64,000 bases of DNA, taken from contig NZ_FTMN01000003.1 of the NCBI RefSeq assembly GCF_900155945.1, positions 62,001 through 126,000 of the forward strand. Reading direction: 5' to 3'. Shown here piece after piece: positions 1 to 64,000 of this stretch. The DNA comes from Marinobacterium stanieri. Its GTDB lineage: Bacteria; Pseudomonadota; Gammaproteobacteria; Pseudomonadales; Balneatricaceae. The number at the start of each line of letters is the position of its first letter. Position 1 is the stretch's first letter. The notes beneath the pieces were generated by a model. That model was given only the letters and a program-made list of their open reading frames with translations. It ran no database searches and had not been told where the DNA came from. Made by a program: the position numbers and the translations under genes.

Positions 1-324
1 GCTTGGCGGGCTGCTCAAGCCTGTGCTCCCCGTATCAGTCTCGGCGGCTGCCGTGGCGATTTTGAAGGCCATGTAGAGCAGGAAGGCAGCACCGGCATAC
101 TGCAGGATATGGGTGAACTGAGGTAATACCTGGTTCAGGCTGTTTAACCCCAGCCCACTTACTAACACGACTAGTACATAGCCAAGGGTTGCGCCGGATA
201 CATGCGGTAAGGTTTTACGCCAGCCAAAGTTAGCACCGGAACTGGTCGCAATGATGTTGACGGGGCCTGGGGTAATCGCACCAATTAAGGCAAAACTGAG
301 CATGGAAAGGGCTGAAGTCAGCAT
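1..324 (-). CDS. LysE family amino acid exporter, N-terminal part
   Basis: The reading frame runs off the left window edge, so only the first 108 codons are visible. The protein starts MLTSALSMLSFALIGAITPG, followed by PVNIIATSSGANFGWRKTL. The ITPGPVN motif near the first membrane helix is the hallmark of LysE/RhtB-type exporters, which pump amino acids or similar small metabolites out through the inner membrane. Two further hydrophobic stretches (about residues 40-62 and 68-85) are consistent with this. The ATG at 324 is preceded by a good GGAGGT site (complement of 331-336). The gene is transcribed away from the VOC gene at 412. The substrate cannot be told from this fragment. Confidence 0.82.
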   Translation of the reverse strand, partial: MLTSALSMLSFALIGAITPGPVNIIATSSGANFGWRKTLPHVSGATLGYVLVVLVSGLGLNSLNQVLPQFTHILQYAGAAFLLYMAFKIATAAAETDTGSTGLSSPPS

Positions 325-411
325 GGGGTCACCTCCAATTTTTATTTGGTGCTAGCCTAATAGCGAACCAACGGCGTCTATAGAACAAAATTGCAAACAG
401 GGATGAATAAG

Positions 412-840
412 ATGAAACAGGTGATGCAGCAGCGATTGAGTGTAGTGACACTGGGGGTGAGCGATTTGAACCGGGCCCGTGAATTTTACGAGGCGATGGG
501 CTGGCAGGTCGGCGCGTCTGAAGGCGAGATTGTTTTCTTCCAGCTCAATGGCCTGATACTGGCGCTTTACCCGCATGACGCCTTGGCAGAGGATGCTCAG
601 GTTCCAGTGGCGCCTGCTGCCGGTGCTCGCATGACTCTGGCGCAAAATGTTGAGAGCCCGCAGCAAGTTGATGACGTGCTGGCGCTTGCCGAGCAAGCTG
701 GTGGACATATCACCAAGCCGGGTCAGAAGGTGTTCTGGGGTGGTTATTCCGGCTACTTTTCAGACCCGGACGGGCACCTGTGGGAGATTGCACATAACCC
801 GTTCTGGTTGATTGATGACCAAGGTAATGTGCATCTCTAA
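412..840 (+). CDS. VOC (glyoxalase/bleomycin resistance-like) family protein
   Basis: A 142-residue protein with one vicinal-oxygen-chelate fold unit. The N-terminal VVTLGVSDLNRAREFYEAMG is the typical first beta-alpha motif, and the C-terminal GYFSDPDGHLWEIAHNP carries the conserved DPDGHLWE end with the metal-ligand Glu. Members bind divalent metal and act on small organic molecules or bind antibiotics; the substrate here is unknown. ATG codons lie at 403 and 412. I prefer 412 because AGGG (399-402) sits nine bases upstream of it, whereas it directly abuts the ATG at 403. The gene stands alone, divergent from the LysE gene. Confidence 0.85.
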   Translation: MKQVMQQRLSVVTLGVSDLNRAREFYEAMGWQVGASEGEIVFFQLNGLILALYPHDALAEDAQVPVAPAAGARMTLAQNVESPQQVDDVLALAEQAGGHITKPGQKVFWGGYSGYFSDPDGHLWEIAHNPFWLIDDQGNVHL

Positions 841-880
841 ACCGGGCTGACGGTGGTAATCGCGGTAAAAAGAGTCTATA

Positions 881-916
881 CGTTTCTTAAAAGAGACGTT
901 TTCTTTGTTTTTTTTT
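881..916 (+). terminator. Possible intrinsic terminator after the VOC gene
   Basis: An eight-base stem (881-888 with 891-898, one G-T wobble) is followed by a long T-rich tract to 916. The stem is AT-rich and the loop tight, so the call is tentative. Confidence 0.4.
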
Positions 917-1050
917 GGGGCTCTTGTCATGTCTCTGGCCCAGAAATGAAATTAAGCCTATGATCATTACTGCGATTACTTGCTGATTGCGGGCATCAAC
1001 TTTGGCATGTACGCCTTGGCAGGCATTTCCTCTCTGCATGGAGTAGCGGA

Positions 1051-2142
1051 ATGAAACGGACGGATCAGACACTGCTGGAACAGATGCGCATCACCGAACT
1101 TGAGATCGAGAACCGCAAGGCGCTGTTCATGATCGAGAACGATGATGTTGAAGTCCTGACACGTGTAAAGCCTCTAATCGAGCGAGAAGTCGAGTCTTTG
1201 GTGCGTGAGTTCTATGAATTGCAAACCAGTGTGCCTGAAATTGCGCTTTTGATCGGTGATGCCGATACGCTGGGGCGGCTGCGTTCCGCTCAGCGGAAAT
1301 ATGTCATTGACCTGTTTAGCGGCTTCTACGATATCGAATACGTCAATAATCGTCTGCGCATCGGTATGGTGCATAAGCGTATCGGTGTCGAACCCAAACT
1401 CTACCTTGCCGCTATCCAGCAGTTGCAGACTCTTTTGGGTCATCTCCTCAGGCGAATCATTCCGGACCCCAAGGAATGTCGCAGGGTAATTCGAGCGGCT
1501 GAAAAGCTGTTTATGTTCGATATTTCGCTGGTGTTTGATACCTATATCCGCAGCTTGATTTCCGAGATCGAAACATCGCGCGAGAAATCAGAACGCTACG
1601 CCGTCGAGTTGGAGTACAAGGTTCAGGAACGTACCGAGCAGCTGGAGATCATGTCCCGTACAGATCCGCTCACGGGGCTGTTGAATGTGCGTTTTCTCAC
1701 CGAGATGCTGACGCAGTCATTGCGTGCGGCGCAGCGGCGGCTGGAGCCTCTGACGCTGGTGTACATGGATATCAATGATTTCAAGGAAGTGAATGATACC
1801 CAGGGGCATCAACGGGGTGATGAAATCCTGTGTACTGTGGCGGACAGCATCAAAAACCTGTCACGGCTGGAAGATCAGGCCTTCCGTTATGGCGGGGATG
1901 AGTTTTGCATCATCTTGCCCAAGTGTAATGAGCAGCAGGCCATTCAGTTGTTCGATGAACGGCTGCATGCCCACATTCGTGAGCAGGAACCGGATCTGAC
2001 CATCAGTCTGGGGTTTGTGCAGACCGGTCCCGATGAGTACCTCACGGCTGATGAGCTGATCCATCTGGCAGATCAGCGCATGTATCAGGATAAGGAGCGC
2101 TTGAAAGGGGAGAGCGATGGCATCCCTGTTCAAGCCGATTAA
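1051..2142 (+). CDS. Globin-coupled sensor diguanylate cyclase
   Basis: A 363-residue cytoplasmic protein. Residues about 10-170 form a protoglobin sensor domain; His108 in the segment RIGMVHKRIGVEP is the expected proximal haem ligand. A short helical linker (about 171-203) leads to a GGDEF domain with TDPLTGLLN at 204-212 and the intact active-site motif YGGDEF at 280-285. An RxxD inhibitory site (RLED, 272-275) lies exactly five residues before GGDEF, so product inhibition by c-di-GMP is expected. By family knowledge (DosC/GcHK group) it should make c-di-GMP in response to O2 or another haem ligand. The start has GGAG seven bases upstream. Its 3' end overlaps the convergent mnmH by four bases. 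Confidence 0.93.
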   Translation: MKRTDQTLLEQMRITELEIENRKALFMIENDDVEVLTRVKPLIEREVESLVREFYELQTSVPEIALLIGDADTLGRLRSAQRKYVIDLFSGFYDIEYVNNRLRIGMVHKRIGVEPKLYLAAIQQLQTLLGHLLRRIIPDPKECRRVIRAAEKLFMFDISLVFDTYIRSLISEIETSREKSERYAVELEYKVQERTEQLEIMSRTDPLTGLLNVRFLTEMLTQSLRAAQRRLEPLTLVYMDINDFKEVNDTQGHQRGDEILCTVADSIKNLSRLEDQAFRYGGDEFCIILPKCNEQQAIQLFDERLHAHIREQEPDLTISLGFVQTGPDEYLTADELIHLADQRMYQDKERLKGESDGIPVQAD

Positions 2143-3230
2143 TCCTCTGTTTGCAAGAACTCCAGCACCTCTTTGCGGTTTCCGCGAAAGATTATGCGCT
2201 TTGATTGTTTCTCGCTCTGGTAGGCATACATGGGGTCGTAATATTCCCTCAGCAGGCTGTTAATCCAGTCCTCGTGCGGGCGGGTATCGCCATTTATTGA
2301 CTGCTGATACAGGGCATTTTCCATCGACTCGGCAAGCCGGCGATAGCGCTCCTGCCCCAGTCGTTTGGTCAGCTTGGCAAGGCTTTCACGCAAGCGCGCG
2401 GCAAAGGCTTGAAAACCTGTTTCTGCTCCTTGGGCATCTTGAAACTCGGCAGCCAGCTTAACCACATACTCCTGGCGAATGCGTTCGATACGCTGTTCCA
2501 GCGACTCATCCAGCCAGACAAGCGGCGAATCGATAAACCGGCGGTGTAGATCCAGAGGCACATGACAGCTGCCGATGGCGCGATTTTCATCCTCAACTAC
2601 AAAATGCTCTACACCCGCAGCGCGTTTGCGAAGCACATCAACCGCCAGGGTGTTTTCAAAATTAATCTGGCTGGGCTGGGGAGTGGCGTGCCGCCCAAAG
2701 CTTGAGCCCCTATGATGAGCGCAGCCTTCCAGGTCCAGTGAGTGTTCCAGCTGTTGCAGCAGCTCGGTCTTGCCACAGCCGGTCATGCCACCCAGTTGAA
2801 TAAAGCGACATTGTTCGGCGGCGCTATCGAGAGTATCGATCAGAAAACCGCGCATTGCCTTGTAGCCGCCGGTGACCAGTGGGTAGTCAACACCGGCTTC
2901 ACGCAGCCATTGTTGGCTGATGTTGGAGCGCGTGCCGCCGCGAAAACAATAGAGATAGCCCTCTGGGTGGGCATTGGCGAACTCGACCCAGGCCTGTACA
3001 CGTGCCGCTTTGATCTCGTCAGCCACCAAACGGTGGCCCAGACGAACGGCAGCTTCCTGACCGTGCTGTTTGTAGCAGATACCGACGCGGTGGCGCTCAT
3101 CGTCATTCATCAATGGGCGATTGTCGCTGCCCGGGAATGCGCCCTTGGCAAACTCCACCGGCGCACGAACATCCAGCAGGGGAGCGCCGCTTAGGAAAAT
3201 CTTACGGTAATCATCCGTGCACAAGCGCAT
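2139..3230 (-). CDS. mnmH: tRNA 2-selenouridine synthase
   Basis: A 363-residue protein with an N-terminal rhodanese domain (about 1-125) and a C-terminal P-loop domain. The rhodanese active-site loop YCFRGGTRS puts the catalytic Cys at 95. The Walker A motif GGMTGCGKT is at 147-155. The family (SelU/YbbB) geranylates 2-thiouridine and exchanges it for selenium at the wobble position of Lys, Glu and Gln tRNAs, using selenophosphate. The preceding gene is selD, which makes selenophosphate, and the two overlap by one base (TAATG), so translation is probably coupled. Length and gene pairing fit the family well. Confidence 0.95.
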   Translation of the reverse strand: MRLCTDDYRKIFLSGAPLLDVRAPVEFAKGAFPGSDNRPLMNDDERHRVGICYKQHGQEAAVRLGHRLVADEIKAARVQAWVEFANAHPEGYLYCFRGGTRSNISQQWLREAGVDYPLVTGGYKAMRGFLIDTLDSAAEQCRFIQLGGMTGCGKTELLQQLEHSLDLEGCAHHRGSSFGRHATPQPSQINFENTLAVDVLRKRAAGVEHFVVEDENRAIGSCHVPLDLHRRFIDSPLVWLDESLEQRIERIRQEYVVKLAAEFQDAQGAETGFQAFAARLRESLAKLTKRLGQERYRRLAESMENALYQQSINGDTRPHEDWINSLLREYYDPMYAYQSEKQSKRIIFRGNRKEVLEFLQTED

Positions 3231-4264
3231 TACACAACCTCAACCGCATGCTCGGTTGCCGGCACCATTTCGGCAATAGGGTGCAATTGAAGCTTGAGGG
3301 CCTGAGCGGCTTCATTAAAGGCCGCCTGACCTTCAGGTGTTACGGCCACAAGTAAACCGCCGCTGGTTTGAGGGTCGCATAACAGGTGCTTTTGATCCTC
3401 GGTCAGTTGGGTGACCCGATGGCCATAGCTGTCAAAATTGCGGCCAGTGCCGCCAGGAATACAGCCTTCGTCCAGATAGTGCTGGATATGGTCGATGTGC
3501 GGGACCGTGTCCATGTCCAGCCTCGCAGTCAGTCCGCTGCCGTCGGCCATTTCGACCAGGTGACCCAAGAGGCCAAAGCCGGTTACGTCGGTCATGGCAC
3601 ATACGCCTTCTAACGTTGCGAAATGTTGTCCGGCCTGATTTAGAGTGCACATAAGGTCGCGTGCCACCCCCTGGTCCTGCTGACGAAGCTTGCCCTGTTT
3701 TTCCGCGGTAGTCAGTACGCCGATACCCAGGGGCTTGGTGAGATACAGCCGGTTGCTCACCCGGGCAGTATCGTTGCGCTTCAGGTGATTTTTATCGACA
3801 CGACCAGTAACGGCCAGGCCGAAAATGGGTTCAGGTGCATCAATGGAATGTCCGCCGGCCAGAGGCATGCCAGCAGCATCACAGACGGCACGTGCACCCT
3901 TGATGACCTCACGTGCTACTTCGGCCGGCAGCAGGTTGACCGGCCAGCCAAGAATGGCGATAGCCATCATCGGTGTGCCGCCCATGGCGTAAATATCGCT
4001 GATGGCATTGGTCGCTGCGATACGACCGAAATCATAGGGATCATCCACAATCGGCATGAAGAAATCAGTGGTCGAAACGATGCCGGTATCTTCATCAAAT
4101 GCATAAACGGCAGCATCGTCCCGAGACGCGTTGCCGACCCACAAATTGGGATCCAGCGCCTGGGAGCCACTGCCTGACAGGATTGTATCCAGCACCGCAG
4201 GCGAAATTTTGCAGCCGCAGCCGGCGCCATGGCTGTATTGAGTAAGGCGAATGGAATCAGACAT
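3230..4264 (-). CDS. selD: Selenide, water dikinase (selenophosphate synthetase)
   Basis: A 344-residue enzyme that makes selenophosphate from selenide and ATP. The N-terminus holds [11 protein letters not shown], with the catalytic Cys (not selenocysteine) in the glycine-rich loop around residues 13-20. [32 protein letters not shown] and [10 protein letters not shown] are conserved AIRS-fold segments. It is the first gene of the selD-mnmH pair. No selA or selB is in the window, so the visible use of selenophosphate is tRNA selenation. The start ATG has GGAGAGG upstream (complement of about 4268-4276). Confidence 0.96.
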
Positions 4265-4309
4265 GGCATCCTCTCCTGAGTAATCGATATTGGACCCTAA
4301 TACCCGCTG

Positions 4310-4369
4310 GGCCGGGCTAAGCTAGCCGGCCTCGCAGACACAGTCAACTTAAGCTTGGCAGTGATTATA
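4310..4369 (-). promoter_or_regulatory. selD -10 element and leader hairpin
   Basis: On the minus strand a perfect TATAAT lies at 4369-4364, about 100 bases before selD; no good -35 is seen. The leader contains a GC-rich hairpin, GGCCGG (4310-4315) pairing with CCGGCC (4326-4331). Its role is unknown. Confidence 0.4.
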
Positions 4370-4421
4370 GAGAAGGCAAAATCTGGTGGAAGCGGGTCTT
4401 GAAATGGGTGTTTCGGATATA

Positions 4422-4454
4422 TTGACAATTAAGTTACCAATGGTAACTTATGCT
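4422..4454 (+). promoter_or_regulatory. Promoter with perfect palindromic operator upstream of the PACE-TetR pair
   Basis: A consensus -35 TTGACA (4422-4427) is followed by a perfect 8-3-8 palindrome AAGTTACCAATGGTAACTT (4431-4449) that covers the spacer and the weak -10 region (TAACTT at 4444-4449 or TATGCT at 4449-4454). The placement is that of a repressor operator. The TetR-family gene at 5102 is the obvious candidate to bind it (inference). Confidence 0.6.
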
Positions 4455-4483
4455 TCTGAGTTTTGAATCCACCACTGGAGCCA

Positions 4484-4612
4484 ATGATGTCAAACTTGAG
4501 CAGGGCAGAAATAATGACCTGTTTCCGTGCAATACGTCACGGAGCCGAGTTTGTGCCTGACCTGTTCCAGTTGAGAGCCTCAACTTGCACACATTGCCCG
4601 CCACGACGATGA
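4484..4612 (+). CDS. Small ORF (42 aa) between operator and PACE gene, possible leader peptide
   Basis: An ATG at 4484, six bases after GGAG (4477-4480), opens 42 codons ending TGA at 4612. The product begins MMSNLSRAEIMTCFRAIRHG and ends with a Cys-rich, basic tail STCTHCPPRR. It lies directly downstream of the predicted promoter and 47 bases before the PACE start, so it would be translated from the same mRNA. I do not recognise the sequence. It could be a leader peptide, a small protein, or a chance ORF; ribosome binding site and position are the only support. Confidence 0.35.
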   Translation: MMSNLSRAEIMTCFRAIRHGAEFVPDLFQLRASTCTHCPPRR

Positions 4613-4659
4613 CATTTCACTGATTCATTCCTGATGTCATTTTCATGCGGAGTACTTCC

Positions 4660-5079
4660 ATGCAAGGTTTCAAGCGCAAGGCCACCTACGTGGTGTTTTA
4701 CGAGTTTCTATCGCTACTGTTGATCAGTACGGCGTTCTACTTTTATTCGGACAAGGATGCAGCCCACTCGGGCATGTTGGGTGTGATCACGGTGGTGGTC
4801 GCAATCATCTGGAATCTGGCGTACAACTCGCTGTTCGAATGGTGGGAATCGCGCCAGTCGGTGCGTGGCCGCAGCCTGGCGCGTCGTGTTTCGCATGCGG
4901 TAGGGTTTGAACTGGGGCTGGTCGCTATAACACTGCCACTGTTCGCCTGGTGGCTTGAGCTAAGCCTGCTGGATGCCTTTGTGCTCGATGCCGGCTTGAC
5001 CCTGTTCTTCATGTTCTTCACCTTTGCCTATAGCTGGTGTTTTGACCGGATTTTCGGCCTGCCACTGGCGGCGCAATAA
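4660..5079 (+). CDS. PACE family efflux transporter (AceI-like)
   Basis: A 139-residue inner-membrane protein with four hydrophobic segments arranged as two bacterial transmembrane pair domains (about 5-65 and 70-135). The first has KATYVVFYEFLSLLL with Glu15, matching the essential Glu15 of the chlorhexidine pump AceI. IIWNLAYNSLFEWWE and the repeat-end AYSWCFDRIFGLP are the two WN/WCFD family signatures. Members expel biocides such as chlorhexidine, or polyamines, by proton antiport. I chose ATG 4660 because GGAG (4649-4652) lies seven bases before it and AceI proteins begin at this point; the ATG at 4645 lacks a site. The TetR gene follows 22 bases downstream. Confidence 0.92.
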   Translation: MQGFKRKATYVVFYEFLSLLLISTAFYFYSDKDAAHSGMLGVITVVVAIIWNLAYNSLFEWWESRQSVRGRSLARRVSHAVGFELGLVAITLPLFAWWLELSLLDAFVLDAGLTLFFMFFTFAYSWCFDRIFGLPLAAQ

Positions 5080-5101
5080 GTTACACAGGAATTGATCTCC
5101 C

Positions 5102-5686
5102 ATGCCTCGAACACGCATGAGCAAGGCCGACAGACGTGAGCAATTGCTTGAGATCGCGGCTGATATCGTGCGTGAGGACGGGGCGGAGCAGCTGACATTG
5201 CTGACACTGGCAGAGCGTGCCGGTGTCAGCAAACCCATCACCTATAATCATTTCGGTGATCGTCAGGGGCTGCTGTTGCAGTTGTACCAGGGGTATGACG
5301 AGCGGTTGGTGCAGGATGTGCGTACCCTGGTACCGGGGGCGGATTGCAGCCTGAAGGGATTGGCGCACAGGCTGGCCGTTGCCTATTTCAAATGCACGGT
5401 GCGTAATGGTGCGGTGTACGATGACGTCGTCGCAGCCTTGTGCACCTTTCCTGAGCACCGTGACTTGCGCACGCGTATCTGCCAGTTCTTTGTTGCTTTC
5501 TATCGTGACCTTTTTGCACCGGCAGTCGTGCTGAGCCTTGAGCAGGACTCAGCGGTCTTGATCGCGATCTATGGCGCCAGTGATGAGCTGGCGCGAGCGT
5601 TGACTGCCGGTCTTGTTGGCGAGGATCAGGCCGTGGATACCCTGACGGAGTTGATCGTCAGGCTATTGAGTCCCACTTCGGTGTAG
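5102..5686 (+). CDS. TetR/AcrR family transcriptional regulator
   Basis: A 194-residue regulator. Residues 8-56 form the TetR DNA-binding domain (RREQLLEIAADIVREDGAEQ, then LAERAGVSKPITYNHFGDR as recognition helix). The rest is a helical ligand-binding domain with no family-specific assignment. It is cotranscribed with the PACE pump, 22 bases downstream, a common layout for a self-limiting drug-responsive repressor. The palindrome at 4431-4449 is the likely target. Ligand unknown. Confidence 0.92.
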   Translation: MPRTRMSKADRREQLLEIAADIVREDGAEQLTLLTLAERAGVSKPITYNHFGDRQGLLLQLYQGYDERLVQDVRTLVPGADCSLKGLAHRLAVAYFKCTVRNGAVYDDVVAALCTFPEHRDLRTRICQFFVAFYRDLFAPAVVLSLEQDSAVLIAIYGASDELARALTAGLVGEDQAVDTLTELIVRLLSPTSV

Positions 5687-5714
5687 TCTGAGCGTAACTG
5701 TGATGGATATTTGA

Positions 5715-6035
5715 TCAGCTGCCCGTTAGCAGGTGGCGATAGATCATAAATACCAAAAGGCTCAACGTGACCGATGTGAGTGTCTTGCCCGTAACCTTCA
5801 TGCAAACCGCTGCTGTGCCTGCGCCCACAAGGTAGGGGTTCAAAGGATCCAGGTTAAGCAGAGTATCCTGAATAAAGATCATCGGCGCGATGACCGCTGC
5901 CAGCAAGGCGGGTATGGAGAAGCTTAAAAAGTGTAATAGTCGCGGCCCTGGCTGAATGGGCAGTCTGGGTTCCAGAAACAGGTAGCGACTGACAAACACG
6001 ATCAGGGTCATTCCCAGAATCAGAGCTTCAATCAT
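5715..6035 (-). CDS. azlD: AzlD-type branched-chain amino acid exporter small subunit
   Basis: A 106-residue membrane protein starting MIEALILGMTLIVFVSRYLF with three or four hydrophobic helices, the size and hydropathy of AzlD/YgaH. It pairs with AzlC to export branched-chain amino acids. An alternative ATG lies at 6047, but the AAGGA sequence abuts it, while it is eleven bases ahead of the ATG at 6035. The start overlaps the end of azlC, which suggests translational coupling. Confidence 0.87.
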   Translation of the reverse strand: MIEALILGMTLIVFVSRYLFLEPRLPIQPGPRLLHFLSFSIPALLAAVIAPMIFIQDTLLNLDPLNPYLVGAGTAAVCMKVTGKTLTSVTLSLLVFMIYRHLLTGS

Positions 6036-6726
6036 GCTGCATACCATCCTTATTGCTGGCGATATAGCCGCACGTCATGCCCGTTAACATGGCAACCAGA
6101 AGGCCTCCGGGCAGTTGCAGCAAGTGAGTCACTACAGCGGTGATGGCTGATGCAGTCACGCACACCCAGGCCGCTCGATGTTTCAGTATGGGGACCAGCA
6201 GGACGATAAAGATCGCAACGACGGCAAAATCCAGTCCCAATGAAGGCAGGTCAGGCAGGTACTGCCCGGCCAGGATGCCGGCCAGGGTAGCCAGATTCCA
6301 GCCCAGGTAGAAACTGGCTCCAGCTCCGATCAGGAACCAGCGGCAAAAACGCTTCTCATGTTTGTGACGGATGATGAACAGCTCGTCTGTCAGCAAAAAG
6401 CCCAGTGATACTCGCCAGGGAGCGGGCAGGTGCTGTATATCCTGCCGAAGCGCCAGGCCATACAGAAAATGTCGCGAGGTGATCAGCAGTGTGGTCAACA
6501 GTATTGAAGCGACGCCGGCACCGGATTCCAGCATGCCGATCGCAACCAGCTGTGATGCACCTGCAAACACGCTCAAGGACAGCAATTGAGTCTGTACCGC
6601 GCTTAGCCCTGATTCCACGCCATAGGCACCGACCAGTAAGCCCCAAGGTATAACTGCAATCGTGAGGGGCAGAATCAGCCGTGTTCCTGTTTTCATCTGC
6701 TGGATAGGGTGCTGGGTGTTTGTCAT
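6028..6726 (-). CDS. azlC: AzlC-type branched-chain amino acid exporter large subunit
   Basis: A 232-residue membrane protein. The N-terminal half holds PLTIAVIPWGLLVGAYGVESGLS and SVFAGASQLVAIGML, the conserved AzlC/YgaZ pattern, and SRHFLYGLAL follows. It forms the large subunit of a branched-chain amino acid exporter with AzlD. GGAGGAG stands eight bases upstream of the start. The gap to the upstream AraC gene (77 bases) holds a hairpin TGCCAGC/GCTGGCA (6776-6801). The AraC gene is on the same strand and probably controls it. Confidence 0.92.
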   Translation of the reverse strand: MTNTQHPIQQMKTGTRLILPLTIAVIPWGLLVGAYGVESGLSAVQTQLLSLSVFAGASQLVAIGMLESGAGVASILLTTLLITSRHFLYGLALRQDIQHLPAPWRVSLGFLLTDELFIIRHKHEKRFCRWFLIGAGASFYLGWNLATLAGILAGQYLPDLPSLGLDFAVVAIFIVLLVPILKHRAAWVCVTASAITAVVTHLLQLPGGLLVAMLTGMTCGYIASNKDGMQHD

Positions 6727-6803
6727 TGAGGCTCCTCCAGAACAAAAGAAGCCTCAGATTAACTGCCTGGATCATTGCCAGCTTGTATGTAATTGCTGGC
6801 AGG

Positions 6804-7637
6804 CTAAGACGAGTTTTGGCAGCGGGCAAATTGACCCGGAGTTACGCCAAGGGCCTTTTTGAAATGTCTGTTCAGGTGGCTCTGATCGTGGAATCCGGCC
6901 TGTGCAGCCGCACCGGCCAGTGGTTCCCCTGCGCGAATAAGCCGCTTGGCCAGGCGAAGGCGGGCTTGTATCTGGTATGCATGGGGCGGGAGGCCAAAAC
7001 AGGCCTGAAACTGGCGAATCAGGTGGAATACGCTTACGCCGCTCAAGCGGGCCAGATCCTCCAGTGAAACATCGGCCGCTGGCTGGTCTTCGAGAAACTG
7101 ACGGACCAGCTCCATGCGAGGGCGGACGCCAGAAAGGTCAGGCAGCTCAGGGCGTACACTGGCATGCCGCTGTATCAATTTTAGCAGAGCAGTGTAGAGC
7201 AGCGTTTCGCGTAACAGGCGATTATCCGAGTGGTTTAGATGGTTGAAGGCCAGGCGAAACAGGCCAACCAGTTCAGGGTCTTCCACTACAGGACTGGGGA
7301 AGTAGATGGAGCCTTGCAGCGATAATCCGGCTTCGCGCTGTATTTGTGACAACTGGTCGGGTAAGGGATAAATCGCCTGGTAGGACCAGCCATAATCAGT
7401 TGCGGAGTGGCCATCATGGACTTCGTCATGATTGACTAAAACGATGCTGTTTTCCGGCGCAATGTGACGAGTGCCATTGCGAAGAAAGCGCTGAGCCCCG
7501 GTTGAGATAACGCCACAAGAATACCCTTTATGGGTATGTCGAGAAAAAGTCTGACGATGATATTCGGCCTTGAGGTATTCAAGACCGCCCAGTTCGTTGA
7601 CGGTCTTATACTCGGCCAGTTCGCGTGGTTTGCTCAT
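6804..7637 (-). CDS. AraC family regulator, likely of azlCD
   Basis: A 277-residue AraC regulator with an N-terminal cupin-like ligand domain (HRQTFSRHTHKGYSCGVISTG, about 30-55) and a C-terminal double helix-turn-helix (LEDLARLSGVSVFHLIRQF and QAGFHDQSHLNRHFKKALGVTPGQF). This architecture is common for regulators sitting next to amino acid exporters. An in-frame ATG at 7670 would add eleven residues, but neither ATG has a clear ribosome site. I prefer 7637 because the upstream ATG lies inside a 48-bp palindrome and homologues usually begin near this point. Confidence 0.85.
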   Translation of the reverse strand: MSKPRELAEYKTVNELGGLEYLKAEYHRQTFSRHTHKGYSCGVISTGAQRFLRNGTRHIAPENSIVLVNHDEVHDGHSATDYGWSYQAIYPLPDQLSQIQREAGLSLQGSIYFPSPVVEDPELVGLFRLAFNHLNHSDNRLLRETLLYTALLKLIQRHASVRPELPDLSGVRPRMELVRQFLEDQPAADVSLEDLARLSGVSVFHLIRQFQACFGLPPHAYQIQARLRLAKRLIRAGEPLAGAAAQAGFHDQSHLNRHFKKALGVTPGQFARCQNSS

Positions 7638-7652
7638 CTGGCTAGTGTACTC

Positions 7653-7700
7653 GGAACCGGCTATAAGCATTGTACAAAATTGCTATGCACAGCCGGTTCC
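7653..7700. repeat. 48-bp inverted repeat upstream of the AraC gene
   Basis: GGAACCGGCT (7653-7662) and its exact reverse complement AGCCGGTTCC (7691-7700) flank 28 AT-rich bases. The inner sequence is itself partly self-complementary (ATAAGCA against TGCTAT). It lies 16 bases upstream of the chosen start, so it could be an operator for autoregulation or a leader hairpin. Confidence 0.6.
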
Positions 7701-7730
7701 TGTCAAGGATAGCCTGGGCGTCTTCGGCCC

Positions 7731-8144
7731 TTAGGCAGGATGAGTCGGTTTGAAGCCCAGAAGCTTGGCAATCAACATGCCGGGGCACCAGCCGGTGAAG
7801 GCGGACTGTATCAGGCTCACTCCCATTACCAACGGAACAATCAGGAGAGCCTGGGGTGCAACACCCAATACAACAGCCAGACTTGTGACCAGGATGACTG
7901 TACCAGCGATGATATGCAGGCCTTGATGTATGGACATGCCACGGCTGTCGCAGACTTCCTCTTTAAGGCCGAGTAGGCGAAAAACGGTAATTGCCGGGCA
8001 CCAGCGGGTAAACGCGGATTGCAGCAAGTTGAAGCCGACAAAGGCTGCAAGCCACAACCAGGCCGGGTACACGTAATAAGCCAGCACAAGACTAAGGGTA
8101 ACGACAGAGCCTGCCATCAGGCGCAGTGCAGCATTCAGGGACAT
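7731..8144 (-). CDS. Duplicated DUF2892 (YgaP-like) inner membrane protein
   Basis: A 137-residue protein made of two tandem copies of the DUF2892 membrane unit. The copies align as FVGFNLLQSAFTRWCPAITV with RLLGLK, and VMGVSLIQSAFTGWCPGMLI with KLLGFK, each ending in a conserved QSAFT-WCP motif. Single-unit proteins occur as the membrane part of rhodaneses such as YgaP, and stand-alone copies lie in sulfide or persulfide gene sets. No rhodanese is fused here. AAGGAG stands eight bases before the ATG. Its promoter carries palindromic AT-rich elements (see 8158-8203). Exact function unknown. Confidence 0.85.
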   Translation of the reverse strand: MSLNAALRLMAGSVVTLSLVLAYYVYPAWLWLAAFVGFNLLQSAFTRWCPAITVFRLLGLKEEVCDSRGMSIHQGLHIIAGTVILVTSLAVVLGVAPQALLIVPLVMGVSLIQSAFTGWCPGMLIAKLLGFKPTHPA

Positions 8145-8157
8145 TGGGTAATCTCCT

Positions 8158-8203
8158 TATATTAGCAATGTCTGAATAATATATTAGATTTTGTTAATGT
8201 AAA
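8158..8203 (-). promoter_or_regulatory. Promoter and AT-rich operator of the DUF2892 gene
   Basis: On the minus strand TTTACA (8203-8198) and TATTAT (8181-8176) are spaced by 16 bases. An inverted repeat TATATTA (8158-8164)/TAATATA (8177-8183) and a second imperfect palindrome (8183-8197, ATTAG-N5-TTAAT) cover the -10 and spacer. AT-rich dyads of this kind are typical for ArsR-type redox or sulfide repressors; that link is inference. Confidence 0.5.
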
Positions 8204-8300
8204 AGGCCTGTATTTAAGGCTGGCGATATCTTGAGCCTGGTGGCGGATTCGGCCTCGACTGCTATGCTCCTTAGGGTTTAGCCAAACAAGGAGTATGGAA

Positions 8301-8996
8301 ATGGCGGTAACTCTGGCCTTTGATGTATACGGAACCCTGATCGATCCACGCGGTGTAGTGGTACTACTTGAGCAGTGGGTGGGGGATCTGGCTGAAGACT
8401 TTGCTCAGACATGGCGCGAGAAGCAGTTGGAGTACGCGTTTCGCCGAGGGCTGATGCGTCACTACGCGGACTTTGCAGTCTGTACCCGTCAGGCGCTGGA
8501 TTACACCTGCATGTATTTCGATCAGGCGCTGACCGATGAGCAAAAGCGAGAGTTGCTGGCATTTTATCGTCAGTTACCGGTTTATGAAGATGCAGCTGAA
8601 GCTCTGAAAGCCTTACAGGAAGACGGGTTCAGGCTATATGCCTTCTCCAACGGTGCGCGTGAATCGGTGCAGGAATTGCTGGAAAATGCCGGAATTCGCG
8701 AGTATTTCCAGGGAATTGTCAGCGTTGAAGAACAGCGTTCGTTCAAGCCTGACCCCGGTGTGTACAGCTATTTTCTGCGCCAGGCCAAGGCGTCCAATCA
8801 TGCCTGCTGGCTGATATCCGGTAATCCCTTTGATGTGATCGGCGCCATTTCGGCCGGTATGAAAGGGGCCTGGGTGCAGCGTTCACCGCGTACCATCTTT
8901 GACCCCTGGGGTGTCGAGCCGACGCTTACAGTTCGCCGTTTGAGTGAACTGAGCGAAACACTCAAACGGCAGTTGAGCTCGAAAAACAATACTTAA
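8301..8996 (+). CDS. Haloacid dehalogenase type II-like HAD hydrolase
   Basis: A 231-residue protein of the HAD superfamily. FDVYGTLIDP at 7-16 has the nucleophile Asp8 and the Tyr10 that marks the type II 2-haloacid dehalogenase branch (DxYGT). FSNGARESVQELLENAG and SFKPDPGVY give motifs II and III, and SGNPFDVIGAISAGMKGAWVQR gives motif IV. It could dehalogenate 2-haloalkanoic acids or act as a phosphatase. The ATG at 8301 has AAGGAG seven bases upstream; the ATG at 8295 is too close to that site. Confidence 0.88.
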   Translation: MAVTLAFDVYGTLIDPRGVVVLLEQWVGDLAEDFAQTWREKQLEYAFRRGLMRHYADFAVCTRQALDYTCMYFDQALTDEQKRELLAFYRQLPVYEDAAEALKALQEDGFRLYAFSNGARESVQELLENAGIREYFQGIVSVEEQRSFKPDPGVYSYFLRQAKASNHACWLISGNPFDVIGAISAGMKGAWVQRSPRTIFDPWGVEPTLTVRRLSELSETLKRQLSSKNNT

Positions 8997-9014
8997 TACG
9001 TACTTCGTATTTTT
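8995..9014. terminator. Weak hairpin between convergent genes
   Basis: AATACG (8995-9000) pairs with CGTATT (9006-9011), followed by T residues. It could end transcription from either side; the stem is short. Confidence 0.35.
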
Positions 9015-9018
9015 AGTA

Positions 9019-9852
9019 TTATTTCCCTCGGTAGACGCCTTCACGTTTTTCCACGAAGGCGTTCACTGCTTCAACATGGTCATCCGTATTGTGCAGCATG
9101 CCTTGCCAGGCGGCGCAGAGTTCCAAAAAGTCAGGTAATTCATGGCGTTGCGCCTGCTTCATCAAGCGCTTGCTCATGCGTAGAGCATGGGGTGGCTTGG
9201 CGGCCATCTGCTGCGCCAGAGTCATCACACGGCTCATCAGCTGTTCGGCCGGCACCTGTTCCATCATCAGGCCCAGTTGTACCGCTTCTTCCGCATGCAC
9301 CAGCCGTCCGGTCAGGGTCATTTCCGCAGCACGCTGGTAACCGATCAGGCGCTGGAGGAACCAGGCACCACCGTCACCCGGGATGATGCCCAAGTTGACG
9401 AATGTCTCGCCAAAGGTGGCCTTTTCGGAACCGATACGGATATCGCACATACACGCCAGGTCACAGCCCGCGCCTATAGCGGGGCCGTTTACAGCAGCAA
9501 TAATGGGAACTTCGGCCTTGTGAATGGCAATCGGGATGCGTTGAATGCCTTCCCGGTATTTGCGTTCAAGTTCCAGTGCACTGCCACCAAAGGGACCGTT
9601 TCGATGGTCGCCTTCGCGATACTGCATCTCCTTTATATTGCCGCCGGCGCAAAAGGCACGGCCTGAGCCGGTAATAATCAGGACGGATACGTTGGCCGAT
9701 TGATTGGCCCATTGAATGGTGTCGACGATATCGTCAATAAGGGCTGTGCCGGTGAGGGCGTTGCGCAGATCGTCACGGTCCAGCGTCAGTGTGGCAACGC
9801 GGTCTTCCAGCGTGAGGCGGGCGTCTTGGAGGCTAGGGGTGTTGTCAGCCAT
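9019..9852 (-). CDS. Enoyl-CoA hydratase/isomerase family protein
   Basis: A 277-residue crotonase-fold enzyme. SGRAFCAGGNIKEM (oxyanion hole, about 63-76) and NGPAIGAGCDLACMCDIRIG (about 120-139) are the conserved CoA-binding turns. ATFGETFVNLGIIPGDGGAW supplies the Glu expected at one catalytic position (GETFV), while the second is Gly-Asp-Gly-Gly. Hydration or isomerisation of an enoyl-CoA is expected, substrate unknown. It stands alone, downstream of the repeat at 10041-10185, and does not belong to either main beta-oxidation operon in the window. Confidence 0.9.
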   Translation of the reverse strand: MADNTPSLQDARLTLEDRVATLTLDRDDLRNALTGTALIDDIVDTIQWANQSANVSVLIITGSGRAFCAGGNIKEMQYREGDHRNGPFGGSALELERKYREGIQRIPIAIHKAEVPIIAAVNGPAIGAGCDLACMCDIRIGSEKATFGETFVNLGIIPGDGGAWFLQRLIGYQRAAEMTLTGRLVHAEEAVQLGLMMEQVPAEQLMSRVMTLAQQMAAKPPHALRMSKRLMKQAQRHELPDFLELCAAWQGMLHNTDDHVEAVNAFVEKREGVYRGK

Positions 9853-9944
9853 GCCGGGCTCCCTGTCATATAGTGTTATAGGTGTTGTGAATGACTGTAC
9901 TGCCAGAATAACAGAACAGGCTGATGAAGGGGCTTCGCAGATGC

Positions 9945-9998
9945 AAAAAAGCGCCGACGGTCTCTTGGTGCTGCTGTTGAAGCAGTCTTGTCAGAGAG
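9945..9998 (-). terminator. Possible terminator after the DUF1302-DUF1329 operon
   Basis: On the minus strand TCTCT and AGAGA arms (9997-9993 and 9965-9961) enclose a perfect inner hairpin (AGCAG/CTGCT), and GGCGC is followed by six T residues (9950-9945). The outer stem has a bulge, so the call is weak. Confidence 0.3.
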
Positions 9999-10040
9999 CG
10001 CCGGCAAGGGCTGGAGAAGGGGTGTTGGCCCGCCCCCTGG

Positions 10041-10185
10041 CAGGCTGTCGAAAACCTATCTGCGTTGCCGAATGCTGCGTTAAAAACAGTCTCAAAATGC
10101 TCATTTAGCACACTAAACTGCGCTTTTTCGCCTGTTTTTGCCTGGCCTCGGCTGCCTCGATAACGTTTTTCAACAACCTGCTAAG
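10041..10185. repeat. Palindromic interspersed repeat, copy A
   Basis: About 145 bases nearly identical to 46293-46440. Both copies have imperfect terminal inverted repeats (CAGGnTGnTGAAAA type) and an internal hairpin centred on TTTAG...CTAAA, flanked by AAAACAG and CTGTTTT arms. There is no coding capacity. The layout is that of a non-autonomous miniature element or REP-like repeat; closely similar repeats are, as I recall, common between genes of marine gammaproteobacteria. This copy lies between the DUF1329 gene and the enoyl-CoA hydratase gene. Confidence 0.8.
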
Positions 10186-10202
10186 GGGCAGTTGGGTCTG
10201 GC

Positions 10203-11543
10203 TTAGCGACCCAGGCGACGAATGGCCTGGGGGGTGAAGTCGTTGTATTTGAAACGCTGGTTGAAGTCGAAACCCTTGCCCTCTTCATTGGTCAGGCTGC
10301 CCACCAGATAGCGACCGGACTGCAGGTCATAAAGGGCTTCAGCGCTGTACCAGGGGATCAGGGCGTCGCGGTAGGGGAAGGCATGGCCTTCGGCGACACG
10401 CCAGAGTTCGCCGCGAGTATCGTAGTGATCGGCGATAGCGATCTGCCAGCTATCCTCGTCAATGTAAAACACGCGCTTGCCGTAGATATGACGTTCGCCG
10501 TCCTTGAGTGTGGCTTCTACTTTCCAGACCCGGTGCAGCTCGTAGCGGGTATGGTCCGGATTCAGGTGTCCGGGCTTCAGCAGGTCGTCATAACTGAGTT
10601 CTCGGTCGGCCAGGTTGAAGCTGTTGTAGGGAATGTACAGCTCCTGTTTGCCGACCAGATTCCACTCGTAACGGTCGGGTGCGCCGTTGAAGATGTCCAG
10701 GTTGTCCGTGGTGCGTTGACCATCTGAAGCGGTGCCCGGTGCATCGTAGGCGATCTGGGGCGCGCGGCGCACGCGGCGCTGGCCCGCGTTATAGGTCCAG
10801 GCCTGGCGAGACTGCTTAATCTGGTTCAGGGTTTCGTGTACCAGCAGTACTTCACCGGTCAGGCGTGCTGGTGCTTCCACCTGCTGGACAAAGTAGAACA
10901 GGATATTGTCCTGGTCGTTGTTACCCTGGTCTTTCAGGTACTCCGGCCAGCTCATTTTTTCGTTGATACGAATTGGCGTGAAAGCGCCATTGGCTTGAAC
11001 GGGTACCTGTACAAAGGTCCGTTCCAGTGCGCCGCCACGGTAACGGGTGATGTGATTCCAGATCACTTCCAGACCATTCTGTGGAATGGGGAAGGCAAGG
11101 GTTTCATCAAAATTGCTCAGCCCGTTACCGCCGTCTGTCAGCTCTGTTTGTTCAGCGTTCTTGCGGGCCTTGGCGTACACCGACTCTGGATAGGCGGCGG
11201 TGCGATGGGTCGGATAGACCGGCATGCGGAAGCTGTCCGGGTAGCGCTTGAACAAAGCCAGCTGCCCGGGGCTCAGGCGGTCAGCATACTGGTCGACGTT
11301 GTCTGCAGTGATCACGAACAAGGGCTGTTCGTCGGCAAAGGGGTTGGTGTAACGCTCTTCGCTTTGCGCAAGGCCGCCGTTCCAGGCCGGGATACTGCCA
11401 TCGGCGTTGCCCTGCATTTCGGCACCCACAGGTGTCAGGCTTTGCCCCAGTTTATTTGCCTGTTCCGGTGATACGGCCGCGTGCGCGGGCAGAGCAATGG
11501 CCATCGCCAGCAGCAGCGGTTTGGTCGGGAAGTATGTTGTCAT
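10203..11543 (-). CDS. DUF1329 domain outer-membrane-associated protein
   Basis: A 446-residue exported protein. The signal peptide (LLLAMAIALPAHAA, about 9-22) precedes a DUF1329 domain that fills the rest; GGLAQSEERYTNPFADEQPLFVI, FSRYGDALIP-like and RVWKVEATLKDGERHIYGKRVFYIDEDSW segments are typical. DUF1329 has a LolA-like fold and is thought to handle lipids or other hydrophobic molecules in the periplasm. The gene follows the DUF1302 gene by 21 bases on the same strand, the usual pairing for this family. Substrate unknown. Confidence 0.9.
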   Translation of the reverse strand: MTTYFPTKPLLLAMAIALPAHAAVSPEQANKLGQSLTPVGAEMQGNADGSIPAWNGGLAQSEERYTNPFADEQPLFVITADNVDQYADRLSPGQLALFKRYPDSFRMPVYPTHRTAAYPESVYAKARKNAEQTELTDGGNGLSNFDETLAFPIPQNGLEVIWNHITRYRGGALERTFVQVPVQANGAFTPIRINEKMSWPEYLKDQGNNDQDNILFYFVQQVEAPARLTGEVLLVHETLNQIKQSRQAWTYNAGQRRVRRAPQIAYDAPGTASDGQRTTDNLDIFNGAPDRYEWNLVGKQELYIPYNSFNLADRELSYDDLLKPGHLNPDHTRYELHRVWKVEATLKDGERHIYGKRVFYIDEDSWQIAIADHYDTRGELWRVAEGHAFPYRDALIPWYSAEALYDLQSGRYLVGSLTNEEGKGFDFNQRFKYNDFTPQAIRRLGR

Positions 11544-11564
11544 TATTGTCGCTCCTCAACTCTG

Positions 11565-13505
11565 TCAGAAGGATACCGATGCACTGAGGGACAGGAAATC
11601 CCGGTCATCAATCGCGTTGAAATCGCCACCAAAGTAGTTGGTGTAACCCAGCTGGAAACGGTAGCGGTTCAGGTAGTCGGCGGTCAGGCTAAGACCCAGG
11701 GCTTTTTCGCCTTCACGGAAGGCTGCGCCAGGCTCTGGTCCGTTACCATAAACGCCATGCTTGAAACTCACCTGAGGTGTCAGGTTAACCCCGGCAAAGG
11801 CGTTGGGGTAGTTCAGGGAAGCGCGCAGGACGTAGCCCAGAGAGTCTTGAGTTACAAACCCCTCATCATCGCCAGAGGCGTAGCCGTAGGTACCGGCGCG
11901 GCCGTATTTGAGGGCGTTGGCGCTCTCGTCCAGACCGTGTACGTGGGTCCAGCCCAGTTCACCTACCAAAGACAGACGGCTGGCACCCAGCACGCGATCA
12001 TGGAAGCTGACCAGGCTGCTTTGTACCTGAGTCACATCAAACAGGCCAAAACCTTGCACCTCGCCACCGGCGCCGGAATTGGCGACCAGCTGATCGGCGG
12101 CGGTGTTACCGATACCGCCAGAGAACTGCGTCAGGATGGCGCCGACCAGCAGCGGGCCATTGACCTGCACAGGCACGTCCTGTTTGTGTGAGATTTCACC
12201 GGACCAGGCCAGATCACCCACATTGGTGTTGAAGCTCAAGCCGATCATGCTGATCTCCTCCGGATAGGAGGTGAAGTAGCGGCTTTGGAATACGCCGGCG
12301 CTGCCCGCCTGAGTGGCCGCGGTTTGCGCAGCCTGTGCCGCAGCCGCTTGCTCAGCAGCTGTGGGTGCCATGGGGTTGGCTGCATTGTCCATGATGTACT
12401 GGGTGGCAGCTGCCTGGCCTACCGCCTGGAGATCCGCTGCGGAGACTGGCGTATTGACCCCGCTGGTGACCGGCAGACGGCTATGGTAGCGGGCGAAATA
12501 GAGACCGAATTCCGTGTTATTCAGCTGCTCCGAGAAATAGCGCATGGCGAAGCCGAACTGACCGTCATCATCGGCTTCGCGTCGGCCGTCTGCGTGTCGG
12601 TAGACGACCGGGTCAAAACCGAGTGCCGCAGCGGTGAAGTCAGTGTTGAAGTATTGCTGGTCATTCAATCCAAGCGGGACGCGGATGCCGTTACAGCCTT
12701 CAGCAGCGAAATCGTTGGTTGAAAAATAGGTACCGCAGCCATCAATGGCCGTAGGTTCCCACTGCAACTGATAGAAAGCTTCAGCACTGATGTTTTCATT
12801 TACGCCCAGTGACATAAACAGCTGATTGGAGGGGAGCAGGGCATCGCGCACCTCGGCACCAGGGCGTCGAATGGCGTTGACATCAAAACTGTTGATGCTG
12901 TTTAAACCGCCCTGGATAAAGGCGCTTTCACCCCAGTTAACTACCTGGCGACCCAAACGCACATCCAGCGGGTGCTGACCCATTTCACCCAGGTCGAAAC
13001 CGGCGTAGACATAGGCATCCAACAGCTCGGCACCGGAGAATTTGGCGTAGTCGTTGAAGTCGTCATCATTCAGTTCTGTGCCAGGCGTGTAGCCGTTGGC
13101 CGTATGGCCATGGGCACGACCCTCGTTTTCCAGTTCAAAATCGAACCAGTATTTACCGCGGGCAAAAAAGCCCATATTTTCATAGCGAAGATCCAGCTCA
13201 TGGATACCCTTGAACACTTTGGAGAAGGTTTCACCCTGCTCGAAGTTCTGATTGCCATCGTCGTAGCTGCCGGAGCCTGCGCTGGTGCCGCCATTAGGCT
13301 GAGAAATCAGGCCTGGGTCAGCTTCCTCCAGTCTCCAGCTTGCACCCAGCGATAATTGAGAGTCGAAACGGCCCTCAATTTCCCCCAGGTTGAAAGAGAC
13401 GGCCTGTGCGGTTGGTGCGGCAGCGACCAACAGAGCCAGTAGAGTCGGCTGTGTACCCGGAACGCGTCCGAAGCGGCGGAGAAAAATGCGTTTTTTTATT
13501 TCCAT
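11565..13505 (-). CDS. DUF1302 outer membrane beta-barrel-like protein
   Basis: A 646-residue protein with an N-terminal signal peptide (basic KKRIFLRRFGR, then LLALLVAAAPTAQA) and a long, beta-rich body ending in aromatic Phe (SLSASVSF), as expected for an outer membrane barrel. VSFNLGEIEGRFDSQLSLGASWR after the cleavage site and the motif RLGRQVVNWGESAFIQGGLN are DUF1302 signatures. A low-complexity Ala-rich loop (AAEQAAAAQAAQTAA) is present. GTG at 13514 is an alternative start, but GGTGA lies six bases before the ATG at 13505. It is the first gene of the pair with DUF1329 and is divergent from an AraC regulator. Confidence 0.9.
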   Translation of the reverse strand: MEIKKRIFLRRFGRVPGTQPTLLALLVAAAPTAQAVSFNLGEIEGRFDSQLSLGASWRLEEADPGLISQPNGGTSAGSGSYDDGNQNFEQGETFSKVFKGIHELDLRYENMGFFARGKYWFDFELENEGRAHGHTANGYTPGTELNDDDFNDYAKFSGAELLDAYVYAGFDLGEMGQHPLDVRLGRQVVNWGESAFIQGGLNSINSFDVNAIRRPGAEVRDALLPSNQLFMSLGVNENISAEAFYQLQWEPTAIDGCGTYFSTNDFAAEGCNGIRVPLGLNDQQYFNTDFTAAALGFDPVVYRHADGRREADDDGQFGFAMRYFSEQLNNTEFGLYFARYHSRLPVTSGVNTPVSAADLQAVGQAAATQYIMDNAANPMAPTAAEQAAAAQAAQTAATQAGSAGVFQSRYFTSYPEEISMIGLSFNTNVGDLAWSGEISHKQDVPVQVNGPLLVGAILTQFSGGIGNTAADQLVANSGAGGEVQGFGLFDVTQVQSSLVSFHDRVLGASRLSLVGELGWTHVHGLDESANALKYGRAGTYGYASGDDEGFVTQDSLGYVLRASLNYPNAFAGVNLTPQVSFKHGVYGNGPEPGAAFREGEKALGLSLTADYLNRYRFQLGYTNYFGGDFNAIDDRDFLSLSASVSF

Positions 13506-13737
13506 TTCGTTCACCGAGACGTTCTTATTTTTATCCTGATTCGGCAGGGGCTTGGTATCTCATTTTTTAATCAATGAGTTGTGAGGCTTTGGTTGTATTC
13601 CAGTGTGGCCTTCACGCTATTCATAATCCATGGCGCTGATACTGTTCTCAATGACAAAGCCGTGCAGATTGACTGACAAAAGCAGTCCAGTTGGAGTACA
13701 TTCGAGCTCAGTATACGAATAATAAAAGGTGGACAGG

Positions 13738-14820
13738 ATGATTCAGCGCACAGTGACGGTGCCCTCGGGATATGTACTCCAGTTGTTGCAACAGGCCCGA
13801 TCACAGGGGGTCGATACGGATGAGCTGCTGCAGGCGGTCGGTATCGATGGCAATGAAATCGAGACGCTGGCTGAGCTCAGCGCCGAGCGTGTTGGTGCAC
13901 TGTATCAGCGCCTGATGTACATTGCCCAGGATGAGTTTTTTGGCATGGTCAGCGGTGGCAAGGTGCCCAACGGAACCTTCCGCATGATGTGCCACGCCAT
14001 TATTCACTGTGGCTCGCTGAAGAAGGCTATCTACCGTGCCAGTGCTTTTCACGAGATCTGTCGTGGTGCGCAAATCAAACCTGTGCTGGTGCAGAAAGGT
14101 CGCTATGCCAAAGTCTCGTTCGGGCCGGTTGATCACGCTGAAATCGACTTTGATGCCCTGGTGCAGCAGGCTCCGCCTGAGCGTATCCGCTCCACGCTTT
14201 CCATGTGGCACCACTTTATCAGCTGGCTGATTGGCGCCCAGATCGAACTGAAGGCAGCCTATTTCACTTTCTCGGAACCTGAAGACGCCGAGTTTTACCG
14301 CAAGCTGTTCCGCTCGGAAGTACGCTTTGACCAGCACGATAACGCGTTGGTATTTGCGGCAAAGTACCTTGATCAGCCACTGGTGCAGACCGAAGAAACG
14401 CTGCGCAGCTTCCTGAAAACAGCACCCTATCAGCTGATTGCCATGGTCAACGATGACGCATCTCTCACGTCCCAGGTGGAGGCATTAATCGGCAAGGGCT
14501 TCAGTCGCCCGCTGCCCAGTGCGGAGGAAATTGCGGCCACACTTAACTTGTCTGTTTCCACCTTGCGCCGTCGTTTACTGGAAGAGAATACGTCCTACCA
14601 GACCATCAAGGACGTGTGCCGCAAACGCGCAGCCCTGCATTACATGGGGTCGCCGCAGTTGTCGATCAATGATGTGGCTGAACTCATGGGGTTTGATGAC
14701 CCGTCCGCCTTCTTCCGCTCGTTCAAGCGCTGGACCGGCATGACGCCGGGTGAGTATCGCCGCAGTGACGTCTATCGCCAGCAGCTGCTGACGGAAAGCC
14801 TGTCAGTGGAGGACGCTTAA
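13738..14820 (+). CDS. AraC family regulator of the DUF1302/RND module
   Basis: A 360-residue regulator of the OruR/ArgR-like AraC class: an N-terminal arabinose-binding-like domain (about 15-200) and a C-terminal AraC helix-turn-helix (EEIAATLNLSVSTLRRRLLEE and VAELMGFDDPSAFFRSFKRWTGMTPGEYRR). It lies between the divergent DUF1302-DUF1329 pair and the codirectional YCF48-RND pair, so it probably controls both. I chose ATG 13738, eight bases after AAAGG, over the GTG at 13729. The same class of regulator precedes the operon at 37753. Confidence 0.9.
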   Translation: MIQRTVTVPSGYVLQLLQQARSQGVDTDELLQAVGIDGNEIETLAELSAERVGALYQRLMYIAQDEFFGMVSGGKVPNGTFRMMCHAIIHCGSLKKAIYRASAFHEICRGAQIKPVLVQKGRYAKVSFGPVDHAEIDFDALVQQAPPERIRSTLSMWHHFISWLIGAQIELKAAYFTFSEPEDAEFYRKLFRSEVRFDQHDNALVFAAKYLDQPLVQTEETLRSFLKTAPYQLIAMVNDDASLTSQVEALIGKGFSRPLPSAEEIAATLNLSVSTLRRRLLEENTSYQTIKDVCRKRAALHYMGSPQLSINDVAELMGFDDPSAFFRSFKRWTGMTPGEYRRSDVYRQQLLTESLSVEDA

Positions 14821-14972
14821 ACAAGGGTTTGAATAATCATTGACGCAGAATGTCAGTGATTGAGGCGGGTTTTGCTATTGCCGCAACACGCGCCTGAGGT
14901 GATGATGGCTGACATAAGAAGTCGGCCGCTCACGGCCGGTCTCCCGATAATGACAACAAGAACGGGGGTGCC

Positions 14973-16067
14973 ATGCACAAGATCCTGTTGTTCGGTCTCT
15001 GGCCGATACTTTTCCTGCCTATCGCTTTGCCGTCCTTCGCCGCCAGCCCGTTTGACCGTGCTCAAGCTACCAGCCTTGTCTCGGCTGGAGCAGCGCACGG
15101 ATTGCTGCTGGATATTGTCAGTGTTCCTGGTTCCAGTCGTTTGATCGCGGTAGGCGAACAGGGCAGCATCCTCTTTTCGGACGATCAGGGCCAACAGTGG
15201 CAGCAGGCCAAGGCACCCGTTGCCGTGTTACTCACGGCGGTGCAGATGGTGACATCTCAGCAGGGCTGGGCGGTTGGCCATGATGGTGTTGTGCTGCATA
15301 CAGGCGATGGTGGTCTGAGCTGGCAGGTGCAGCTATCGGGTCAGGATCTGCTCAGGGTGCAGCAGCAAGGATTACAGCAGGCGCTGGACGTTGCCGAACA
15401 GACTGAAAATGCAGCTCAGAGCGATGATTTGCAGTGGTTGCTGGAGGATGTCGAATTCGCGCTTGATGACGGCGCCATGCCGACACTGCTGGATCTCTAT
15501 TTCATCGACGAACAACGCGGTTTTGTCGCAGGTGCCTATGGCCGCATGTTTGCGACCCTGGATGGTGGCAATAACTGGGTAAGCTTGGGTGACCGTCTGC
15601 CGAATCCGGATCGCATGCATTTGAACAGTCTTCTGCTGAGCACGAGTGGACGCTTGCTGGTCGCGGGAGAAGCCGGCCTGCTGGTATACAGCGATGACCT
15701 GGGGGAAAGCTGGCAAACAGCAGAATCGCCCTATGAGGGTTCATTCTTCGCGCTGGCAGAGAGAGATCGTCTCTATGTTTTGGGATTGCGAGGCCATCTG
15801 TTCAGCTCGGCGGATGGTGTTAACTGGCAGGCGGAATCTGCCGGCACCGATGCAACACTGAACGCAGCGGTCAGTGCATCAGGAAAGCTCTACCTGCTGG
15901 GCCAGGGCGGCCTGGTGATGAAGCATCAGAATAACGGTTTTACGCCGGTTTCTTCTCAATCCCGCAATAGCTTTGCTGCAGGTGTGCTGTTGGATGGCCG
16001 CCTCATTCTGGCGGGTGAAGGTGGTATTACCACATTGCCTCTGGCAGAGCAGGGAGGTGCACAATGA
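14973..16067 (+). CDS. YCF48-like beta-propeller periplasmic protein
   Basis: A 364-residue protein with a signal peptide (ILLFGLWPILFLPIALPSFAA) followed by a beta-propeller. Sialidase-like Asp-box or BNR repeats recur: SDDQGQQWQQ, TGDGGLSWQV, LDGGNNWVSLG, SDDLGESWQT, SADGVNWQ. This matches the YCF48/photosystem II assembly factor-like family, which in non-photosynthetic bacteria sits beside RND genes. Its stop overlaps the RND start (ATGA), so the two are translationally coupled. The role is presumably as a periplasmic partner of the transporter. Confidence 0.88.
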   Translation: MHKILLFGLWPILFLPIALPSFAASPFDRAQATSLVSAGAAHGLLLDIVSVPGSSRLIAVGEQGSILFSDDQGQQWQQAKAPVAVLLTAVQMVTSQQGWAVGHDGVVLHTGDGGLSWQVQLSGQDLLRVQQQGLQQALDVAEQTENAAQSDDLQWLLEDVEFALDDGAMPTLLDLYFIDEQRGFVAGAYGRMFATLDGGNNWVSLGDRLPNPDRMHLNSLLLSTSGRLLVAGEAGLLVYSDDLGESWQTAESPYEGSFFALAERDRLYVLGLRGHLFSSADGVNWQAESAGTDATLNAAVSASGKLYLLGQGGLVMKHQNNGFTPVSSQSRNSFAAGVLLDGRLILAGEGGITTLPLAEQGGAQ

Positions 16068-18433
16068 GTCGCCTGGATACCCTGCTGCTGGCGCCGGTTC
16101 GGGGTGCCGAGCGTCTGCTGGAGCAGCTGCTGTTTGGCCATCGGGCGCTGGTGGCGCTTGGCTTTCTGATACTCACGCTGCTGCTTGGCTGGCAGGCCAC
16201 ACAGATACGCCCCGATGCCAGCTTCGTCAAAATGATCCCGTCATCGCATCCCTATGTGTCAAATTACCTGGAGCATCGTGACGAGCTTTCAGGCCTTGGC
16301 AATAGCATCCGCGTGGTCGTTGCAGCCAAGGATGGAGACATCCTTCAGCCAGAGTTTCAGCAGACGCTCAAGGCGGTAACGGATGAACTGTTCTTTCTCC
16401 CCGGTGTGGATCGCTCTGCACTGAAGTCCATCTGGACGCCTAATGTGCGCTGGACTGAGGTGACGGAAGAGGGCTTTGTCGGTGGTCCGGTCATTCCAGA
16501 AGATTACGATGGCTCGGCAGCGTCACTTGAACAACTTAAGGTCAATATTCTGCGCTCCGGTCAGCTGGGGCGCCTGGTAGCCAATGATTTCGGTTCGGCT
16601 CTGATTCAGGTGCCCCTATTCGAGCGCCTTCCGGAAACCGGTGAGAAACTCGATTACCAGCAGTTTTCCAAGCGATTGGAAACGCTGGTGCGTCAGCAAT
16701 ACAGCTCAGATCAGGTCGATATCCATATCACGGGCTTTGCCAAGGTGGTGGGGGATCTGATTGATGGCGCTGCACAGGTTGCCACCTTCTTCGCCATCGC
16801 CTTTGCGGTGACGCTGGTTCTGCTTTACCTGTATTCGCACAGTGTTACAGGCACACTTATTCCGCTGTGTTGCTCACTGATCGCGGTGGTGTGGCAGCTG
16901 GGGCTGTTGAACTGGCTTGGGTACGGGCTGGATCCTTACTCCATGCTGGTACCCTTCCTGGTGTTTGCCATCGGGGTCAGCCATGGCGTTCAGGTGGTGA
17001 ACAATGTGCGCATCGAAGCGGCTGCCGGGGCGGATAAGCTTACGGCTGCACGCAAGGCGTTTCGTACCATCTTCATCGCCGGTTTTACAGCGTTGCTGTC
17101 AGATGGGCTTGGCTTTGTCACCCTGATGGTGATCGATATCCAGGTGATTCAGGATCTGGCCGTGGCGGCTTCACTGGGCGTGCTGGTGATTGTGGTGACC
17201 AACCTGCTGTTGTTGCCTCTGCTGATTTCCTGGGCAGGGGTGGGGCAGCGCTCCATCCATAAAACACGCCACGGGGTTGAGCGCAGTGCCGGGCTTTGGC
17301 GTGCACTGGTATGTTTCTCGCGGCCCAAGGGGGCACTCGCGGCGCTGGCGGTTGCCGTTCTGCTGGCCTGGTACGGCTTTAATGCCAGTCGTGATCTTCA
17401 GATAGGGGACTTGAGTGCCGGTGCACCCGAGTTGCGCGAAGACTCGCGTTACAATCTCGATAACGCCTTTGTGACGGCCAACTACAGCAACTCCAGCGAT
17501 GTTTTCGTGGTCATGGTGAAAACGCCTGCCGAACAATGCAGTCGCTTTGAAACCCTGCAGTTGGTGGATCGCTTCCAGTATTACCTCACCAATGTGGCGG
17601 GTGTGCAGAGCAGCGTATCACTGGTGGATGTGGCCGAGCGGGTAACAGCGGGCCTCAATGAGGGCAGCCTGAAGTGGCGCAGCGTCAGTCGCAATCAGTA
17701 TGTCATCAACTCCTCGTTGCGTTACGTACCTTCGGGGCTGATGAACTCCAACTGCTCCCTGTTGCCGGTGATACTGTTCCTGGAGGATCACAAGGCGGCA
17801 ACACTGCAGCGAGTTTCCACGGCCGTTGATGCCTTTGCTGATCGGCATAACAGCGATGAAATCCAGTTCATGATGGGCGCAGGCAACGCCGGTTTTGAAG
17901 CCGCCACCAATGAGGTGATTGCGGATGCTCAATATGAAATGCTGCTCTGGGTGTACGGCGTGGTCAGCCTGTTATGCCTGCTTACATTCCGGTCGCTGCG
18001 CACGGTCGCCTGCATTATTCTGCCGCTGGCGCTGACATCGTTGCTGTGTCAGGCCCTGATGGCGAAGCTGGGTATCGGGGTGAAAGTGGCAACCCTACCG
18101 GTAATTGCACTGGGCGTGGGTATTGGCGTGGATTACGGTATCTACATCTACTCCCGCCTGAACAGCTTTTTGCAGCAGGGCATGGCCTTGCCGGAAGCCT
18201 ATTACGAAACGCTGCGCTCCACGGGCAAGTCAGTGGCCTTCACTGGTCTGACACTTGCCATTGGCGTGGTCCTTTGGGTGTTCTCACCCATTCGTTTCCA
18301 GGCCGATATGGGCGTGCTGCTCACCTTCATGTTCCTGCTCAACATGCTGGGTGCGCTTATCCTGTTGCCGGCACTGTCATGCCTGCTCAACTACCGTCGT
18401 GAAACCCGCGAAGTGGCTCAGACCGTACTCTGA
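16064..18433 (+). CDS. RND/MMPL family transporter (HAE3-like)
   Basis: A 789-residue inner membrane transporter. It shows the duplicated RND plan: a first helix at about 25-45, a periplasmic domain to about 220, a block of five helices, then a repeated helix-periplasmic loop-helices pattern from about 425 onward. FRTIFIAGFTALLSDGLGFVTLM and LRSTGKSVAFTGLTLAIGVVLW are equivalent helices of the two halves. DPYSMLVPFLVFAIGVSHGVQ and GVGIGVDYGIYIYSR carry the conserved charged or polar relay. The family moves lipids, hopanoids or other hydrophobic molecules by proton motive force. It has no adaptor or TolC partner nearby. Confidence 0.9.
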   Translation: MSRLDTLLLAPVRGAERLLEQLLFGHRALVALGFLILTLLLGWQATQIRPDASFVKMIPSSHPYVSNYLEHRDELSGLGNSIRVVVAAKDGDILQPEFQQTLKAVTDELFFLPGVDRSALKSIWTPNVRWTEVTEEGFVGGPVIPEDYDGSAASLEQLKVNILRSGQLGRLVANDFGSALIQVPLFERLPETGEKLDYQQFSKRLETLVRQQYSSDQVDIHITGFAKVVGDLIDGAAQVATFFAIAFAVTLVLLYLYSHSVTGTLIPLCCSLIAVVWQLGLLNWLGYGLDPYSMLVPFLVFAIGVSHGVQVVNNVRIEAAAGADKLTAARKAFRTIFIAGFTALLSDGLGFVTLMVIDIQVIQDLAVAASLGVLVIVVTNLLLLPLLISWAGVGQRSIHKTRHGVERSAGLWRALVCFSRPKGALAALAVAVLLAWYGFNASRDLQIGDLSAGAPELREDSRYNLDNAFVTANYSNSSDVFVVMVKTPAEQCSRFETLQLVDRFQYYLTNVAGVQSSVSLVDVAERVTAGLNEGSLKWRSVSRNQYVINSSLRYVPSGLMNSNCSLLPVILFLEDHKAATLQRVSTAVDAFADRHNSDEIQFMMGAGNAGFEAATNEVIADAQYEMLLWVYGVVSLLCLLTFRSLRTVACIILPLALTSLLCQALMAKLGIGVKVATLPVIALGVGIGVDYGIYIYSRLNSFLQQGMALPEAYYETLRSTGKSVAFTGLTLAIGVVLWVFSPIRFQADMGVLLTFMFLLNMLGALILLPALSCLLNYRRETREVAQTVL

Positions 18434-18463
18434 GCCCGTTTTTGCATGAGTCATGAACAAGCC

Positions 18464-18622
18464 TCAGGTATCCAGCAAGGATGCCTGAGCGCTTTCTGCC
18501 TGCTGCTGTAGAAACGCCTGAAGGGTAGGCGCCAGCAGTTCATCTACCGATTTGGCTTTGCCAGGATCTATACGCAACGGTGTAAGGTTACTTAAAGTAA
18601 TTGATCCACTAATGGCAGTCAC
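18464..18622 (-). CDS. Small unknown protein (52 aa), coupled to the upstream gene
   Basis: A GTG start (18622-18620) overlaps the stop of the upstream 141-residue gene (GTGA), and 52 codons follow to a TGA at 18464. The product begins MTAISGSITLSNLTPLRIDP and ends QQQAESAQASLLDT; it is predicted helical in the second half. The overlap and the clean codon usage argue that it is real. Its N-terminus (SNLTPLRID) loosely recalls the RIDSLTT start of its neighbour. I do not recognise a family. Confidence 0.5.
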   Translation of the reverse strand: MTAISGSITLSNLTPLRIDPGKAKSVDELLAPTLQAFLQQQAESAQASLLDT

Positions 18623-19044
18623 AGGGTTTTCCCCTGTTGAGCTATTTCCTGAATACCCTCCGACCCTTTGCTGCCGCCTGCCAGCTGGCGCTCGATCTCT
18701 TCCTCAATCATTGCTTCAATTTTCATGCGCTCTTCAAACGGCATCGCGGCCAGGGCTTCTTCGGTCAGCCCCATTTCCTGAAGCATCTGGTAACGAATAC
18801 GCTCGGCTGGGGACATCTGCAGGATACGCAGCAGCTCTTCGCGGGCATTCTGCTCCACCACTTGCTCAGCCTGGGAGAAATCGGGACCAGACACAGCTTT
18901 ATCCTGCTCCAGAGTCTCCTTGCTCTGAGTGGCCGTCTTGGCGGCTTCTTCCATCAGCAGTGCAGCAAAGTCCATCTGTTTGTTCTCATGACTGATTTTG
19001 CTCTGAGAAAACGTATGGGTAGTGAGTGAATCGATCCTGATCAT
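18619..19044 (-). CDS. Unknown protein with charged helical C-terminus
   Basis: A 141-residue cytoplasmic-looking protein, no signal peptide or membrane segment. Residues about 20-70 are polar and rich in Glu, Lys and Gln (DFAALLMEEAAK, ETLEQDKAVS). Residues about 75-130 form a strongly helical, charged segment (ILQMSPAERIRYQMLQEMGL, TEEALAAMPFEERMKIEAMI). I cannot assign a family. The ATG at 19044 has AAGGAA six bases upstream; the longer frame back to 19083 has none. The 52-residue gene follows with a four-base overlap. Confidence 0.7.
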   Translation of the reverse strand: MIRIDSLTTHTFSQSKISHENKQMDFAALLMEEAAKTATQSKETLEQDKAVSGPDFSQAEQVVEQNAREELLRILQMSPAERIRYQMLQEMGLTEEALAAMPFEERMKIEAMIEEEIERQLAGGSKGSEGIQEIAQQGKTL

Positions 19045-19471
19045 CTGGGGGTTCCTTGGCTGGGTTATAAAAAGTCTTAGCAAGGTTTGAGCCAGAATGA
19101 TGGTTTATTAAAATCAATGAGTTGCAAGACTGTATGGCAGTTTTGTCTTTATGTGAGGCAATATCTTGCCGGGGTGCCTGTTGCCGATTGGCACGAACCG
19201 GTAGGTAGCAAGCACAGCCATGCACTGTGACCGGAGGGTGTTGTACTGGTAAATCTGAGTGAAATACCTCAGTATCACCTCCGCATGGTAATCGGGCTGC
19301 AAAGGATGTAGCCCTAACCCTGTGAAAAGTATTCATGCTCGTTTTCAAGGAGGAAGATGGCTGTGATATTCCCGTACTCACGTTCAGTCATTTCATTTGC
19401 TCCAGAAGGCGTTTGCCTTTTATCAGGCATACCCGCATGACATTTTAACCCTTAGTAAATGGAATAGCTGA
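19045..19471. other. 427-bp gap without a supported gene
   Basis: I see no convincing gene. Short hairpins are present, such as CACAG/CTGTG at about 19215-19230 and CTGAG/CTCAG at about 19255-19272. Short ORFs exist on both strands but have no ribosome site or recognisable product. Confidence 0.5.
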
Positions 19472-19989
19472 ATGAAAATAATTTCTGGCATTATGGCCCT
19501 GATGCTTTCGACCTTGTGTTTTGCGAAAGAAGTTCAAGTAGCCGACACGGGTATAACATTTGAAGCGCCCGATGATTTTGGCCCTTTATCGCAGGAGATA
19601 CTGGATTTCAAGTGGCCTCAAAGCCGTGCTCCGAGGTGGGTTGTCGGGAATGAAACGGGTAGTACTACAATTGCCTATGACCTCAAGCCTCATGACATTT
19701 CGGGAGCTCCGATGGAGGCGCTTATGGGGGATTTTGCAGCGACTTTTGAGCGAGTCGTGCCTGGAGTGGAGTGGAGTGGAAGAAGCAGGAAGTGATCCAT
19801 TTGTCGGGACGCGACTGGATCTATTTCGAAGTAACGTCCAATGCGATTGATACTGATATTTACAATATTATGCTGGTAACCAGCTATGGGAAAGAGATGT
19901 TGTTATTTAACTTCAATTCTACAAAAGAAGACTTTCCTCAATACGAAAAGGCGCTGAGGAATAGCGTTAATACAATTAAAATTCCATAG
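19472..19989 (+). pseudogene. Secreted DcrB/PsbP-like protein, frameshifted by a 5-bp duplication
   Basis: The first frame gives a signal peptide (MKIISGIMALMLSTLCFA) and a body to VVPGVEW, then runs out at 19795. The second frame continues with KKQEVIHLSGRDWIYFEV to a natural stop at 19989. The break coincides with three tandem GGAGT units at 19763-19777. Removing one unit joins the frames as GVEWKKQEVIHLSG, giving 170 residues. The restored protein looks like the small DUF1795/Mog1-PsbP-like lipoprotein-type family (inference, low certainty). A slippage-type mutation or a sequencing error would both explain it. Confidence 0.7.
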
Positions 19990-20010
19990 GTTTTATCATT
20001 TGTAATTTTT

Positions 20011-20043
20011 ACGAGCCATATTTTTATATGGCTCGTTTTATCT
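20011..20043 (+). terminator. Intrinsic terminator after the frameshifted gene
   Basis: An 11-base perfect stem, ACGAGCCATAT (20011-20021) with ATATGGCTCGT (20026-20036), a TTTT loop and a following T-rich stretch. Confidence 0.85.
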
Positions 20044-20146
20044 TATATGGACCATCCTTGATGGACATATTGCTTCGTCGCTTACAGCCTTTTGATGCTT
20101 TTAGGCATACACTACCCGCTCCTGAATCAATCTGTATTTGGCCTCT

Positions 20147-20845
20147 ATGTCCCGTACCGAACGCCTGCTCGATATTCTCCAGATTTTACGTCGTCATCGC
20201 CGACCGGTAAGAGGTGCCGTGTTGGCTGAGGAAACCGGTATTTCCCTGCGTACGCTGTATCGGGATATTGCCACCCTCCAGTCGATGGGCGCAGAGATTG
20301 ATGGCGAGCCCGGTCTTGGTTATGTGCTTAAGCCCGGTTTCCTTTTGCCCCCGCTGATGTTTTCGCCTGAGGAAATCGAGGCGCTGGCATTGGGGCTGAA
20401 GTGGGCGGGGACACGCACTGATGGGCCTCTGGGGCAAGCAGCGCGGGATGCCATGGCAAAACTGGGTGCAGTATTGCCGGATGAGCTGCGCCGTCGGTTT
20501 GATGACGATGGGCTGGTGGTTGTGCCCTGTGGTCCACAGCCTGAGCGTGAAGACCTGCCGCTGATACGCAAGGCCTTGAGCGATGAGTGCAAACTGTTGT
20601 TGGATTATTCGGACCAAAAAGGCGCCAAAACCCAGCGTATTGTCTGGCCGGTAACGGTCGGGTTCTTTGATTCTGTACAGGTACTGGCAGCCTGGTGCGA
20701 GCTGCGTGATGACTACCGCCATTTCCGTATCGATCGCATTCAGGGGGCTCAGCTACTGACCGAGAAAACGCCCAGACGTCGCTCCCAAATGATGAAAGAG
20801 TGGCGAAAAACACTGCTGACAGAAACTGACAGTGGTGGGCAGTAA
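20147..20845 (+). CDS. YafY-type HTH/WYL transcriptional regulator
   Basis: A 232-residue regulator. Residues 5-60 are a DeoR/HTH-11 winged helix (ERLLDILQILRRHRRPVRGA, ISLRTLYRDIATLQSMGAEI). Residues about 135-215 form a WYL domain (LLLDYSDQKGAKTQRIVWPV and WCELRDDYRHFRIDRI). WYL regulators sense nucleotides or small ligands and often control a neighbour. A GST gene follows by 36 bases and is the likely target or operon partner; this pairing is widespread. ATG 20147 fits the family start; the TTG at 20138 is less likely. Confidence 0.92.
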   Translation: MSRTERLLDILQILRRHRRPVRGAVLAEETGISLRTLYRDIATLQSMGAEIDGEPGLGYVLKPGFLLPPLMFSPEEIEALALGLKWAGTRTDGPLGQAARDAMAKLGAVLPDELRRRFDDDGLVVVPCGPQPEREDLPLIRKALSDECKLLLDYSDQKGAKTQRIVWPVTVGFFDSVQVLAAWCELRDDYRHFRIDRIQGAQLLTEKTPRRRSQMMKEWRKTLLTETDSGGQ

Positions 20846-20881
20846 AGTCTCCTCACACACATCAAGTGAAAGGAGACACCC

Positions 20882-21505
20882 ATGACCAAAGAATTGATTC
20901 TGTATACCCACCCTCAGTCCCGTGGCGCCATTGTGCAGTGGATGCTGGAAGAAATTGGCCAGCCATATTCCGTACACGTACTGGACTACAGCTCAACCAT
21001 GAAAGCCCCTGAATACTTGGCTCTGAACCCCATGGGTAAGGTGCCGGCGCTTAAACATGGTGATGTTGTCGTGACCGAAACTGCCGCGATTTGTGCATAC
21101 CTGGCGGATGCCTTCCCGCAAGCTGAACTGGCGCCCGCGCTCGAAGATAGGGGCGAATACTACCGTTGGCTGTTCTTTGCTGCAGGCTGTGGCGAACCGG
21201 CCATGTTTGATCATGCTGCGGGATGGATTCCGGAAACAGACGAGCTTCAGAGCAGCCTGGGGTACGGTACTTTCGAGAAGACGTTTGACACTCTGGCCAG
21301 CTGGTTGGCTGATCGGTCCTATGTGGCCGGTGATCGATTTACGGCGGCGGATGTTTATGTGGGATCGCTGCTTCGTTTTGGCATGGACTTCAATCTCATC
21401 CCGCGCAAGCCGGAATTTGAAGCCTACGTCGCTCCTTTCCTTGAGCGTCCGGCCCGACAACAGGCTGATGCCAAAATCCAGGCATTGATGGAAGAAGAGG
21501 CCTGA
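20882..21505 (+). CDS. Glutathione S-transferase family protein
   Basis: A 207-residue protein with an N-terminal thioredoxin-like domain (LILYTHPQSRGAIVQWMLEE, then NPMGKVPALKHGDVVVTETAAICAYLAD, including the cis-Pro of VPAL and the Glu-Thr/Ser glutathione-binding turn). A helical C-terminal domain follows, with FTAADVYVGSLLRFG matching the GST N-capping box. It probably conjugates or reduces electrophiles with glutathione; no substrate is implied by the context. A strong AAAGGAG stands eight bases upstream of the start. Confidence 0.93.
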   Translation: MTKELILYTHPQSRGAIVQWMLEEIGQPYSVHVLDYSSTMKAPEYLALNPMGKVPALKHGDVVVTETAAICAYLADAFPQAELAPALEDRGEYYRWLFFAAGCGEPAMFDHAAGWIPETDELQSSLGYGTFEKTFDTLASWLADRSYVAGDRFTAADVYVGSLLRFGMDFNLIPRKPEFEAYVAPFLERPARQQADAKIQALMEEEA

Positions 21506-21561
21506 TCGGGCGCACACGTATTGGGCTGTGCTTAACGCTCCGGTAAGTTCGCTGTTGGCAT

Positions 21562-21588
21562 AAAAAAGCCCGGCTCATTGGCCGGGCT
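21562..21588 (-). terminator. Intrinsic terminator of the fadBA operon
   Basis: On the minus strand AGCCCGGC (21588-21581) pairs with GCCGGGCT (21574-21567), followed by six T residues (21567-21562). It lies 29 bases after the fadA stop. Confidence 0.9.
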
Positions 21589-21616
21589 GAAAGGGCATCA
21601 ATCAGTTGCTTAATGC

Positions 21617-22807
<1,191 letters not shown>

Positions 22808-24955
22808 TTATCCAAAGTAGGTCTGGCCGGCGGCTGCCATGGCGCGCATTTTGTCGGTCGGCTGGTAGAGTTTGCCCAGTTCTGCATGCTGGTCAGCCAA
22901 ATCGCAGAATGCCTGCAGACCCATCTGATCGATGTAGAACAATGCACCGCCACGGAACGGCGGCAGGCCGATGCCGTATACCAGGCCCATATCCACTTCG
23001 GCAGGTGTTTCGACGATGCCATCTTCCAGGCAGCGTACAGATTCAATGCACAGCGGGATCATCATGCGGGCAATGATTTCTTCATCGCTGAATTCGCGGG
23101 CCGGGCCGACCACGCCTTCCAGCAGGGCCGGCAGTTCCTCATCAACTAGCTTCTTCGGTTTGCCCTTGCGGTCCGGCTCGTAGCGATAGAAGCCCTTGCC
23201 GTTTTTCTGACCCAGACGCTGTTCCTTGTAGAGACGGTCGATCACGGTTTCGCCTTCATTGCGCATGCGATCCGGGAAGCCATCTGCCATTACTGCTCCG
23301 GCGTGCTTGGCGGTATCAATGCCGACCACGTCGAGCAGGAAGGCCGGGCCCATGGGCCAGCCAAAGCGTTCCATCACCTTGTCTACCTGACGGTAATCGG
23401 CGCCGTCACGCAGCAGCCCGGTAAAGCCCGCGAAGTAGGGGAAGAGGATACGGTTGACCAGGAAGCCCGGGCAGTCGTTAACCACGATAGGCGTTTTCCC
23501 CATGGCCTTGGCGTAGGCTACGGTGCGGCCAATGGCTGCTTCAGAGCTTTTCTCACCGCGGATAACCTCAACCAGCGGCATCTGGTGTACCGGGTTGAAG
23601 AAGTGCATGCCGCAGAAGTTTTCCGGCTTTTTCAGGGCCTTGGCCAATTCCGTGATGGAGATGGTGGAGGTGTTGGAGGTGAGGATGGCACCTTCCGGCA
23701 ACTGGGTCTCCACCTCGGCCAGCACGCTCTGTTTGATCTTCGGATTCTCGACCACGGCTTCGACGACCAGGTCCACATTGCCGAAATCGCCATAGCTCAG
23801 GGTCGGGCGGATACGGCTCAGGCTGGTGGCCAGCTTGCGGCCGTCAATTTTGCCGCGCTCCAGCTGCTTGTTAAACAGTTTGGAGGCTTCGCTAAGACCC
23901 AGCTGCAGGGCATCTTCACTGATGTCCTTCATCAGAATCGGCGTGCCGCGAGACGCGCTCTGGTAAGCGACGCCACCGCCCATGATACCGGCACCCAGCA
24001 CCGCTGCCTGGCGCACTGGCTCGGCATCGGCTTCATAACGCTTGCTGGTGCGCTTGATCTGCTGATCTTTCAGGAACAGGCCGACCAGTGCCGGTGTGAC
24101 CTCATTGGTGGCCAGCTTGGCAAAGCCCTTGGCTTCAACAGCCTGCGCATCATCACGGGTCATGTTCGCGTGTTTCTGGATGGACGCCAGAGCTGCCATC
24201 GGCGCCGGATAGTGCGGACCGGCTTTGGCACCGATCATGCCCTTGGCCGATTCGAACGCCATCATCTGTTCGATCTGGTTCAGTTTGATCGGGCTCTGCT
24301 TTTCGGTACGGCGTGCCTTATAATCGAACTCGCCGGCGACGCAGCTGCGCAGCAGGTCCAGAGCGCCATCGCGCAGCAGTTCGGGTTCGACGATGGCGTC
24401 TACAGCACCCACTGCCAGAGCATTTTTCGCACGCTGCTCGGTGCCAGCGCAGATCCATTCGTTGGCATTATCCACGCCGATCAGACGCGGCAGGCGCACG
24501 GTGCCGCCCCAGCCCGGGTAGATACCCAGTTTCACTTCCGGCAGGCCGACCTTGGCGTCGCTGTTCATGACACGGTAGTCACAGGCCAGGCAAAGCTCGA
24601 AACCGCCCCCAAGCGCGACGCCATTGATGGCAGCCACCGTCGGGCAGGGCAGGTCTTCGATGCTGTTGAATATGGCGTTCATCTGCTGCAGGCCGCTGGC
24701 GATCTCATCAGCGCCGGCTGAGAACAGACCGACAAATTCGGTGATATCGGCACCGACAATGAAGCTGTCCTTGTCACTGCGAACCAGCAGGCCTTTAAGG
24801 TCGTCCTGAGCTTTCAGGGTGGTAACGGCCTGTTGCAGTTCAGCCATGGTGGCCTGGTTCAGTTTGTTGGCGCTATCGTCCCGGCTGGCAAAGACCAGCT
24901 CATACAGCCCGGGTTCGATGGCAGCCAGTTGTATTGCTTTTCCTTCCATCAACAT
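22808..24955 (-). CDS. fadB: Fatty acid oxidation complex subunit alpha
   Basis: A 715-residue fusion. The N-terminal crotonase domain (about 1-190) has [16 protein letters not shown] and [20 protein letters not shown]. Residues about 310-500 form the NAD-binding 3-hydroxyacyl-CoA dehydrogenase domain with [16 protein letters not shown] and [26 protein letters not shown] holds the catalytic His region, and a C-terminal dehydrogenase domain ends the protein. It hydrates enoyl-CoA, epimerises and oxidises hydroxyacyl-CoA. ATG 24955 has GGAG seven bases upstream and gives the usual 715-residue length; the frame extends 14 codons further without a site. Confidence 0.97.
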
Positions 24956-25036
24956 GGTCAGACTCCGTGGCAATCGCGGTCGGTGATTGAATTGCATGAC
25001 CGCAGGTTGTCATTGTTAAGTGTGATTTCGGCAGGC

Positions 25037-25594
25037 TTAGCCATTGGACTGTTCCGCCGGTACATATTTGTGTGGGATGTATTTGCGCACCGTGTACTCG
25101 TGACGTGACCAGCCGTGGCAGCTGTCGAGCAACAGGTTTTCCGCTAGCTCCATCACGTTTTTCTCATCGCTTGGCCACAGGGTTTGAATCGTAGTGGTGG
25201 CCAGTGGCGCAAGCAGCTCGTGCAGGTGTGTACAGTTGTGAATGCCGTTGAACAGTTCCTTGGCTTCCCGGTGCCAGCCAGGCCCGATGCGTGTGCCTTC
25301 GAGCTGGGAGAAACGCCTGGCAATGGCTGGACACTGCGGGAAGGGCGAAGCATCAATCACTGCTTCCACCGCATGAATCTTCATGCCGCGGTCGATGGTG
25401 AGACGCATCCACATATCGTGGAAAGGCTCACCGGCGCTGACATAGCCACCGCGTTCCGCATTATCCAGGTCATAGGTTTTGATATCGGTGATATGAGCCT
25501 CGATATCCCAGAGACCGTCGTCACGTTCATAGCCATCACACTGCACCTGGCGGCGGTGATGAAGGCGTCGACGTGTTGGTTTCGTAAGCGGCAT
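25037..25594 (-). CDS. DUF2889 family protein
   Basis: A 185-residue cytoplasmic protein of the DUF2889 family. RRRLHHRRQVQCDGYERDDG at the N-terminus and DIEAHITDIKTYDL, then MWMRLTIDRGMKIHAVEAVI are the conserved segments, followed by CTHLHELLAPLATTTIQTLW. The family has no proven activity but is often found beside CoA ligases and hydratases. Here it lies between fadD and fadB, ten bases after fadD, so a role in acyl-CoA metabolism is likely. GAGGAG stands seven bases upstream of ATG 25594. Confidence 0.85.
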   Translation of the reverse strand: MPLTKPTRRRLHHRRQVQCDGYERDDGLWDIEAHITDIKTYDLDNAERGGYVSAGEPFHDMWMRLTIDRGMKIHAVEAVIDASPFPQCPAIARRFSQLEGTRIGPGWHREAKELFNGIHNCTHLHELLAPLATTTIQTLWPSDEKNVMELAENLLLDSCHGWSRHEYTVRKYIPHKYVPAEQSNG

Positions 25595-25604
25595 CGACGA
25601 CTCC

Positions 25605-27281
25605 TCAGGCCACGTCCTGGTGATTGGTTTTGAGCATGCGGCGCAGAATCTTGCCCACGTTGGACTTGGGCAGTTCCGGCACAAACTCAATCACCTTGGG
25701 TACCTTGTAGGCGGTCAGGCGCTCACGGCACCAGTCGCGAATGGCCTGCTCGCTCAGCTGGTCATCGCGGGTGACGGCAAAGACTTTCACCACCTCGCCG
25801 CTGACCGGGTCGGGTACACCGATGGCGGCGCATTCGACGATGTCAGGGTGTTCGGTAACGATGTCTTCCACTTCATTGGGGTAGACATTGAAGCCGGAGA
25901 CGATGATCAGATCCTTGGCGCGGTCGACAATGCGCAGGTAACCGCCTTCTTCCATTACCGCAATATCGCCGGTGATCAGGTAGCCGTCATCGGTAAAGCT
26001 GGCGCGGGTGGCACTTTCGTTGTGCCAATAGCCGGCCATTACCTGAGGCCCGCGCACGCAGAGCTCGCCGGGCATGCCTTCGGGCACGGCTTCACCGTCG
26101 CCGCCCATAATGAAAACCTCGGTTTCAGGAACCGGGCGACCGATGGTGCCGCAACGTATCGCTTCGGGCGGGTTTATGGAGACCGCCGGAGAGGTTTCGG
26201 TGAGGCCGTAGGCTTCGATCACAGTGCAGCCGGTGACCTTGCGCCATTGCTCGCCAGCTGCGTGGGTCAGAGCCATGCCGCCAGACAGGGTCATGCGCAG
26301 CTTGCTGAAGTCCAGGGCGCGGAAGTCTTCGTTGTTGCACAGTGCCACAAACAGGGTGTTGAGGCCGAGGAAGGTGGTGAAAGGCCAGTTGCCGATCTCC
26401 TTGACCAGCCCCGGCAGATCGCGCGGGTTGGGAATCAGGATGCTGTGCCCGCCGCTGGCCATAATGATCTGTGCCACGGTAAAGGCATAGATGTGGTACA
26501 GCGGCAGCGGGGCGATGACGTTGGCAGCCCAGTCGCTGGCGACATCACGGATGATCACGTGGCCCTGCAGCATATTGGACAGCAGGTTGGCGTGCGTCAG
26601 CATGGCGCCCTTGGATACGCCGGTGGTGCCGCCGGTGTATTGCAATACGGCCAGGTCACCGGGTTTGCGCTCTACCTTTTCATAGGGTTTATCGATATGG
26701 CTGAGCAGCGCAGTGCGCAGGCTGATGGCACCCGGCAGGGAGTACTTGGGCTCCATCTTCTTGATGTATTTGACGGCCGCATTCAGCAGGTGACGCTTCA
26801 CAAAACCGTGCAGATCGCCCACCTGGGTCACGAATACGTTCTGGATATCGGTTTTGGCGAGGATCTTCTCGGCGTTATGCGCCATGCTCTTGTGGATCAC
26901 CAGGGCCTTGGCACCGCTGTCGCGGAACTGGTGTTCCATTTCCGACGGCGTGTACAGTGGGTTGGTGTTCACCACAACCAGGCCGGCACGCAGGGCACCA
27001 AAGAGTACTACCGGGTACTGAATCAGGTTGGGCAACTGCACGGCGATACGGTCACCGGGCACCAGGTCGGTTTCCTGCTGCAGATAAGCCGCAAAGGCCG
27101 CCGACAGCCGGTCCAGTTCGGCGTAGCTCAGGGTGCGGCCCAGGCTGGTAAAGGCAGGGCGCTCGGCGTAGCGCTGGCATACGTCGGCGAAGAAATCGGT
27201 GATGGCTTCATATCCCTCGGGGTTGAGTGAGGGCGGGATATGTTGGCCGTTGTCGTTCATCCTAATCATGTTCATGCCCAT
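25605..27281 (-). CDS. fadD: Long-chain fatty acid-CoA ligase
   Basis: A 558-residue AMP-forming ligase. The P-loop YTGGTTGVSKGAMLTH, the adenylate motif EAYGLTETSPAVSINPP, the hinge DGYLITGDIA and the C-terminal VDRAKDLIIVSGFNVYPNEVE with GKILRRMLK are all intact. It activates long-chain fatty acids to acyl-CoA at the inner membrane. ATG codons at 27281, 27275, 27269 and 27260 are all possible; 27281 gives the usual FadD length. It sits between an acyl-CoA dehydrogenase gene and DUF2889-fadBA, all on the same strand, so one operon covers activation and each step of the cycle. Confidence 0.95.
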   Translation of the reverse strand: MGMNMIRMNDNGQHIPPSLNPEGYEAITDFFADVCQRYAERPAFTSLGRTLSYAELDRLSAAFAAYLQQETDLVPGDRIAVQLPNLIQYPVVLFGALRAGLVVVNTNPLYTPSEMEHQFRDSGAKALVIHKSMAHNAEKILAKTDIQNVFVTQVGDLHGFVKRHLLNAAVKYIKKMEPKYSLPGAISLRTALLSHIDKPYEKVERKPGDLAVLQYTGGTTGVSKGAMLTHANLLSNMLQGHVIIRDVASDWAANVIAPLPLYHIYAFTVAQIIMASGGHSILIPNPRDLPGLVKEIGNWPFTTFLGLNTLFVALCNNEDFRALDFSKLRMTLSGGMALTHAAGEQWRKVTGCTVIEAYGLTETSPAVSINPPEAIRCGTIGRPVPETEVFIMGGDGEAVPEGMPGELCVRGPQVMAGYWHNESATRASFTDDGYLITGDIAVMEEGGYLRIVDRAKDLIIVSGFNVYPNEVEDIVTEHPDIVECAAIGVPDPVSGEVVKVFAVTRDDQLSEQAIRDWCRERLTAYKVPKVIEFVPELPKSNVGKILRRMLKTNHQDVA

Positions 27282-27410
27282 ATGCTTGTTGTTGTGAGGG
27301 CTGTTCTGTCGGGCAGCTTTTATTGCCAGACAATCGGGCGTTGCCAAGAGGCTTTGTCCTGGCAGCGGTGGTTGACCAATCTCCCTGGAAAACCACCGCA
27401 TGTGTGCTGC

Positions 27411-29207
27411 TTAGAAGATGAAGTTGTCTTCCGGCAGCTCCATCAGGTTGTCGGAACCGGACAGCATGGTTTCGACCAGACCGCGGGTACGCGGCAGGAT
27501 GCGCTCGAAGTAGAAGCGCGCGGTGGTCAGTTTGCTGCGGTAGAACGCCGCATCACCTTCACCGGCAGCCAGCTTCAGCTGTGCAGCCTGTGCCGAACGT
27601 GCCCAGAAGTAAGCCAGAGTGACGTAACCGGAATACATGACGTAATCCACGGAGGCGGCACCGACTTCTTCCTTGTTCATCATAGCCTTCATACCGATCT
27701 GCTGGGTCAGATCACCCCATTCGCTGTTCAACTTGGCCAGAGGGCCGGTGAACGCGCGCATTTTCGGATCTTCCTCAGCGGCCTTGCAGAACTTGTGAAT
27801 CACCTTGGTGAAGCTCTTCAGCGTTTCACCCTGGGTCATCAGTACCTTGCGGCCCAGCAGGTCCAGTGCCTGGATCTGGGTGGTGCCCTCATACAGCATG
27901 GAGATACGGCAATCGCGTACGTTCTGCTCCATGCCCCATTCGCTGATGTAGCCGTGGCCACCGTACACCTGCAGGGCGTGGTTGGCGCTTTCGAAACCCA
28001 CTTCGGTCAGGAAGGCCTTGGCGATAGGGGTCAGGAAGGCCAGCTGGGTATCTGCATTGGCTTTTTCCTCACCGTCGGCCAGCTTCACCTTGTCCACCAG
28101 CATGGAGCAGTAGTAGATCAGCGCACGGCCGCCTTCGGCGAAAGCTTTCTGCGTCAGCAGCATTTTGCGCACTTCAGGGTGCACAATGATCGGGTCGGCG
28201 GCTTTGTCCGGTGCAGCCGGGCCAGTCAGCGCGCGCATCTGCAGACGCTCACGGGCGTAGGGCAGGGAGTTCTGGAAACCCCACTCGGCATGGGCCAGGC
28301 CCTGCATGGCGGTGCCCAGACGTGCAGTGTTCATGAAGGTGAACATGCAGTTCAGGCCCTTGTTGGCCGGGCCAATCAGGTAACCGGTGGCAGCATCAAA
28401 GTTCATGACACAGGTGGAGTTACCATGGATACCCATTTTGTGCTCGATGGAGCCACAGTTAACGGCATTGCGCTCACCTGCACCGCCATCGGCAGTCGGC
28501 AGGTGCTTGGGTACGATAAACAGGGAGATGCCCTTGGTACCGGCCGGCGCATCCGGCAGGCGTGCCAGTACGATATGGACAATGTTGTCGGCCATGTCGT
28601 GTTCACCGGCAGAGATGAATATCTTGGTGCCGCTGATGGCGTAGCTACCATCGGCATTGGGTTCGGCTTTGGTACGCAGCAGGCCAAGGTCGGTACCGCA
28701 ATGGGGCTCGGTCAGACACATGGTGCCGGTCCACTCGCCGGAGACCAGCTTGGTCAGGTAGGTCTGCTTCTGCTCTTCAGTGCCGTGTTCTTCCAGTGTA
28801 TTCATGGCACCGTGGCTCAGGCCCGGATACATGCCCCAGGCCCAGTTGGCGGTACTGGTCAGTTCGCTGACCACCATGCCGAGGGAGTCCGGCAGGCCCT
28901 GGCCACCCCATTCGGGGCTGTGCGACAGTGAAGGCCAGCCGCCTTCGACAAACTGCTGATAAGCTTCACGGAAGCCGGTGGGGGTTGTGACCTGGCCGTC
29001 TTCAAAGCGGCAGCCTTCCTGGTCACCCACCTGATTCAGCGGGGCCAGAACTCGCTCAGCGAAGCGGGCGCCTTCTTCAATGATGGCGCTGACCATATCC
29101 GGTGTCGCTTCTTCGCAGCCCGGCAGCTGACTGTAATGCTGCTCGAAATCCAGCAGATCGTTGAGTACGAAATGAATGTCTTTCTGTGGCGCCTTGTACT
29201 CGGGCAT
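27411..29207 (-). CDS. Acyl-CoA dehydrogenase with C-terminal extension (FadE-type)
   Basis: A 598-residue flavoprotein. The core dehydrogenase domain has MCLTEPHCGTDLG and MGIHGNSTCVMNFD (FAD and acyl-CoA binding), and VRDCRISMLYEGTTQIQALD with the catalytic Glu of YEGT. A C-terminal extension from about 470 (FTKVIHKFCKAAEEDPKMRA onward to DNFIF) marks the long, roughly 600-residue PA0506-like class used for long or medium acyl chains. It is the first gene of the fadD-fadBA block; the electron acceptor ETF is not in the window. Confidence 0.93.
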   Translation of the reverse strand: MPEYKAPQKDIHFVLNDLLDFEQHYSQLPGCEEATPDMVSAIIEEGARFAERVLAPLNQVGDQEGCRFEDGQVTTPTGFREAYQQFVEGGWPSLSHSPEWGGQGLPDSLGMVVSELTSTANWAWGMYPGLSHGAMNTLEEHGTEEQKQTYLTKLVSGEWTGTMCLTEPHCGTDLGLLRTKAEPNADGSYAISGTKIFISAGEHDMADNIVHIVLARLPDAPAGTKGISLFIVPKHLPTADGGAGERNAVNCGSIEHKMGIHGNSTCVMNFDAATGYLIGPANKGLNCMFTFMNTARLGTAMQGLAHAEWGFQNSLPYARERLQMRALTGPAAPDKAADPIIVHPEVRKMLLTQKAFAEGGRALIYYCSMLVDKVKLADGEEKANADTQLAFLTPIAKAFLTEVGFESANHALQVYGGHGYISEWGMEQNVRDCRISMLYEGTTQIQALDLLGRKVLMTQGETLKSFTKVIHKFCKAAEEDPKMRAFTGPLAKLNSEWGDLTQQIGMKAMMNKEEVGAASVDYVMYSGYVTLAYFWARSAQAAQLKLAAGEGDAAFYRSKLTTARFYFERILPRTRGLVETMLSGSDNLMELPEDNFIF

Positions 29208-29623
29208 GGTGGTGAACCCCTTGTGTTGTTATTGGGCTTGGACACTCTCGGGTGACGTTGAGAGGTCTTTCAGTGTTGCACCAAGCATCATGGATTCCGC
29301 TGGCCAAGCCAATGACATTTCACGCCAGTTGCACTGGCATTTATTGTCATTTGGCTTCTAAGCCCCATGTTTGCGCAGGGTTGGTTGAAGTTTGTATGTT
29401 TTGAAAGGTGACATTATCGGTCAATCGACTGTCATAATATGACAAGCATGGGCTATGGCTTACGTGTTTGCGTTGCTTATAGCGCGTTGCGCGTAGACAG
29501 GATTCACTTTTGCAGGCAGAGGGTTGATTTATAAGGTAAATCCGTTGAATATCCCGCCTGCGCAAGGAAGGCGCCGGTGCACAGGGATAAAGTGTGCTCA
29601 GCTGTTTGCATACGGTAGTCTCT
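29208..29623. promoter_or_regulatory. Intergenic control region with nested palindromes
   Basis: A 416-bp region between divergent fadE-type and endonuclease genes. A perfect 7-1-7 palindrome TGTCATAATATGACA lies at 29430-29444, preceded by further TGACA/GGTCA half-sites (29408-29424). A second structure at 29311-29351 has AATGACA and TGTCATT arms around a perfect GCCAGT-TGC-ACTGGC hairpin (29324-29338). The shared TGACA half-site suggests a regulator binding several places. No -10/-35 pair is certain. Confidence 0.5.
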
Positions 29624-30346
29624 ATGCGTCTTGTTTTGCCCCTGATCCTCGCGGTTTCGGCGACGTTCGCCGCCGCGGATACCCCGTCGTCCTTTTACTC
29701 CGCCAAGAAAATTCTCGCCAAAGAGGTGTATCAGAATTCTGATCGCGTCACTTTTTATTGTGGCTGTCAGTACAGCGAGCAGGCGGTCCCCAATAAACCG
29801 GGGCGTACCCGTTTGACGCCTGCCGCCGATAGCTGTGGCCTCAAGCCGCGTAAAAATGCTAACCGTTCTGGGCGTATCGAGTGGGAACATGTGATGCCCG
29901 CCTGGGAGTTTGGCCATCAATTGCAATGCTGGCAGGAGGGCGGCCGCAAGAACTGTCGCAAGGACCCGGTGTTCAAGCGGATGGAAGCGGACCTGTACAA
30001 CCTGGTTCCGGCCGTAGGTGAGCTCAATGGCGACCGCAGCAATTACCGTTTCGGCATGATCGCCGGCGAGCCGCGTGCCTATGGCCAGTGTGATTTTGAG
30101 GTGGACTTCAAGGCGCGTGTTGCCGAGCCGCCGGAGCAGGTTCGTGGCGACATTGCCCGCACCTACTTTTACATGGCTGAACGCTACGGTGTGCGGCTGA
30201 GCCGCAAACAGGAACAGCTGTTTACCGCCTGGTCATCGCTGGACCCGGTAGATGAAGCGGAACGAGCGAGGGCGCGGCGTATCCAGGCCATTCAGGGCCA
30301 CCCCAACCCCTTTGTCGAACCGGATGTGATGCAGGCGAAGCGCTAA
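29624..30346 (+). CDS. endA: Periplasmic endonuclease I
   Basis: A 240-residue secreted nuclease. The signal peptide MRLVLPLILAVSATFAAA is followed by the endonuclease I domain. The active-site stretch RIEWEHVMPAW (84-94, with His89) and FGHQLQCW match E. coli EndA/Vibrio Vvn, and NLVPAVGELNGDRSNYRFG contains the metal-binding Asn. Several Cys pairs (YCGCQY, QCW, NCRK, QCDF) suggest disulfides. It degrades double-stranded DNA in the periplasm or medium. GTG at 29594 is an alternative, but only ATG 29624 gives a normal signal peptide. Confidence 0.95.
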   Translation: MRLVLPLILAVSATFAAADTPSSFYSAKKILAKEVYQNSDRVTFYCGCQYSEQAVPNKPGRTRLTPAADSCGLKPRKNANRSGRIEWEHVMPAWEFGHQLQCWQEGGRKNCRKDPVFKRMEADLYNLVPAVGELNGDRSNYRFGMIAGEPRAYGQCDFEVDFKARVAEPPEQVRGDIARTYFYMAERYGVRLSRKQEQLFTAWSSLDPVDEAERARARRIQAIQGHPNPFVEPDVMQAKR

Positions 30347-30350
30347 CACT

Positions 30351-30905
30351 TCAGCGTGCACGGGAGCGTGACGAAAATCCGTACAGGGCTTCGTCACGTT
30401 CGGCTTCCAGCGTCACCAGCGCCTGCGCCATCCCCGGGTGGTCGGTGAGGTAGTGGCGCTTTGCTTCCGCGACCTGCTTGTCGAACCGGTGATGAATATT
30501 GCTGCGTTCTTTGGATACCGACTTGGCGGTGAGTGCGCGCCTGAGATTGGCGTCTATGCGTCCATTCACGCGTTTGAGCAGGGCTTTGTTGTCATACCCG
30601 ACAAGACGCCGTGTCAGTGCTTTCAACTCCTTGTAGCGTGTTCTGATCGCTTCCCGGTTCACCTCAAGTGCAACAGAGCTATCTTTTTTCTTTGTGCTTT
30701 TTGCGGGTTTAGCAGAGCCATCAGGCACCAGCGTCGCGCTGTTGACCCTGAATGCATCTTTCGGAACAGGCTTGGCATCAGCGCTGCACGGCATATCGGA
30801 GTAAATCTTGCGGCCGTCCGGGCCTTCGCATTTATAGATGTCGGCGCTGGCTGGCATGCTGATACCCAGCGTAAGCAGAAGGGTGAAGTGGGGCAGTGTT
30901 TTCAT
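30351..30905 (-). CDS. DUF4124 domain exported protein
   Basis: A 184-residue protein with a signal peptide (FTLLLTLGISMPASA) and an N-terminal DUF4124 domain (DIYKCEGPDGRKIYSDMPCS, about 22-41, with a Cys pair). The rest is Lys/Arg-rich and helical (ALTRRLVGYDNKALLKRVNG). DUF4124 proteins are periplasmic and of unknown role. It ends four bases from endA, convergently. Confidence 0.85.
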   Translation of the reverse strand: MKTLPHFTLLLTLGISMPASADIYKCEGPDGRKIYSDMPCSADAKPVPKDAFRVNSATLVPDGSAKPAKSTKKKDSSVALEVNREAIRTRYKELKALTRRLVGYDNKALLKRVNGRIDANLRRALTAKSVSKERSNIHHRFDKQVAEAKRHYLTDHPGMAQALVTLEAERDEALYGFSSRSRAR

Positions 30906-31178
30906 GGGTCCATCCTTGGGTGATAGCGGGTTTGTGACATGAAGTTGCGGCTTATCCTTGCCACACCTTCTTATTGTCTGGTAATGCTGGGCGACTTGCT
31001 TTTATCTCTAAGCTTTCCGACAAGTGTACCTGATCAGGTAACTGTGACTGAACCTGTTGCGGCTTATCTGGCACTGCTCGCTCTCCAAGTCCCTAAGCTT
31101 GCTTCAAACTCCTGGCTCTGTGATGGCACGCAAGGGCTTTTGTGTCAGGTGGATCAAGCTTGGTACCGAGTAAATATT

Positions 31179-31237
31179 CATGTCGAAAAAACACAAAAAA
31201 ATCGACATGGATTAAGGGTATGTCGATGCGATCGACA
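31179..31237. repeat. Cluster of TGTCGA/TCGACA palindromes in the umuC-DUF4124 gap
   Basis: CATGTCGA (31179-31186) and TCGACATG (31202-31209) form a perfect hairpin with an A-rich 15-base loop. Just downstream TGTCGAT-GCG-ATCGACA (31221-31237) is a perfect 7-3-7 palindrome. They lie 30 bases after the umuC stop. The rest of the 361-bp gap 30906-31266 holds no gene I can support. Confidence 0.55.
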
Positions 31238-31266
31238 AAGGTTAAACAGAGTTCTCAGGCATCTAC

Positions 31267-32538
31267 TCACTTCACCACCGGCAGCGATCGCCAGTTGGTG
31301 GTGTAGGCAGGCGATACGTGCAGGCGTTTCATGCGCCATTCTTTTTGTACGCCTTGTCCGGCCAGAAATACCTGGCCCTTGCCGCTGTGGTTGATCTTGT
31401 CCAGTACCGACATCAGGGCCTTGGCGTTTGGGCGGGTGTGGGCATCATCAAACAGGCCGGGCTGATATACGCCGGGCTCGTAAAAGTCGGTCAGCATGAC
31501 GCCGGCTTTCATGTATCGATATCCATCCTTCCAGCTTGATCGCAGCAAACGTATTGCTGCGGCGACGAGATCGCGGGTGTCATCGGTGGGCACTGGGAGT
31601 TCGGCGCCCAGTGACGGCATATATTGTGGCTCTGCGGGGTTATGCCGGTTGGTGCGCATAAACAGGTTGATGCGCTTGGCTGTTTGGCCTTCTTCACGCA
31701 GCTTTTCGGCGGCTCTTACCGTGTATTCACATACGGCTTCGCGCATGGATTGGAAGCAGGTAATACGTTCACCAAAGGAGCGGCTGCAGATGATCTGTTG
31801 TTTGGTCGGTGTTACATCTTCCAGTGAAAGGCAGGATTCGCCATTGAGCTCGCGCACTGTGCGTTCCAGCACGACCGAATATTGCTGGCGGATGGTTTTG
31901 GGGTGGCAGCAGGCCAGATCCAGTGCGGTCTTGATGCCATCTTTATATAGCCGTTTGCTCAGCCGTCTTCCGACGCCCCAGACCTCATCGACCGGGACCA
32001 ATTGCAGCAAGCGTCGCTGGCGCTCCGGGCTGGTCAGATCGACCACGCCGCCGGTGGCGGGGTAGCGCTTGGCGGCATGGTTGGCCAGTTTGGACAGTGT
32101 CTTGCTTGGCGCTATGCCGACACAGACGGTAATGCCGGTCCATTGTTGTACGGTGGTGCGAATATGGCGACCGAAGTCCGCCAGCGTTGCCACCGATTCC
32201 ATACCACTGAGATCGAGAAAGGCTTCATCAATGGAATAGATCTCTACGCGTGGGGATTCCTGTTCCAGGATACTCATCACTCGTGCCGACATATCGGCAT
32301 AGAGCGCGTAGTTGGAGGAAAATACCGCCACGCCCTGTTGTGTCAGGTAAGGCTCGATCTGATAAAAGGGAACGCCCATCTTGATACCCATCGCCTTGGC
32401 TTCGGCGGAGCGGGAAATAATACAGCCGTCGTTATTGGACAGTACCACGATGGGGGCGCCTGCCAGATCTGGCCGGAAGCGCCGTTCGCATGAGGTATAG
32501 AAATTGTTGCAGTCCACCAGAGCGAAAACCGGGTTCAT
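31267..32538 (-). CDS. umuC: Y-family DNA polymerase V catalytic subunit
   Basis: A 423-residue translesion polymerase. FALVDCNNFYTSCERRFRPD near the N-terminus and YSIDEAFLDLSG carry the metal-binding acidic residues of the Y-family; GIAPSKTLSKLANHAAKR and the helix-hairpin-helix region (VWGVGRRLSKRLYKDGIKTA) follow. With UmuD' it copies past DNA lesions in the SOS response. ATG 32538 overlaps the umuD stop (ATGA), so the pair is translationally coupled and under the LexA box at 32990-33005. Confidence 0.96.
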   Translation of the reverse strand: MNPVFALVDCNNFYTSCERRFRPDLAGAPIVVLSNNDGCIISRSAEAKAMGIKMGVPFYQIEPYLTQQGVAVFSSNYALYADMSARVMSILEQESPRVEIYSIDEAFLDLSGMESVATLADFGRHIRTTVQQWTGITVCVGIAPSKTLSKLANHAAKRYPATGGVVDLTSPERQRRLLQLVPVDEVWGVGRRLSKRLYKDGIKTALDLACCHPKTIRQQYSVVLERTVRELNGESCLSLEDVTPTKQQIICSRSFGERITCFQSMREAVCEYTVRAAEKLREEGQTAKRINLFMRTNRHNPAEPQYMPSLGAELPVPTDDTRDLVAAAIRLLRSSWKDGYRYMKAGVMLTDFYEPGVYQPGLFDDAHTRPNAKALMSVLDKINHSGKGQVFLAGQGVQKEWRMKRLHVSPAYTTNWRSLPVVK

Positions 32539-32972
32539 CGGTCCGGCCCGCGCAGTGAGTGAATTACATTGGTGACCACGCCAAAGACATCCAGCTCGCA
32601 ATCCTCGGGCAAGCGGATAGGGCGGTAGGCCGGATTACGGGGCAGCAGGCGCGTATGGGGCTTGAGCTCCAGCTGTTTGACGGTGAACTCTCCATTCAGG
32701 CTGGCGATCACGATATCGCCGTGCCGGGGTGACAGGGAAGAATCCACTACCAGGATGTCGCCGCTGAAGATGCCAACCTCAATCATTGAGTCGCCCTCGG
32801 CGCGCACGAAATAGGTGGCGGCCGGGTGGTGAATGCACAGGTCGTTCAAATCCAGTGTCTGCTCAACATAGTCCTGTGCCGGGGAAGGGAAGCCGGCCTG
32901 TACCCGCTCCATAAAGAGCGGTATGGACAGGGATGTGTGCGTGCTGGCACGCGCCAGAATAACCGCGTTCAT
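32535..32972 (-). CDS. umuD: DNA polymerase V subunit UmuD (S24 self-cleaving)
   Basis: A 145-residue LexA-like protein. The self-cleavage site is Ala26-Gly27 in RVQAGFPSP, and the catalytic dyad is Ser62 (EGDSMIEVG) and Lys99 (FTVKQLEL), close to the Ser60/Lys97 spacing in E. coli UmuD. RecA-stimulated cleavage gives UmuD', which binds UmuC. ATG 32972 gives the standard length; the frame runs further upstream but through the promoter. Confidence 0.95.
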   Translation of the reverse strand: MNAVILARASTHTSLSIPLFMERVQAGFPSPAQDYVEQTLDLNDLCIHHPAATYFVRAEGDSMIEVGIFSGDILVVDSSLSPRHGDIVIASLNGEFTVKQLELKPHTRLLPRNPAYRPIRLPEDCELDVFGVVTNVIHSLRGPDR

Positions 32973-32989
32973 CGATAGATATCCAAATA

Positions 32990-33005
32990 CTGTATAAATA
33001 AACAG
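32990..33005 (-). promoter_or_regulatory. LexA box of umuDC
   Basis: CTGTATAAATAAACAG fits the gammaproteobacterial SOS box CTGT-N8-ACAG exactly at both ends, and lies 18 bases upstream of umuD. Confidence 0.9.
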
Positions 33006-33079
33006 TATTATAGTCTTTCTCGGGCGGATGGCCATACCAGGACTGTGGCGAATTGATTCAGGGCAGCTCGTTATCCCGC

Positions 33080-33110
33080 TTGACCTTCCCATTGTGGGAA
33101 GGTTTATAGT
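33080..33110 (+). promoter_or_regulatory. CueR-type promoter of copA
   Basis: TTGACC (33080-33085) and TATAGT (33105-33110) are separated by 19 bases, the long spacer that MerR-family activators need. The spacer holds the dyad ACCTTCC-N7-GGAAGGT, the known CueR recognition pattern. Confidence 0.92.
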
Positions 33111-33150
33111 CAAGCAATATCATCATGAGATGCTTGTAAGGAGGCAGCTG

Positions 33151-35625
33151 ATGGATACCGAGACACAACAGAAACAGTCGTCGATAAGCCTGCCGATTGA
33201 GGGAATGAGCTGCGCTTCCTGTGTTGGACGCGTAGAAGCCGCATTGAAGAAGGTTGAGCATGTGGAAGAGGTTGCCGTCAATCTGGCGACCGAGCGTGCC
33301 GATATACGCGGCGATGATCAGCTGGATGCGGGCGCGCTGATCGAAGCGGTTGAGAAGACAGGTTATACCGTGCCAGCGACCACGACCGAGCTATCGGTTG
33401 AGGGCATGAGCTGTGCATCCTGCGTGGGCCGGGTGGAACGTGCCCTGCAAGCGGTACCCGGGGTGGTGGAAGCGAACGTCAACCTGGCCACCGAGCGCGC
33501 CAGTATTCGCAGTAATCTGCCTGCAGAAACTCTGATCGCGGCCGTGGCCGATGCCGGCTACAGCGCCAGTGAAGTGGATCGAACCGGTGCCGAGGCTGAA
33601 GAAGGCGACGACAAGAAAGATGCCGAATTGGCCGGGCTTAAGCGTGATCTGACGATTGCGGCAGTGCTGTCTCTGCCGGTCTTTGTCATCGAAATGGGAT
33701 CCCACGTGATTCCCGGCATGCACGGCCTGATTGCCGATACGATTGGCATGCAGTTGAGCTGGTACATTCAATTTGTACTGGCAACACTGGTGCTGTTCGG
33801 GCCTGGGCGACGCTTCTTCAGCAAGGGCATACCGGCATTGTTGAGGGGCGCACCGGATATGAACTCGCTCGTGGTGCTGGGCACCTCCGCTGCCTGGGGG
33901 TATTCGGTCATTGCGACCTTTTTTGCCGGGCTGCTGCCGGAGGGGACCGCCAACGTCTACTTCGAAGCGGCCGCTGTGATCGTCACCCTGATATTGCTGG
34001 GCCGTTTCTTCGAGGCGCGGGCAAAGGGCCGCACCTCTCAGGCGATCAAGCGCCTGGTGGGGCTGCAGGCTAAAACAGCTCGCGTTATCCGTGATGGCAA
34101 AGCCGTGGAAATAGGGATCGGCGAAGTGCAGCCTGGCGATCTGGTTGAAGTGCGTCCCGGTGAGCGCATCCCGGTGGACGGTGAGGTGACTGACGGCGAT
34201 AGCTATGTCGACGAGTCAATGATCACCGGCGAGCCCGTGCCCGTGGCAAAAGCGACGGGTAGCGAAGTTGTAGGCGGTACCGTCAACCAGAAAGGCGCGC
34301 TGACTTTCAAGGCGACGGCTGTGGGGGGCACAACCGTGCTGGCCCAGATCATTCGCATGGTCGAAGAGGCTCAGGGCTCGAAGTTGCCCATCCAGGGGCT
34401 GGTGGACAAGGTCACCATGTGGTTTGTACCGGCAGTGATGACGGCGGCGCTGCTCACCTTTCTGGTGTGGTTTTTCGCGGGGCCGGAACCGGCCCTGAGT
34501 CTGGCACTGGTGAATGCGGTGGCGGTGCTGATTATCGCCTGTCCTTGCGCCATGGGGCTGGCCACACCGACCTCGATCATGGTGGGTACCGGACGTGGTG
34601 CTGAAATGGGCGTGCTGTTCCGCAAGGGTGAAGCGCTCCAGCTGCTGAAAGACGCCAAAGTCGTCGCGCTCGACAAGACGGGTACGCTGACTGAAGGCAA
34701 GCCAGCACTGACTGACCTGGAAGTGGCCGAGGGCTTTGAGCGCAGCGATGTCTTGGCGAAGATTGCTGCCGTGGAATCCCGCTCGGAGCACCCCATCGGT
34801 CGTGCGATTACCGAGGCGGCTGAGAATGAGGGGCTATCTCTGCCTAAGGTCGAGAGCTTTGAATCCGTGACCGGTTTTGGTGTCAAGGCGCAGGCCGAGG
34901 GCGTGTCAGTGGATATCGGTGCCGACCGCTACATGAAAAAGCTGGGCCTGGATGTGGCGACCTTTGCCGACGTGGCGGAGCGTCTGGGCGATGAGGGTAA
35001 ATCACCGCTTTATGCCGCGATTGACGGCAAGCTGGCGGCGATTGTGGCAGTCGCTGACCCGATCAAGGAATCTACACCTGAGGCGATCAAGGCACTGCAT
35101 GATCTGGGACTGAAGGTGGCGATGATTACCGGCGACAACCGCCGTACTGCAGAAGCCATTGCCAAGCAGCTGGGCATTGATGACGTTGTGTCTGAAGTGC
35201 TTCCGGAAGGCAAGGTGGATGCGGTGAATACGCTCAAATCCCAACATGGCAAGCTGGCTTTTGTCGGTGATGGCATCAACGATGCGCCGGCACTGGCAGC
35301 GGCGGATGTCGGTATGGCCATAGGCACGGGGACTGATGTGGCCATCGAGGCAGCAGATGTAGTGCTCATGTCCGGCAGTCTGGGCGGTATCCCCAGCGCC
35401 ATTGCGCTGTCACAGGAAACCATCCGCAATATCAAGCAGAACCTGTTCTGGGCCTTTGCCTATAACACGGCGTTAATTCCGCTGGCGGCAGGGGCGCTCT
35501 ATCCGGCCTTTGGCCTGCTGTTGTCACCCATTTTTGCTGCTGCGGCGATGGCGCTGTCGTCAGTCTTTGTGCTGACCAATGCGCTCAGGCTACGCCGTTT
35601 CAAGGCGCCGACTCAGGCGGCTTGA
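33151..35625 (+). CDS. copA: Copper-exporting P1B-type ATPase
   Basis: An 824-residue inner membrane pump for Cu(I). Two N-terminal heavy-metal domains carry GMSCASC (Cys21/24 and Cys88/91). Eight hydrophobic segments follow, with the copper channel motif CPC in [12 protein letters not shown], the phosphorylation site [11 protein letters not shown], the HP motif SEHPIGRA and the hinge [14 protein letters not shown] 33151 has AAGGAGG seven bases upstream and excludes about 41 codons of open frame that overlap the promoter. The CueR-type promoter and adjacent cueR show copper induction. Confidence 0.96.
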
Positions 35626-35669
35626 GGCTAAAAGTGGCTGGAAATTGATCGTATACGCAAGGGGGCAAC

Positions 35670-36128
35670 ATGAATATAGGTAAGGCGTCTGAAGCATCCG
35701 GTGTGTCGGCGAAAATGATTCGCTATTACGAATCGATTGAGCTGATTCCCGAGGTATCCCGGACCGCAGCCGGCTATCGGGATTATTCGGACAAGGATGT
35801 ACACCGCCTGCGCTTTATCCGGCGTGCACGGGACCTGGGCTTCTCGGTTGACCAGATGTCCGAGCTGCTGGCGCTTTGGCAGGATCGTGACCGAGCCAGT
35901 GCCGACGTCAAGCGTATCGCTCTAGAGCATGTGGCCGAACTGGAGCGCAAGGCGCAACAGTTGATGGAAATGAGCGAGACACTTTCCCACCTGGCAGGCA
36001 ACTGTCAGGGGGATTCTCGACCCGACTGTCCGATAATCAACGAGCTCTCTGAAGGATGGGGAAGCGAAAAGGGTGATGAAACGGCCGGTTCCGGGTGCGG
36101 CAGCAACAAGGATAAGCCGGAGGACTGA
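35670..36128 (+). CDS. cueR: Copper-responsive MerR family regulator
   Basis: A 152-residue regulator. MNIGKASEASGVSAKMIRYY is the MerR helix-turn-helix start, a dimerisation helix follows, and Cys112 and Cys120 (NCQGDSRPDC) match the Cu(I)-binding pair of E. coli CueR in position. The C-terminal tail is longer than usual and ends in a Gly/Cys-containing stretch (AGSGCGSNKDKPED). It lies 44 bases after copA and should activate both copA and the convergent copZ-type gene through the 19-base-spacer promoters. Confidence 0.95.
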   Translation: MNIGKASEASGVSAKMIRYYESIELIPEVSRTAAGYRDYSDKDVHRLRFIRRARDLGFSVDQMSELLALWQDRDRASADVKRIALEHVAELERKAQQLMEMSETLSHLAGNCQGDSRPDCPIINELSEGWGSEKGDETAGSGCGSNKDKPED

Positions 36129-36182
36129 CGCGTAATAACAGGGAAAGGCGTGACAGGAGCTGAAAAAGCTTGTCAGGAATAC

Positions 36183-36220
36183 AAAAGGCTGTCCCGGGCG
36201 CAGATGCTTGGGACAGCCTT
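36183..36220 (-). terminator. Intrinsic terminator of the copZ-like gene
   Basis: On the minus strand AAGGCTGTCCC (36220-36210) pairs with GGGACAGCCTT (36195-36185), an 11-base perfect stem, followed by TTTT. It may also stop readthrough from cueR. Confidence 0.8.
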
Positions 36221-36247
36221 GGCAGAAGCGGGCCTCAGGTGTGGCCC

Positions 36248-36451
36248 TCAGGCGTTGATTGCCTGGTTCTCGTAGCCGGCTTCTCGAATGGCATCACTGA
36301 TCGCTGCAAACTCGGTTTCGCTTTTGACAGTCACTTCGCCCGTAGCCACATCAGCGGACACCTCGGCTTGAGAGTCCAGTGCCTTGACGGCTTTTTCGAT
36401 AGCAGACACGCAGTGGCCGCAGGACATACCGGTAACCTTGAGATGGTGCAT
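36248..36451 (-). CDS. copZ: CopZ-like copper chaperone
   Basis: A 67-residue single heavy-metal-associated domain. MHHLKVTGMSCGHCVSAIEK carries the metal-binding CxxC (Cys11, Cys14). Proteins of this size shuttle Cu(I) to CopA or CueR in the cytoplasm. It is monocistronic and convergent to cueR, with its own CueR-type promoter upstream (36484-36514). Confidence 0.94.
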   Translation of the reverse strand: MHHLKVTGMSCGHCVSAIEKAVKALDSQAEVSADVATGEVTVKSETEFAAISDAIREAGYENQAINA

Positions 36452-36483
36452 TGTTAACCTCCTTTGGGTGTTGAATGACTAAG

Positions 36484-36514
36484 ACGATAGACCTTCCAAC
36501 GATGGTAAGGTCAA
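36484..36514 (-). promoter_or_regulatory. CueR-type promoter of copZ
   Basis: On the minus strand TTGACC (36514-36509) and TATCGT (36489-36484) have a 19-base spacer holding the dyad ACCTTaCC-N6-GGaAGGT. It closely matches the copA promoter. Confidence 0.9.
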
Positions 36515-36535
36515 GAGGGTTTTAAAAATCTAGAC

Positions 36536-37579
36536 TCAGCAGCGTGCCTGACGCCACTGCGAAGGTGATTGTCCTGTCCAGCGCTTGAAGGCCCGACAAA
36601 ACGCTGCCGCTTCGGCAAATCCGCTCTGTTCAGCGACTTCCTGCACACTCAGATGCTCACTGGCCAGCAGTTTCAGGGCAAAGTCATGACGCAGGTTTTC
36701 CTTGATCTGGCGAATAGAAGTGCCTTCGTGCATCAGCTTGCGGCGCAGGGTGCGCGGGGCGATGGCAAGCAGCTGGCTTATCTCGTCCAGCTCCGGCATC
36801 TGTTCAAGATCATAGCGTTGCAGCAATACGCGAATACGCGTTTGCAGGCTGTTATCGCGCACGGGCCGGTGCAGTACTACCGCAGGGCAATCTCGCAGAA
36901 ACGCCTGTAACTCAACCGCGTTGCGAATAATCGGCAGCTGCAGATAGCGCGGGTGCAGATAAAAGCCTGAACAGGGCTGTTCGTAAATCAGCTCACCCAG
37001 ATACATGGCGCGATACTCGCGTGCGTGGGCCGGTGCAGGGTAACCAAAGACCGTACTGGCAATGGGGATCTGCTGACCCACCAGCCAACTGGCAAAGCGT
37101 TGCCACATCAACATGATGAATTCCTGCAGAAAATGATCAGCATCCTCGCCCTGGTGTCGTAGGTGCAAGCGGAAAAACACCAGAGGGGTCTGGCTGGAAC
37201 CTTCAAGCTCCAGACCAATATCCAGATCATCCGACAGGGCAGAGTACATGCGTGCACTCTGCTTGAGCATCCCGCCGAGTGTATTGGCCCCTTGGGATAA
37301 TTCGGCGGCCAGTGAAAACACACCGCGCTTACAGATATGTGGCGATAGCCCCATAAACTCGTCGTTGGTCGCCCGCCAGGCAGCCTTCACCAGCTCACTG
37401 AGTTGTCGCTCGGTAATCAATTTGTCGGGGCTATCAAGCCAATGACCGGGAATATCCGCTTCTGCCATAAGCCTTTTGGCATCAGTGCCCTGTCGCAAAG
37501 CACCGCCAATACTGGCCCGTATGTAGTGGTTGGCAATATGAGCCTTGTCGGATGAGCGCCGGGTGTCGGGCGGGAGCAT
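36536..37579 (-). CDS. AraC family regulator of the second beta-oxidation operon
   Basis: A 347-residue regulator of the same class as the one at 13738: arabinose-binding-like N-terminal domain and a C-terminal AraC helix-turn-helix (EISQLLAIAPRTLRRKLMHE, VAEQSGFAEAAAFCRAFKRW, TGQSPSQWR). It is divergent from the acyl-CoA dehydrogenase operon starting at 37753, so direct control of that operon is likely. ATG 37579 has AGGTGGA about six bases upstream and follows the family start. The 173-bp intergenic region holds an inverted pair CGGATAG (37601-37607)/CTATCCG (37633-37639). Confidence 0.9.
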   Translation of the reverse strand: MLPPDTRRSSDKAHIANHYIRASIGGALRQGTDAKRLMAEADIPGHWLDSPDKLITERQLSELVKAAWRATNDEFMGLSPHICKRGVFSLAAELSQGANTLGGMLKQSARMYSALSDDLDIGLELEGSSQTPLVFFRLHLRHQGEDADHFLQEFIMLMWQRFASWLVGQQIPIASTVFGYPAPAHAREYRAMYLGELIYEQPCSGFYLHPRYLQLPIIRNAVELQAFLRDCPAVVLHRPVRDNSLQTRIRVLLQRYDLEQMPELDEISQLLAIAPRTLRRKLMHEGTSIRQIKENLRHDFALKLLASEHLSVQEVAEQSGFAEAAAFCRAFKRWTGQSPSQWRQARC

Positions 37580-37752
37580 GGCATTCCACCTGTTTTGAAA
37601 CGGATAGTCAGGAGCAGTGTGCAGGCATTGGCCTATCCGATCAATTAAAAAGACCCCAAGGGTCATTCAAAGGATAAGGCTCAGGCTCTTTAATGATGTA
37701 AAAGGTCAACCGGCCGGTGGCCCCTAAAGTAAAAACAACAAAAGGGCTGAGC

Positions 37753-38931
37753 ATGAATACACAGGCAACGTCTGTTGTTGCCCCAGAGGCGGGCAATGAA
37801 GATAAGGCACTGTTTGAAGAGATGGTGCGTCGCATCCTGCAACAGGAAGTGGCTCCGGATTATGAGGCCTGGGAGGAGGCGCATCAGGTGCCACGTGAAC
37901 TCTGGAACCGATTGGGCGAGGCCGGGCTGCTGGGCGTAGACCTGCCGGAGTCTTTGGGCGGTTCTGAAGCTGGCGTCGAAATCTGCCTGATGATCTGTGA
38001 AGAAATGTCGCGCCAGGGCTTTGGTGGTCTGGCCAGTGGCTACAACATCCACGCCAACATCGTCATGCCCTACATTCTCCACCTTGGCTCTGAGGCCCAG
38101 AAACAGCATTGGCTGCCCCGTATGGCCAGTGGTGAAGTCTTGGGTGCCATCGCCATGACCGAGCCGGGAGCGGGCAGTGATCTTGCCGCCATGCGTACCA
38201 GCGCCGAGAAAGTCGAGGGTGGCTGGAAACTCAATGGTGCCAAGGTATTTATTACCAATGGGCAGTTGGCGGATCTGGTGATTATCTGTGCCAAGACCGA
38301 CCCCAGTGCCGGAGCCCGTGGTGTGTCTCTGTTTCTGGCGGATACCTCGCTGCCCGGTTTTTCCCGTGGCAAGTCGATCCGCAAGATTGGCCAGCACGCC
38401 AGCGATACCGCGGAACTCTTCTTTGACGATCTGATCCTGCCGGATGACGCTTTACTGGGTGAAGCGGGTCAGGGCTTTGTGTATCTGATGCAGGAACTGG
38501 CGCGCGAGCGTTTGGGTGTTGGAGCTCAGGCATTGGGTGCCATCGAGGGTGCTCTGCAGCTAACACTTGAGTATGTGCAGGAACGCCGCGCCTTTGGCCA
38601 GCGTATTGCCGATTTTCAGAACACCCGCTTCAGTCTGGCGCAGGTGCGTGCGGAGCTGGAGATGGGGCGCGCCTATTTCAATCAGTGTCTGCAGCGCTAC
38701 CAGCAGGGCCTGATGAACGGGACCGATGCGGCAACGCTGAAGCTGATGCTGAGTGAGATGCAGTGTCGCTCCATAGACCGTTGTTTGCAGCTGTTCGGTG
38801 GCTACGGTTACACCCTGGAGTATCCGATTTCACGTTTCTATGTGGATGCACGTATCCAAACCATCTATGCCGGTACCTCGGAAATCATGAAAGAGGTGAT
38901 CGCCCGCGACATGCTGGGTCGAGCAGGTTGA
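37753..38931 (+). CDS. Acyl-CoA dehydrogenase, isovaleryl/long-chain type
   Basis: A 392-residue flavoprotein. AIAMTEPGAGSDLAAMRTSA and the region around GQHASDTAELFFDD bind FAD and substrate; RRAFGQRIADFQNTRF and QLFGGYGYTLEYPISRFYVD are conserved C-terminal motifs. The usual YEGT catalytic Glu is replaced (IYAGTSEIM), but a Glu in the G-helix (GAIEGALQLTLEYVQERRAF) aligns with the catalytic base of isovaleryl-CoA and long-chain dehydrogenases. A branched or bulky acyl-CoA substrate is therefore possible. First gene of an operon running to 44909; start at ATG 37753, preceded by AAAGGG. Confidence 0.92.
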   Translation: MNTQATSVVAPEAGNEDKALFEEMVRRILQQEVAPDYEAWEEAHQVPRELWNRLGEAGLLGVDLPESLGGSEAGVEICLMICEEMSRQGFGGLASGYNIHANIVMPYILHLGSEAQKQHWLPRMASGEVLGAIAMTEPGAGSDLAAMRTSAEKVEGGWKLNGAKVFITNGQLADLVIICAKTDPSAGARGVSLFLADTSLPGFSRGKSIRKIGQHASDTAELFFDDLILPDDALLGEAGQGFVYLMQELARERLGVGAQALGAIEGALQLTLEYVQERRAFGQRIADFQNTRFSLAQVRAELEMGRAYFNQCLQRYQQGLMNGTDAATLKLMLSEMQCRSIDRCLQLFGGYGYTLEYPISRFYVDARIQTIYAGTSEIMKEVIARDMLGRAG

Positions 38932-38956
38932 ACCGATAACAATAAAAGGGAAAAAC

Positions 38957-40168
38957 ATGATGAGCGATACAGTCAAACTGCAGGATGTCGTGATTGTTGC
39001 GGGTGCTCGCACTGCGATTGGTGACTTTGGCGGCAGCCTGTCTGCCTACACGCCGGCCGAGCTGGGTACCTTTGCCGCAAAAGCTGCGATAGAACGTGCA
39101 GGCGTAGAAGCCGGTGAGATTGATCACTCGGTGTTTGGTCACATCATTACCACCAGTCCACAGGATGTCTATCTGTCACGTCATATAGCGCTGAATGCGG
39201 GTCTGCCGGATAGCTCGGCAGCACTGAATGTAAACCGCCTGTGTGGCTCTTCGGTACAGTCACTGATCTCAACCGCTCAACTGATCCAGTCTGGTGCCAG
39301 CACGATTGCACTGGCGGGTGGTGCCGAGAGCATGAGCCGTGGCGCCTACCTGCTGCCGAGCATGCGAAACGGTCAGCGAATGGGTGATGCCAAGGCACTG
39401 GATATGACACTGGGAATCCTCAGTGATCCATTCGACAGTGGGCATATGGGTGTAACGGCAGAGAATATCGCCGAGCAATATGGCTACACCCGTGATGAAA
39501 TTGATCAGTACGCCTGTGACAGTCACCACAAGGCCGCCGCCGCTATTGCAGCAGGGCATTTCAAATCGCAGATCGTGCCGGTACCTGTGCGCAAGGGCAA
39601 GGAAACCCTCATGTTTGCAGAAGATGAGCATGTGCGCGGTGATGTTAACCTGGAAAGCCTGCAGAAACTGCGACCTGCGTTCAAGAAAGATGGCCTGGTA
39701 ACAGCCGGTAATGCCTCGGGCATTAACGATGGTGCGGCTGCCATGGTGATGACCTCCATGCAGGTTGCGCAGGCGCGTGGACTCATGCCGACAGCACGTA
39801 TTCTGGGATACGGGTTCGCAGGCGTCGAACCCCACTTGATGGGCCTGGGGCCGATTCCGGCGGTGAAAAAGGCGCTGCAGGCGAGCGGCCTGCGTATGTC
39901 CGATATCGATATTATCGAATCCAACGAAGCCTTTGCCTCACAGGCCATGGCTGTGTCCCAGACACTGGAATTTGATCCTGCCATTGTGAACGTGAACGGC
40001 GGTGCCGTGGCGCTGGGGCACCCGGTGGGTGCCACCGGTAGCCTGATTACGCTTAAGGCACTGTATGAACTGGAACGCCAGAATAAACGCCGTGCACTGG
40101 TGACCATGTGTATCGGTGGTGGCCAGGGTATTGCCCTGATTCTGGAGCGTCTGGGAGGTGCAGCATGA
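38957..40168 (+). CDS. Acetyl-CoA C-acyltransferase (thiolase)
   Basis: A 403-residue thiolase of the PhaA/BktB-like class. Cys96 in [13 protein letters not shown] is the nucleophile; NGGAVALGHPVGATGS and TMCIGGGQG complete the active site. It cleaves the 3-ketoacyl-CoA made by the upstream enzymes or condenses acetyl-CoA. It lies 25 bases after the dehydrogenase and its stop overlaps the next start (ATGA). Confidence 0.94.
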   Translation: MMSDTVKLQDVVIVAGARTAIGDFGGSLSAYTPAELGTFAAKAAIERAGVEAGEIDHSVFGHIITTSPQDVYLSRHIALNAGLPDSSAALNVNRLCGSSVQSLISTAQLIQSGASTIALAGGAESMSRGAYLLPSMRNGQRMGDAKALDMTLGILSDPFDSGHMGVTAENIAEQYGYTRDEIDQYACDSHHKAAAAIAAGHFKSQIVPVPVRKGKETLMFAEDEHVRGDVNLESLQKLRPAFKKDGLVTAGNASGINDGAAAMVMTSMQVAQARGLMPTARILGYGFAGVEPHLMGLGPIPAVKKALQASGLRMSDIDIIESNEAFASQAMAVSQTLEFDPAIVNVNGGAVALGHPVGATGSLITLKALYELERQNKRRALVTMCIGGGQGIALILERLGGAA

Positions 40169-42459
40169 GCAGTGCTCAGGGAATCAAACCGATTCAAACA
40201 GTCGCGGTGATCGGCGCAGGTGTTATGGGTGCCGGGATTGCCGCCCAAGCGGCGAATGGTGGTGCACGCGTAATCCTGCTGGATATACCGGCCGCGGATA
40301 CCTCGCCGGGTGATACAGCCGAAGCACGCAATGCCATTGCTGCGGGTGCCCGCGAGCGCATGCTGAAAGCGGGCTCCAGAGGCGCCTTGATGGATGTGTC
40401 CGTGGCTGAACGCATTCAGGTCGGCAACATTGATGATGATCTGGATATGCTGGCCGAGGCGGACTGGATCATCGAAGTGGTAGTGGAACGTCTGGATATC
40501 AAGCAGGACCTCTACCGCCGCATCGAACAGGTACGTGCAGCGGATGCAGTGGTGTCCTCGAACACGTCGACCATCCCGCTGGAAACCCTCATGGAGGGCA
40601 TGCCTGCGACCCTGCGTGAACACTTTGTGGTAACGCACTTCTTCAATCCGCCACGCCATATGCGCTTGCTGGAACTGGTCAGTTCGGATGAAACACGCCC
40701 TGAAGTCGCTGAGCGCGTAGATGCCTTTATTGACCATTGCATGGGCAAGACCGTGATTCGCTGCAATGACCGCCCCGGGTTTATTGCCAACCGGTTGGGT
40801 GTTTACTGGATGCAGGTCGCGCTTCAGGAGGCGATCACGCTGGATTTGAGTGTGGAAGATGCCGATGCCGTGATGCAGGTGTGTGGTTTTCCCAAAACGG
40901 GTATTTTCGGGCTTTGGGATCTGGTCGGCATTGACCTGATGCCTGAAGTGACCGCCAGTCTTAGCCGGCTTCTGCCAGAAACAGACTCCTTCCAGGCGTA
41001 CGCATCACCGGTGTCGGTCATTAACGGCATGGTCAAAAACAGCTGGTTTGGTCGCAAGGGACGGGTACTGCAGGGGTTCTACCGTCAGCGTCTGGATGAC
41101 GAGGGTCACAAGATAAGAGAGGTGCTGGACCTGGACAGGCTCAGTTACCGGGCCCCTCAGGCCTCCCAACTGGCATCGGCCCAACTGAAACCGGGGCAGC
41201 TGGGTGAGCTTATGCAGGTGGATGACAAGGGCGGCCGCTATGCACGGCAGGTGCTGATAAAAGTGTTGGACTACGCTTCACGGCTGGTACCTGATGTGGC
41301 GGCTGAAATCAGCGCAGTCGATGCGGCCATGCGTTTGGGCTACAACTGGCGCTATGGCCCCTTTGAGTTGATGGATCGCATTGGCATGCCAGCGCTTGAG
41401 AAGCAGATGCATGTCAGCGAGGCCGGGCTGAGTCCGTTCATGCAACAGGCTGCAGGGCGTCACTGCTATCAGGAAGGTCAGCAGCTCGATGAACAGGGAG
41501 TCTACCAACCCCATCAGCCGGCAGCAGGCATCATTGAGTGGCACAAGGTCTGCCAGCAAGCGCCGGTACGCACCTTTGCACAAAGCGTACTGCATGAGCT
41601 GGATGAAGACACCTGGTGCCTCGCATTTACCAGCCGCGTAAACGCTCTGAGTAACCAGCTGCTGGATGAGATTGAGACAGCCCTGGCCGCTGCGATCTCA
41701 AGGAATAAAGCGCTCATTTTCTACAGCGACAGCGGTATTTTTGCTGCCGGTGCCGATCTGAAGGAGTTCCTGCAGCTTTCAGAGCAAGAGACTGGGCTGG
41801 ATACCTACATGCGCCGTGGACAACAGCTGTTTGCCGCCATTCGTAACGCCGATATTCCGGTAGTTGCTGCCGTGGCTGGCAAGGCATTGGGCGGCGGTGT
41901 GGAACTGATGTTCCATTGCCATGGTGTGCAGATTCATGCCGAGTCGTCACTGGGGCTGGTTGAGTCCAGCGTGGGTATCGTGCCGGGCTGGTGTGGCTGC
42001 AAGGAACTGCTGGCACGCACTCAGGAGCGTTTTGGCAGTGACGTTGCTGTCGAGAAAACCTTCGCTTTAATCGCCAATGCCCAGATAACAGGTTCAGCCA
42101 TTGAAGCCCGCGAACGGGGTTTTCTGCGCGAAACTGATGGCATCAGCATGAACCGGGACCGCGTGCTTTCGGATGCGGTTACCCTGGCCCGTCGCTTACG
42201 CAGCGTCGATGACCGCACCCGCTTTAACAGCCTGCCTGCGCTGAGCGCGGGCTCACCGCAGTTGAATGGCGAAGAAAACAGCTATCAATATGAGCTGGAA
42301 GAGCAACTTCTGCAGCTACTGAATGCAGCCGTTACACCCGGATGGTATGACACCTTCGGTGACCTGGAGCGCGAGTGCAATCTGCTATTGCTGCAAAACC
42401 CCGCATCACGACAGCGAATGGAGCATCTGCTGGCGACCGGCAAGGTGTTGAACAACTGA
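40165..42459 (+). CDS. 3-hydroxyacyl-CoA dehydrogenase/enoyl-CoA hydratase fusion (FadN-like order)
   Basis: A 764-residue protein in which the dehydrogenase part comes first, the reverse of FadB. VAVIGAGVMGAGIAAQAANG (about 12-31) is the NAD-binding loop; SNTSTIPLETLMEGMP and HFFNPPRHMRLLELV contain the catalytic Ser/His region; a second dehydrogenase helical unit spans about 390-440. From about 490 a crotonase domain follows, with SGIFAAGADLKEFLQL and KALGGGVELMFHCHG oxyanion-hole turns. This order resembles Bacillus FadN. It would hydrate and oxidise the enoyl-CoA. GGGAGGT precedes ATG 40165, which overlaps the thiolase stop. Confidence 0.92.
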   Translation: MSSAQGIKPIQTVAVIGAGVMGAGIAAQAANGGARVILLDIPAADTSPGDTAEARNAIAAGARERMLKAGSRGALMDVSVAERIQVGNIDDDLDMLAEADWIIEVVVERLDIKQDLYRRIEQVRAADAVVSSNTSTIPLETLMEGMPATLREHFVVTHFFNPPRHMRLLELVSSDETRPEVAERVDAFIDHCMGKTVIRCNDRPGFIANRLGVYWMQVALQEAITLDLSVEDADAVMQVCGFPKTGIFGLWDLVGIDLMPEVTASLSRLLPETDSFQAYASPVSVINGMVKNSWFGRKGRVLQGFYRQRLDDEGHKIREVLDLDRLSYRAPQASQLASAQLKPGQLGELMQVDDKGGRYARQVLIKVLDYASRLVPDVAAEISAVDAAMRLGYNWRYGPFELMDRIGMPALEKQMHVSEAGLSPFMQQAAGRHCYQEGQQLDEQGVYQPHQPAAGIIEWHKVCQQAPVRTFAQSVLHELDEDTWCLAFTSRVNALSNQLLDEIETALAAAISRNKALIFYSDSGIFAAGADLKEFLQLSEQETGLDTYMRRGQQLFAAIRNADIPVVAAVAGKALGGGVELMFHCHGVQIHAESSLGLVESSVGIVPGWCGCKELLARTQERFGSDVAVEKTFALIANAQITGSAIEARERGFLRETDGISMNRDRVLSDAVTLARRLRSVDDRTRFNSLPALSAGSPQLNGEENSYQYELEEQLLQLLNAAVTPGWYDTFGDLERECNLLLLQNPASRQRMEHLLATGKVLNN

Positions 42460-42496
42460 GCTAGGCAACACAAAACAATAAAAACCGAGGTGTAGT

Positions 42497-44074
42497 ATGA
42501 ATCTGGACACTCAAACCCGCACAGTGGTTGAACAAACGACGCGCAATACCATCGGCGATGCCTTTCATCGTACCGCCATGCAGTACCCGGACAAGCTGGC
42601 GCTAGAATACCAGGGTCGGAGCTGGTGCTACCAGGCACTGGATGCGGCAGTGAACCGTGTCGCCAACCACCTGCTGGCTTCGGGGCTGCAGAAGGGGGAT
42701 CGCGTCGCGGCCTATGGCAAGAACTCCGATGCCTATCTGATTCTGTGGTTGGCTTGCACCCGTTCCGGCCTGATTCACGTGCCGGTTAACTTTTCACTGA
42801 CCGAGCGTGAACTGGTCTACGTCCTGACGCAATCCGGGGCGCGTGCGCTGTTCGCGGATGACAGTCTGAAGGCCTTCGTCGAGGAGGTCGGTGATCAGCT
42901 GGATCTGTTTATCCAGGGCAGCCTGCATTCGGATAATGCCGAAGGGCGCGATGATATCCTGCAGCTGGCCAACGGTGGTGGCAGTGATCAGGCGCCAGAG
43001 GTCGAACTGTCCGAGCAGGATGTGGTGCAGATTCTGTATACCTCCGGGACTACATCCGACCCGAAAGGCGCCATGCACACCCATCGTTCGCTGATGGCGG
43101 AGTACTTCAGCTGCCTGTATCACCTGGATATCAAACCCGAAGACCGCAGCCTGGCGGCGCTGCCGCTGTACCATTCTGCGCAGATGCATGTATTTACCAT
43201 GCCAAGCCTGTTGGTGGGGGCCTACAGCTATCTGCTGGATACGCCGACGCCGGATGCCATTTTGCAACTGCTCAAGGCCAAGCACCTGAACAGCTTCTTT
43301 GCGCCGCCCACAGTCTGGATTGCGCTGCTGCATCATGATGATTTTGTCGAGGCAGAGCTTCAGCACCTGACCAAGCTCTACTACGGTGCGTCGATCATGC
43401 CGGAACCCATAGTCAAAGAACTGGGCGAACGCCTGCCGGATTCGGGGCTGTATAACTGCTACGGGCAGAGTGAAATCGCGCCGCTGGCAACGGTGCTGTC
43501 ACCGGCTGAACATCAGGATCGCCCGGCGTCTTGCGGTCGTCCCGTCATTAACGTGGAAACACGGATTGTCGACCCGGCGACGGGTCAGGAATGTGCACCG
43601 GGCGAGCAGGGGGAGCTGGTACATCGTTCGCCGCAGTTGATGGTCGGCTACTGGGACAAACCGACCGAAACCGCTGAGTCTTTCAATGGCGGCTGGTTCC
43701 ATTCGGGTGATCTGGGCTATCGCGATGAGCAGGGCTATATCTGGATTGTGGATCGCATCAAGGACATCGTAAATACCGGTGGTGTGCTGGTGGCCAGTCG
43801 GGATGTTGAAGAAGCGCTCTACACCTACCCGGGTATTGATGAGGTCGCGGTCATCGGCGTGCCCGATGACAAATGGATCGAGGCGATCGCGGCGGTTGTA
43901 GTGTTGAAGCAGGATGCGGACCCGGATGCCGAAGCGCTGATCAGCCATGCTCGGGCTAACCTGGCGCCGTTCAAAGTACCCAAACAGGTGCACTTTGTGC
44001 AGCAACTTCCGAAAAACTCATCGGGCAAACTGCTGAAGCGTAACCTGCGCCAGCAGTTCAGTACATCAGCCTGA
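42497..44074 (+). CDS. Acyl-CoA synthetase (AMP-forming)
   Basis: A 525-residue CoA ligase of the FadD3/medium-chain synthetase type. ILYTSGTTSDPKGAMHTHRS is the P-loop, NCYGQSEIAPLATVL the adenylate motif, GWFHSGDLGYRDEQGY the hinge, and VDRIKDIVNTGGVLVASRDV plus SSGKLLKRNLR the C-terminal lid. The acid substrate is not defined. It is cotranscribed with the beta-oxidation genes around it and supplies their CoA ester. Confidence 0.93.
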   Translation: MNLDTQTRTVVEQTTRNTIGDAFHRTAMQYPDKLALEYQGRSWCYQALDAAVNRVANHLLASGLQKGDRVAAYGKNSDAYLILWLACTRSGLIHVPVNFSLTERELVYVLTQSGARALFADDSLKAFVEEVGDQLDLFIQGSLHSDNAEGRDDILQLANGGGSDQAPEVELSEQDVVQILYTSGTTSDPKGAMHTHRSLMAEYFSCLYHLDIKPEDRSLAALPLYHSAQMHVFTMPSLLVGAYSYLLDTPTPDAILQLLKAKHLNSFFAPPTVWIALLHHDDFVEAELQHLTKLYYGASIMPEPIVKELGERLPDSGLYNCYGQSEIAPLATVLSPAEHQDRPASCGRPVINVETRIVDPATGQECAPGEQGELVHRSPQLMVGYWDKPTETAESFNGGWFHSGDLGYRDEQGYIWIVDRIKDIVNTGGVLVASRDVEEALYTYPGIDEVAVIGVPDDKWIEAIAAVVVLKQDADPDAEALISHARANLAPFKVPKQVHFVQQLPKNSSGKLLKRNLRQQFSTSA

Positions 44075-44129
44075 AATTGAACAAGGTCGGGGCCGCTGGG
44101 CCCCGGTACTGTGAAGGGGAACATGCAAA

Positions 44130-44909
44130 ATGAGCAGCACGGGTGTATCGGTTGAAACACAGGGGGCAGTCAGGTTATTGAGACTGGATAACCCTGCACG
44201 CAAAAATGCACTGACAAGCCAGATTTACGAAGCGTTGATCGCTGAACTGAAAGCGGCAGATGAAGATGAAAGCGTGCGTGCACTGGTATTCACGGGATCA
44301 TCCAAGGTGTTTTGCAGCGGCAACGACCTGGACGATTTCCTGGAAAATCCTATTCGTGATAGCGAACATCCGGTGTATCGGTTTATGCAGCAATTCAACC
44401 GGTTACAGAAACCTGTTGTAGCAGCGGTGGAAGGGCACGGCGTGGGCATTGGCTGCACGCTGCTGATGCATTGCGACCTGGTGGTTGCGGGTGAAAGCAG
44501 CTGGTTACAAATGCCGTTTGTCTATTTGGGCATCTGTCCTGAGTTTGCATCAACCTGGATCCTGCCACAGCTGGCAGGGCGGCAGAAAGCCTCGGAGTTG
44601 CTGTTGCTGGGCGAACGTTTGGAGGCAAAGGCAGCGGCAAGCGCCGGGTTGATCAATCGAGTCGTCGCAGATGGTGAGGCGCTGGCGTCTGCCCTGGCCT
44701 ATGCAGAACGGCTGGCTTCCGCGCCGCCGAAGGCGATGCAGGCGGCGAAGAAACTGATGCGACAATCAGAGCAGACAGCAATTGATGGCGCGATGAGTCG
44801 GGAGCTGGACCAACTGGTGACGGCGCTGCAGGGGGAAGAGTTTGCGGCGGCGGTCAATGCGTTCAAGGCTCGTAAAACTGTTAAACAGTCACATACTGGG
44901 TCATCCTGA
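44130..44909 (+). CDS. Enoyl-CoA hydratase/isomerase family protein
   Basis: A 259-residue crotonase-fold protein. SSKVFCSGNDLDDFLE (about 53-68) and EGHGVGIGCTLLMHCDLVVA (about 95-114) form the oxyanion hole. The second site reads FVYLGICPEFASTWILPQL, with Glu at the PEF position and no Glu at the classic first position, a pattern seen in isomerase-like members such as PaaG. Last gene of the operon from 37753; might shift a double bond in an unusual acyl chain. Confidence 0.9.
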   Translation: MSSTGVSVETQGAVRLLRLDNPARKNALTSQIYEALIAELKAADEDESVRALVFTGSSKVFCSGNDLDDFLENPIRDSEHPVYRFMQQFNRLQKPVVAAVEGHGVGIGCTLLMHCDLVVAGESSWLQMPFVYLGICPEFASTWILPQLAGRQKASELLLLGERLEAKAAASAGLINRVVADGEALASALAYAERLASAPPKAMQAAKKLMRQSEQTAIDGAMSRELDQLVTALQGEEFAAAVNAFKARKTVKQSHTGSS

Positions 44910-44995
44910 AGGCCGTGTTATCTCGGAGACAAGGGGCGATGTTTTCGCTAGGCTGAGCTTCAGGGACTCACACTGACTTGTAAGGATTTGCGCCT

Positions 44996-45850
44996 ATGAC
45001 ATCGCCCATCGTTAGCACTCAGTGGCTGCAGGATAATCTTGACCGGGAAGGGCTGGTAATACTGGATGCCAGCATGAGCAAGGTGATTGGCAAAGAGCCC
45101 ATCACCTATGACACACCGATGTATATCCCCGGCAGCCAGTTCATCAATCTGGAGCAGGAACTCTGTGATCTCAACTCGGACCAGGTGCATGCTTTTCCAA
45201 CCTCCGAGCAGTTTGCACGGGAAGCACAGAGGCAGGGGATTACCGCAGAGACTACCGTCGTGATTTACGACAACCAGGGTATTTACGCCTCACCTCGCGC
45301 CTGGTGGATTTTCAAGGCTTTCGGATTTGATCAGGTATATGTATTGGATGGCGGGCTGCCAAAATGGATGGCCGAAGGGCGCGTGGTAACAGACAAGCTG
45401 GAAACACCGGTGAGTCTGAATCAGATGCCGCAGGTACACTTCGAGCCAGAGTGCGTTCGCAACGCCGTTTATCTGCTTCAACAACTGGGCAAGGGGACGT
45501 TGAACATCCTGGATGCGCGTTCGCAGGCGCGATTTCTTGGCCAGGTAGAGGAGCCGCGGCCCGGGCTTCGCTCTGGCCATATACCGGGGTCTGTCAGCTT
45601 GCCCTTCACTGACATGCTCAATGATATCGAGTTCAAACCCGAGCATGAGCTGGCAGAACTGTTCAGTCAGTTGCCAATAGAGAGGAACCGGCAGACCGTT
45701 TTCAGCTGTGGCTCAGGCATCACGGCATGTATCATTCTGTTGGCGGCTGCCATTGCCGGCTACGACAACCTGAGCCTCTATGATGGTTCCTGGTCGGAGT
45801 GGCTGATGCAGATTTGCCGATCGAGTAAGGCTCAACTCCAGGGCGGATGA
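44996..45850 (+). CDS. sseA: 3-mercaptopyruvate/thiosulfate sulfurtransferase
   Basis: A 284-residue double-rhodanese protein. The first domain (about 5-130) is inactive; the second (about 165-275) has the active loop CGSGITAC with Cys238, whose CGSGxTA sequence is that of 3-mercaptopyruvate sulfurtransferases rather than thiosulfate ones (CRxGxx). VYVLDGGLPKWMAEGR and SGHIPGSVSLPF are family motifs. It transfers sulfane sulfur to thiols or cyanide. The 3' end overlaps the convergent small gene by 19 bases. Confidence 0.93.
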   Translation: MTSPIVSTQWLQDNLDREGLVILDASMSKVIGKEPITYDTPMYIPGSQFINLEQELCDLNSDQVHAFPTSEQFAREAQRQGITAETTVVIYDNQGIYASPRAWWIFKAFGFDQVYVLDGGLPKWMAEGRVVTDKLETPVSLNQMPQVHFEPECVRNAVYLLQQLGKGTLNILDARSQARFLGQVEEPRPGLRSGHIPGSVSLPFTDMLNDIEFKPEHELAELFSQLPIERNRQTVFSCGSGITACIILLAAAIAGYDNLSLYDGSWSEWLMQICRSSKAQLQGG

Positions 45851-46107
45851 TCTTTATGCTGGCGCTTCATGGAATGCATCAGGGCCTGTTTGTCGTGCTC
45901 ATTGAGCCACTCATCCATCCATGCCTGCATTTTGCTTGCTTTGAGCGGTAACCGCCGCCAGGCCTTGTAGGCCTTGAGGTGCTTTTTGGTTGGGCGTTTG
46001 AGGTTAGTGCCCGGTTTACAACCGGCATCCGGAAAATGTGATTTGGTTGTAAACTGGTGATCAATCCACCAGGCCACAAACGCTTTGTCTTTCCGTTCAA
46101 GCTTCAC
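45832..46107 (-). CDS. Small basic protein of unknown function
   Basis: A 91-residue, lysine- and tryptophan-rich protein (FVAWWIDHQFTTKSHF, KRPTKKHLKAYKAWRRLPLK, MQAWMDEWLNEHDKQALMHS). It has no membrane segment or signal. I do not recognise the family. The start is GTG at 46107. The tail overlaps the sulfurtransferase 3' end, which is unusual but common in compact genomes. Confidence 0.65.
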   Translation of the reverse strand: MKLERKDKAFVAWWIDHQFTTKSHFPDAGCKPGTNLKRPTKKHLKAYKAWRRLPLKASKMQAWMDEWLNEHDKQALMHSMKRQHKDHPPWS

Positions 46108-46292
46108 TGCTGCTTACCCTCATCACTGTATGGTGATGAATACACTAAAACCACTCCGTGAACCCTTGGTTACAGAATAGACAAAAGCTTTTCAGCTTCA
46201 GAAGCCTAATCTGCGACAGGTAACTTGCTGGCAGGCAAGCTGTGATAAAGTCGGCGGTTTTTCGGTCAGGGGCCGTTAAAGTCACTGGAGAC

Positions 46293-46440
46293 TTAGCAGG
46301 CTGCTGAAAATCTATCTGCGTTGCCGGTGCGTCGTTAAAAACAGGCTCAAAATGCTCATTTAGTCCACTAAACTGCGCTTTTTCGCCTGTTTTTGCCTTG
46401 CCTCGGCTACCTCGATAACGCTTTTCAACACCCTGTTAGG
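46293..46440. repeat. Palindromic interspersed repeat, copy B
   Basis: About 148 bases, nearly identical to 10041-10185, with ends TTAGCAGGCTGCTGAAAA and TTTTCAACACCCTGTTAGG as imperfect inverted repeats. The centre CATTTAGTCCACTAAACTG and the AAAACAGGC/GCCTGTTTT arms can fold into one long imperfect hairpin. It ends eight bases before the start of the secreted hydrolase gene. The rest of the gap 46108-46292 holds nothing I recognise. Confidence 0.85.
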
Positions 46441-46448
46441 GACAAGCC

Positions 46449-47438
46449 ATGAAACTCCACTTATCACTGTTACTCGCGATTATCGTCTGGCCGCTGCAGA
46501 CGCTGGCGGTTGGATTTGAACGTGTATCCATCAACGCTCCCACCCCAATCCAGATGGGTATCTGGTATCCCTCTGATGCGCCTGTACCCAAGGCCATTAA
46601 CTCACCCTTCCGCCAAACTCTGGCGCTGAATGCCAAGGTCTCTGGTGATTATCTGCCGCTGGTTATCCTGTCACATGGTTATGGGGGCTGGATGGGTGGA
46701 CATGCCGATGCTGCGCTTGAACTGGCGGAGGCCGGATATATCGTTGCGGCCCCCGAACATCCGGGCAATAACAGCGAGGATGAATCAGCCAGCACGGCAG
46801 AGTGGCTGGTGTCCCGTCCAGCCGATATTTCAAAGGTTATCGATTTCATGCTGCAAGACTGGCCTGCGTCAGAGCATATCGCAGCCGACAGGATTGGTGT
46901 TTACGGCTTCTCGGCAGGCGGTTATACCGCGCTGGTAGCGGCAGGTGCAGTGCCTGACTTCCAGCGGGCACTGCAGCATTGCGAGAACAATCCGCAGGAG
47001 TTTACCTGTGAAATCGGCATGTTGGAGGGGATCGACCCTGACGCTCTGGGCAAAGAGGTACAGGCCGTGGCGGGGGATGGTCGCATCAAGGCGATTAGCA
47101 TTGCGGCACCGGGCTTGAGCTATATGTTTGACGAATCAGCCTTGGCGGCAGTGAATATGCCTGTTCAGCTCTGGTCGGGTGCAGTGGATGTCCGCGTGCC
47201 CCACGCCAGCAACGGTGCCAATCTGGCGGCTCACTTGCCCAACATCGTAGAAACACACGTCGTCGAAAAAGCCGGTCATTTTGCCTTCATGGCCGAATGT
47301 AACCCCAAGCTTAAAGAGCACAACCCGCGTATCTGGAATATGGTGTGTGTCGATGCTGAAGGCTTCGATCGCGGTGATTTTCATGAGCAGCTGAACAGCG
47401 CACTGGTTAATTTCTTTGATAAGGTTTTGCAGCTGTAA
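46449..47438 (+). CDS. Secreted alpha/beta hydrolase (PAF-acetylhydrolase or dienelactone hydrolase-like)
   Basis: A 329-residue exported hydrolase. The signal peptide is MKLHLSLLLAIIVWPLQTLA. VILSHGYGGWMGGHADAALE supplies the oxyanion region, the nucleophile is Ser155 in GFSAGG, and GHFAFM contains the likely catalytic His. Cys residues (HCENNPQEFTCE, ECNPKLK, VCVD) may form disulfides. It resembles predicted dienelactone or platelet-activating-factor acetylhydrolase-type esterases. The AGGGA ribosome site overlaps the end of the repeat element. Confidence 0.85.
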   Translation: MKLHLSLLLAIIVWPLQTLAVGFERVSINAPTPIQMGIWYPSDAPVPKAINSPFRQTLALNAKVSGDYLPLVILSHGYGGWMGGHADAALELAEAGYIVAAPEHPGNNSEDESASTAEWLVSRPADISKVIDFMLQDWPASEHIAADRIGVYGFSAGGYTALVAAGAVPDFQRALQHCENNPQEFTCEIGMLEGIDPDALGKEVQAVAGDGRIKAISIAAPGLSYMFDESALAAVNMPVQLWSGAVDVRVPHASNGANLAAHLPNIVETHVVEKAGHFAFMAECNPKLKEHNPRIWNMVCVDAEGFDRGDFHEQLNSALVNFFDKVLQL

Positions 47439-47475
47439 GCCGATGTTGTTGAATCCATCCTTGTGGTTTATACGA

Positions 47476-47495
47476 GTGCCCTGGAGGCAGGGCAC
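47476..47495. terminator. Hairpin between convergent genes
   Basis: GTGCCCTG-GAGG-CAGGGCAC is a perfect 8-base stem with a 4-base loop, between the hydrolase and HAD stops. No T-tract follows on either strand, so its role as terminator is not certain. Confidence 0.4.
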
Positions 47496-47515
47496 CTCTG
47501 GCGTTTAAACATTCT

Positions 47516-48097
47516 TCAGTTACCAAACATGGCTCGGTGCAGCATGCCGAAATGTTCAAAGGTGTAATCCGCCAGGTGGGAATAATCGGGCAGGGTGGTG
47601 AAATTCACCAGGCAGGACTTCATGTTCGCGTTGCGGCCTGCTTCCAAGTCATAACGGTAATCCCCGACCATGAGCATCGACTCGGGTGGTAGACCAAATT
47701 CCTCTGCAACCTGGAGGAGGGCGGACGGGTCCGGCTTGGGCTTGGAGTTTTCCCGCGTAATAACCCGTTCAATCGGGATGGAATTGCGCTCGATTTTGGC
47801 CTGAGACGATTTCAGAGAATTACGCGTCACAATGGCCATGGGAATGCCCTGGTGATGGCAAGCCTCAACAAATGCCCGAGCACCGGGAATCCACTCACAA
47901 CTTTCTGCATCAAGCCGCTCATGCCGATGAATCACGTCCATCGCGGCTTTCTGTACGTCTTCAGGCTGGGTCTTCAGGTAAGTCAGCACATCCGCATCGG
48001 CAGGGCAGCCAATTTCCCGCTTGATAGCGGGAAAATCAAGAGACGATGACACGAGAGTGCCATCCAGATCGAAAATGATGCCTTGTAGCTGTTTCAC
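47516..48097 (-). CDS. HAD-IA family phosphatase
   Basis: A 193-residue HAD hydrolase. The nucleophile motif IIFDLDGTLVSS has Asp10 and Asp12; AIVTRNSLKSSQ is motif II; SKPKPDPSALLQ is motif III; MLMVGDYRYDLEAGRNANMK is motif IV. It resembles phosphoglycolate or beta-phosphoglucomutase-like phosphatases without a specific assignment. I prefer GTG 48097, which has AGAGG seven bases upstream and places the nucleophile at the usual position; ATG 48133 would add 12 residues without a ribosome site. Confidence 0.87.
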   Translation of the reverse strand: MKQLQGIIFDLDGTLVSSSLDFPAIKREIGCPADADVLTYLKTQPEDVQKAAMDVIHRHERLDAESCEWIPGARAFVEACHHQGIPMAIVTRNSLKSSQAKIERNSIPIERVITRENSKPKPDPSALLQVAEEFGLPPESMLMVGDYRYDLEAGRNANMKSCLVNFTTLPDYSHLADYTFEHFGMLHRAMFGN

Positions 48098-48182
48098 GCG
48101 GGAGCCTCTGGGAAGTCGAATTGTTTCATCCATCAGCTTAGGGTGGATGAATCCAAGTGATATTGAAAGTCTTTACGTAGAA

Positions 48183-48209
48183 CACCTGATGGTTGGTTCA
48201 CATCAGGTG
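48183..48209. repeat. 9-base hairpin at the left edge of the AT-rich block
   Basis: CACCTGATG (48183-48191) and CATCAGGTG (48201-48209) form a perfect stem. It lies between the HAD gene start and the AT-rich operon end, and could end transcription of that operon. The rest of 48098-48331 holds no gene. Confidence 0.5.
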
Positions 48210-48331
48210 CTTCCCTGAACCTTGATCGAATAATATGGGTTGGGCAGTATATCTTAGTAAAAATAGAGGGCATATTGTTATGGTCATAAAAAATCATTTC
48301 TCAGATTCTCTTCATGAATTTGTGAGATTTT

Positions 48332-49222
48332 TTACTGAAAAATATTACTAAGACTCTTGATATTGCGTTCCCTTATTACTCTTTTTAGACTATACCCACT
48401 TTTGTTTACATAATTTATATCAGCACCATATTCAATTAATATTTTTATTGCCTTGGTGTTTTTAGCAACTGCTGCTATTAAAAGAGGAGTATTGTATGGG
48501 CCATTTTCATCTATATTGAAGTTGGGACTAAATGATTTTGATAGTAAAAATTCTAGCTTATCCTCTTTGCCAATAGTTGCAGCGCTATAGAAAATTATTC
48601 CATTTGCTATATTTTCTCTTAGTTGTATTTGGCTTTCAGGAATTGATTCTATTATATCGTTTATTGTTTCGTTATTATGCTTGGAGATTATAATATCGAA
48701 AAAGGTTATGCCATTAATGTTTTTGTGGTTATAGTCAGCGCCGCTATTTAGAAGAATTTACACACCTTCAATATTATTGTTTATAGCTGCAAGAAAAAGA
48801 GGTGTGTTATAGGATGAGTTTTTGGAACAATCGAGTATTTTGGGGTTAGGGTTAGCACCTGCATCGATTAGCATTGATAGAACTTCGTTACTGGACCATT
48901 GCGCGGCATTTTCTATGGGAGTCAAACCTTTTAAACTGGCCATGTTTGGGTCAGCTCCTGCTTTTAGAAATATACGAGTGACTTCTTCATCGTTATAAAT
49001 AGATGAAATAAGTAAAATTCCGGCGCCGCAGGCATTAGAAATATTTGGGTTGTTTGTTTCATTCAGAAGTTTGATTGCAGTTGCATTATCTCCTTTGATT
49101 AAATCTATGATTGCTATATTGACGGGGGTTTTATGGTCATTATATCGTTCACAAACGCAGTTGGCGAAGGTGTTAGTACTGGTTAAAAATATTAATAAAA
49201 TACTAAAGTATGAAATTTTCAT
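48332..49222 (-). pseudogene. Secreted ankyrin-repeat protein, interrupted by an in-frame stop
   Basis: ATG 49222 opens a frame with the signal peptide MKISYFSILLIFLTSTNTFA, then ankyrin-type repeats (IFLKAGADPNMASLKGLTPI, LIDAGANPNP, YNTPLFLAAINNNIEGV). A TAA at 48760-48758 breaks it after 154 codons. The same frame then continues as ILLNSGADYNHKNINGITFF and on through LLIAAVAKNTKAIKILIEYG to a stop at 48332, matching the paralogue at 49277-50161 along its length. At the stop the paralogue has AAA (Lys). Total 296 codons against 294. A single A-to-T change would explain the break. Strongly AT-rich. Confidence 0.88.
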
Positions 49223-49276
49223 GGCTATTAAGATCAAATTTTTAAGTTATTTTTAATAAAAGTATTTTCCAGTCTA

Positions 49277-50161
49277 CTATTTAAATATGTGAGAGAGCTC
49301 TTGTGAATGACCCTCACTTACTATTATTTCAAGGGAATAGCCTTTTGAATTTTTATAATTTATATCTGCACCATGCGAAATTAAAGCTTTAGCCGCTTCA
49401 ATATTATTAGATATGGCTGCAACCAATAATGGAGTATTAAATTTCACATCATCTTTATAAATGAAGTTTGGGTCTACTCCTAAAGAAAGCAGTTTTATTA
49501 GGTAGTCATTTTTCATGGTTGTAGCAGTGTTAAAAAGCAGCAGCGATAAAGCATTTTTCTTTCTCTCTTCACTCGGAATTTCATCTATTGCTTCAATGAT
49601 TGAATTGAGAGGGATTTCTCCAATTAGAAGAACTTCAAAAACATTATAGCCATTCTTATTTTCGTGATTAAAGTCTGCATTATATTTTAGAAGAAGTTTA
49701 ATACCATTGATGTTTTTATTTGCAGCTGCAATCAGTAAAGGCGTGTTATAAATTTTTTCTTTTAAGCAGCCGTGTAAGCTCGGATTCGGATTACCTCCTG
49801 CCTTTAATAAAATTGATAAGGTTTCATTGCTAGACCATTTTGCAGCATTGTGGACAGGAGTGAGGCCTTTTAGGTTGGCCATGTTTGGGTCAGCTCCTGC
49901 TTGTAGAAATAAACTAGTGACTTCTTCATTGTTATTGATAGAAGAAATAAGTAAGATTCCGGCGCCGCAGGCATTAGAAATATTTGGTTTTTTTGATTCT
50001 GTCAAAAGGTTTATGGCAGTTGTATTATTTCCTCTGATTAAATCTATGATTGCCACATTGACGGGGGTGTTCGGGTCATTATATCGTTCACAAACGCATT
50101 TGGCGAAGGTGTTAGTACTGGTTAAAAATATTAATAAAATACTGAAGTATGAAATTTTCAT
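49277..50161 (-). CDS. Secreted ankyrin-repeat protein
   Basis: A 294-residue protein: signal peptide (1-20), a Cys-containing segment (KCVCERYND), then about seven ankyrin-like repeats, for example LFLQAGADPNMANLKGLTPV, LLKAGGNPNPSLHG, YNTPLLIAAANKNINGIKLL and FNTPLLVAAISNNIEAAKAL. The repeats suggest a protein-binding surface in the periplasm or outside the cell. It is the intact partner of the broken copy at 48332-49222; N-terminal halves are close to identical and C-terminal halves differ. AT-rich, with an upstream spacer of the same 54-base length and similar sequence. Function unknown; immunity or adaptor roles are possible. Confidence 0.85.
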   Translation of the reverse strand: MKISYFSILLIFLTSTNTFAKCVCERYNDPNTPVNVAIIDLIRGNNTTAINLLTESKKPNISNACGAGILLISSINNNEEVTSLFLQAGADPNMANLKGLTPVHNAAKWSSNETLSILLKAGGNPNPSLHGCLKEKIYNTPLLIAAANKNINGIKLLLKYNADFNHENKNGYNVFEVLLIGEIPLNSIIEAIDEIPSEERKKNALSLLLFNTATTMKNDYLIKLLSLGVDPNFIYKDDVKFNTPLLVAAISNNIEAAKALISHGADINYKNSKGYSLEIIVSEGHSQELSHIFK

Positions 50162-50215
50162 GGCTATTAAGATTAAATATCTAAGTTATTTTAAATAAAA
50201 TTTCAAGGGTGAAAT

Positions 50216-51358
50216 TTATTCTAATGCAACTAATCGTCCTTCTTTTGTTCCATAATATAAGGATTTTTTATCCAAAATTAAGGCAGTTGAAATAACGTAT
50301 GGGCTCTCGTGGGTCCATTTCAAATCGCCATTCTTTATGGAAAAGCCATGTATGCTTTTTTGTGTAGGTATATAAGCACTGTTGTGTGAAAGGCTAGCAT
50401 ATCGGGTAATAAATTCTCCTAAATCATAACCCCAAAGTAGATCATGATTATTGTCCATGGCATAAATGGATTTTTTATCTGTGAATATTATTGCTTCACC
50501 ATCGGATGCCAAATGTGAGGTTGTTTCTATTTCAAATAATTCTTGATAATTTTCTTGTTCCAAATCAAAAACAGTCAGTTTTGTTAAAGAGCCTCTATTT
50601 CCTAAACCAGAGGCATACATTTTCCCATCGACTAAAATTGGTAGTGATAAATAATTCAAGTCGGTTTGAAATTGTACTGGTTCTCCAAAGGTCCCATCGA
50701 TAAAATCATAAATATTAATGATCGCCCCGCAGCAGATTGAGGAACTTGGAATGATAAGCTTTGATTTAAAAAATAGAGGTGGCCCTATCTGTCTATTTAG
50801 TTGTATTTGGCTTTTTTCTTTTAGGGTTTTAATGTTTATAGAATAAATAATGCCTTCGTTATTACCTGCTATAAGATAATCTCCACTATTTATAAATGGG
50901 CCAAATATTGATCCTTCTTTTTGTATCGTTTTTTCCTTCTTGCCATTATTGATGTTAAATAATAAAATCTCACCATTATTATTTCCAGCTATTAATGTTT
51001 CTCCGAATATGAAAAGCTGAGATGTTATGGGGTACTCAAGGTGACGCGACCAATGAAGATCGCCATTTGATTTATCTATAGAAAATAATTTATTATCATT
51101 ACTTGTTACATATACGTTATGGTTATCGACTATTGGAGAAATCAAAATAGCATGCTTTGATAGTTCTACATCCCATTTTATATCTCCTCGATACTCACTT
51201 TCTATGTTTTTGTAGTGGCTTGACTGCGAATAGCTCCCTCTATAAAACGTTGCCCCATATGAAACGCTTGAGGTTATAATTAATAGTAAAGATAGTAACC
51301 TGATTGAATATTTCTTATTTTTCTTTATGTTTATTTTAATTCTTCTTGAAATATGCAT
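50216..51358 (-). CDS. Secreted PQQ-like beta-propeller protein (BamB-like repeats)
   Basis: A 380-residue protein with a long basic N-region and signal peptide (RLLSLLLIITSSVSYGATF), then a beta-propeller of PQQ-like repeats: GDIKWDVELSKHAILISPIV, LFSIDKSNGDLHWSRHLEYP, ILLFNINNGKKEKTIQKEGS, IYSINIKTLKEKSQIQL, YAMDNNHDLLWGYDLGEF, IHGFSIKNGDLKWTHESPYV. There are no catalytic PQQ-ligand features; such repeats mostly mediate protein contacts. It shares the operon with another propeller (51405-52598) and the ankyrin genes. Strongly AT-rich compared with the surrounding chromosome. Confidence 0.82.
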   Translation of the reverse strand: MHISRRIKINIKKNKKYSIRLLSLLLIITSSVSYGATFYRGSYSQSSHYKNIESEYRGDIKWDVELSKHAILISPIVDNHNVYVTSNDNKLFSIDKSNGDLHWSRHLEYPITSQLFIFGETLIAGNNNGEILLFNINNGKKEKTIQKEGSIFGPFINSGDYLIAGNNEGIIYSINIKTLKEKSQIQLNRQIGPPLFFKSKLIIPSSSICCGAIINIYDFIDGTFGEPVQFQTDLNYLSLPILVDGKMYASGLGNRGSLTKLTVFDLEQENYQELFEIETTSHLASDGEAIIFTDKKSIYAMDNNHDLLWGYDLGEFITRYASLSHNSAYIPTQKSIHGFSIKNGDLKWTHESPYVISTALILDKKSLYYGTKEGRLVALE

Positions 51359-51404
51359 ATTGTTTTAACGTAAAGTTATGTTTATGAACCTGTAAGATGA
51401 TCAT

Positions 51405-52598
51405 CTAATTTTCACCGCCGGTAGAATCTGAGGTATGCTCTTCTGGTAGGCGCACCGCATGAATTGATCCGCCATTTGTAGCAAAGTAAATGATTCCATC
51501 CTCAATGGCCGGAGTTCCCGGGATCGGATGCCTGGTAGGGTAGTAATAAAGCCTCTTACCCGTTTTTTCATCAAGACCAATGATTCCTCCAGCCTGTGTT
51601 CCAGCATATACCCTACCTTCATAAGGCACTAAAGCTCCTAAAACTCTACCTCGCACAGGTACATCCCAAACAGGGTAGAGGTTTCGTTTAGACATTGCAT
51701 GTACGCGCCCATCATTGGATGAAACATAAATATTTCGATTCGATGAAGATAAACGCCCTGGGCTTGCGCCTGCTTCAATATGATGGCGGCCTAAAATACG
51801 ACCAGTATTAGCATCAAAGGCATAAACGTCAGCTGCCGATGAGTGTTGGACTTTATTGACAGTATAAATGACGTTGTCATCATAAATTAGTGATTGTGAT
51901 CTTTGATTTCGATCAATTAAATCTTCTTCACCAATTTTCCATTCAGAATTGAAACGCCATGCAACCTTATTACTTTTAGTATCTATGGCGAATACATCTT
52001 GATATTGATTTTTCATATAAAGATAAAGTCCATTAATATGGAAATCAGAATCAAAGCCACCTAGTCTTACATCATTCAAGTTGAAATCAAAAATTTGTAT
52101 TTGTTTTTTTTGTTCTATGTTAAATTTAAAAAGTTCAGTTGTTGTTGAATAATAAATTTCGTCTGCGATTTTCTGATACGAAAGTACTTTTGTTTTTTTG
52201 ATTCTATCTAGCAGGCCATTTTTTCGATTTATTATGTGTAGTTTCTCAGGATTTTTACAATCCTTTGTGCTGTGAGGGTAAAATGTTATATATGAAGCAT
52301 TTGTTCGTGTTAATACATGATCTTTATCTACAATTAATTTTTTTTGTAGTGGGCATTTTAAATCTATTTTCCAATTAAGATGGCCGTTTTTTGAAAGTGA
52401 ATATATCTTGTTTTTTTTATCTGTAAAATAAAGGGTGTCATCAAATATTATGATTGGGCTTGTCGAAAGCTTTGGTAAAGAATAGCTCCATATCTCATAT
52501 TTATTTTTTTTGTAATTCGAAATAAAATTAAAAAACATTGTAAATGAAACTAATATCATCACCCATATAATAATATTACGCATCATAACGCTTTTCAT
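51405..52598 (-). CDS. PQQ-like beta-propeller protein with N-terminal membrane anchor
   Basis: A 397-residue protein. An N-terminal hydrophobic segment (IIIWVMILVSFTMFFNFISN) is a signal anchor or signal peptide. The body has PQQ-like repeats (IYSLSKNGHLNWKIDLKCPL, VFAIDTKSNKVAWRFNSEW, VYAFDANTGRILGRHHIEAG, VHAMSKRNLYPVWDVPVRGR, IIGLDEKTGKRLYYYPTRHP, IHAVRL). The 5' two-thirds is very AT-rich while the 3' third (below about 51850) looks nearer the host composition, as if it were the better conserved or older part. Its start overlaps the preceding gene's stop (ATGA). Function unknown. Confidence 0.8.
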   Translation of the reverse strand: MKSVMMRNIIIWVMILVSFTMFFNFISNYKKNKYEIWSYSLPKLSTSPIIIFDDTLYFTDKKNKIYSLSKNGHLNWKIDLKCPLQKKLIVDKDHVLTRTNASYITFYPHSTKDCKNPEKLHIINRKNGLLDRIKKTKVLSYQKIADEIYYSTTTELFKFNIEQKKQIQIFDFNLNDVRLGGFDSDFHINGLYLYMKNQYQDVFAIDTKSNKVAWRFNSEWKIGEEDLIDRNQRSQSLIYDDNVIYTVNKVQHSSAADVYAFDANTGRILGRHHIEAGASPGRLSSSNRNIYVSSNDGRVHAMSKRNLYPVWDVPVRGRVLGALVPYEGRVYAGTQAGGIIGLDEKTGKRLYYYPTRHPIPGTPAIEDGIIYFATNGGSIHAVRLPEEHTSDSTGGEN

Positions 52599-52921
52599 TT
52601 TCGTGTTTTATGGTTATCGACGCGCTGGAGCGTGCATGACTTTGATCTGGTAATCCAGTCTCCAGATTGGTTGAGGTGACTAGAGTAGCTAGTGGCTCGT
52701 TTACTGGAGTTAGCTGGAGATGAATTCTGATTTCGAGCAGACTCAGAGTCCTTGAAGATTATTTCTCCGTGAGCAGCCGGTTTTTGGATACGAGCAAGCG
52801 GTCGCTTATTAAATAATAATGAAGAGGAATCGCTGGAGAACGGCTCAGCGACGACAACCGTTTTAACGGCGGCAGCAGGGCGCGTGTGGGTTTCGCCCGC
52901 ACGTATAGAGGGCTTGTTCAT
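52595..52921 (-). CDS. Disordered Ser-rich unknown protein, first gene of the propeller/ankyrin operon
   Basis: A 108-residue protein rich in Ser, Ala, Arg and Asn (MNKPSIRAGETHTRPAAAVK, then EPFSSDSSSLLFNKRPLARI and SARNQNSSPANSSKRATSYS). It lacks a signal peptide and any recognisable domain. AAGGAA lies six to eight bases upstream of ATG 52921. Its stop overlaps the propeller start (ATGA), so it is translated with that operon although its base composition is like the host chromosome. It may be a fragment or a linker-like tail of a former larger gene; this cannot be settled here. Confidence 0.6.
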   Translation of the reverse strand: MNKPSIRAGETHTRPAAAVKTVVVAEPFSSDSSSLLFNKRPLARIQKPAAHGEIIFKDSESARNQNSSPANSSKRATSYSSHLNQSGDWITRSKSCTLQRVDNHKTRK

Positions 52922-53124
52922 GAAACATTCCTTGTTGATCGTGACTCACAATGATTGAAACCTGAGTCGGGCTACATCCTGATAGCCAAGCGTACTATAT
53001 CTCAATTTGTAAGCATTAACACACGTAGAAAACTGATGTCTGTTCACAAGACCAATGGGTTAACCGGCCTGAAGCTTGTTTACGTCAGGCGCATCCATAT
53101 TCTTTAATGCAGCAATAGCTTAGA

Positions 53125-55059
53125 TCAATGCTCACTGCTTAAAATCAGATTATTGACCGCGTTGGTGATGAGGTCGGGACGAACTTGTGTGCTTGGTACT
53201 GTCTGCTCGAACCAGAAGCTCATCGGCTGATCGAAGCCGATACCATGCATGAAGTTGTAAATTGCTTTACGTAACCCTTCACCCAGCATTTCATGATCAG
53301 TACCGGTCGGGTCGATAAATTCGACATCGTTTTCAGCAAACAGGATCTCGTCAGGTTCGACCAGGGTAATGCCGTACTGTTCAGGATACATGCCGATCGG
53401 GCTATGTACCGTGGCGACGAAGCGGTGCCAGTACGCGGATTGGAAGCAACCCTGCTGCATCATTTGCCGTACCATCTCCAAAGAATCGACGGTTTCCTGT
53501 TCAGTTTGGGTGGGGAAGCCATACATCAAATAGGCATGTACCAGGATACCTGCATCGCTGAAAGCCTTGGTCACGCGGGCGACCTGTTCAACGCTAACGC
53601 CTTTTTTCATCAGTTTCAGCAGACGATCCGAAGCAACTTCCAAACCGCCGCTGACCGCGATACAACCCGAGTCAGCCAACAGCTGGCAACGCTCGGGGGT
53701 AAAGGTTTTTTCAAAACGGATGTTGCCCCACCAGCTGATTACGACATTGCGTTCAATCAACCGTTGCGCCAAGGCAAACGTTAGCTTGGGCGGCAGGGCT
53801 TCATCAACGAAATGGAAGCCTGATTGTCCGGTCTCTTCGATGAGTTCTTCGATGCGATCTACCAGTACATCGGCACTGGCAGCATCGTAACGGTCAATGT
53901 AGTCCAGACTGACGTCACAAAAACTGCATTTGCGCCAGTAACAGCCATGGGCGATGGTCAGCTTGTTCCAGCGGCCATCACTCCAGATACGGTGCATGGG
54001 GTTGAGCATTTCACACAGGGATAGATATTCGTCCAAGGGCAGGCCGTCATAAACAGGTGCACCCACCTCGGACTGCGGAATGTCATGCAGCGCTTTATTT
54101 TCATTGAAGTGGACGATGGGCTCGCCATCTTCTCCTTCGGCAAGGAAATAGGTACGCACGAGATCGTCGATTTCACGTTGTCCGCCAAGGAATTCAAGCA
54201 ACGTCATGAAGGGGCGTTCGCCATCATCCAGACAGATAAAGTCGACAAATTCGAACACGCGGGGGTCTTTCAATGCGCGCAGCTCGGTATTGATAAAGCC
54301 ACCGCCCATCACCACGGGGAGATCCGGATCAATGGCCTTGCAGGTTTGGGCAATGCGCAAAGCCCCCAGCATGTTGCCGGGGAAGGGGACTGTGAGTGCA
54401 ACAACCGAGGGTTGTGTCTCTTCCAGGTACTGTTCGACCAGTTGCTCCAGGATCTCCGAGCTGAAACTCGGCTCATCCATCAGCGTGTCATAGAGGTTGT
54501 CGAAGCTTGGATTTGCTGCTGCCAGTTGCTCACCATAACGGCTCACCTCAAAATAGGGGTCAACTCCCTGGGTGATGACAGCTGACAGGTCGTTGATGAA
54601 CAGGGTGGCCAGGTATTTGGCTTTGTCCTGTACGCCCAGGTTACCAAAAGCGGCTTTCAATACATCACCGGAAACGGCTTCCATCTGTGCAATGGCGTCA
54701 AATGCTGGCCCCTCCGGCAGGAAACGACGGGAATTGATGCGCAGTGCCAGGCTGGGGTCTTTGCCCTGCAAGAAGCGGATCGCTGCTTCAACGGTTTGAT
54801 GGTAACGATCAAACTCGGCCAGGAAGTTGAAGATCACTGGCGGCAGCTCATCATCCTCAAACTGCTCGTAGTTGGCTTCAACATGCTGACGAATAATTTC
54901 CAGCGCAGGGGCTGTCATCATCTCAATAAACAGCTCAATGGCAGGATCTCGCTGTACCGCCTCATACCCGCGAGAACGTAAAAAGCCCGTTAAATACGCG
55001 GTTGCCGGGTAGGGCGTATTCAACTGGGTCATTGGGGGAGTCATGAGAAGAACGGTCAT
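53125..55059 (-). CDS. Cobalamin-binding-type radical SAM protein
   Basis: A 644-residue enzyme. A Rossmann-like B12-binding region lies at about 210-290 (PSVVALTVPFPGNMLGALRI, VVMGGGFINTEL, DFICLDDGERP). The radical SAM core from about 365 holds HGCYWRKCSFCDVS with Cys373, Cys378 and Cys381, spaced CX4CX2C as in GCYWGKC-type B12 radical SAM proteins, in place of the standard CX3CX2C. WGNIRFEKTF and GLEVASDRLLKLMKKG follow. The N-terminus (MTVLLMTPPMTQLNTPYPAT) is typical of these RiPP- or lipid-modifying enzymes, but the substrate is unknown. It stands alone between the AT-rich block and the pseudogene. Confidence 0.9.
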   Translation of the reverse strand: MTVLLMTPPMTQLNTPYPATAYLTGFLRSRGYEAVQRDPAIELFIEMMTAPALEIIRQHVEANYEQFEDDELPPVIFNFLAEFDRYHQTVEAAIRFLQGKDPSLALRINSRRFLPEGPAFDAIAQMEAVSGDVLKAAFGNLGVQDKAKYLATLFINDLSAVITQGVDPYFEVSRYGEQLAAANPSFDNLYDTLMDEPSFSSEILEQLVEQYLEETQPSVVALTVPFPGNMLGALRIAQTCKAIDPDLPVVMGGGFINTELRALKDPRVFEFVDFICLDDGERPFMTLLEFLGGQREIDDLVRTYFLAEGEDGEPIVHFNENKALHDIPQSEVGAPVYDGLPLDEYLSLCEMLNPMHRIWSDGRWNKLTIAHGCYWRKCSFCDVSLDYIDRYDAASADVLVDRIEELIEETGQSGFHFVDEALPPKLTFALAQRLIERNVVISWWGNIRFEKTFTPERCQLLADSGCIAVSGGLEVASDRLLKLMKKGVSVEQVARVTKAFSDAGILVHAYLMYGFPTQTEQETVDSLEMVRQMMQQGCFQSAYWHRFVATVHSPIGMYPEQYGITLVEPDEILFAENDVEFIDPTGTDHEMLGEGLRKAIYNFMHGIGFDQPMSFWFEQTVPSTQVRPDLITNAVNNLILSSEH

Positions 55060-55385
55060 TAGCCAGCCTGCAGATCAAAAGCCTTGAGAGCTCGGGTGTC
55101 ACCGAGCGTGGCGACCCTGGCGGTCGCCAAAACAAGTGTGGATCCTAGCAAATGCGCTATAGCCGTACTACTTCAATCTGCGCCACCGGCTCTATTCCCG
55201 GTGTATGAGCATAGGGTGACATTTGGCTGTGCTATCCATGCCTGAGCGTTCTGGCCTGCCGGTATGCTGCTAGCAAGCCTGGAGCAGGGCATATTTTATG
55301 CGGGCTCCAGAATGACCGAACGCATACTGTTAGCGCCTTTTGTCACCCACTCGTTAATGAATCTGACAAAGCTTCCCCACGTCAG
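55060..55385. other. Gap upstream of the radical SAM gene with two hairpins
   Basis: Two adjacent perfect hairpins lie 31-69 bases upstream of the radical SAM start: GCTCGG/CCGAGC (55090-55107) and GGCGACC/GGTCGCC (55110-55128). On the minus strand they would be in the leader RNA. The remainder holds an open frame on the plus strand (55264-55455) that I do not accept as a gene. Confidence 0.45.
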
Positions 55386-55616
55386 TCAGTGTGCGGAGAT
55401 GCACAGAATTACGGCCAGTTTCGGGAGCGTTTTGCCAAGCGATTGCCAGCCCTAGGAGAATCGGTTGCTCTCAATGGCGTTCATCGGACTCCCGTGCCCG
55501 ATAAACAATGCCGGGAGAGTATCGGTGCGGGGCAGGGAATTTTTCAGTTCAGCTAAGGCAAGAGGATGCGGCATGCCGATTAATCCCAGGCCCGCGAGGA
55601 AGTTGCGTCGTTTCAT
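55386..55616 (-). pseudogene. Remnant of a TAT-exported 4,5-DOPA dioxygenase-like gene
   Basis: ATG 55616 opens MKRRNFLAGLGLIG, a twin-arginine-like signal, then LPALFIGHGSPMNAIESNRF, which is the N-terminus of the YgiD/LigB-type 4,5-DOPA extradiol dioxygenase family. After 54 residues a TAG (55454-55452) interrupts it; the frame continues GWQSLGKTLPKLAVILCISA, still matching the family, and then reads His-TGA (55388-55386) where the family has HW. Beyond that the similarity fades. Two stops and the lost C-terminal two-thirds mark it as a dead gene. Confidence 0.8.
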
Positions 55617-55802
55617 TTAAGGTCTCAAGTGTCAGGTCTATCGGCGCTGCCGAGGTTCTATGTAGCGAATAGGGTCGATAATTTCTCGAGTGGAGGCAAC
55701 CGGATTGAGGTGTGATAGTGGCTGCATGTATTCAGGCAGCACGAATAGCTGTGCTTGAAAGGGGATTTTCTGCAACTAAACAGAGGGGCAGAGGGTGGGC
55801 AT
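55617..55802. other. Spacer without a supported gene
   Basis: Nothing convincing. A minus-strand frame of 63 codons (55658-55849) overlaps the aceA terminator and is rejected. Confidence 0.4.
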
Positions 55803-55838
55803 AAAAAAACCGCACCATCTCGGGGAAGAATGATGCGG
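55803..55838 (-). terminator. Intrinsic terminator of aceA
   Basis: On the minus strand CCGCATCAT (55838-55830) pairs with ATGGTGCGG (55818-55810) with one wobble, followed by seven T residues (55809-55803). A second perfect 10-base hairpin, TAACCCCTTG/CAAGGGGTTA (55889-55913), sits just after the stop and may protect the mRNA end. Confidence 0.85.
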
Positions 55839-55923
55839 CTCTTCAACATTTCGGCACACTAATGGCACACGGAAATGTTTATGTTTTGTAACCCCTTGAT
55901 AGGCAAGGGGTTACTGAACCAAA

Positions 55924-57519
55924 TTAAAACTGGTTCATTGTGTTGTCTTTACCGGAAGCCTTCAGTGCAGCGTCACCAGAGAAGTACTCTTTGTGATCGT
56001 CGCCCATGTCAGAACCAGCCATGTTCTGGTGCTTAACACATGCGATGCTCTGACGGATTTCCTTACGCTGTACGCCAGCAACGTAGCCCAGCATGCCAGC
56101 TTCACCGAAGTACTCTTTGGCCAGGTTGTCAGTAGACAGGGCCGCAGTGTGGTAAGTCGGCAGCGTGATCAGGTGGTGGAAGATACCTGCTTCACGGGCA
56201 GCGTCAGCCTGGAAGGTACGGATCTTCTCGTCTGCAGCGGCAGCCAGTTCAGTCTCGTCGTACTCAACGCTCATCAGGTTAGCGCGGTCGTAGGCAGATA
56301 CGTCCTGACCCGCTTCAGCCATGGCATCGAATACCTGCTGACGGAAGTTCAGAGTCCAGTTGAAGGACGGGCTGTTGTTGTAAACCAGCTTGGCATTCGG
56401 CACTGCTTCACGGATGCGGTTAACCATGCCAGCGATCTGACCAACGTGCGGCTTCTCGGTTTCGATCCACAGCAGGTCAGCACCGTTCTGCAGAGACGTG
56501 ATGCAGTCCAGAACTACGCGGTCTTCGCCAGAACCTTTCTTGAACTGGAACAGGCCAGAGGCCAGACGCTTCGGCTTCAGCAGCTTGCCGTTAGCCTTAA
56601 CAACCACGTCACCGTTGTCGATGTCGGCAGCGCTCTCAATGTAGTCGCCATCCAGGAAGCTGTTGTACTGGTCGCCCAGGTCGCCCGGTTCGTTAGTAAC
56701 AGCGATCTGCTTGGTCAGGCCAGCACCCAGGGAGTCGGTACGTGCAACGATAACACCGTCTTCAACACCCAGCTCCAGGAACGCGTAGCGTACGGCGCGG
56801 ATCTTGGCCAGGAAGTCGGCGTGCGGAACGGTTACTTTACCGTCCTGGTGGCCACACTGCTTCTCGTCAGATACCTGGTTTTCGATCTGGATCGCACAGG
56901 CACCGGCTTCGATCATTTTCTTGGCCAGCAGGTAAGTTGCTTCTTCGTTACCGAAACCGGCGTCGATGTCAGCGATGATCGGCACTACGTGAGTCTGGAA
57001 GTTGTCGATCTGACCCTGCAGTTCAGCTTCTTTGGCTGCGTCGCCAGCTTCGCGAGCGTCGTCCAGCTGACGGAACAGGCCGCCCAGTTCACGAGCATCA
57101 GCCTGACGCAGGAAGGTGTACAGTTCTTCGATCAGAGCCGGTACAGATGTTTTTTCGTGCATGGACTGGTCGGGCAGTGGACCGAACTCAGAACGCAGTG
57201 CAGCGATCATCCAACCGGACAGGTACAGGTAACGCTTGTTGGTGCTACCGAAGTGCTTCTTGATCGCGATCAGTTTCTGCTGACCGATGAAACCATGCCA
57301 GCAGCCCAGGGACTGGGTGTACTGCGCAGTGTCTGCGTCGTAGTCTGCCATGTCATGGCGCATGATCTTGGCGGTGTAGCGGGCAATGTCCAGACCGGTT
57401 TTGAAACGGTTCTGCAGACGCATGCGAGCAGCGTATTCAGGGTTGATCGCTTCCCAAGAGTCACCCGCAGCAGTGCGAGCGGTTGCGATGGCGTCGATCT
57501 CATTTTTGTAAGCTGACAT
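55924..57519 (-). CDS. aceA: Isocitrate lyase
   Basis: A 531-residue enzyme, the length found in Pseudomonas-type (subfamily 2) isocitrate lyases. The active-site loop reads KQCGH at 220-224, with the catalytic Cys222. VPIIADIDAGFGNEEATYLL holds metal and substrate ligands; GHQDGKVTVPHADFLAKIRA and NNSPSFNWTLNF are conserved. It splits isocitrate to glyoxylate and succinate so that acetyl-CoA from beta-oxidation can build biomass. ATG 57519 has AGGA six bases upstream; the ATG at 57525 is too close to that site. Upstream palindromes at 57685-57733 and 57850-57881 suggest regulation. Confidence 0.97.
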   Translation of the reverse strand: MSAYKNEIDAIATARTAAGDSWEAINPEYAARMRLQNRFKTGLDIARYTAKIMRHDMADYDADTAQYTQSLGCWHGFIGQQKLIAIKKHFGSTNKRYLYLSGWMIAALRSEFGPLPDQSMHEKTSVPALIEELYTFLRQADARELGGLFRQLDDAREAGDAAKEAELQGQIDNFQTHVVPIIADIDAGFGNEEATYLLAKKMIEAGACAIQIENQVSDEKQCGHQDGKVTVPHADFLAKIRAVRYAFLELGVEDGVIVARTDSLGAGLTKQIAVTNEPGDLGDQYNSFLDGDYIESAADIDNGDVVVKANGKLLKPKRLASGLFQFKKGSGEDRVVLDCITSLQNGADLLWIETEKPHVGQIAGMVNRIREAVPNAKLVYNNSPSFNWTLNFRQQVFDAMAEAGQDVSAYDRANLMSVEYDETELAAAADEKIRTFQADAAREAGIFHHLITLPTYHTAALSTDNLAKEYFGEAGMLGYVAGVQRKEIRQSIACVKHQNMAGSDMGDDHKEYFSGDAALKASGKDNTMNQF

Positions 57520-57684
57520 GGTCATTCCTTCACAGTGTTTGTGTTTAGGTAATGTCGGGACGGGCGACGGTAGCCAATCCCTGATCTTGCATCCGGACTG
57601 TTTGGGGCAGTCCCGATGTGTTGGAACGAATGATGATCCTCCCAATTCTAGGAGTCAAAGCGATTTTGTGCAGAGCAAAAAAGA

Positions 57685-57733
57685 TGTAGTCAGACTACAC
57701 TCGGGATGATGACAAAACTGTAAAATGACTACA
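57685..57733. promoter_or_regulatory. Palindromic candidate operator upstream of aceA
   Basis: TGTAGTCAGACTACA (57685-57699) is a perfect 7-1-7 palindrome; an extra half-site GACTACA lies at 57727-57733. They stand 166-214 bases upstream of the aceA start. The spacing suggests a dimeric regulator with a second weaker site. Regulator not identified. Confidence 0.55.
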
Positions 57734-57849
57734 GCCGGTTTCACAACGTAAATTCTCTGCAGGCCAGAAACCACGCAGTTTTGAGGCGCTAAAACCAAAG
57801 GCTTAGCCACTTTGGTATGAGGATTAAAAAGACAAATTTACAAAAAATA

Positions 57850-57881
57850 TATGGAATAAAAATCGAAATTAATATTCCATA
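57850..57881. repeat. AT-rich inverted repeat in the aceA-roxA gap
   Basis: TATGGAATA (57850-57858) and TATTCCATA (57873-57881) are perfect inverted copies 14 bases apart in an otherwise AT-rich stretch (about 57815-57930). Could be an upstream activator site for aceA or a bent promoter region. Confidence 0.45.
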
Positions 57882-57973
57882 AAATTCTATAAAGGGTTTA
57901 CTACATTTACTGAAAAATTCGCAATTTCAACGGCTTATAATGGTTTCTCTTACGACCAAAGTCGAGCAGATAC

Positions 57974-58002
57974 AAAAAAGCCACCTCGCAAGGAGGTGGC
58001 TT
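57974..58002 (-). terminator. Intrinsic terminator of roxA
   Basis: On the minus strand AAGCCACCTC (58002-57993) pairs with GAGGTGGCTT (57987-57978), followed by T residues to 57974. Confidence 0.9.
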
Positions 58003-58025
58003 GGGTATTACAGAGGCCTGTTAAA

Positions 58026-59177
58026 TCAGTCTTCGAGGTACACAGAGCCCTGATTTAACAGGCTTGTAACCAGAGCTGAAAGCTCGGTCTCAGGGCTGAG
58101 GTTTGCCTGTCCCTGAGCACAGATTTCACAGGCGAAGGTGATTGCTGCAGGTGCGTAAAGATCATGAGATTGACCGTCTGCAAACAGCACCAGGTGATCC
58201 TCGCTGAAGCGATGGAAGGCCAGACGCGCGCCTTCGTTTAGGTAAACAGTAGCGCCTTCAGCCGACTGCTCATCAACCTCCGCTTGCGTCCAGTCGTGAT
58301 CACCACCGGCCAGGTCTGGATACTTTGGATCGGTCATGGCACGCCCCAGCCAGTTGGCCAGCAAGGCATCATCATTCAGGTACTGAGACAGCGCCTTGCG
58401 TACGCGTTGAATGGCCTGGGCATCGATTTCACCCGGGTTGTCAGGGATGCTCAGGTCAGGGTCTTCATAACGCAGGTCGCTGCTGAGGCTATCGTTCAGG
58501 TGACTGCTCAGCCCCTGCAGGATTTCGGCATGGGATGGGGCGCGGAAGCCGATAGACCAGGTCATGCAGCCATCTCCCATCCCGACGCCGTTATGTCCAA
58601 CCCGCGGGGGCAGGTACAGCATGTCGCCGGGGTGCAGGTCGAAGCTTTCTTCGGCGTGCCATACCGGCAGAATCATCACCGGCGTGTTCTCGCGGCGCGG
58701 CGAGTCTTCGCCGTACAGACCACCGAACTCCCAACGACGAACACCTTCTGCCTGCAGCAGAAATACATCATAGTTATCGTAATGGGGGCCGACACCACCA
58801 CCATCACTGGCGTAACTGATCATCAAGTCATCACGGCGCCAGCTGGGAATAAAGTCAAAGGCTTGCATCAGTGGTGCCACTTCGGGTACCCAATGATCGA
58901 CAGCCTGCACCAGAAGGGTCCAGGGTTTGGCGCCCAGAGACGCGAAGCGGTCTTCGGCAAAGGGGCCGTGCTCAAGCGACCAGTCACCGTTATTCGGGTC
59001 GGTTTCGATCAGTCGCGATTCAATGTCCTCTTCGCAGGCCAGGCCGGCCAGCTCATCAGCACTGATGCAAGGTTCGAAGTCAGGGAAGGCGTTACGGATA
59101 AGCAGCGGCTTTTTCTGCCAGTATTCGCTCAGGAAACGCTCGGCGGAAAGGTCACCCCAGTTGATTTCAGCGATCAA
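58026..59177 (-). CDS. roxA: 50S ribosomal protein L16 arginine hydroxylase (JmjC/cupin)
   Basis: A 383-residue 2-oxoglutarate/Fe(II) oxygenase, the YcfD/RoxA family. The iron-binding triad is His132 and Asp134 in GPHYDNYDVF and His195 in RVGHNGV. LHPGDMLYLPP precedes the distal His, and a winged-helix-type C-terminal part follows. It hydroxylates an arginine of ribosomal protein L16. The start overlaps the 3' end of the small upstream gene by 11 bases, so the two are coupled. Confidence 0.95.
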   Translation of the reverse strand: MIAEINWGDLSAERFLSEYWQKKPLLIRNAFPDFEPCISADELAGLACEEDIESRLIETDPNNGDWSLEHGPFAEDRFASLGAKPWTLLVQAVDHWVPEVAPLMQAFDFIPSWRRDDLMISYASDGGGVGPHYDNYDVFLLQAEGVRRWEFGGLYGEDSPRRENTPVMILPVWHAEESFDLHPGDMLYLPPRVGHNGVGMGDGCMTWSIGFRAPSHAEILQGLSSHLNDSLSSDLRYEDPDLSIPDNPGEIDAQAIQRVRKALSQYLNDDALLANWLGRAMTDPKYPDLAGGDHDWTQAEVDEQSAEGATVYLNEGARLAFHRFSEDHLVLFADGQSHDLYAPAAITFACEICAQGQANLSPETELSALVTSLLNQGSVYLED

Positions 59178-59430
59178 GGTTCAGTAACCCCGACATTTCT
59201 GCGACAGCATCTTCCATCTCGGCCATGACTTTGCGGGTGTCACGGGCAGAAAGGGCGGCCTTGCGGTCATTACCCACCATACGCATACACTTCTGGATAC
59301 GTTCCATGCATTCATGTACACCGCGTACGTTGAACTCGAACTGCTCGAAGTCCTTGGCGGTTTGGCTCAGGCTGTCACGCAGAGCTTCCGCCTGTGCGGC
59401 CAGTTCATTGAGTGAGTTGGAATGGCTCAT
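59167..59430 (-). CDS. Small coiled-coil protein of unknown function
   Basis: An 87-residue, fully helical protein (LNELAAQAEALRDSLSQTAK, QFEFNVRGVHECMERIQKCM, SARDTRKVMAEMEDAVAEMS). No known domain is visible. ATG 59430 has GGAGA six bases upstream; the longer frame to 59505 enters the trmJ 3' end. It lies between trmJ and roxA, overlapping roxA, and is likely part of the same transcript. Confidence 0.75.
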   Translation of the reverse strand: MSHSNSLNELAAQAEALRDSLSQTAKDFEQFEFNVRGVHECMERIQKCMRMVGNDRKAALSARDTRKVMAEMEDAVAEMSGLLNLDR

Positions 59431-59501
59431 GCTCTCTCCCCAGGTCCAGATATCGTTGTTGTATAACCTTACTTTAACGAGGCTTAAGCCCCGCTGGCCA
59501 G

Positions 59502-60236
59502 TCAACTTTTGGTGTTATCGACTTCACGCTCCAGCACTTCCTCAACCGAAGTCAGGATGCCGCGCAACATTCCCAGCTCTGCCTTTTCCGGACGTGTGCG
59601 GTTGAAGTAGCGTCGCAGCTTGTCCATTACGCGGCCTTCGTGCTGCGGGATAATAAAGCTGGTGCGGCGCAATACCTTTTCCAGGTGCTCGTAGAACAGT
59701 GTCATTTCCTGCTGGCGCGGGTAGGGCGCAGGCTCGGGTAGTTTGTCCGCCTGTTTGGATGCACGACGCAGTTCGTAGCTCACCAGCTGAATGGCCTGGG
59801 CAATATTGAGAACCGGGTAGTCTTCGTTGGCATCAATGAACAGGTGTCGATGGCACAGCATCATCTCTTCATTGGTCAGCCCCATTGTTTCGCGGCCGAA
59901 CAGGATAGCGACCTGACCATTGCGGGCTTCATCCGTCATCATCATGGCGGCCTGTTCCGCATCCATCAACGGCTGGTCGAAGCTGCGCTGGCGGGCGCTG
60001 GTACCGATCACCAGCTGGCAATCGGCAATGGCTTCTTCAACGGTGTTGACGACAACGGCCTGGTCCAGCAGGTCTTTGGCACCGGCTGCGCGGGACTCAG
60101 CGTCTTCATGCGGGAATTCAACCGGGTCTACCAGCCACAGCTGGCCCAGTCCCATATTTTTCAGCGCACGAGCTGCCGCCCCGATGTTACCGGGGTGGAA
60201 GGTATTAATCATGACAATGCGGATATTCTCGAGCAT
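59502..60236 (-). CDS. trmJ: tRNA (cytidine/uridine-2'-O-)-methyltransferase
   Basis: A 244-residue SPOUT methyltransferase. NTFHPGNIGAAARALKNMGL at the N-terminus, VAILFGRETMGLTNEEMMLC and PVLNIAQAIQLVSYEL form the three SPOUT motifs that make the knotted SAM site. A C-terminal helical extension ends the protein. TrmJ methylates position 32 of several tRNAs. It precedes the small gene and roxA on the same strand. Confidence 0.95.
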   Translation of the reverse strand: MLENIRIVMINTFHPGNIGAAARALKNMGLGQLWLVDPVEFPHEDAESRAAGAKDLLDQAVVVNTVEEAIADCQLVIGTSARQRSFDQPLMDAEQAAMMMTDEARNGQVAILFGRETMGLTNEEMMLCHRHLFIDANEDYPVLNIAQAIQLVSYELRRASKQADKLPEPAPYPRQQEMTLFYEHLEKVLRRTSFIIPQHEGRVMDKLRRYFNRTRPEKAELGMLRGILTSVEEVLEREVDNTKS

Positions 60237-60433
60237 AGCGGCCTCGCAAATTTGGATGGCCGCATTATAGGGGGCAATGGGGTGCAGGAAAACGGGATAC
60301 TGTTATTGAGTAGACGCATGAACAGGTAGTTGATCCAAGGCTGCAGATGTATGTTGTCTGTTCAGCAGCTAGCCAGTTATTGTTGAATACAATCTTGGCT
60401 ATGTACTAAAGACTCAATGGATGAGGTGTTCTT

Positions 60434-61243
60434 ATGTCAGCTAATGACGACTGGGATGGACTCCATAGTTTAGATGAGCTTCTCGGTTCCGAGGAGAACG
60501 TTCATAAATGGCGACCTGACTTGTTTGATACAGTGGCTCCGGCTGATCGTGCTACGCCGGCAGTTTCCGGTGATGGTGAAGTAATAAAGCCGCTGCAAGC
60601 AAAGGATCAGGTTGAAGTGGCTAAGGTTGAAGGCAAGTCAGTATTAAAATCTTCTATCGCACCCGCACCCGCACCCGCACCCGCACCCGCCGCCAAGCCT
60701 TTATGTCTGATAGAGGCGCGTGAATATGCCTTGAAAGCCCATCATGGCCAGCAAAGGCGTTATACGGCCGAGCCGTATTGGAAACATCTTGCGGAAGTGG
60801 CCGGGCTGGTTGCCAGTTCTAGCAGCGTGACTCCCAGAGGGATAGCCCTGGCTTGGCTGCATGCGACTGTGGAAGAGACCAGTTTAACCTTGCGTGACAT
60901 TGAGCGTGATTTTGGTGCATCGATTGCCGATGGTGTTCGTTGCTTGACCGGGTCAGCTAACAGTCGAATACCGCGTGCAGCGCGCAAGCAACGCTATCGC
61001 AATCGTTTGGCCTCAGCTGACAAGGACGTTCATACCGTTAAATTAGCCAATATTGCTTCCAATTTGGCTTCTATCGGTCACTTTGACCCCGAATTCGCAC
61101 TGGATTGTTATCTGGAGGAGAAGCGGCTGGAAGTCGGTGTGCTGGTGCATGGCGATGAGGGGCTCAAGGTGCTGGTGCGACGTTTGTGGCTGGAAGCTAA
61201 AAACAAGGCCACAGCGCACTTTGAGCCAGTTGGAGCAGAGTAG
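60434..61243 (+). CDS. HD-like (RelA/SpoT hydrolase-type) protein with degraded active site
   Basis: A 269-residue protein. Residues about 1-75 are acidic and disordered, followed by an Ala-Pro repeat (APAPAPAPAPA) encoded by a hexanucleotide tandem repeat. Residues about 90-230 align with the HD domain of RelA/SpoT hydrolases: YALKAHHGQQRRYTAEPYWKH, ALAWLHATVEET and HTVKLANIASNLASI. The catalytic HD is HA, the ED is EE, and the late Asp (LAD) is Asn (LAN). Hydrolase activity on (p)ppGpp is therefore unlikely; a binding or regulatory role is possible. Monocistronic, divergent from trmJ. Confidence 0.8.
   Translation: MSANDDWDGLHSLDELLGSEENVHKWRPDLFDTVAPADRATPAVSGDGEVIKPLQAKDQVEVAKVEGKSVLKSSIAPAPAPAPAPAAKPLCLIEAREYALKAHHGQQRRYTAEPYWKHLAEVAGLVASSSSVTPRGIALAWLHATVEETSLTLRDIERDFGASIADGVRCLTGSANSRIPRAARKQRYRNRLASADKDVHTVKLANIASNLASIGHFDPEFALDCYLEEKRLEVGVLVHGDEGLKVLVRRLWLEAKNKATAHFEPVGAE
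60659..60688 (+). repeat. Hexanucleotide tandem repeat (GCACCC)5
   Basis: Five perfect in-frame units code the Ala-Pro linker of the HD-like protein. Length changes would add or remove Ala-Pro pairs without a frameshift. Confidence 0.9.
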
Positions 61244-61271
61244 GTTGGCAGGAGTCCCCGTGAGCCTGAGC

Positions 61272-62105
61272 CTACAGTTTGCCTAGCCAGCGGCTGAGAT
61301 GGTGAACGAACTGTTCCTTGTGCCAGACCTGCGGTGAGTGATCGGCCTGAGGGTAGATGTGCAGCTCAGGCCAAGGCAGCTCGGCCTCCATCCAGGCGGG
61401 AACTTCGGGGCTGTAGAATTGGCTGGTATCGCCATACACCATCAGCACCGGCCGATCGATTTTAGATTGAAGGCCACGATAATCCTGTTGTGCCAGCGAA
61501 TCCCAGCAGTGGATCATGGCGGCGCTGTCGAGCGTGCGCAGATAATCACGCAGCTGCTGGATACCATGGCTATTTTGTGCGTAGGCATCGCGAATACGCG
61601 GATTGAGTCCGTTTGCAGCCAGCTCCAGTACACCCTCGGCGAAGTCTTCCTGCATGCGCTTGATAAGCGACTGATTCCGCTCATGGTCGAAATCACCATA
61701 TATGCCCAGTGACCAGTCGCTGTCGGTCACCATTTTTGGGGTCATATCAATGATGCAGAGGCCGGCCAAACGGCCCAGACCGTAGTTGCGAATATATTCC
61801 CAGGCGATCAATGCGCCCATCGAGTGCCCAACCAGTACCGCATCACGGATTCCGTGATGTTCCATCATCTGTTCAAGGTCATCCGCCAGCCGGCTGATCT
61901 GCATGCTTTCCAGTGCCGGAGCGGGGTACTGGCCATGGCCTCGGGCCGTCCAGCTGAACGTCTGGTAGCGATCACTTAATTCGTTGGCGAAGGGCAGCCA
62001 GTCCTGGGCGGCACGGGTCCAGCCGTGCAAAAAAATAACGGCCTGGCCACGGCCAAGGCTGACATAACGAATAGGGTGTTGGTCGGAACTGAGCAGGGTT
62101 TCCAT
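61272..62105 (-). CDS. Alpha/beta hydrolase
   Basis: A 277-residue cytoplasmic hydrolase. VIFLHGWTRAAQDW gives the oxyanion loop, the nucleophile is Ser95 in VGHSMGALIA, and QADHSPQVWH has the catalytic His. It resembles the BioH/haloperoxidase-like esterase family; substrate unknown. It lies upstream of roxA-trmJ and downstream of purB on the same strand, 57 bases after the purB stop and beyond the purB terminator. Confidence 0.88.
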   Translation of the reverse strand: METLLSSDQHPIRYVSLGRGQAVIFLHGWTRAAQDWLPFANELSDRYQTFSWTARGHGQYPAPALESMQISRLADDLEQMMEHHGIRDAVLVGHSMGALIAWEYIRNYGLGRLAGLCIIDMTPKMVTDSDWSLGIYGDFDHERNQSLIKRMQEDFAEGVLELAANGLNPRIRDAYAQNSHGIQQLRDYLRTLDSAAMIHCWDSLAQQDYRGLQSKIDRPVLMVYGDTSQFYSPEVPAWMEAELPWPELHIYPQADHSPQVWHKEQFVHHLSRWLGKL

Positions 62106-62131
62106 ACGTGCCTAGACTCCATGCAGATATG

Positions 62132-62154
62132 AAAACGGGGCCAGAAGGCCCCGT
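62132..62154 (-). terminator. Intrinsic terminator of purB
   Basis: On the minus strand ACGGGGCC (62154-62147) and GGCCCCGT (62142-62135) form a perfect stem with a 4-base loop, followed by TTTT. Confidence 0.88.
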
Positions 62155-62162
62155 GAGAATGC

Positions 62163-63542
<1,380 letters not shown>

Positions 63543-63668
63543 TTATCAGCTTGTGTCATTAAAGGGGCGATTATACGGAAAATGGCCGCCACTGGGTATG
63601 CCGATAAGCTGACAGGTGGTGGGGTTTTGGCGTAACCCGGGTTTTAGCCGCTGTGAGAGCGAGGCTGG

Positions 63669-64000
63669 TCAGTCTGCCCAGCCGCTGCCAATGGCGCTGA
63701 AGGGTAGTTCCAGGCCCAGTTCCGGCACCTCCTGGCCGATCCAGGCCGGGAAGGTATTGCTGTTGGGGCCCGGGAAAACGCGATACTCATCACGCCAGGG
63801 GTAACGTTGCGCCGCTGCATCGATGCGCTGAATCAGGTCGTCCACGCCTTCGCCGCGTCGGTCCAGAATCAGCTCGGGGCGCGCACCAAACCAGTGACGG
63901 TCTGGAATGTCCTGTTTCACGCTCAGTACCGGCAACCCACTGCGCTCGCGCCAGCCAACCACTTCGTAGACCTTGTAATGATCGGTATTGGAGGGCTTGA
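63669..64000 (-). CDS. DUF3750 family protein, C-terminal part
   Basis: The frame enters from the right window edge (K-P-S-N-T-D-H-Y-K-V-Y-E-V-V-G-W at the cut) and ends at 63669, so the N-terminus is missing. VVGWRERSGLPVLSVKQDIP, DRHWFGARPELILDRRG and DEYRVFPGPNSNTFPAWIGQ are conserved DUF3750 segments, including a His-rich/Asn-rich core. The family is of unknown function. Confidence 0.82.
   Translation of the reverse strand, partial: KPSNTDHYKVYEVVGWRERSGLPVLSVKQDIPDRHWFGARPELILDRRGEGVDDLIQRIDAAAQRYPWRDEYRVFPGPNSNTFPAWIGQEVPELGLELPFSAIGSGWAD

Follow-up and report, generated by a model that had tools for sequence, protein, structure and literature searches.

A candidate AraC-controlled regulon linking an AmeABCD-type envelope module to long-chain fatty-acid degradation in Marinobacterium stanieri

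Modules composed of DUF1302, DUF1329, YCF48 and RND proteins adjoin several pathways for hydrophobic compounds, and it is at stake whether they import or export what they carry. The same question is raised by a locus of Marinobacterium stanieri in which such genes surround a regulatory gene, within a 64,000-nt stretch of contig NZ_FTMN01000003.1 (hereafter, the window).

Organization of the module and its published relatives

Two genes of the module lie on the reverse strand and encode a DUF1329 protein of the AmeB type (10203-11543; 446 aa; Pfam PF07044 at 534 bits and LolA_like at 34.7 bits) and a DUF1302 protein of the AmeA type (11565-13514; 649 aa; PF06980 at 560 bits), for which an alternative ATG start at 13505 is possible. 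On the forward strand, an AraC-family regulator with an Arabinose_bd domain (13729-14820; PF12625 and PF12833; alternative ATG start possible at 13738) is followed by a YCF48/PSII_BNR beta-propeller protein of the AmeC type (14973-16067; 364 aa; PF14870) and an MMPL/RND transporter of the AmeD type (16064-18433; 789 aa; PF03176), the genes for the last two overlapping by 4 bp. These domain searches agreed with the five genes, positions and families proposed in the initial annotation, and an AraC-type DNA-binding domain was recognized in the regulator by Pfam (PF12833 and PF00165). No Rfam matches at the gathering threshold were obtained between positions 10000 and 30000, and no tRNA genes were detected within the window. 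An HAE1-type tripartite RND pump was considered and rejected, no gene for a membrane-fusion protein or TolC-type channel being present among the five. AupAB of Marinobacter was set aside as a possible precedent, no mention of an RND protein having been found for it in a text search. The gene arrangement of the window is also found in Marinobacterium sediminicola (locus L051).

Homologues of the four transport genes have been published as AmeABCD and from P. putida, and the module is therefore not new. AmeABCD of Castellaniella defragrans, published in 2018, consists of the same four families, namely DUF1302, DUF1329, COG4447 (YCF48-type) and an HAE3 RND protein (PMC6394551). It forms a single four-gene cassette in a monoterpene island (PMC6394551), whereas here an AraC gene is flanked by two divergent operons, which a sequence element links to long-chain beta-oxidation. 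Because the AraC gene splits the module of the window into divergent pairs instead of one contiguous A-B-C-D cassette, we regard it as a variant of the AmeABCD type and not as the published organization. A similar set in P. putida (PP_0765, PP_0766, PP_2018 and PP_2019), comprising DUF1302, DUF1329, a periplasmic protein and an efflux-type transporter, was required in full on Tween 20, and a transport complex was suggested by co-folding; by gene numbers it occupies two separate loci, whereas here two pairs flank one regulator (PMC10866462). DUF1329, YCF48-related and MMPL proteins are co-expressed from the nanopod cluster of the benzene-degrading ORM2a (PMC13101534), and DUF1302 and DUF1329 genes lie within the phenanthrene gene cluster of Delftia Cs1-4 (PMC3110197), but the substrates of both are aromatic and no AraC/fad link was seen in the available portions of these reports. 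The same four genes also occur as COG4447-COG1033-PF07044-DUF1302 operons in a predicted catabolic regulon under AphR, AphS and AphT, although these are betaproteobacterial aromatic regulons with regulators other than our AraC candidate (PMC6449761). The earlier statement that the cargo of such modules is not known omits the published phenotypes of homologous modules.

Operator-like elements upstream of the module and of fadE

The window was also found to contain the beta-oxidation genes that had been noted near the module, all on the reverse strand: fadA (21617-22795) and fadB (22808-24997), which scored above the cut-offs of the FadA and FadB equivalogs, a FadD-type long-chain fatty-acid--CoA ligase (25605-27401; NCBIfam NF004229 at 829 bits, cut-off 879) and a FadE-type acyl-CoA dehydrogenase (27411-29207; 598 aa). 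The last carries Pfam acyl-CoA dehydrogenase domains and had no NCBIfam match at E ≤ 1e-60; fadD sits 9 bp behind fadE. A 30-bp operator-like element with direct TGTYA half-sites 22 bp apart was identified upstream of genes of both groups. AraC-type operators typically consist of direct repeats, and the geometry of the element fits this rule. O1 (13649-13678, reverse strand) lies about 133 bp upstream of the DUF1302 gene and has 0 mismatches to the search pattern, O2 (14851-14880, forward strand) lies about 92 bp upstream of the YCF48 gene, and O3 (29310-29339, reverse strand), the weakest of the three, lies about 102 bp upstream of fadE-fadD. With O1 and O2 located in two different gaps (13515-13728 and 14821-14972, respectively), the single intergenic region to which control of all five genes had been ascribed was rejected.

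The pattern was built from O1 and O2, so that perfect scores on sites of the O1/O2 type arise by construction, as do those of the matrix on its own sites. At up to 3 mismatches, the mean number of chance matches in the window was 0.01. When up to 2 mismatches were allowed, O1 and O2 were the only matches in the 4.68-Mb genome, the reversed control giving 0, and at 3 mismatches a third, non-fad match appeared (C8:449713); across 12 genomes, the latter setting gave 39 matches versus 4 with the reversed control. The O1 region showed a footprint in 5 genomes. The matrix, trained on ten DUF1302/YCF48-side sites, one of which (in genome G026) precedes a fadE-type gene located in front of YCF48, scored O3 at 25.8 bits, and the next best other site in the window at 17.0. 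Profile R1 (see below) assigned O3 an E-value of 0.002, but O3 itself is among its training sites, and the held-out model R2 missed O3 at E ≤ 0.05. A window scan with the matrix detected no element upstream of fadB-fadA, which is probably a pathway partner of the module; in relatives, etfB and fadB genes do have one.

We put at roughly 60% the probability that this AmeABCD-type module is switched on by the AraC-type regulator together with long-chain fatty-acid degradation. Such a regulon would suggest a further type of regulator for this pathway besides PsrA, FadR and FadP, which control fad genes, as proposed for our candidate, but are TetR or GntR proteins, whereas the candidate belongs to the AraC family and has a different operator (PMC5343134). 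Among the matches listed from open-licence papers, none describes fad genes and this module as members of one AraC-type regulon.

Co-occurrence of the element with the AraC gene

An orthologue of the AraC protein (at least 50% identity) was found in 23 of 57 related genomes. These genomes were searched with profile R1, trained on 38 sites; since many of the training sites were later counted, its E-values are optimistic, and R2 was used as a held-out check. At E ≤ 0.01, R1 produced 70 matches in 21 genomes, every one with the AraC orthologue, in a run whose stricter filters lost weak matches. The genes behind these matches encode DUF1302 (16), YCF48 (10), FadE (20), EtfB (10), FadB (4), a second FadE type (4), thiolase (3) and GDSL esterase (2), with 1 unassigned. 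Hence 67 of the 70 stand before DUF1302, YCF48, fadE-type, etfB, fadB or thiolase genes, two others, in two relatives, precede EstA-like (GDSL) surface esterases, and one (G013:C6:5043) is without a sensible target. Targets were assigned in two sets. The first consisted of 38 of the 73 rows of the first R1 list and yielded targets for 33 of 33 rows at E ≤ 0.0024 and for 3 of 5 weaker ones (the two left unassigned had E-values of 0.057 and 0.059); the second consisted of the other 37 of the 70 rows, with 34 assigned. R2, trained on 9 DUF1302/YCF48 sites, gave 20 matches at E ≤ 0.01 when 36 genomes were searched, and 9 of these matches were the training sites. The remaining 11 precede etfB or fadB (5), fadE (2), GDSL esterase (2) and DUF1302 (2) genes. 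Some R2 matches at E-values of 0.01-0.05 fall outside the assigned set, including three in G004, G030 and G035 (E 0.018-0.048), which lack the AraC orthologue.

The element might instead belong to a different regulator, the AraC gene being merely a neighbor, as copies also precede genes distant from AraC. We consider this improbable in view of its distribution: of the 23 genomes with the AraC orthologue 21 carry the element (E ≤ 0.01), versus 0 of the 34 that lack the orthologue. Shared ancestry inflates these counts, and the two other genomes with the orthologue had zero R1 matches at this threshold. The gap between the AraC gene and the divergent DUF1302 gene holds the element in 14 of the 18 AraC stretches fetched, which, along with its direct-repeat geometry, also argues for the AraC protein as the regulator. 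Within the genus, neither the AraC orthologue nor the element is present in five of the eight genomes examined; with a predicted regulon of three sites in the genome and a predicted cargo, this makes the question of import versus export directly testable.

Predicted transport route and direction

The structure model of the DUF1329 protein (pLDDT 91) was found to match LolA3 (9tp6; TM 0.84 by target and 0.47 by query length) as well as a DUF1329 structure (4z48; TM 0.76 and 0.44, respectively). The modeled fold is that of the LolA superfamily, and the protein is probably a LolA-type periplasmic shuttle. The model of the DUF1302 protein, with a whole-model pLDDT of only 75, had OccK/OprD porins as its top matches (Z 16-18), with an rmsd of 3.0-3.6 over about 290-330 residues, indicating a similar barrel fold. 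Membership of the OprD/Occ family was not found at the sequence level, the sole Pfam match at E ≤ 0.001 being DUF1302 and identity to OprD/Occ structures among the matches listed being at most 16%. AlgE, an exporter, likewise matched the model (Z 16.1), and no FadL entry, as would point to a FadL-like fold, was among the 50 structure matches listed. As modeled, the DUF1302 protein is probably a beta-barrel of the outer membrane. The barrel-like DUF1302, LolA-fold DUF1329, RND pump and operator-like element common to fatty-acid catabolic genes partly support the trans-envelope route for a hydrophobic compound suggested in the initial annotation; it is still the best reading, but both the concept and the set of genes had already been published (PMC6394551, PMC10866462, PMC6449761, PMC13101534) and the single control region attached to it was wrong.

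The position of the element before both fad and module genes points to long-chain fatty acids, or esters of these, as the predicted cargo. Judging from co-occurrence and geometry, the AraC protein would bind the elements, and it may do so in response to a fatty-acid-like signal. The DUF1302 protein may then act as the outer-membrane channel for these lipids, DUF1329 as a LolA-like shuttle between outer and inner membrane, YCF48 as an adaptor attached to the pump and the RND protein as the inner-membrane component powered by protons, with delivery inward to FadD and FadE. Inward transport is tentatively favored over outward transport. We tentatively propose, with rather more doubt than conviction, that the module serves as a proton-driven importer of lipids in which the RND protein and the LolA-fold shuttle operate in reverse, bringing long-chain fatty acids or esters from the OprD-like barrel to FadD; it would provide the transport function of a fatty-acid regulon under AraC control that is absent from the literature searched, with paralogues for steroids and aromatics.

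LolA itself carries its cargo outward, and the RND and LolA-like proteins could export a helper lipid or surface component (e.g., a surfactant or outer-membrane lipid) needed for fat use. In favor of such a role, other gammaproteobacteria repeatedly have MMPL genes next to a short DUF1329-like gene and sometimes also next to a DUF1302-like barrel. The assigned targets, however, all concern envelope transport, an esterase or beta-oxidation and include no lipid-synthesis gene, and we think this explanation very unlikely.

Efflux for tolerance is a more serious alternative, though still an unlikely one, in which fatty acids that are in excess or damage membranes, or else hydrophobic by-products, would be pumped out during beta-oxidation and co-regulation would reflect fatty-acid stress. 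The sequence relatives of the RND/MMPL protein with known function, such as MmpL3, MmpL4 and MmpL5, are exporters, and AmeABCD was interpreted by its authors as an efflux system (PMC6394551). Deletion of ameABCD cut tolerance, growth above 5 mM limonene being poorer despite acetate and slightly more Nile Red being kept under CCCP (PMC6394551), and betaproteobacterial homologues were interpreted as handling toxic aromatics (PMC6449761). Yet the same mutant was impaired chiefly when hydrocarbons were the only carbon source, and at lower limonene this defect was eased by acetate. Nile Red efflux followed in real time hardly differed between the two strains, and these observations also fit a lost supply (PMC6394551). 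The targets identified here are otherwise assimilatory, and the surface esterase of two relatives would free still more fatty acid, which argues against efflux.

The best NCBIfam match of the RND protein was HAE3 at 149.9 bits, below the cut-off of 351.9, and a TM4 regular expression, IG[IV]SHGVQ, was present in 76 of 99 RND frames. Consistent with the earlier remark that the module recurs in many genomes, the YCF48 gene immediately precedes that of RND in all 80 of the named loci, which are the 80 best among at least 587. DUF1329 is present in 54 of these loci, some of which end at contig ends, and DUF1302 in 26, an under-count because the profile missed diverged copies. The genomes with strong matches (E < 1e-50) to DUF1302 were the same as those with strong matches to DUF1329, namely 12 of the 94 at class level. 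Among 36 family genomes, 21 possess both the RND protein (at least 60% identity) and the AraC protein (at least 50%), 2 AraC only, 0 RND only and 13 neither; the 60% cut may let in M2-type RND proteins, the second RND of the M. stanieri genome being 61% identical. Paralogous modules in the same genome adjoin steroid-type, aromatic-type and other beta-oxidation genes, and one of the paralogues (L031) shows the contiguous A-B-C-D order.

The envelope module and its relatives

The five frames that the initial annotation had placed around one AraC regulator were all present at the coordinates claimed, and Pfam matches agreed with the families named: a DUF1329 protein (10203-11543, minus strand; 534 bits), a DUF1302 protein (11565-13514, minus strand; 560 bits), an AraC regulator carrying an Arabinose_bd domain (13729-14820, plus strand), a YCF48/PSII_BNR protein (14973-16067, plus strand; 74 bits) and an RND transporter (16064-18433, plus strand; MMPL, 114 bits), the last two genes overlapping by four bases. 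The nearest NCBIfam family of the RND protein, with a score under the cut-off, was that of the HAE3 transporters. Recurrence in many genomes, which had also been proposed, was borne out: the YCF48 gene lay immediately 5' of the RND gene in 80/80 named loci (the best 80 of 587). In the same set, where some loci end early, DUF1329 was inside the locus in 54, and the closest named relative, Marinobacterium sediminicola, encoded an 87% identical RND protein.

The DUF1329 model (pLDDT 91) matched a solved DUF1329 protein as well as LolA-type shuttles, among which the Porphyromonas gingivalis protein LolA3 was the best match (TM 0.84 by target length and 0.47 by query length). DUF1302 was modeled as a large beta-barrel (pLDDT 75) nearest to OprD/Occ porins (Z 16-18), with a Z of 16.1 against the exporter AlgE. 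The YCF48 sequence resembles solved Ycf48/HCF136 propellers, and the RND protein resembles MmpL3, MmpL4, MmpL5 and the RND transporter 5khn, which we take to be the hopanoid transporter HpnN. Across 13 aligned RND proteins, D690-Y691 and S306-H307 were invariant, presumably falling in TM10 and TM4, respectively. MmpL proteins have D-Y in both helices; with S-H at TM4 and D690-Y691 kept, the RND proteins aligned here have an unusual predicted proton-relay pair.

In a class-wide sample of 94 genomes, DUF1329 and DUF1302 had strong matches (E<1e-50) in an identical set of 12, and matches of any strength (E<=0.001) in 43 and 25, respectively. The weaker DUF1329 matches were mostly shorter frames of ~260-310 residues, here taken as putative LolA-like proteins, and several adjoined MMPL genes in an MMPL search of 16 of the class-level genomes. 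Judging from gene coordinates, there may be a wider RND-LolA-barrel class, of which the module could be an elaborate version. A short DUF1329-like gene, an MMPL gene and a DUF1302-like match all adjoined in G104, G140 and G143; two of the three, the DUF1329-like and MMPL genes, adjoined in G109, G114, G121 and G142.

The gene set is common to AmeABCD of Castellaniella defragrans (2018, PMC6394551), the P. putida Tween genes (2024, PMC10866462), a betaproteobacterial operon placed in predicted aromatic regulons (PMC6449761) and a benzene degrader's nanopod cluster (PMC13101534). A paper that names regulators of fatty-acid degradation lists PsrA, FadR and FadP, and its main text has no occurrence of 'AraC' (PMC5343134). 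Among open-licence papers, we found no description of the AraC-centered layout or of a regulon linking the module to long-chain fatty-acid degradation.

An operator-like element and its predicted regulon

A conserved block was found in both intergenic regions of the module (13515-13728 and 14821-14972) upon comparison of five genomes with the AraC-centered layout (four for the second gap). The two blocks are copies of one 30-bp element, and each copy points the same way with respect to the gene that it serves. A joint pattern with <=3 mismatches gave two matches in the window vs 0.01 expected; a looser pattern with <=2 mismatches found only those two sites in the 4.68-Mb genome and none in a reversed control. 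With a slightly different pattern and 3 mismatches, a third match appeared at C8:449713 of the same genome, and the 3-mismatch pattern matched 39 times in 12 genomes vs 4 in the reversed control. In a 38-site alignment the element contained a direct repeat of the half-site TGTYA, with 22 bp from one copy to the other. Direct-repeat half-sites are typical of AraC-family operators, and the geometry of the element fits this family.

A weight matrix was trained on ten DUF1302- and YCF48-side sites from five genomes; one of these sites, in G026, precedes a fadE-type gene that itself comes before YCF48. The matrix added a third site in the window, ~102 bp 5' of fadE (29310-29339; 25.8 bits); the next best window site scored 17.0 bits, and five column-shuffled matrices peaked at 7.7 to 18.8. 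In loci of Pontibacterium (L052) and Amphritea (L056-L058), it also picked out sites 5' of fadE and 5' of the etf-fadB stretch.

A profile from the 38 sites (R1), run with stricter filters on 57 related genomes, gave 70 matches at E<=0.01 in 21 genomes, all among the 23 with an AraC orthologue (>=50% identity); the 34 genomes lacking the orthologue had no match at this threshold, nor did two that possess it (G028 and G032). Genes on the same strand with an extrapolated start <=450 bp from the element were taken as targets, which assigned 33/33 matches in one set and 34/37 in the other: DUF1302 (16), YCF48 (10), FadE (20), EtfB (10), FadB (4), a second FadE type (4) and thiolase (3). Two of the three leftover matches precede GDSL autotransporter esterases and the third has no sensible target. 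These esterase genes, each with the element 5' of it, lie at L202:1942-3753 and L206:2174-3988 (both minus strand) in two relatives; one of the two esterases was searched against solved structures, and EstA (3kvn) came out closest.

Because the R1 training set overlaps the R1 matches, a held-out profile (R2) was built from nine DUF1302/YCF48 sites in five genomes. It gave 20 matches at E<=0.01 in 36 genomes, nine of them training sites; the remaining 11 precede fadE (2), etfB or fadB (5), a GDSL esterase (2) and DUF1302 (2), and all 11 are in genomes that have the AraC orthologue. The window's fadE site was not recovered at E<=0.05, and at E 0.01-0.05 R2 matched in three genomes without the orthologue (G004, G030 and G035).

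Of 18 additional AraC stretches, 14 had the AraC gene divergent from DUF1302-DUF1329 with an element in between; YCF48-RND was not found inside those 14. Module parts adjoined in three Marinobacterium genomes and also in G011 and G026. In G026 the fadE-type gene sits between AraC and YCF48, directly behind the element, and a further element lies 60 bp 5' of etfB in an etfBA-fadBA run.

Candidate cargo and direction of transport

The element would link the transport genes to hydrolysis at the cell surface (in two relatives), to activation by FadD, encoded behind fadE, to dehydrogenation by FadE and Etf and, in relatives, to FadBA, and the combined targets would form a route from external fat to acetyl-CoA. 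Since the predicted targets span this route, our best guess for the cargo is long-chain fatty acids or their esters, in agreement with the report that P. putida needs its homologues on Tween 20 (PMC10866462). The module may serve either supply or efflux. RND relatives of known function are exporters, and AmeABCD was interpreted as efflux, the mutant having grown worse at high limonene even with acetate (PMC6394551). However, the mutant's defect on hydrocarbons as sole carbon source was relieved at lower limonene when acetate was given, and Nile Red efflux followed in real time barely differed (PMC6394551), so that loss of supply also fits the phenotype.

Paralogous modules and neighboring genes

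The genome encodes five DUF1302 and five DUF1329 proteins and four AmeD-like RND proteins (contigs C16, C9, C8 and C11), each RND gene adjoined by a YCF48 gene. On C9, a DUF1302-DUF1329-YCF48-RND-Usp run (L031:9879-20000) lies by acyl-CoA dehydrogenase (fadE)-, FadB- and thiolase-like genes and an AraC-like gene. A weight-matrix scan of L031 found no element site >=10 bits, so this copy probably has a different regulator and substrate from the window module. On C8, two DUF1302/DUF1329 pairs and one YCF48-RND pair are scattered over 60 kb (L032-L034, C8:755000-814999) with FadD3 and 4-hydroxy-2-oxovalerate aldolase genes (above cut-offs) and HsaA-like and 3-ketosteroid dehydrogenase-like genes (below); by these matches, the region is a predicted steroid-type pathway whose transport module is split. 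The C11 copy (L035) adjoins a ring-hydroxylating dioxygenase-like large subunit, a match below cut-offs. As far as these matches show, each module neighbors a distinct catabolic gene set.

Within the window, the ~0.6-kb gap between fadD and fadB (24998-25604) held no element on the fad strand, and the fadBA promoter is not explained by the element. A second beta-oxidation-type set (36536-44074), with an AraC-like frame, a BktB-type thiolase, a FadB-like protein and an acyl-CoA synthetase, had no element score above 17.0 bits in the matrix scan. Between the RND gene and a WYL regulator (20138-20845) lie 1.7 kb (18434-20137) with no Pfam match in the four frames scanned. Just beyond the other end of the module, a type II haloacid dehalogenase gene adjoins a crotonase-family gene (8295-9852).
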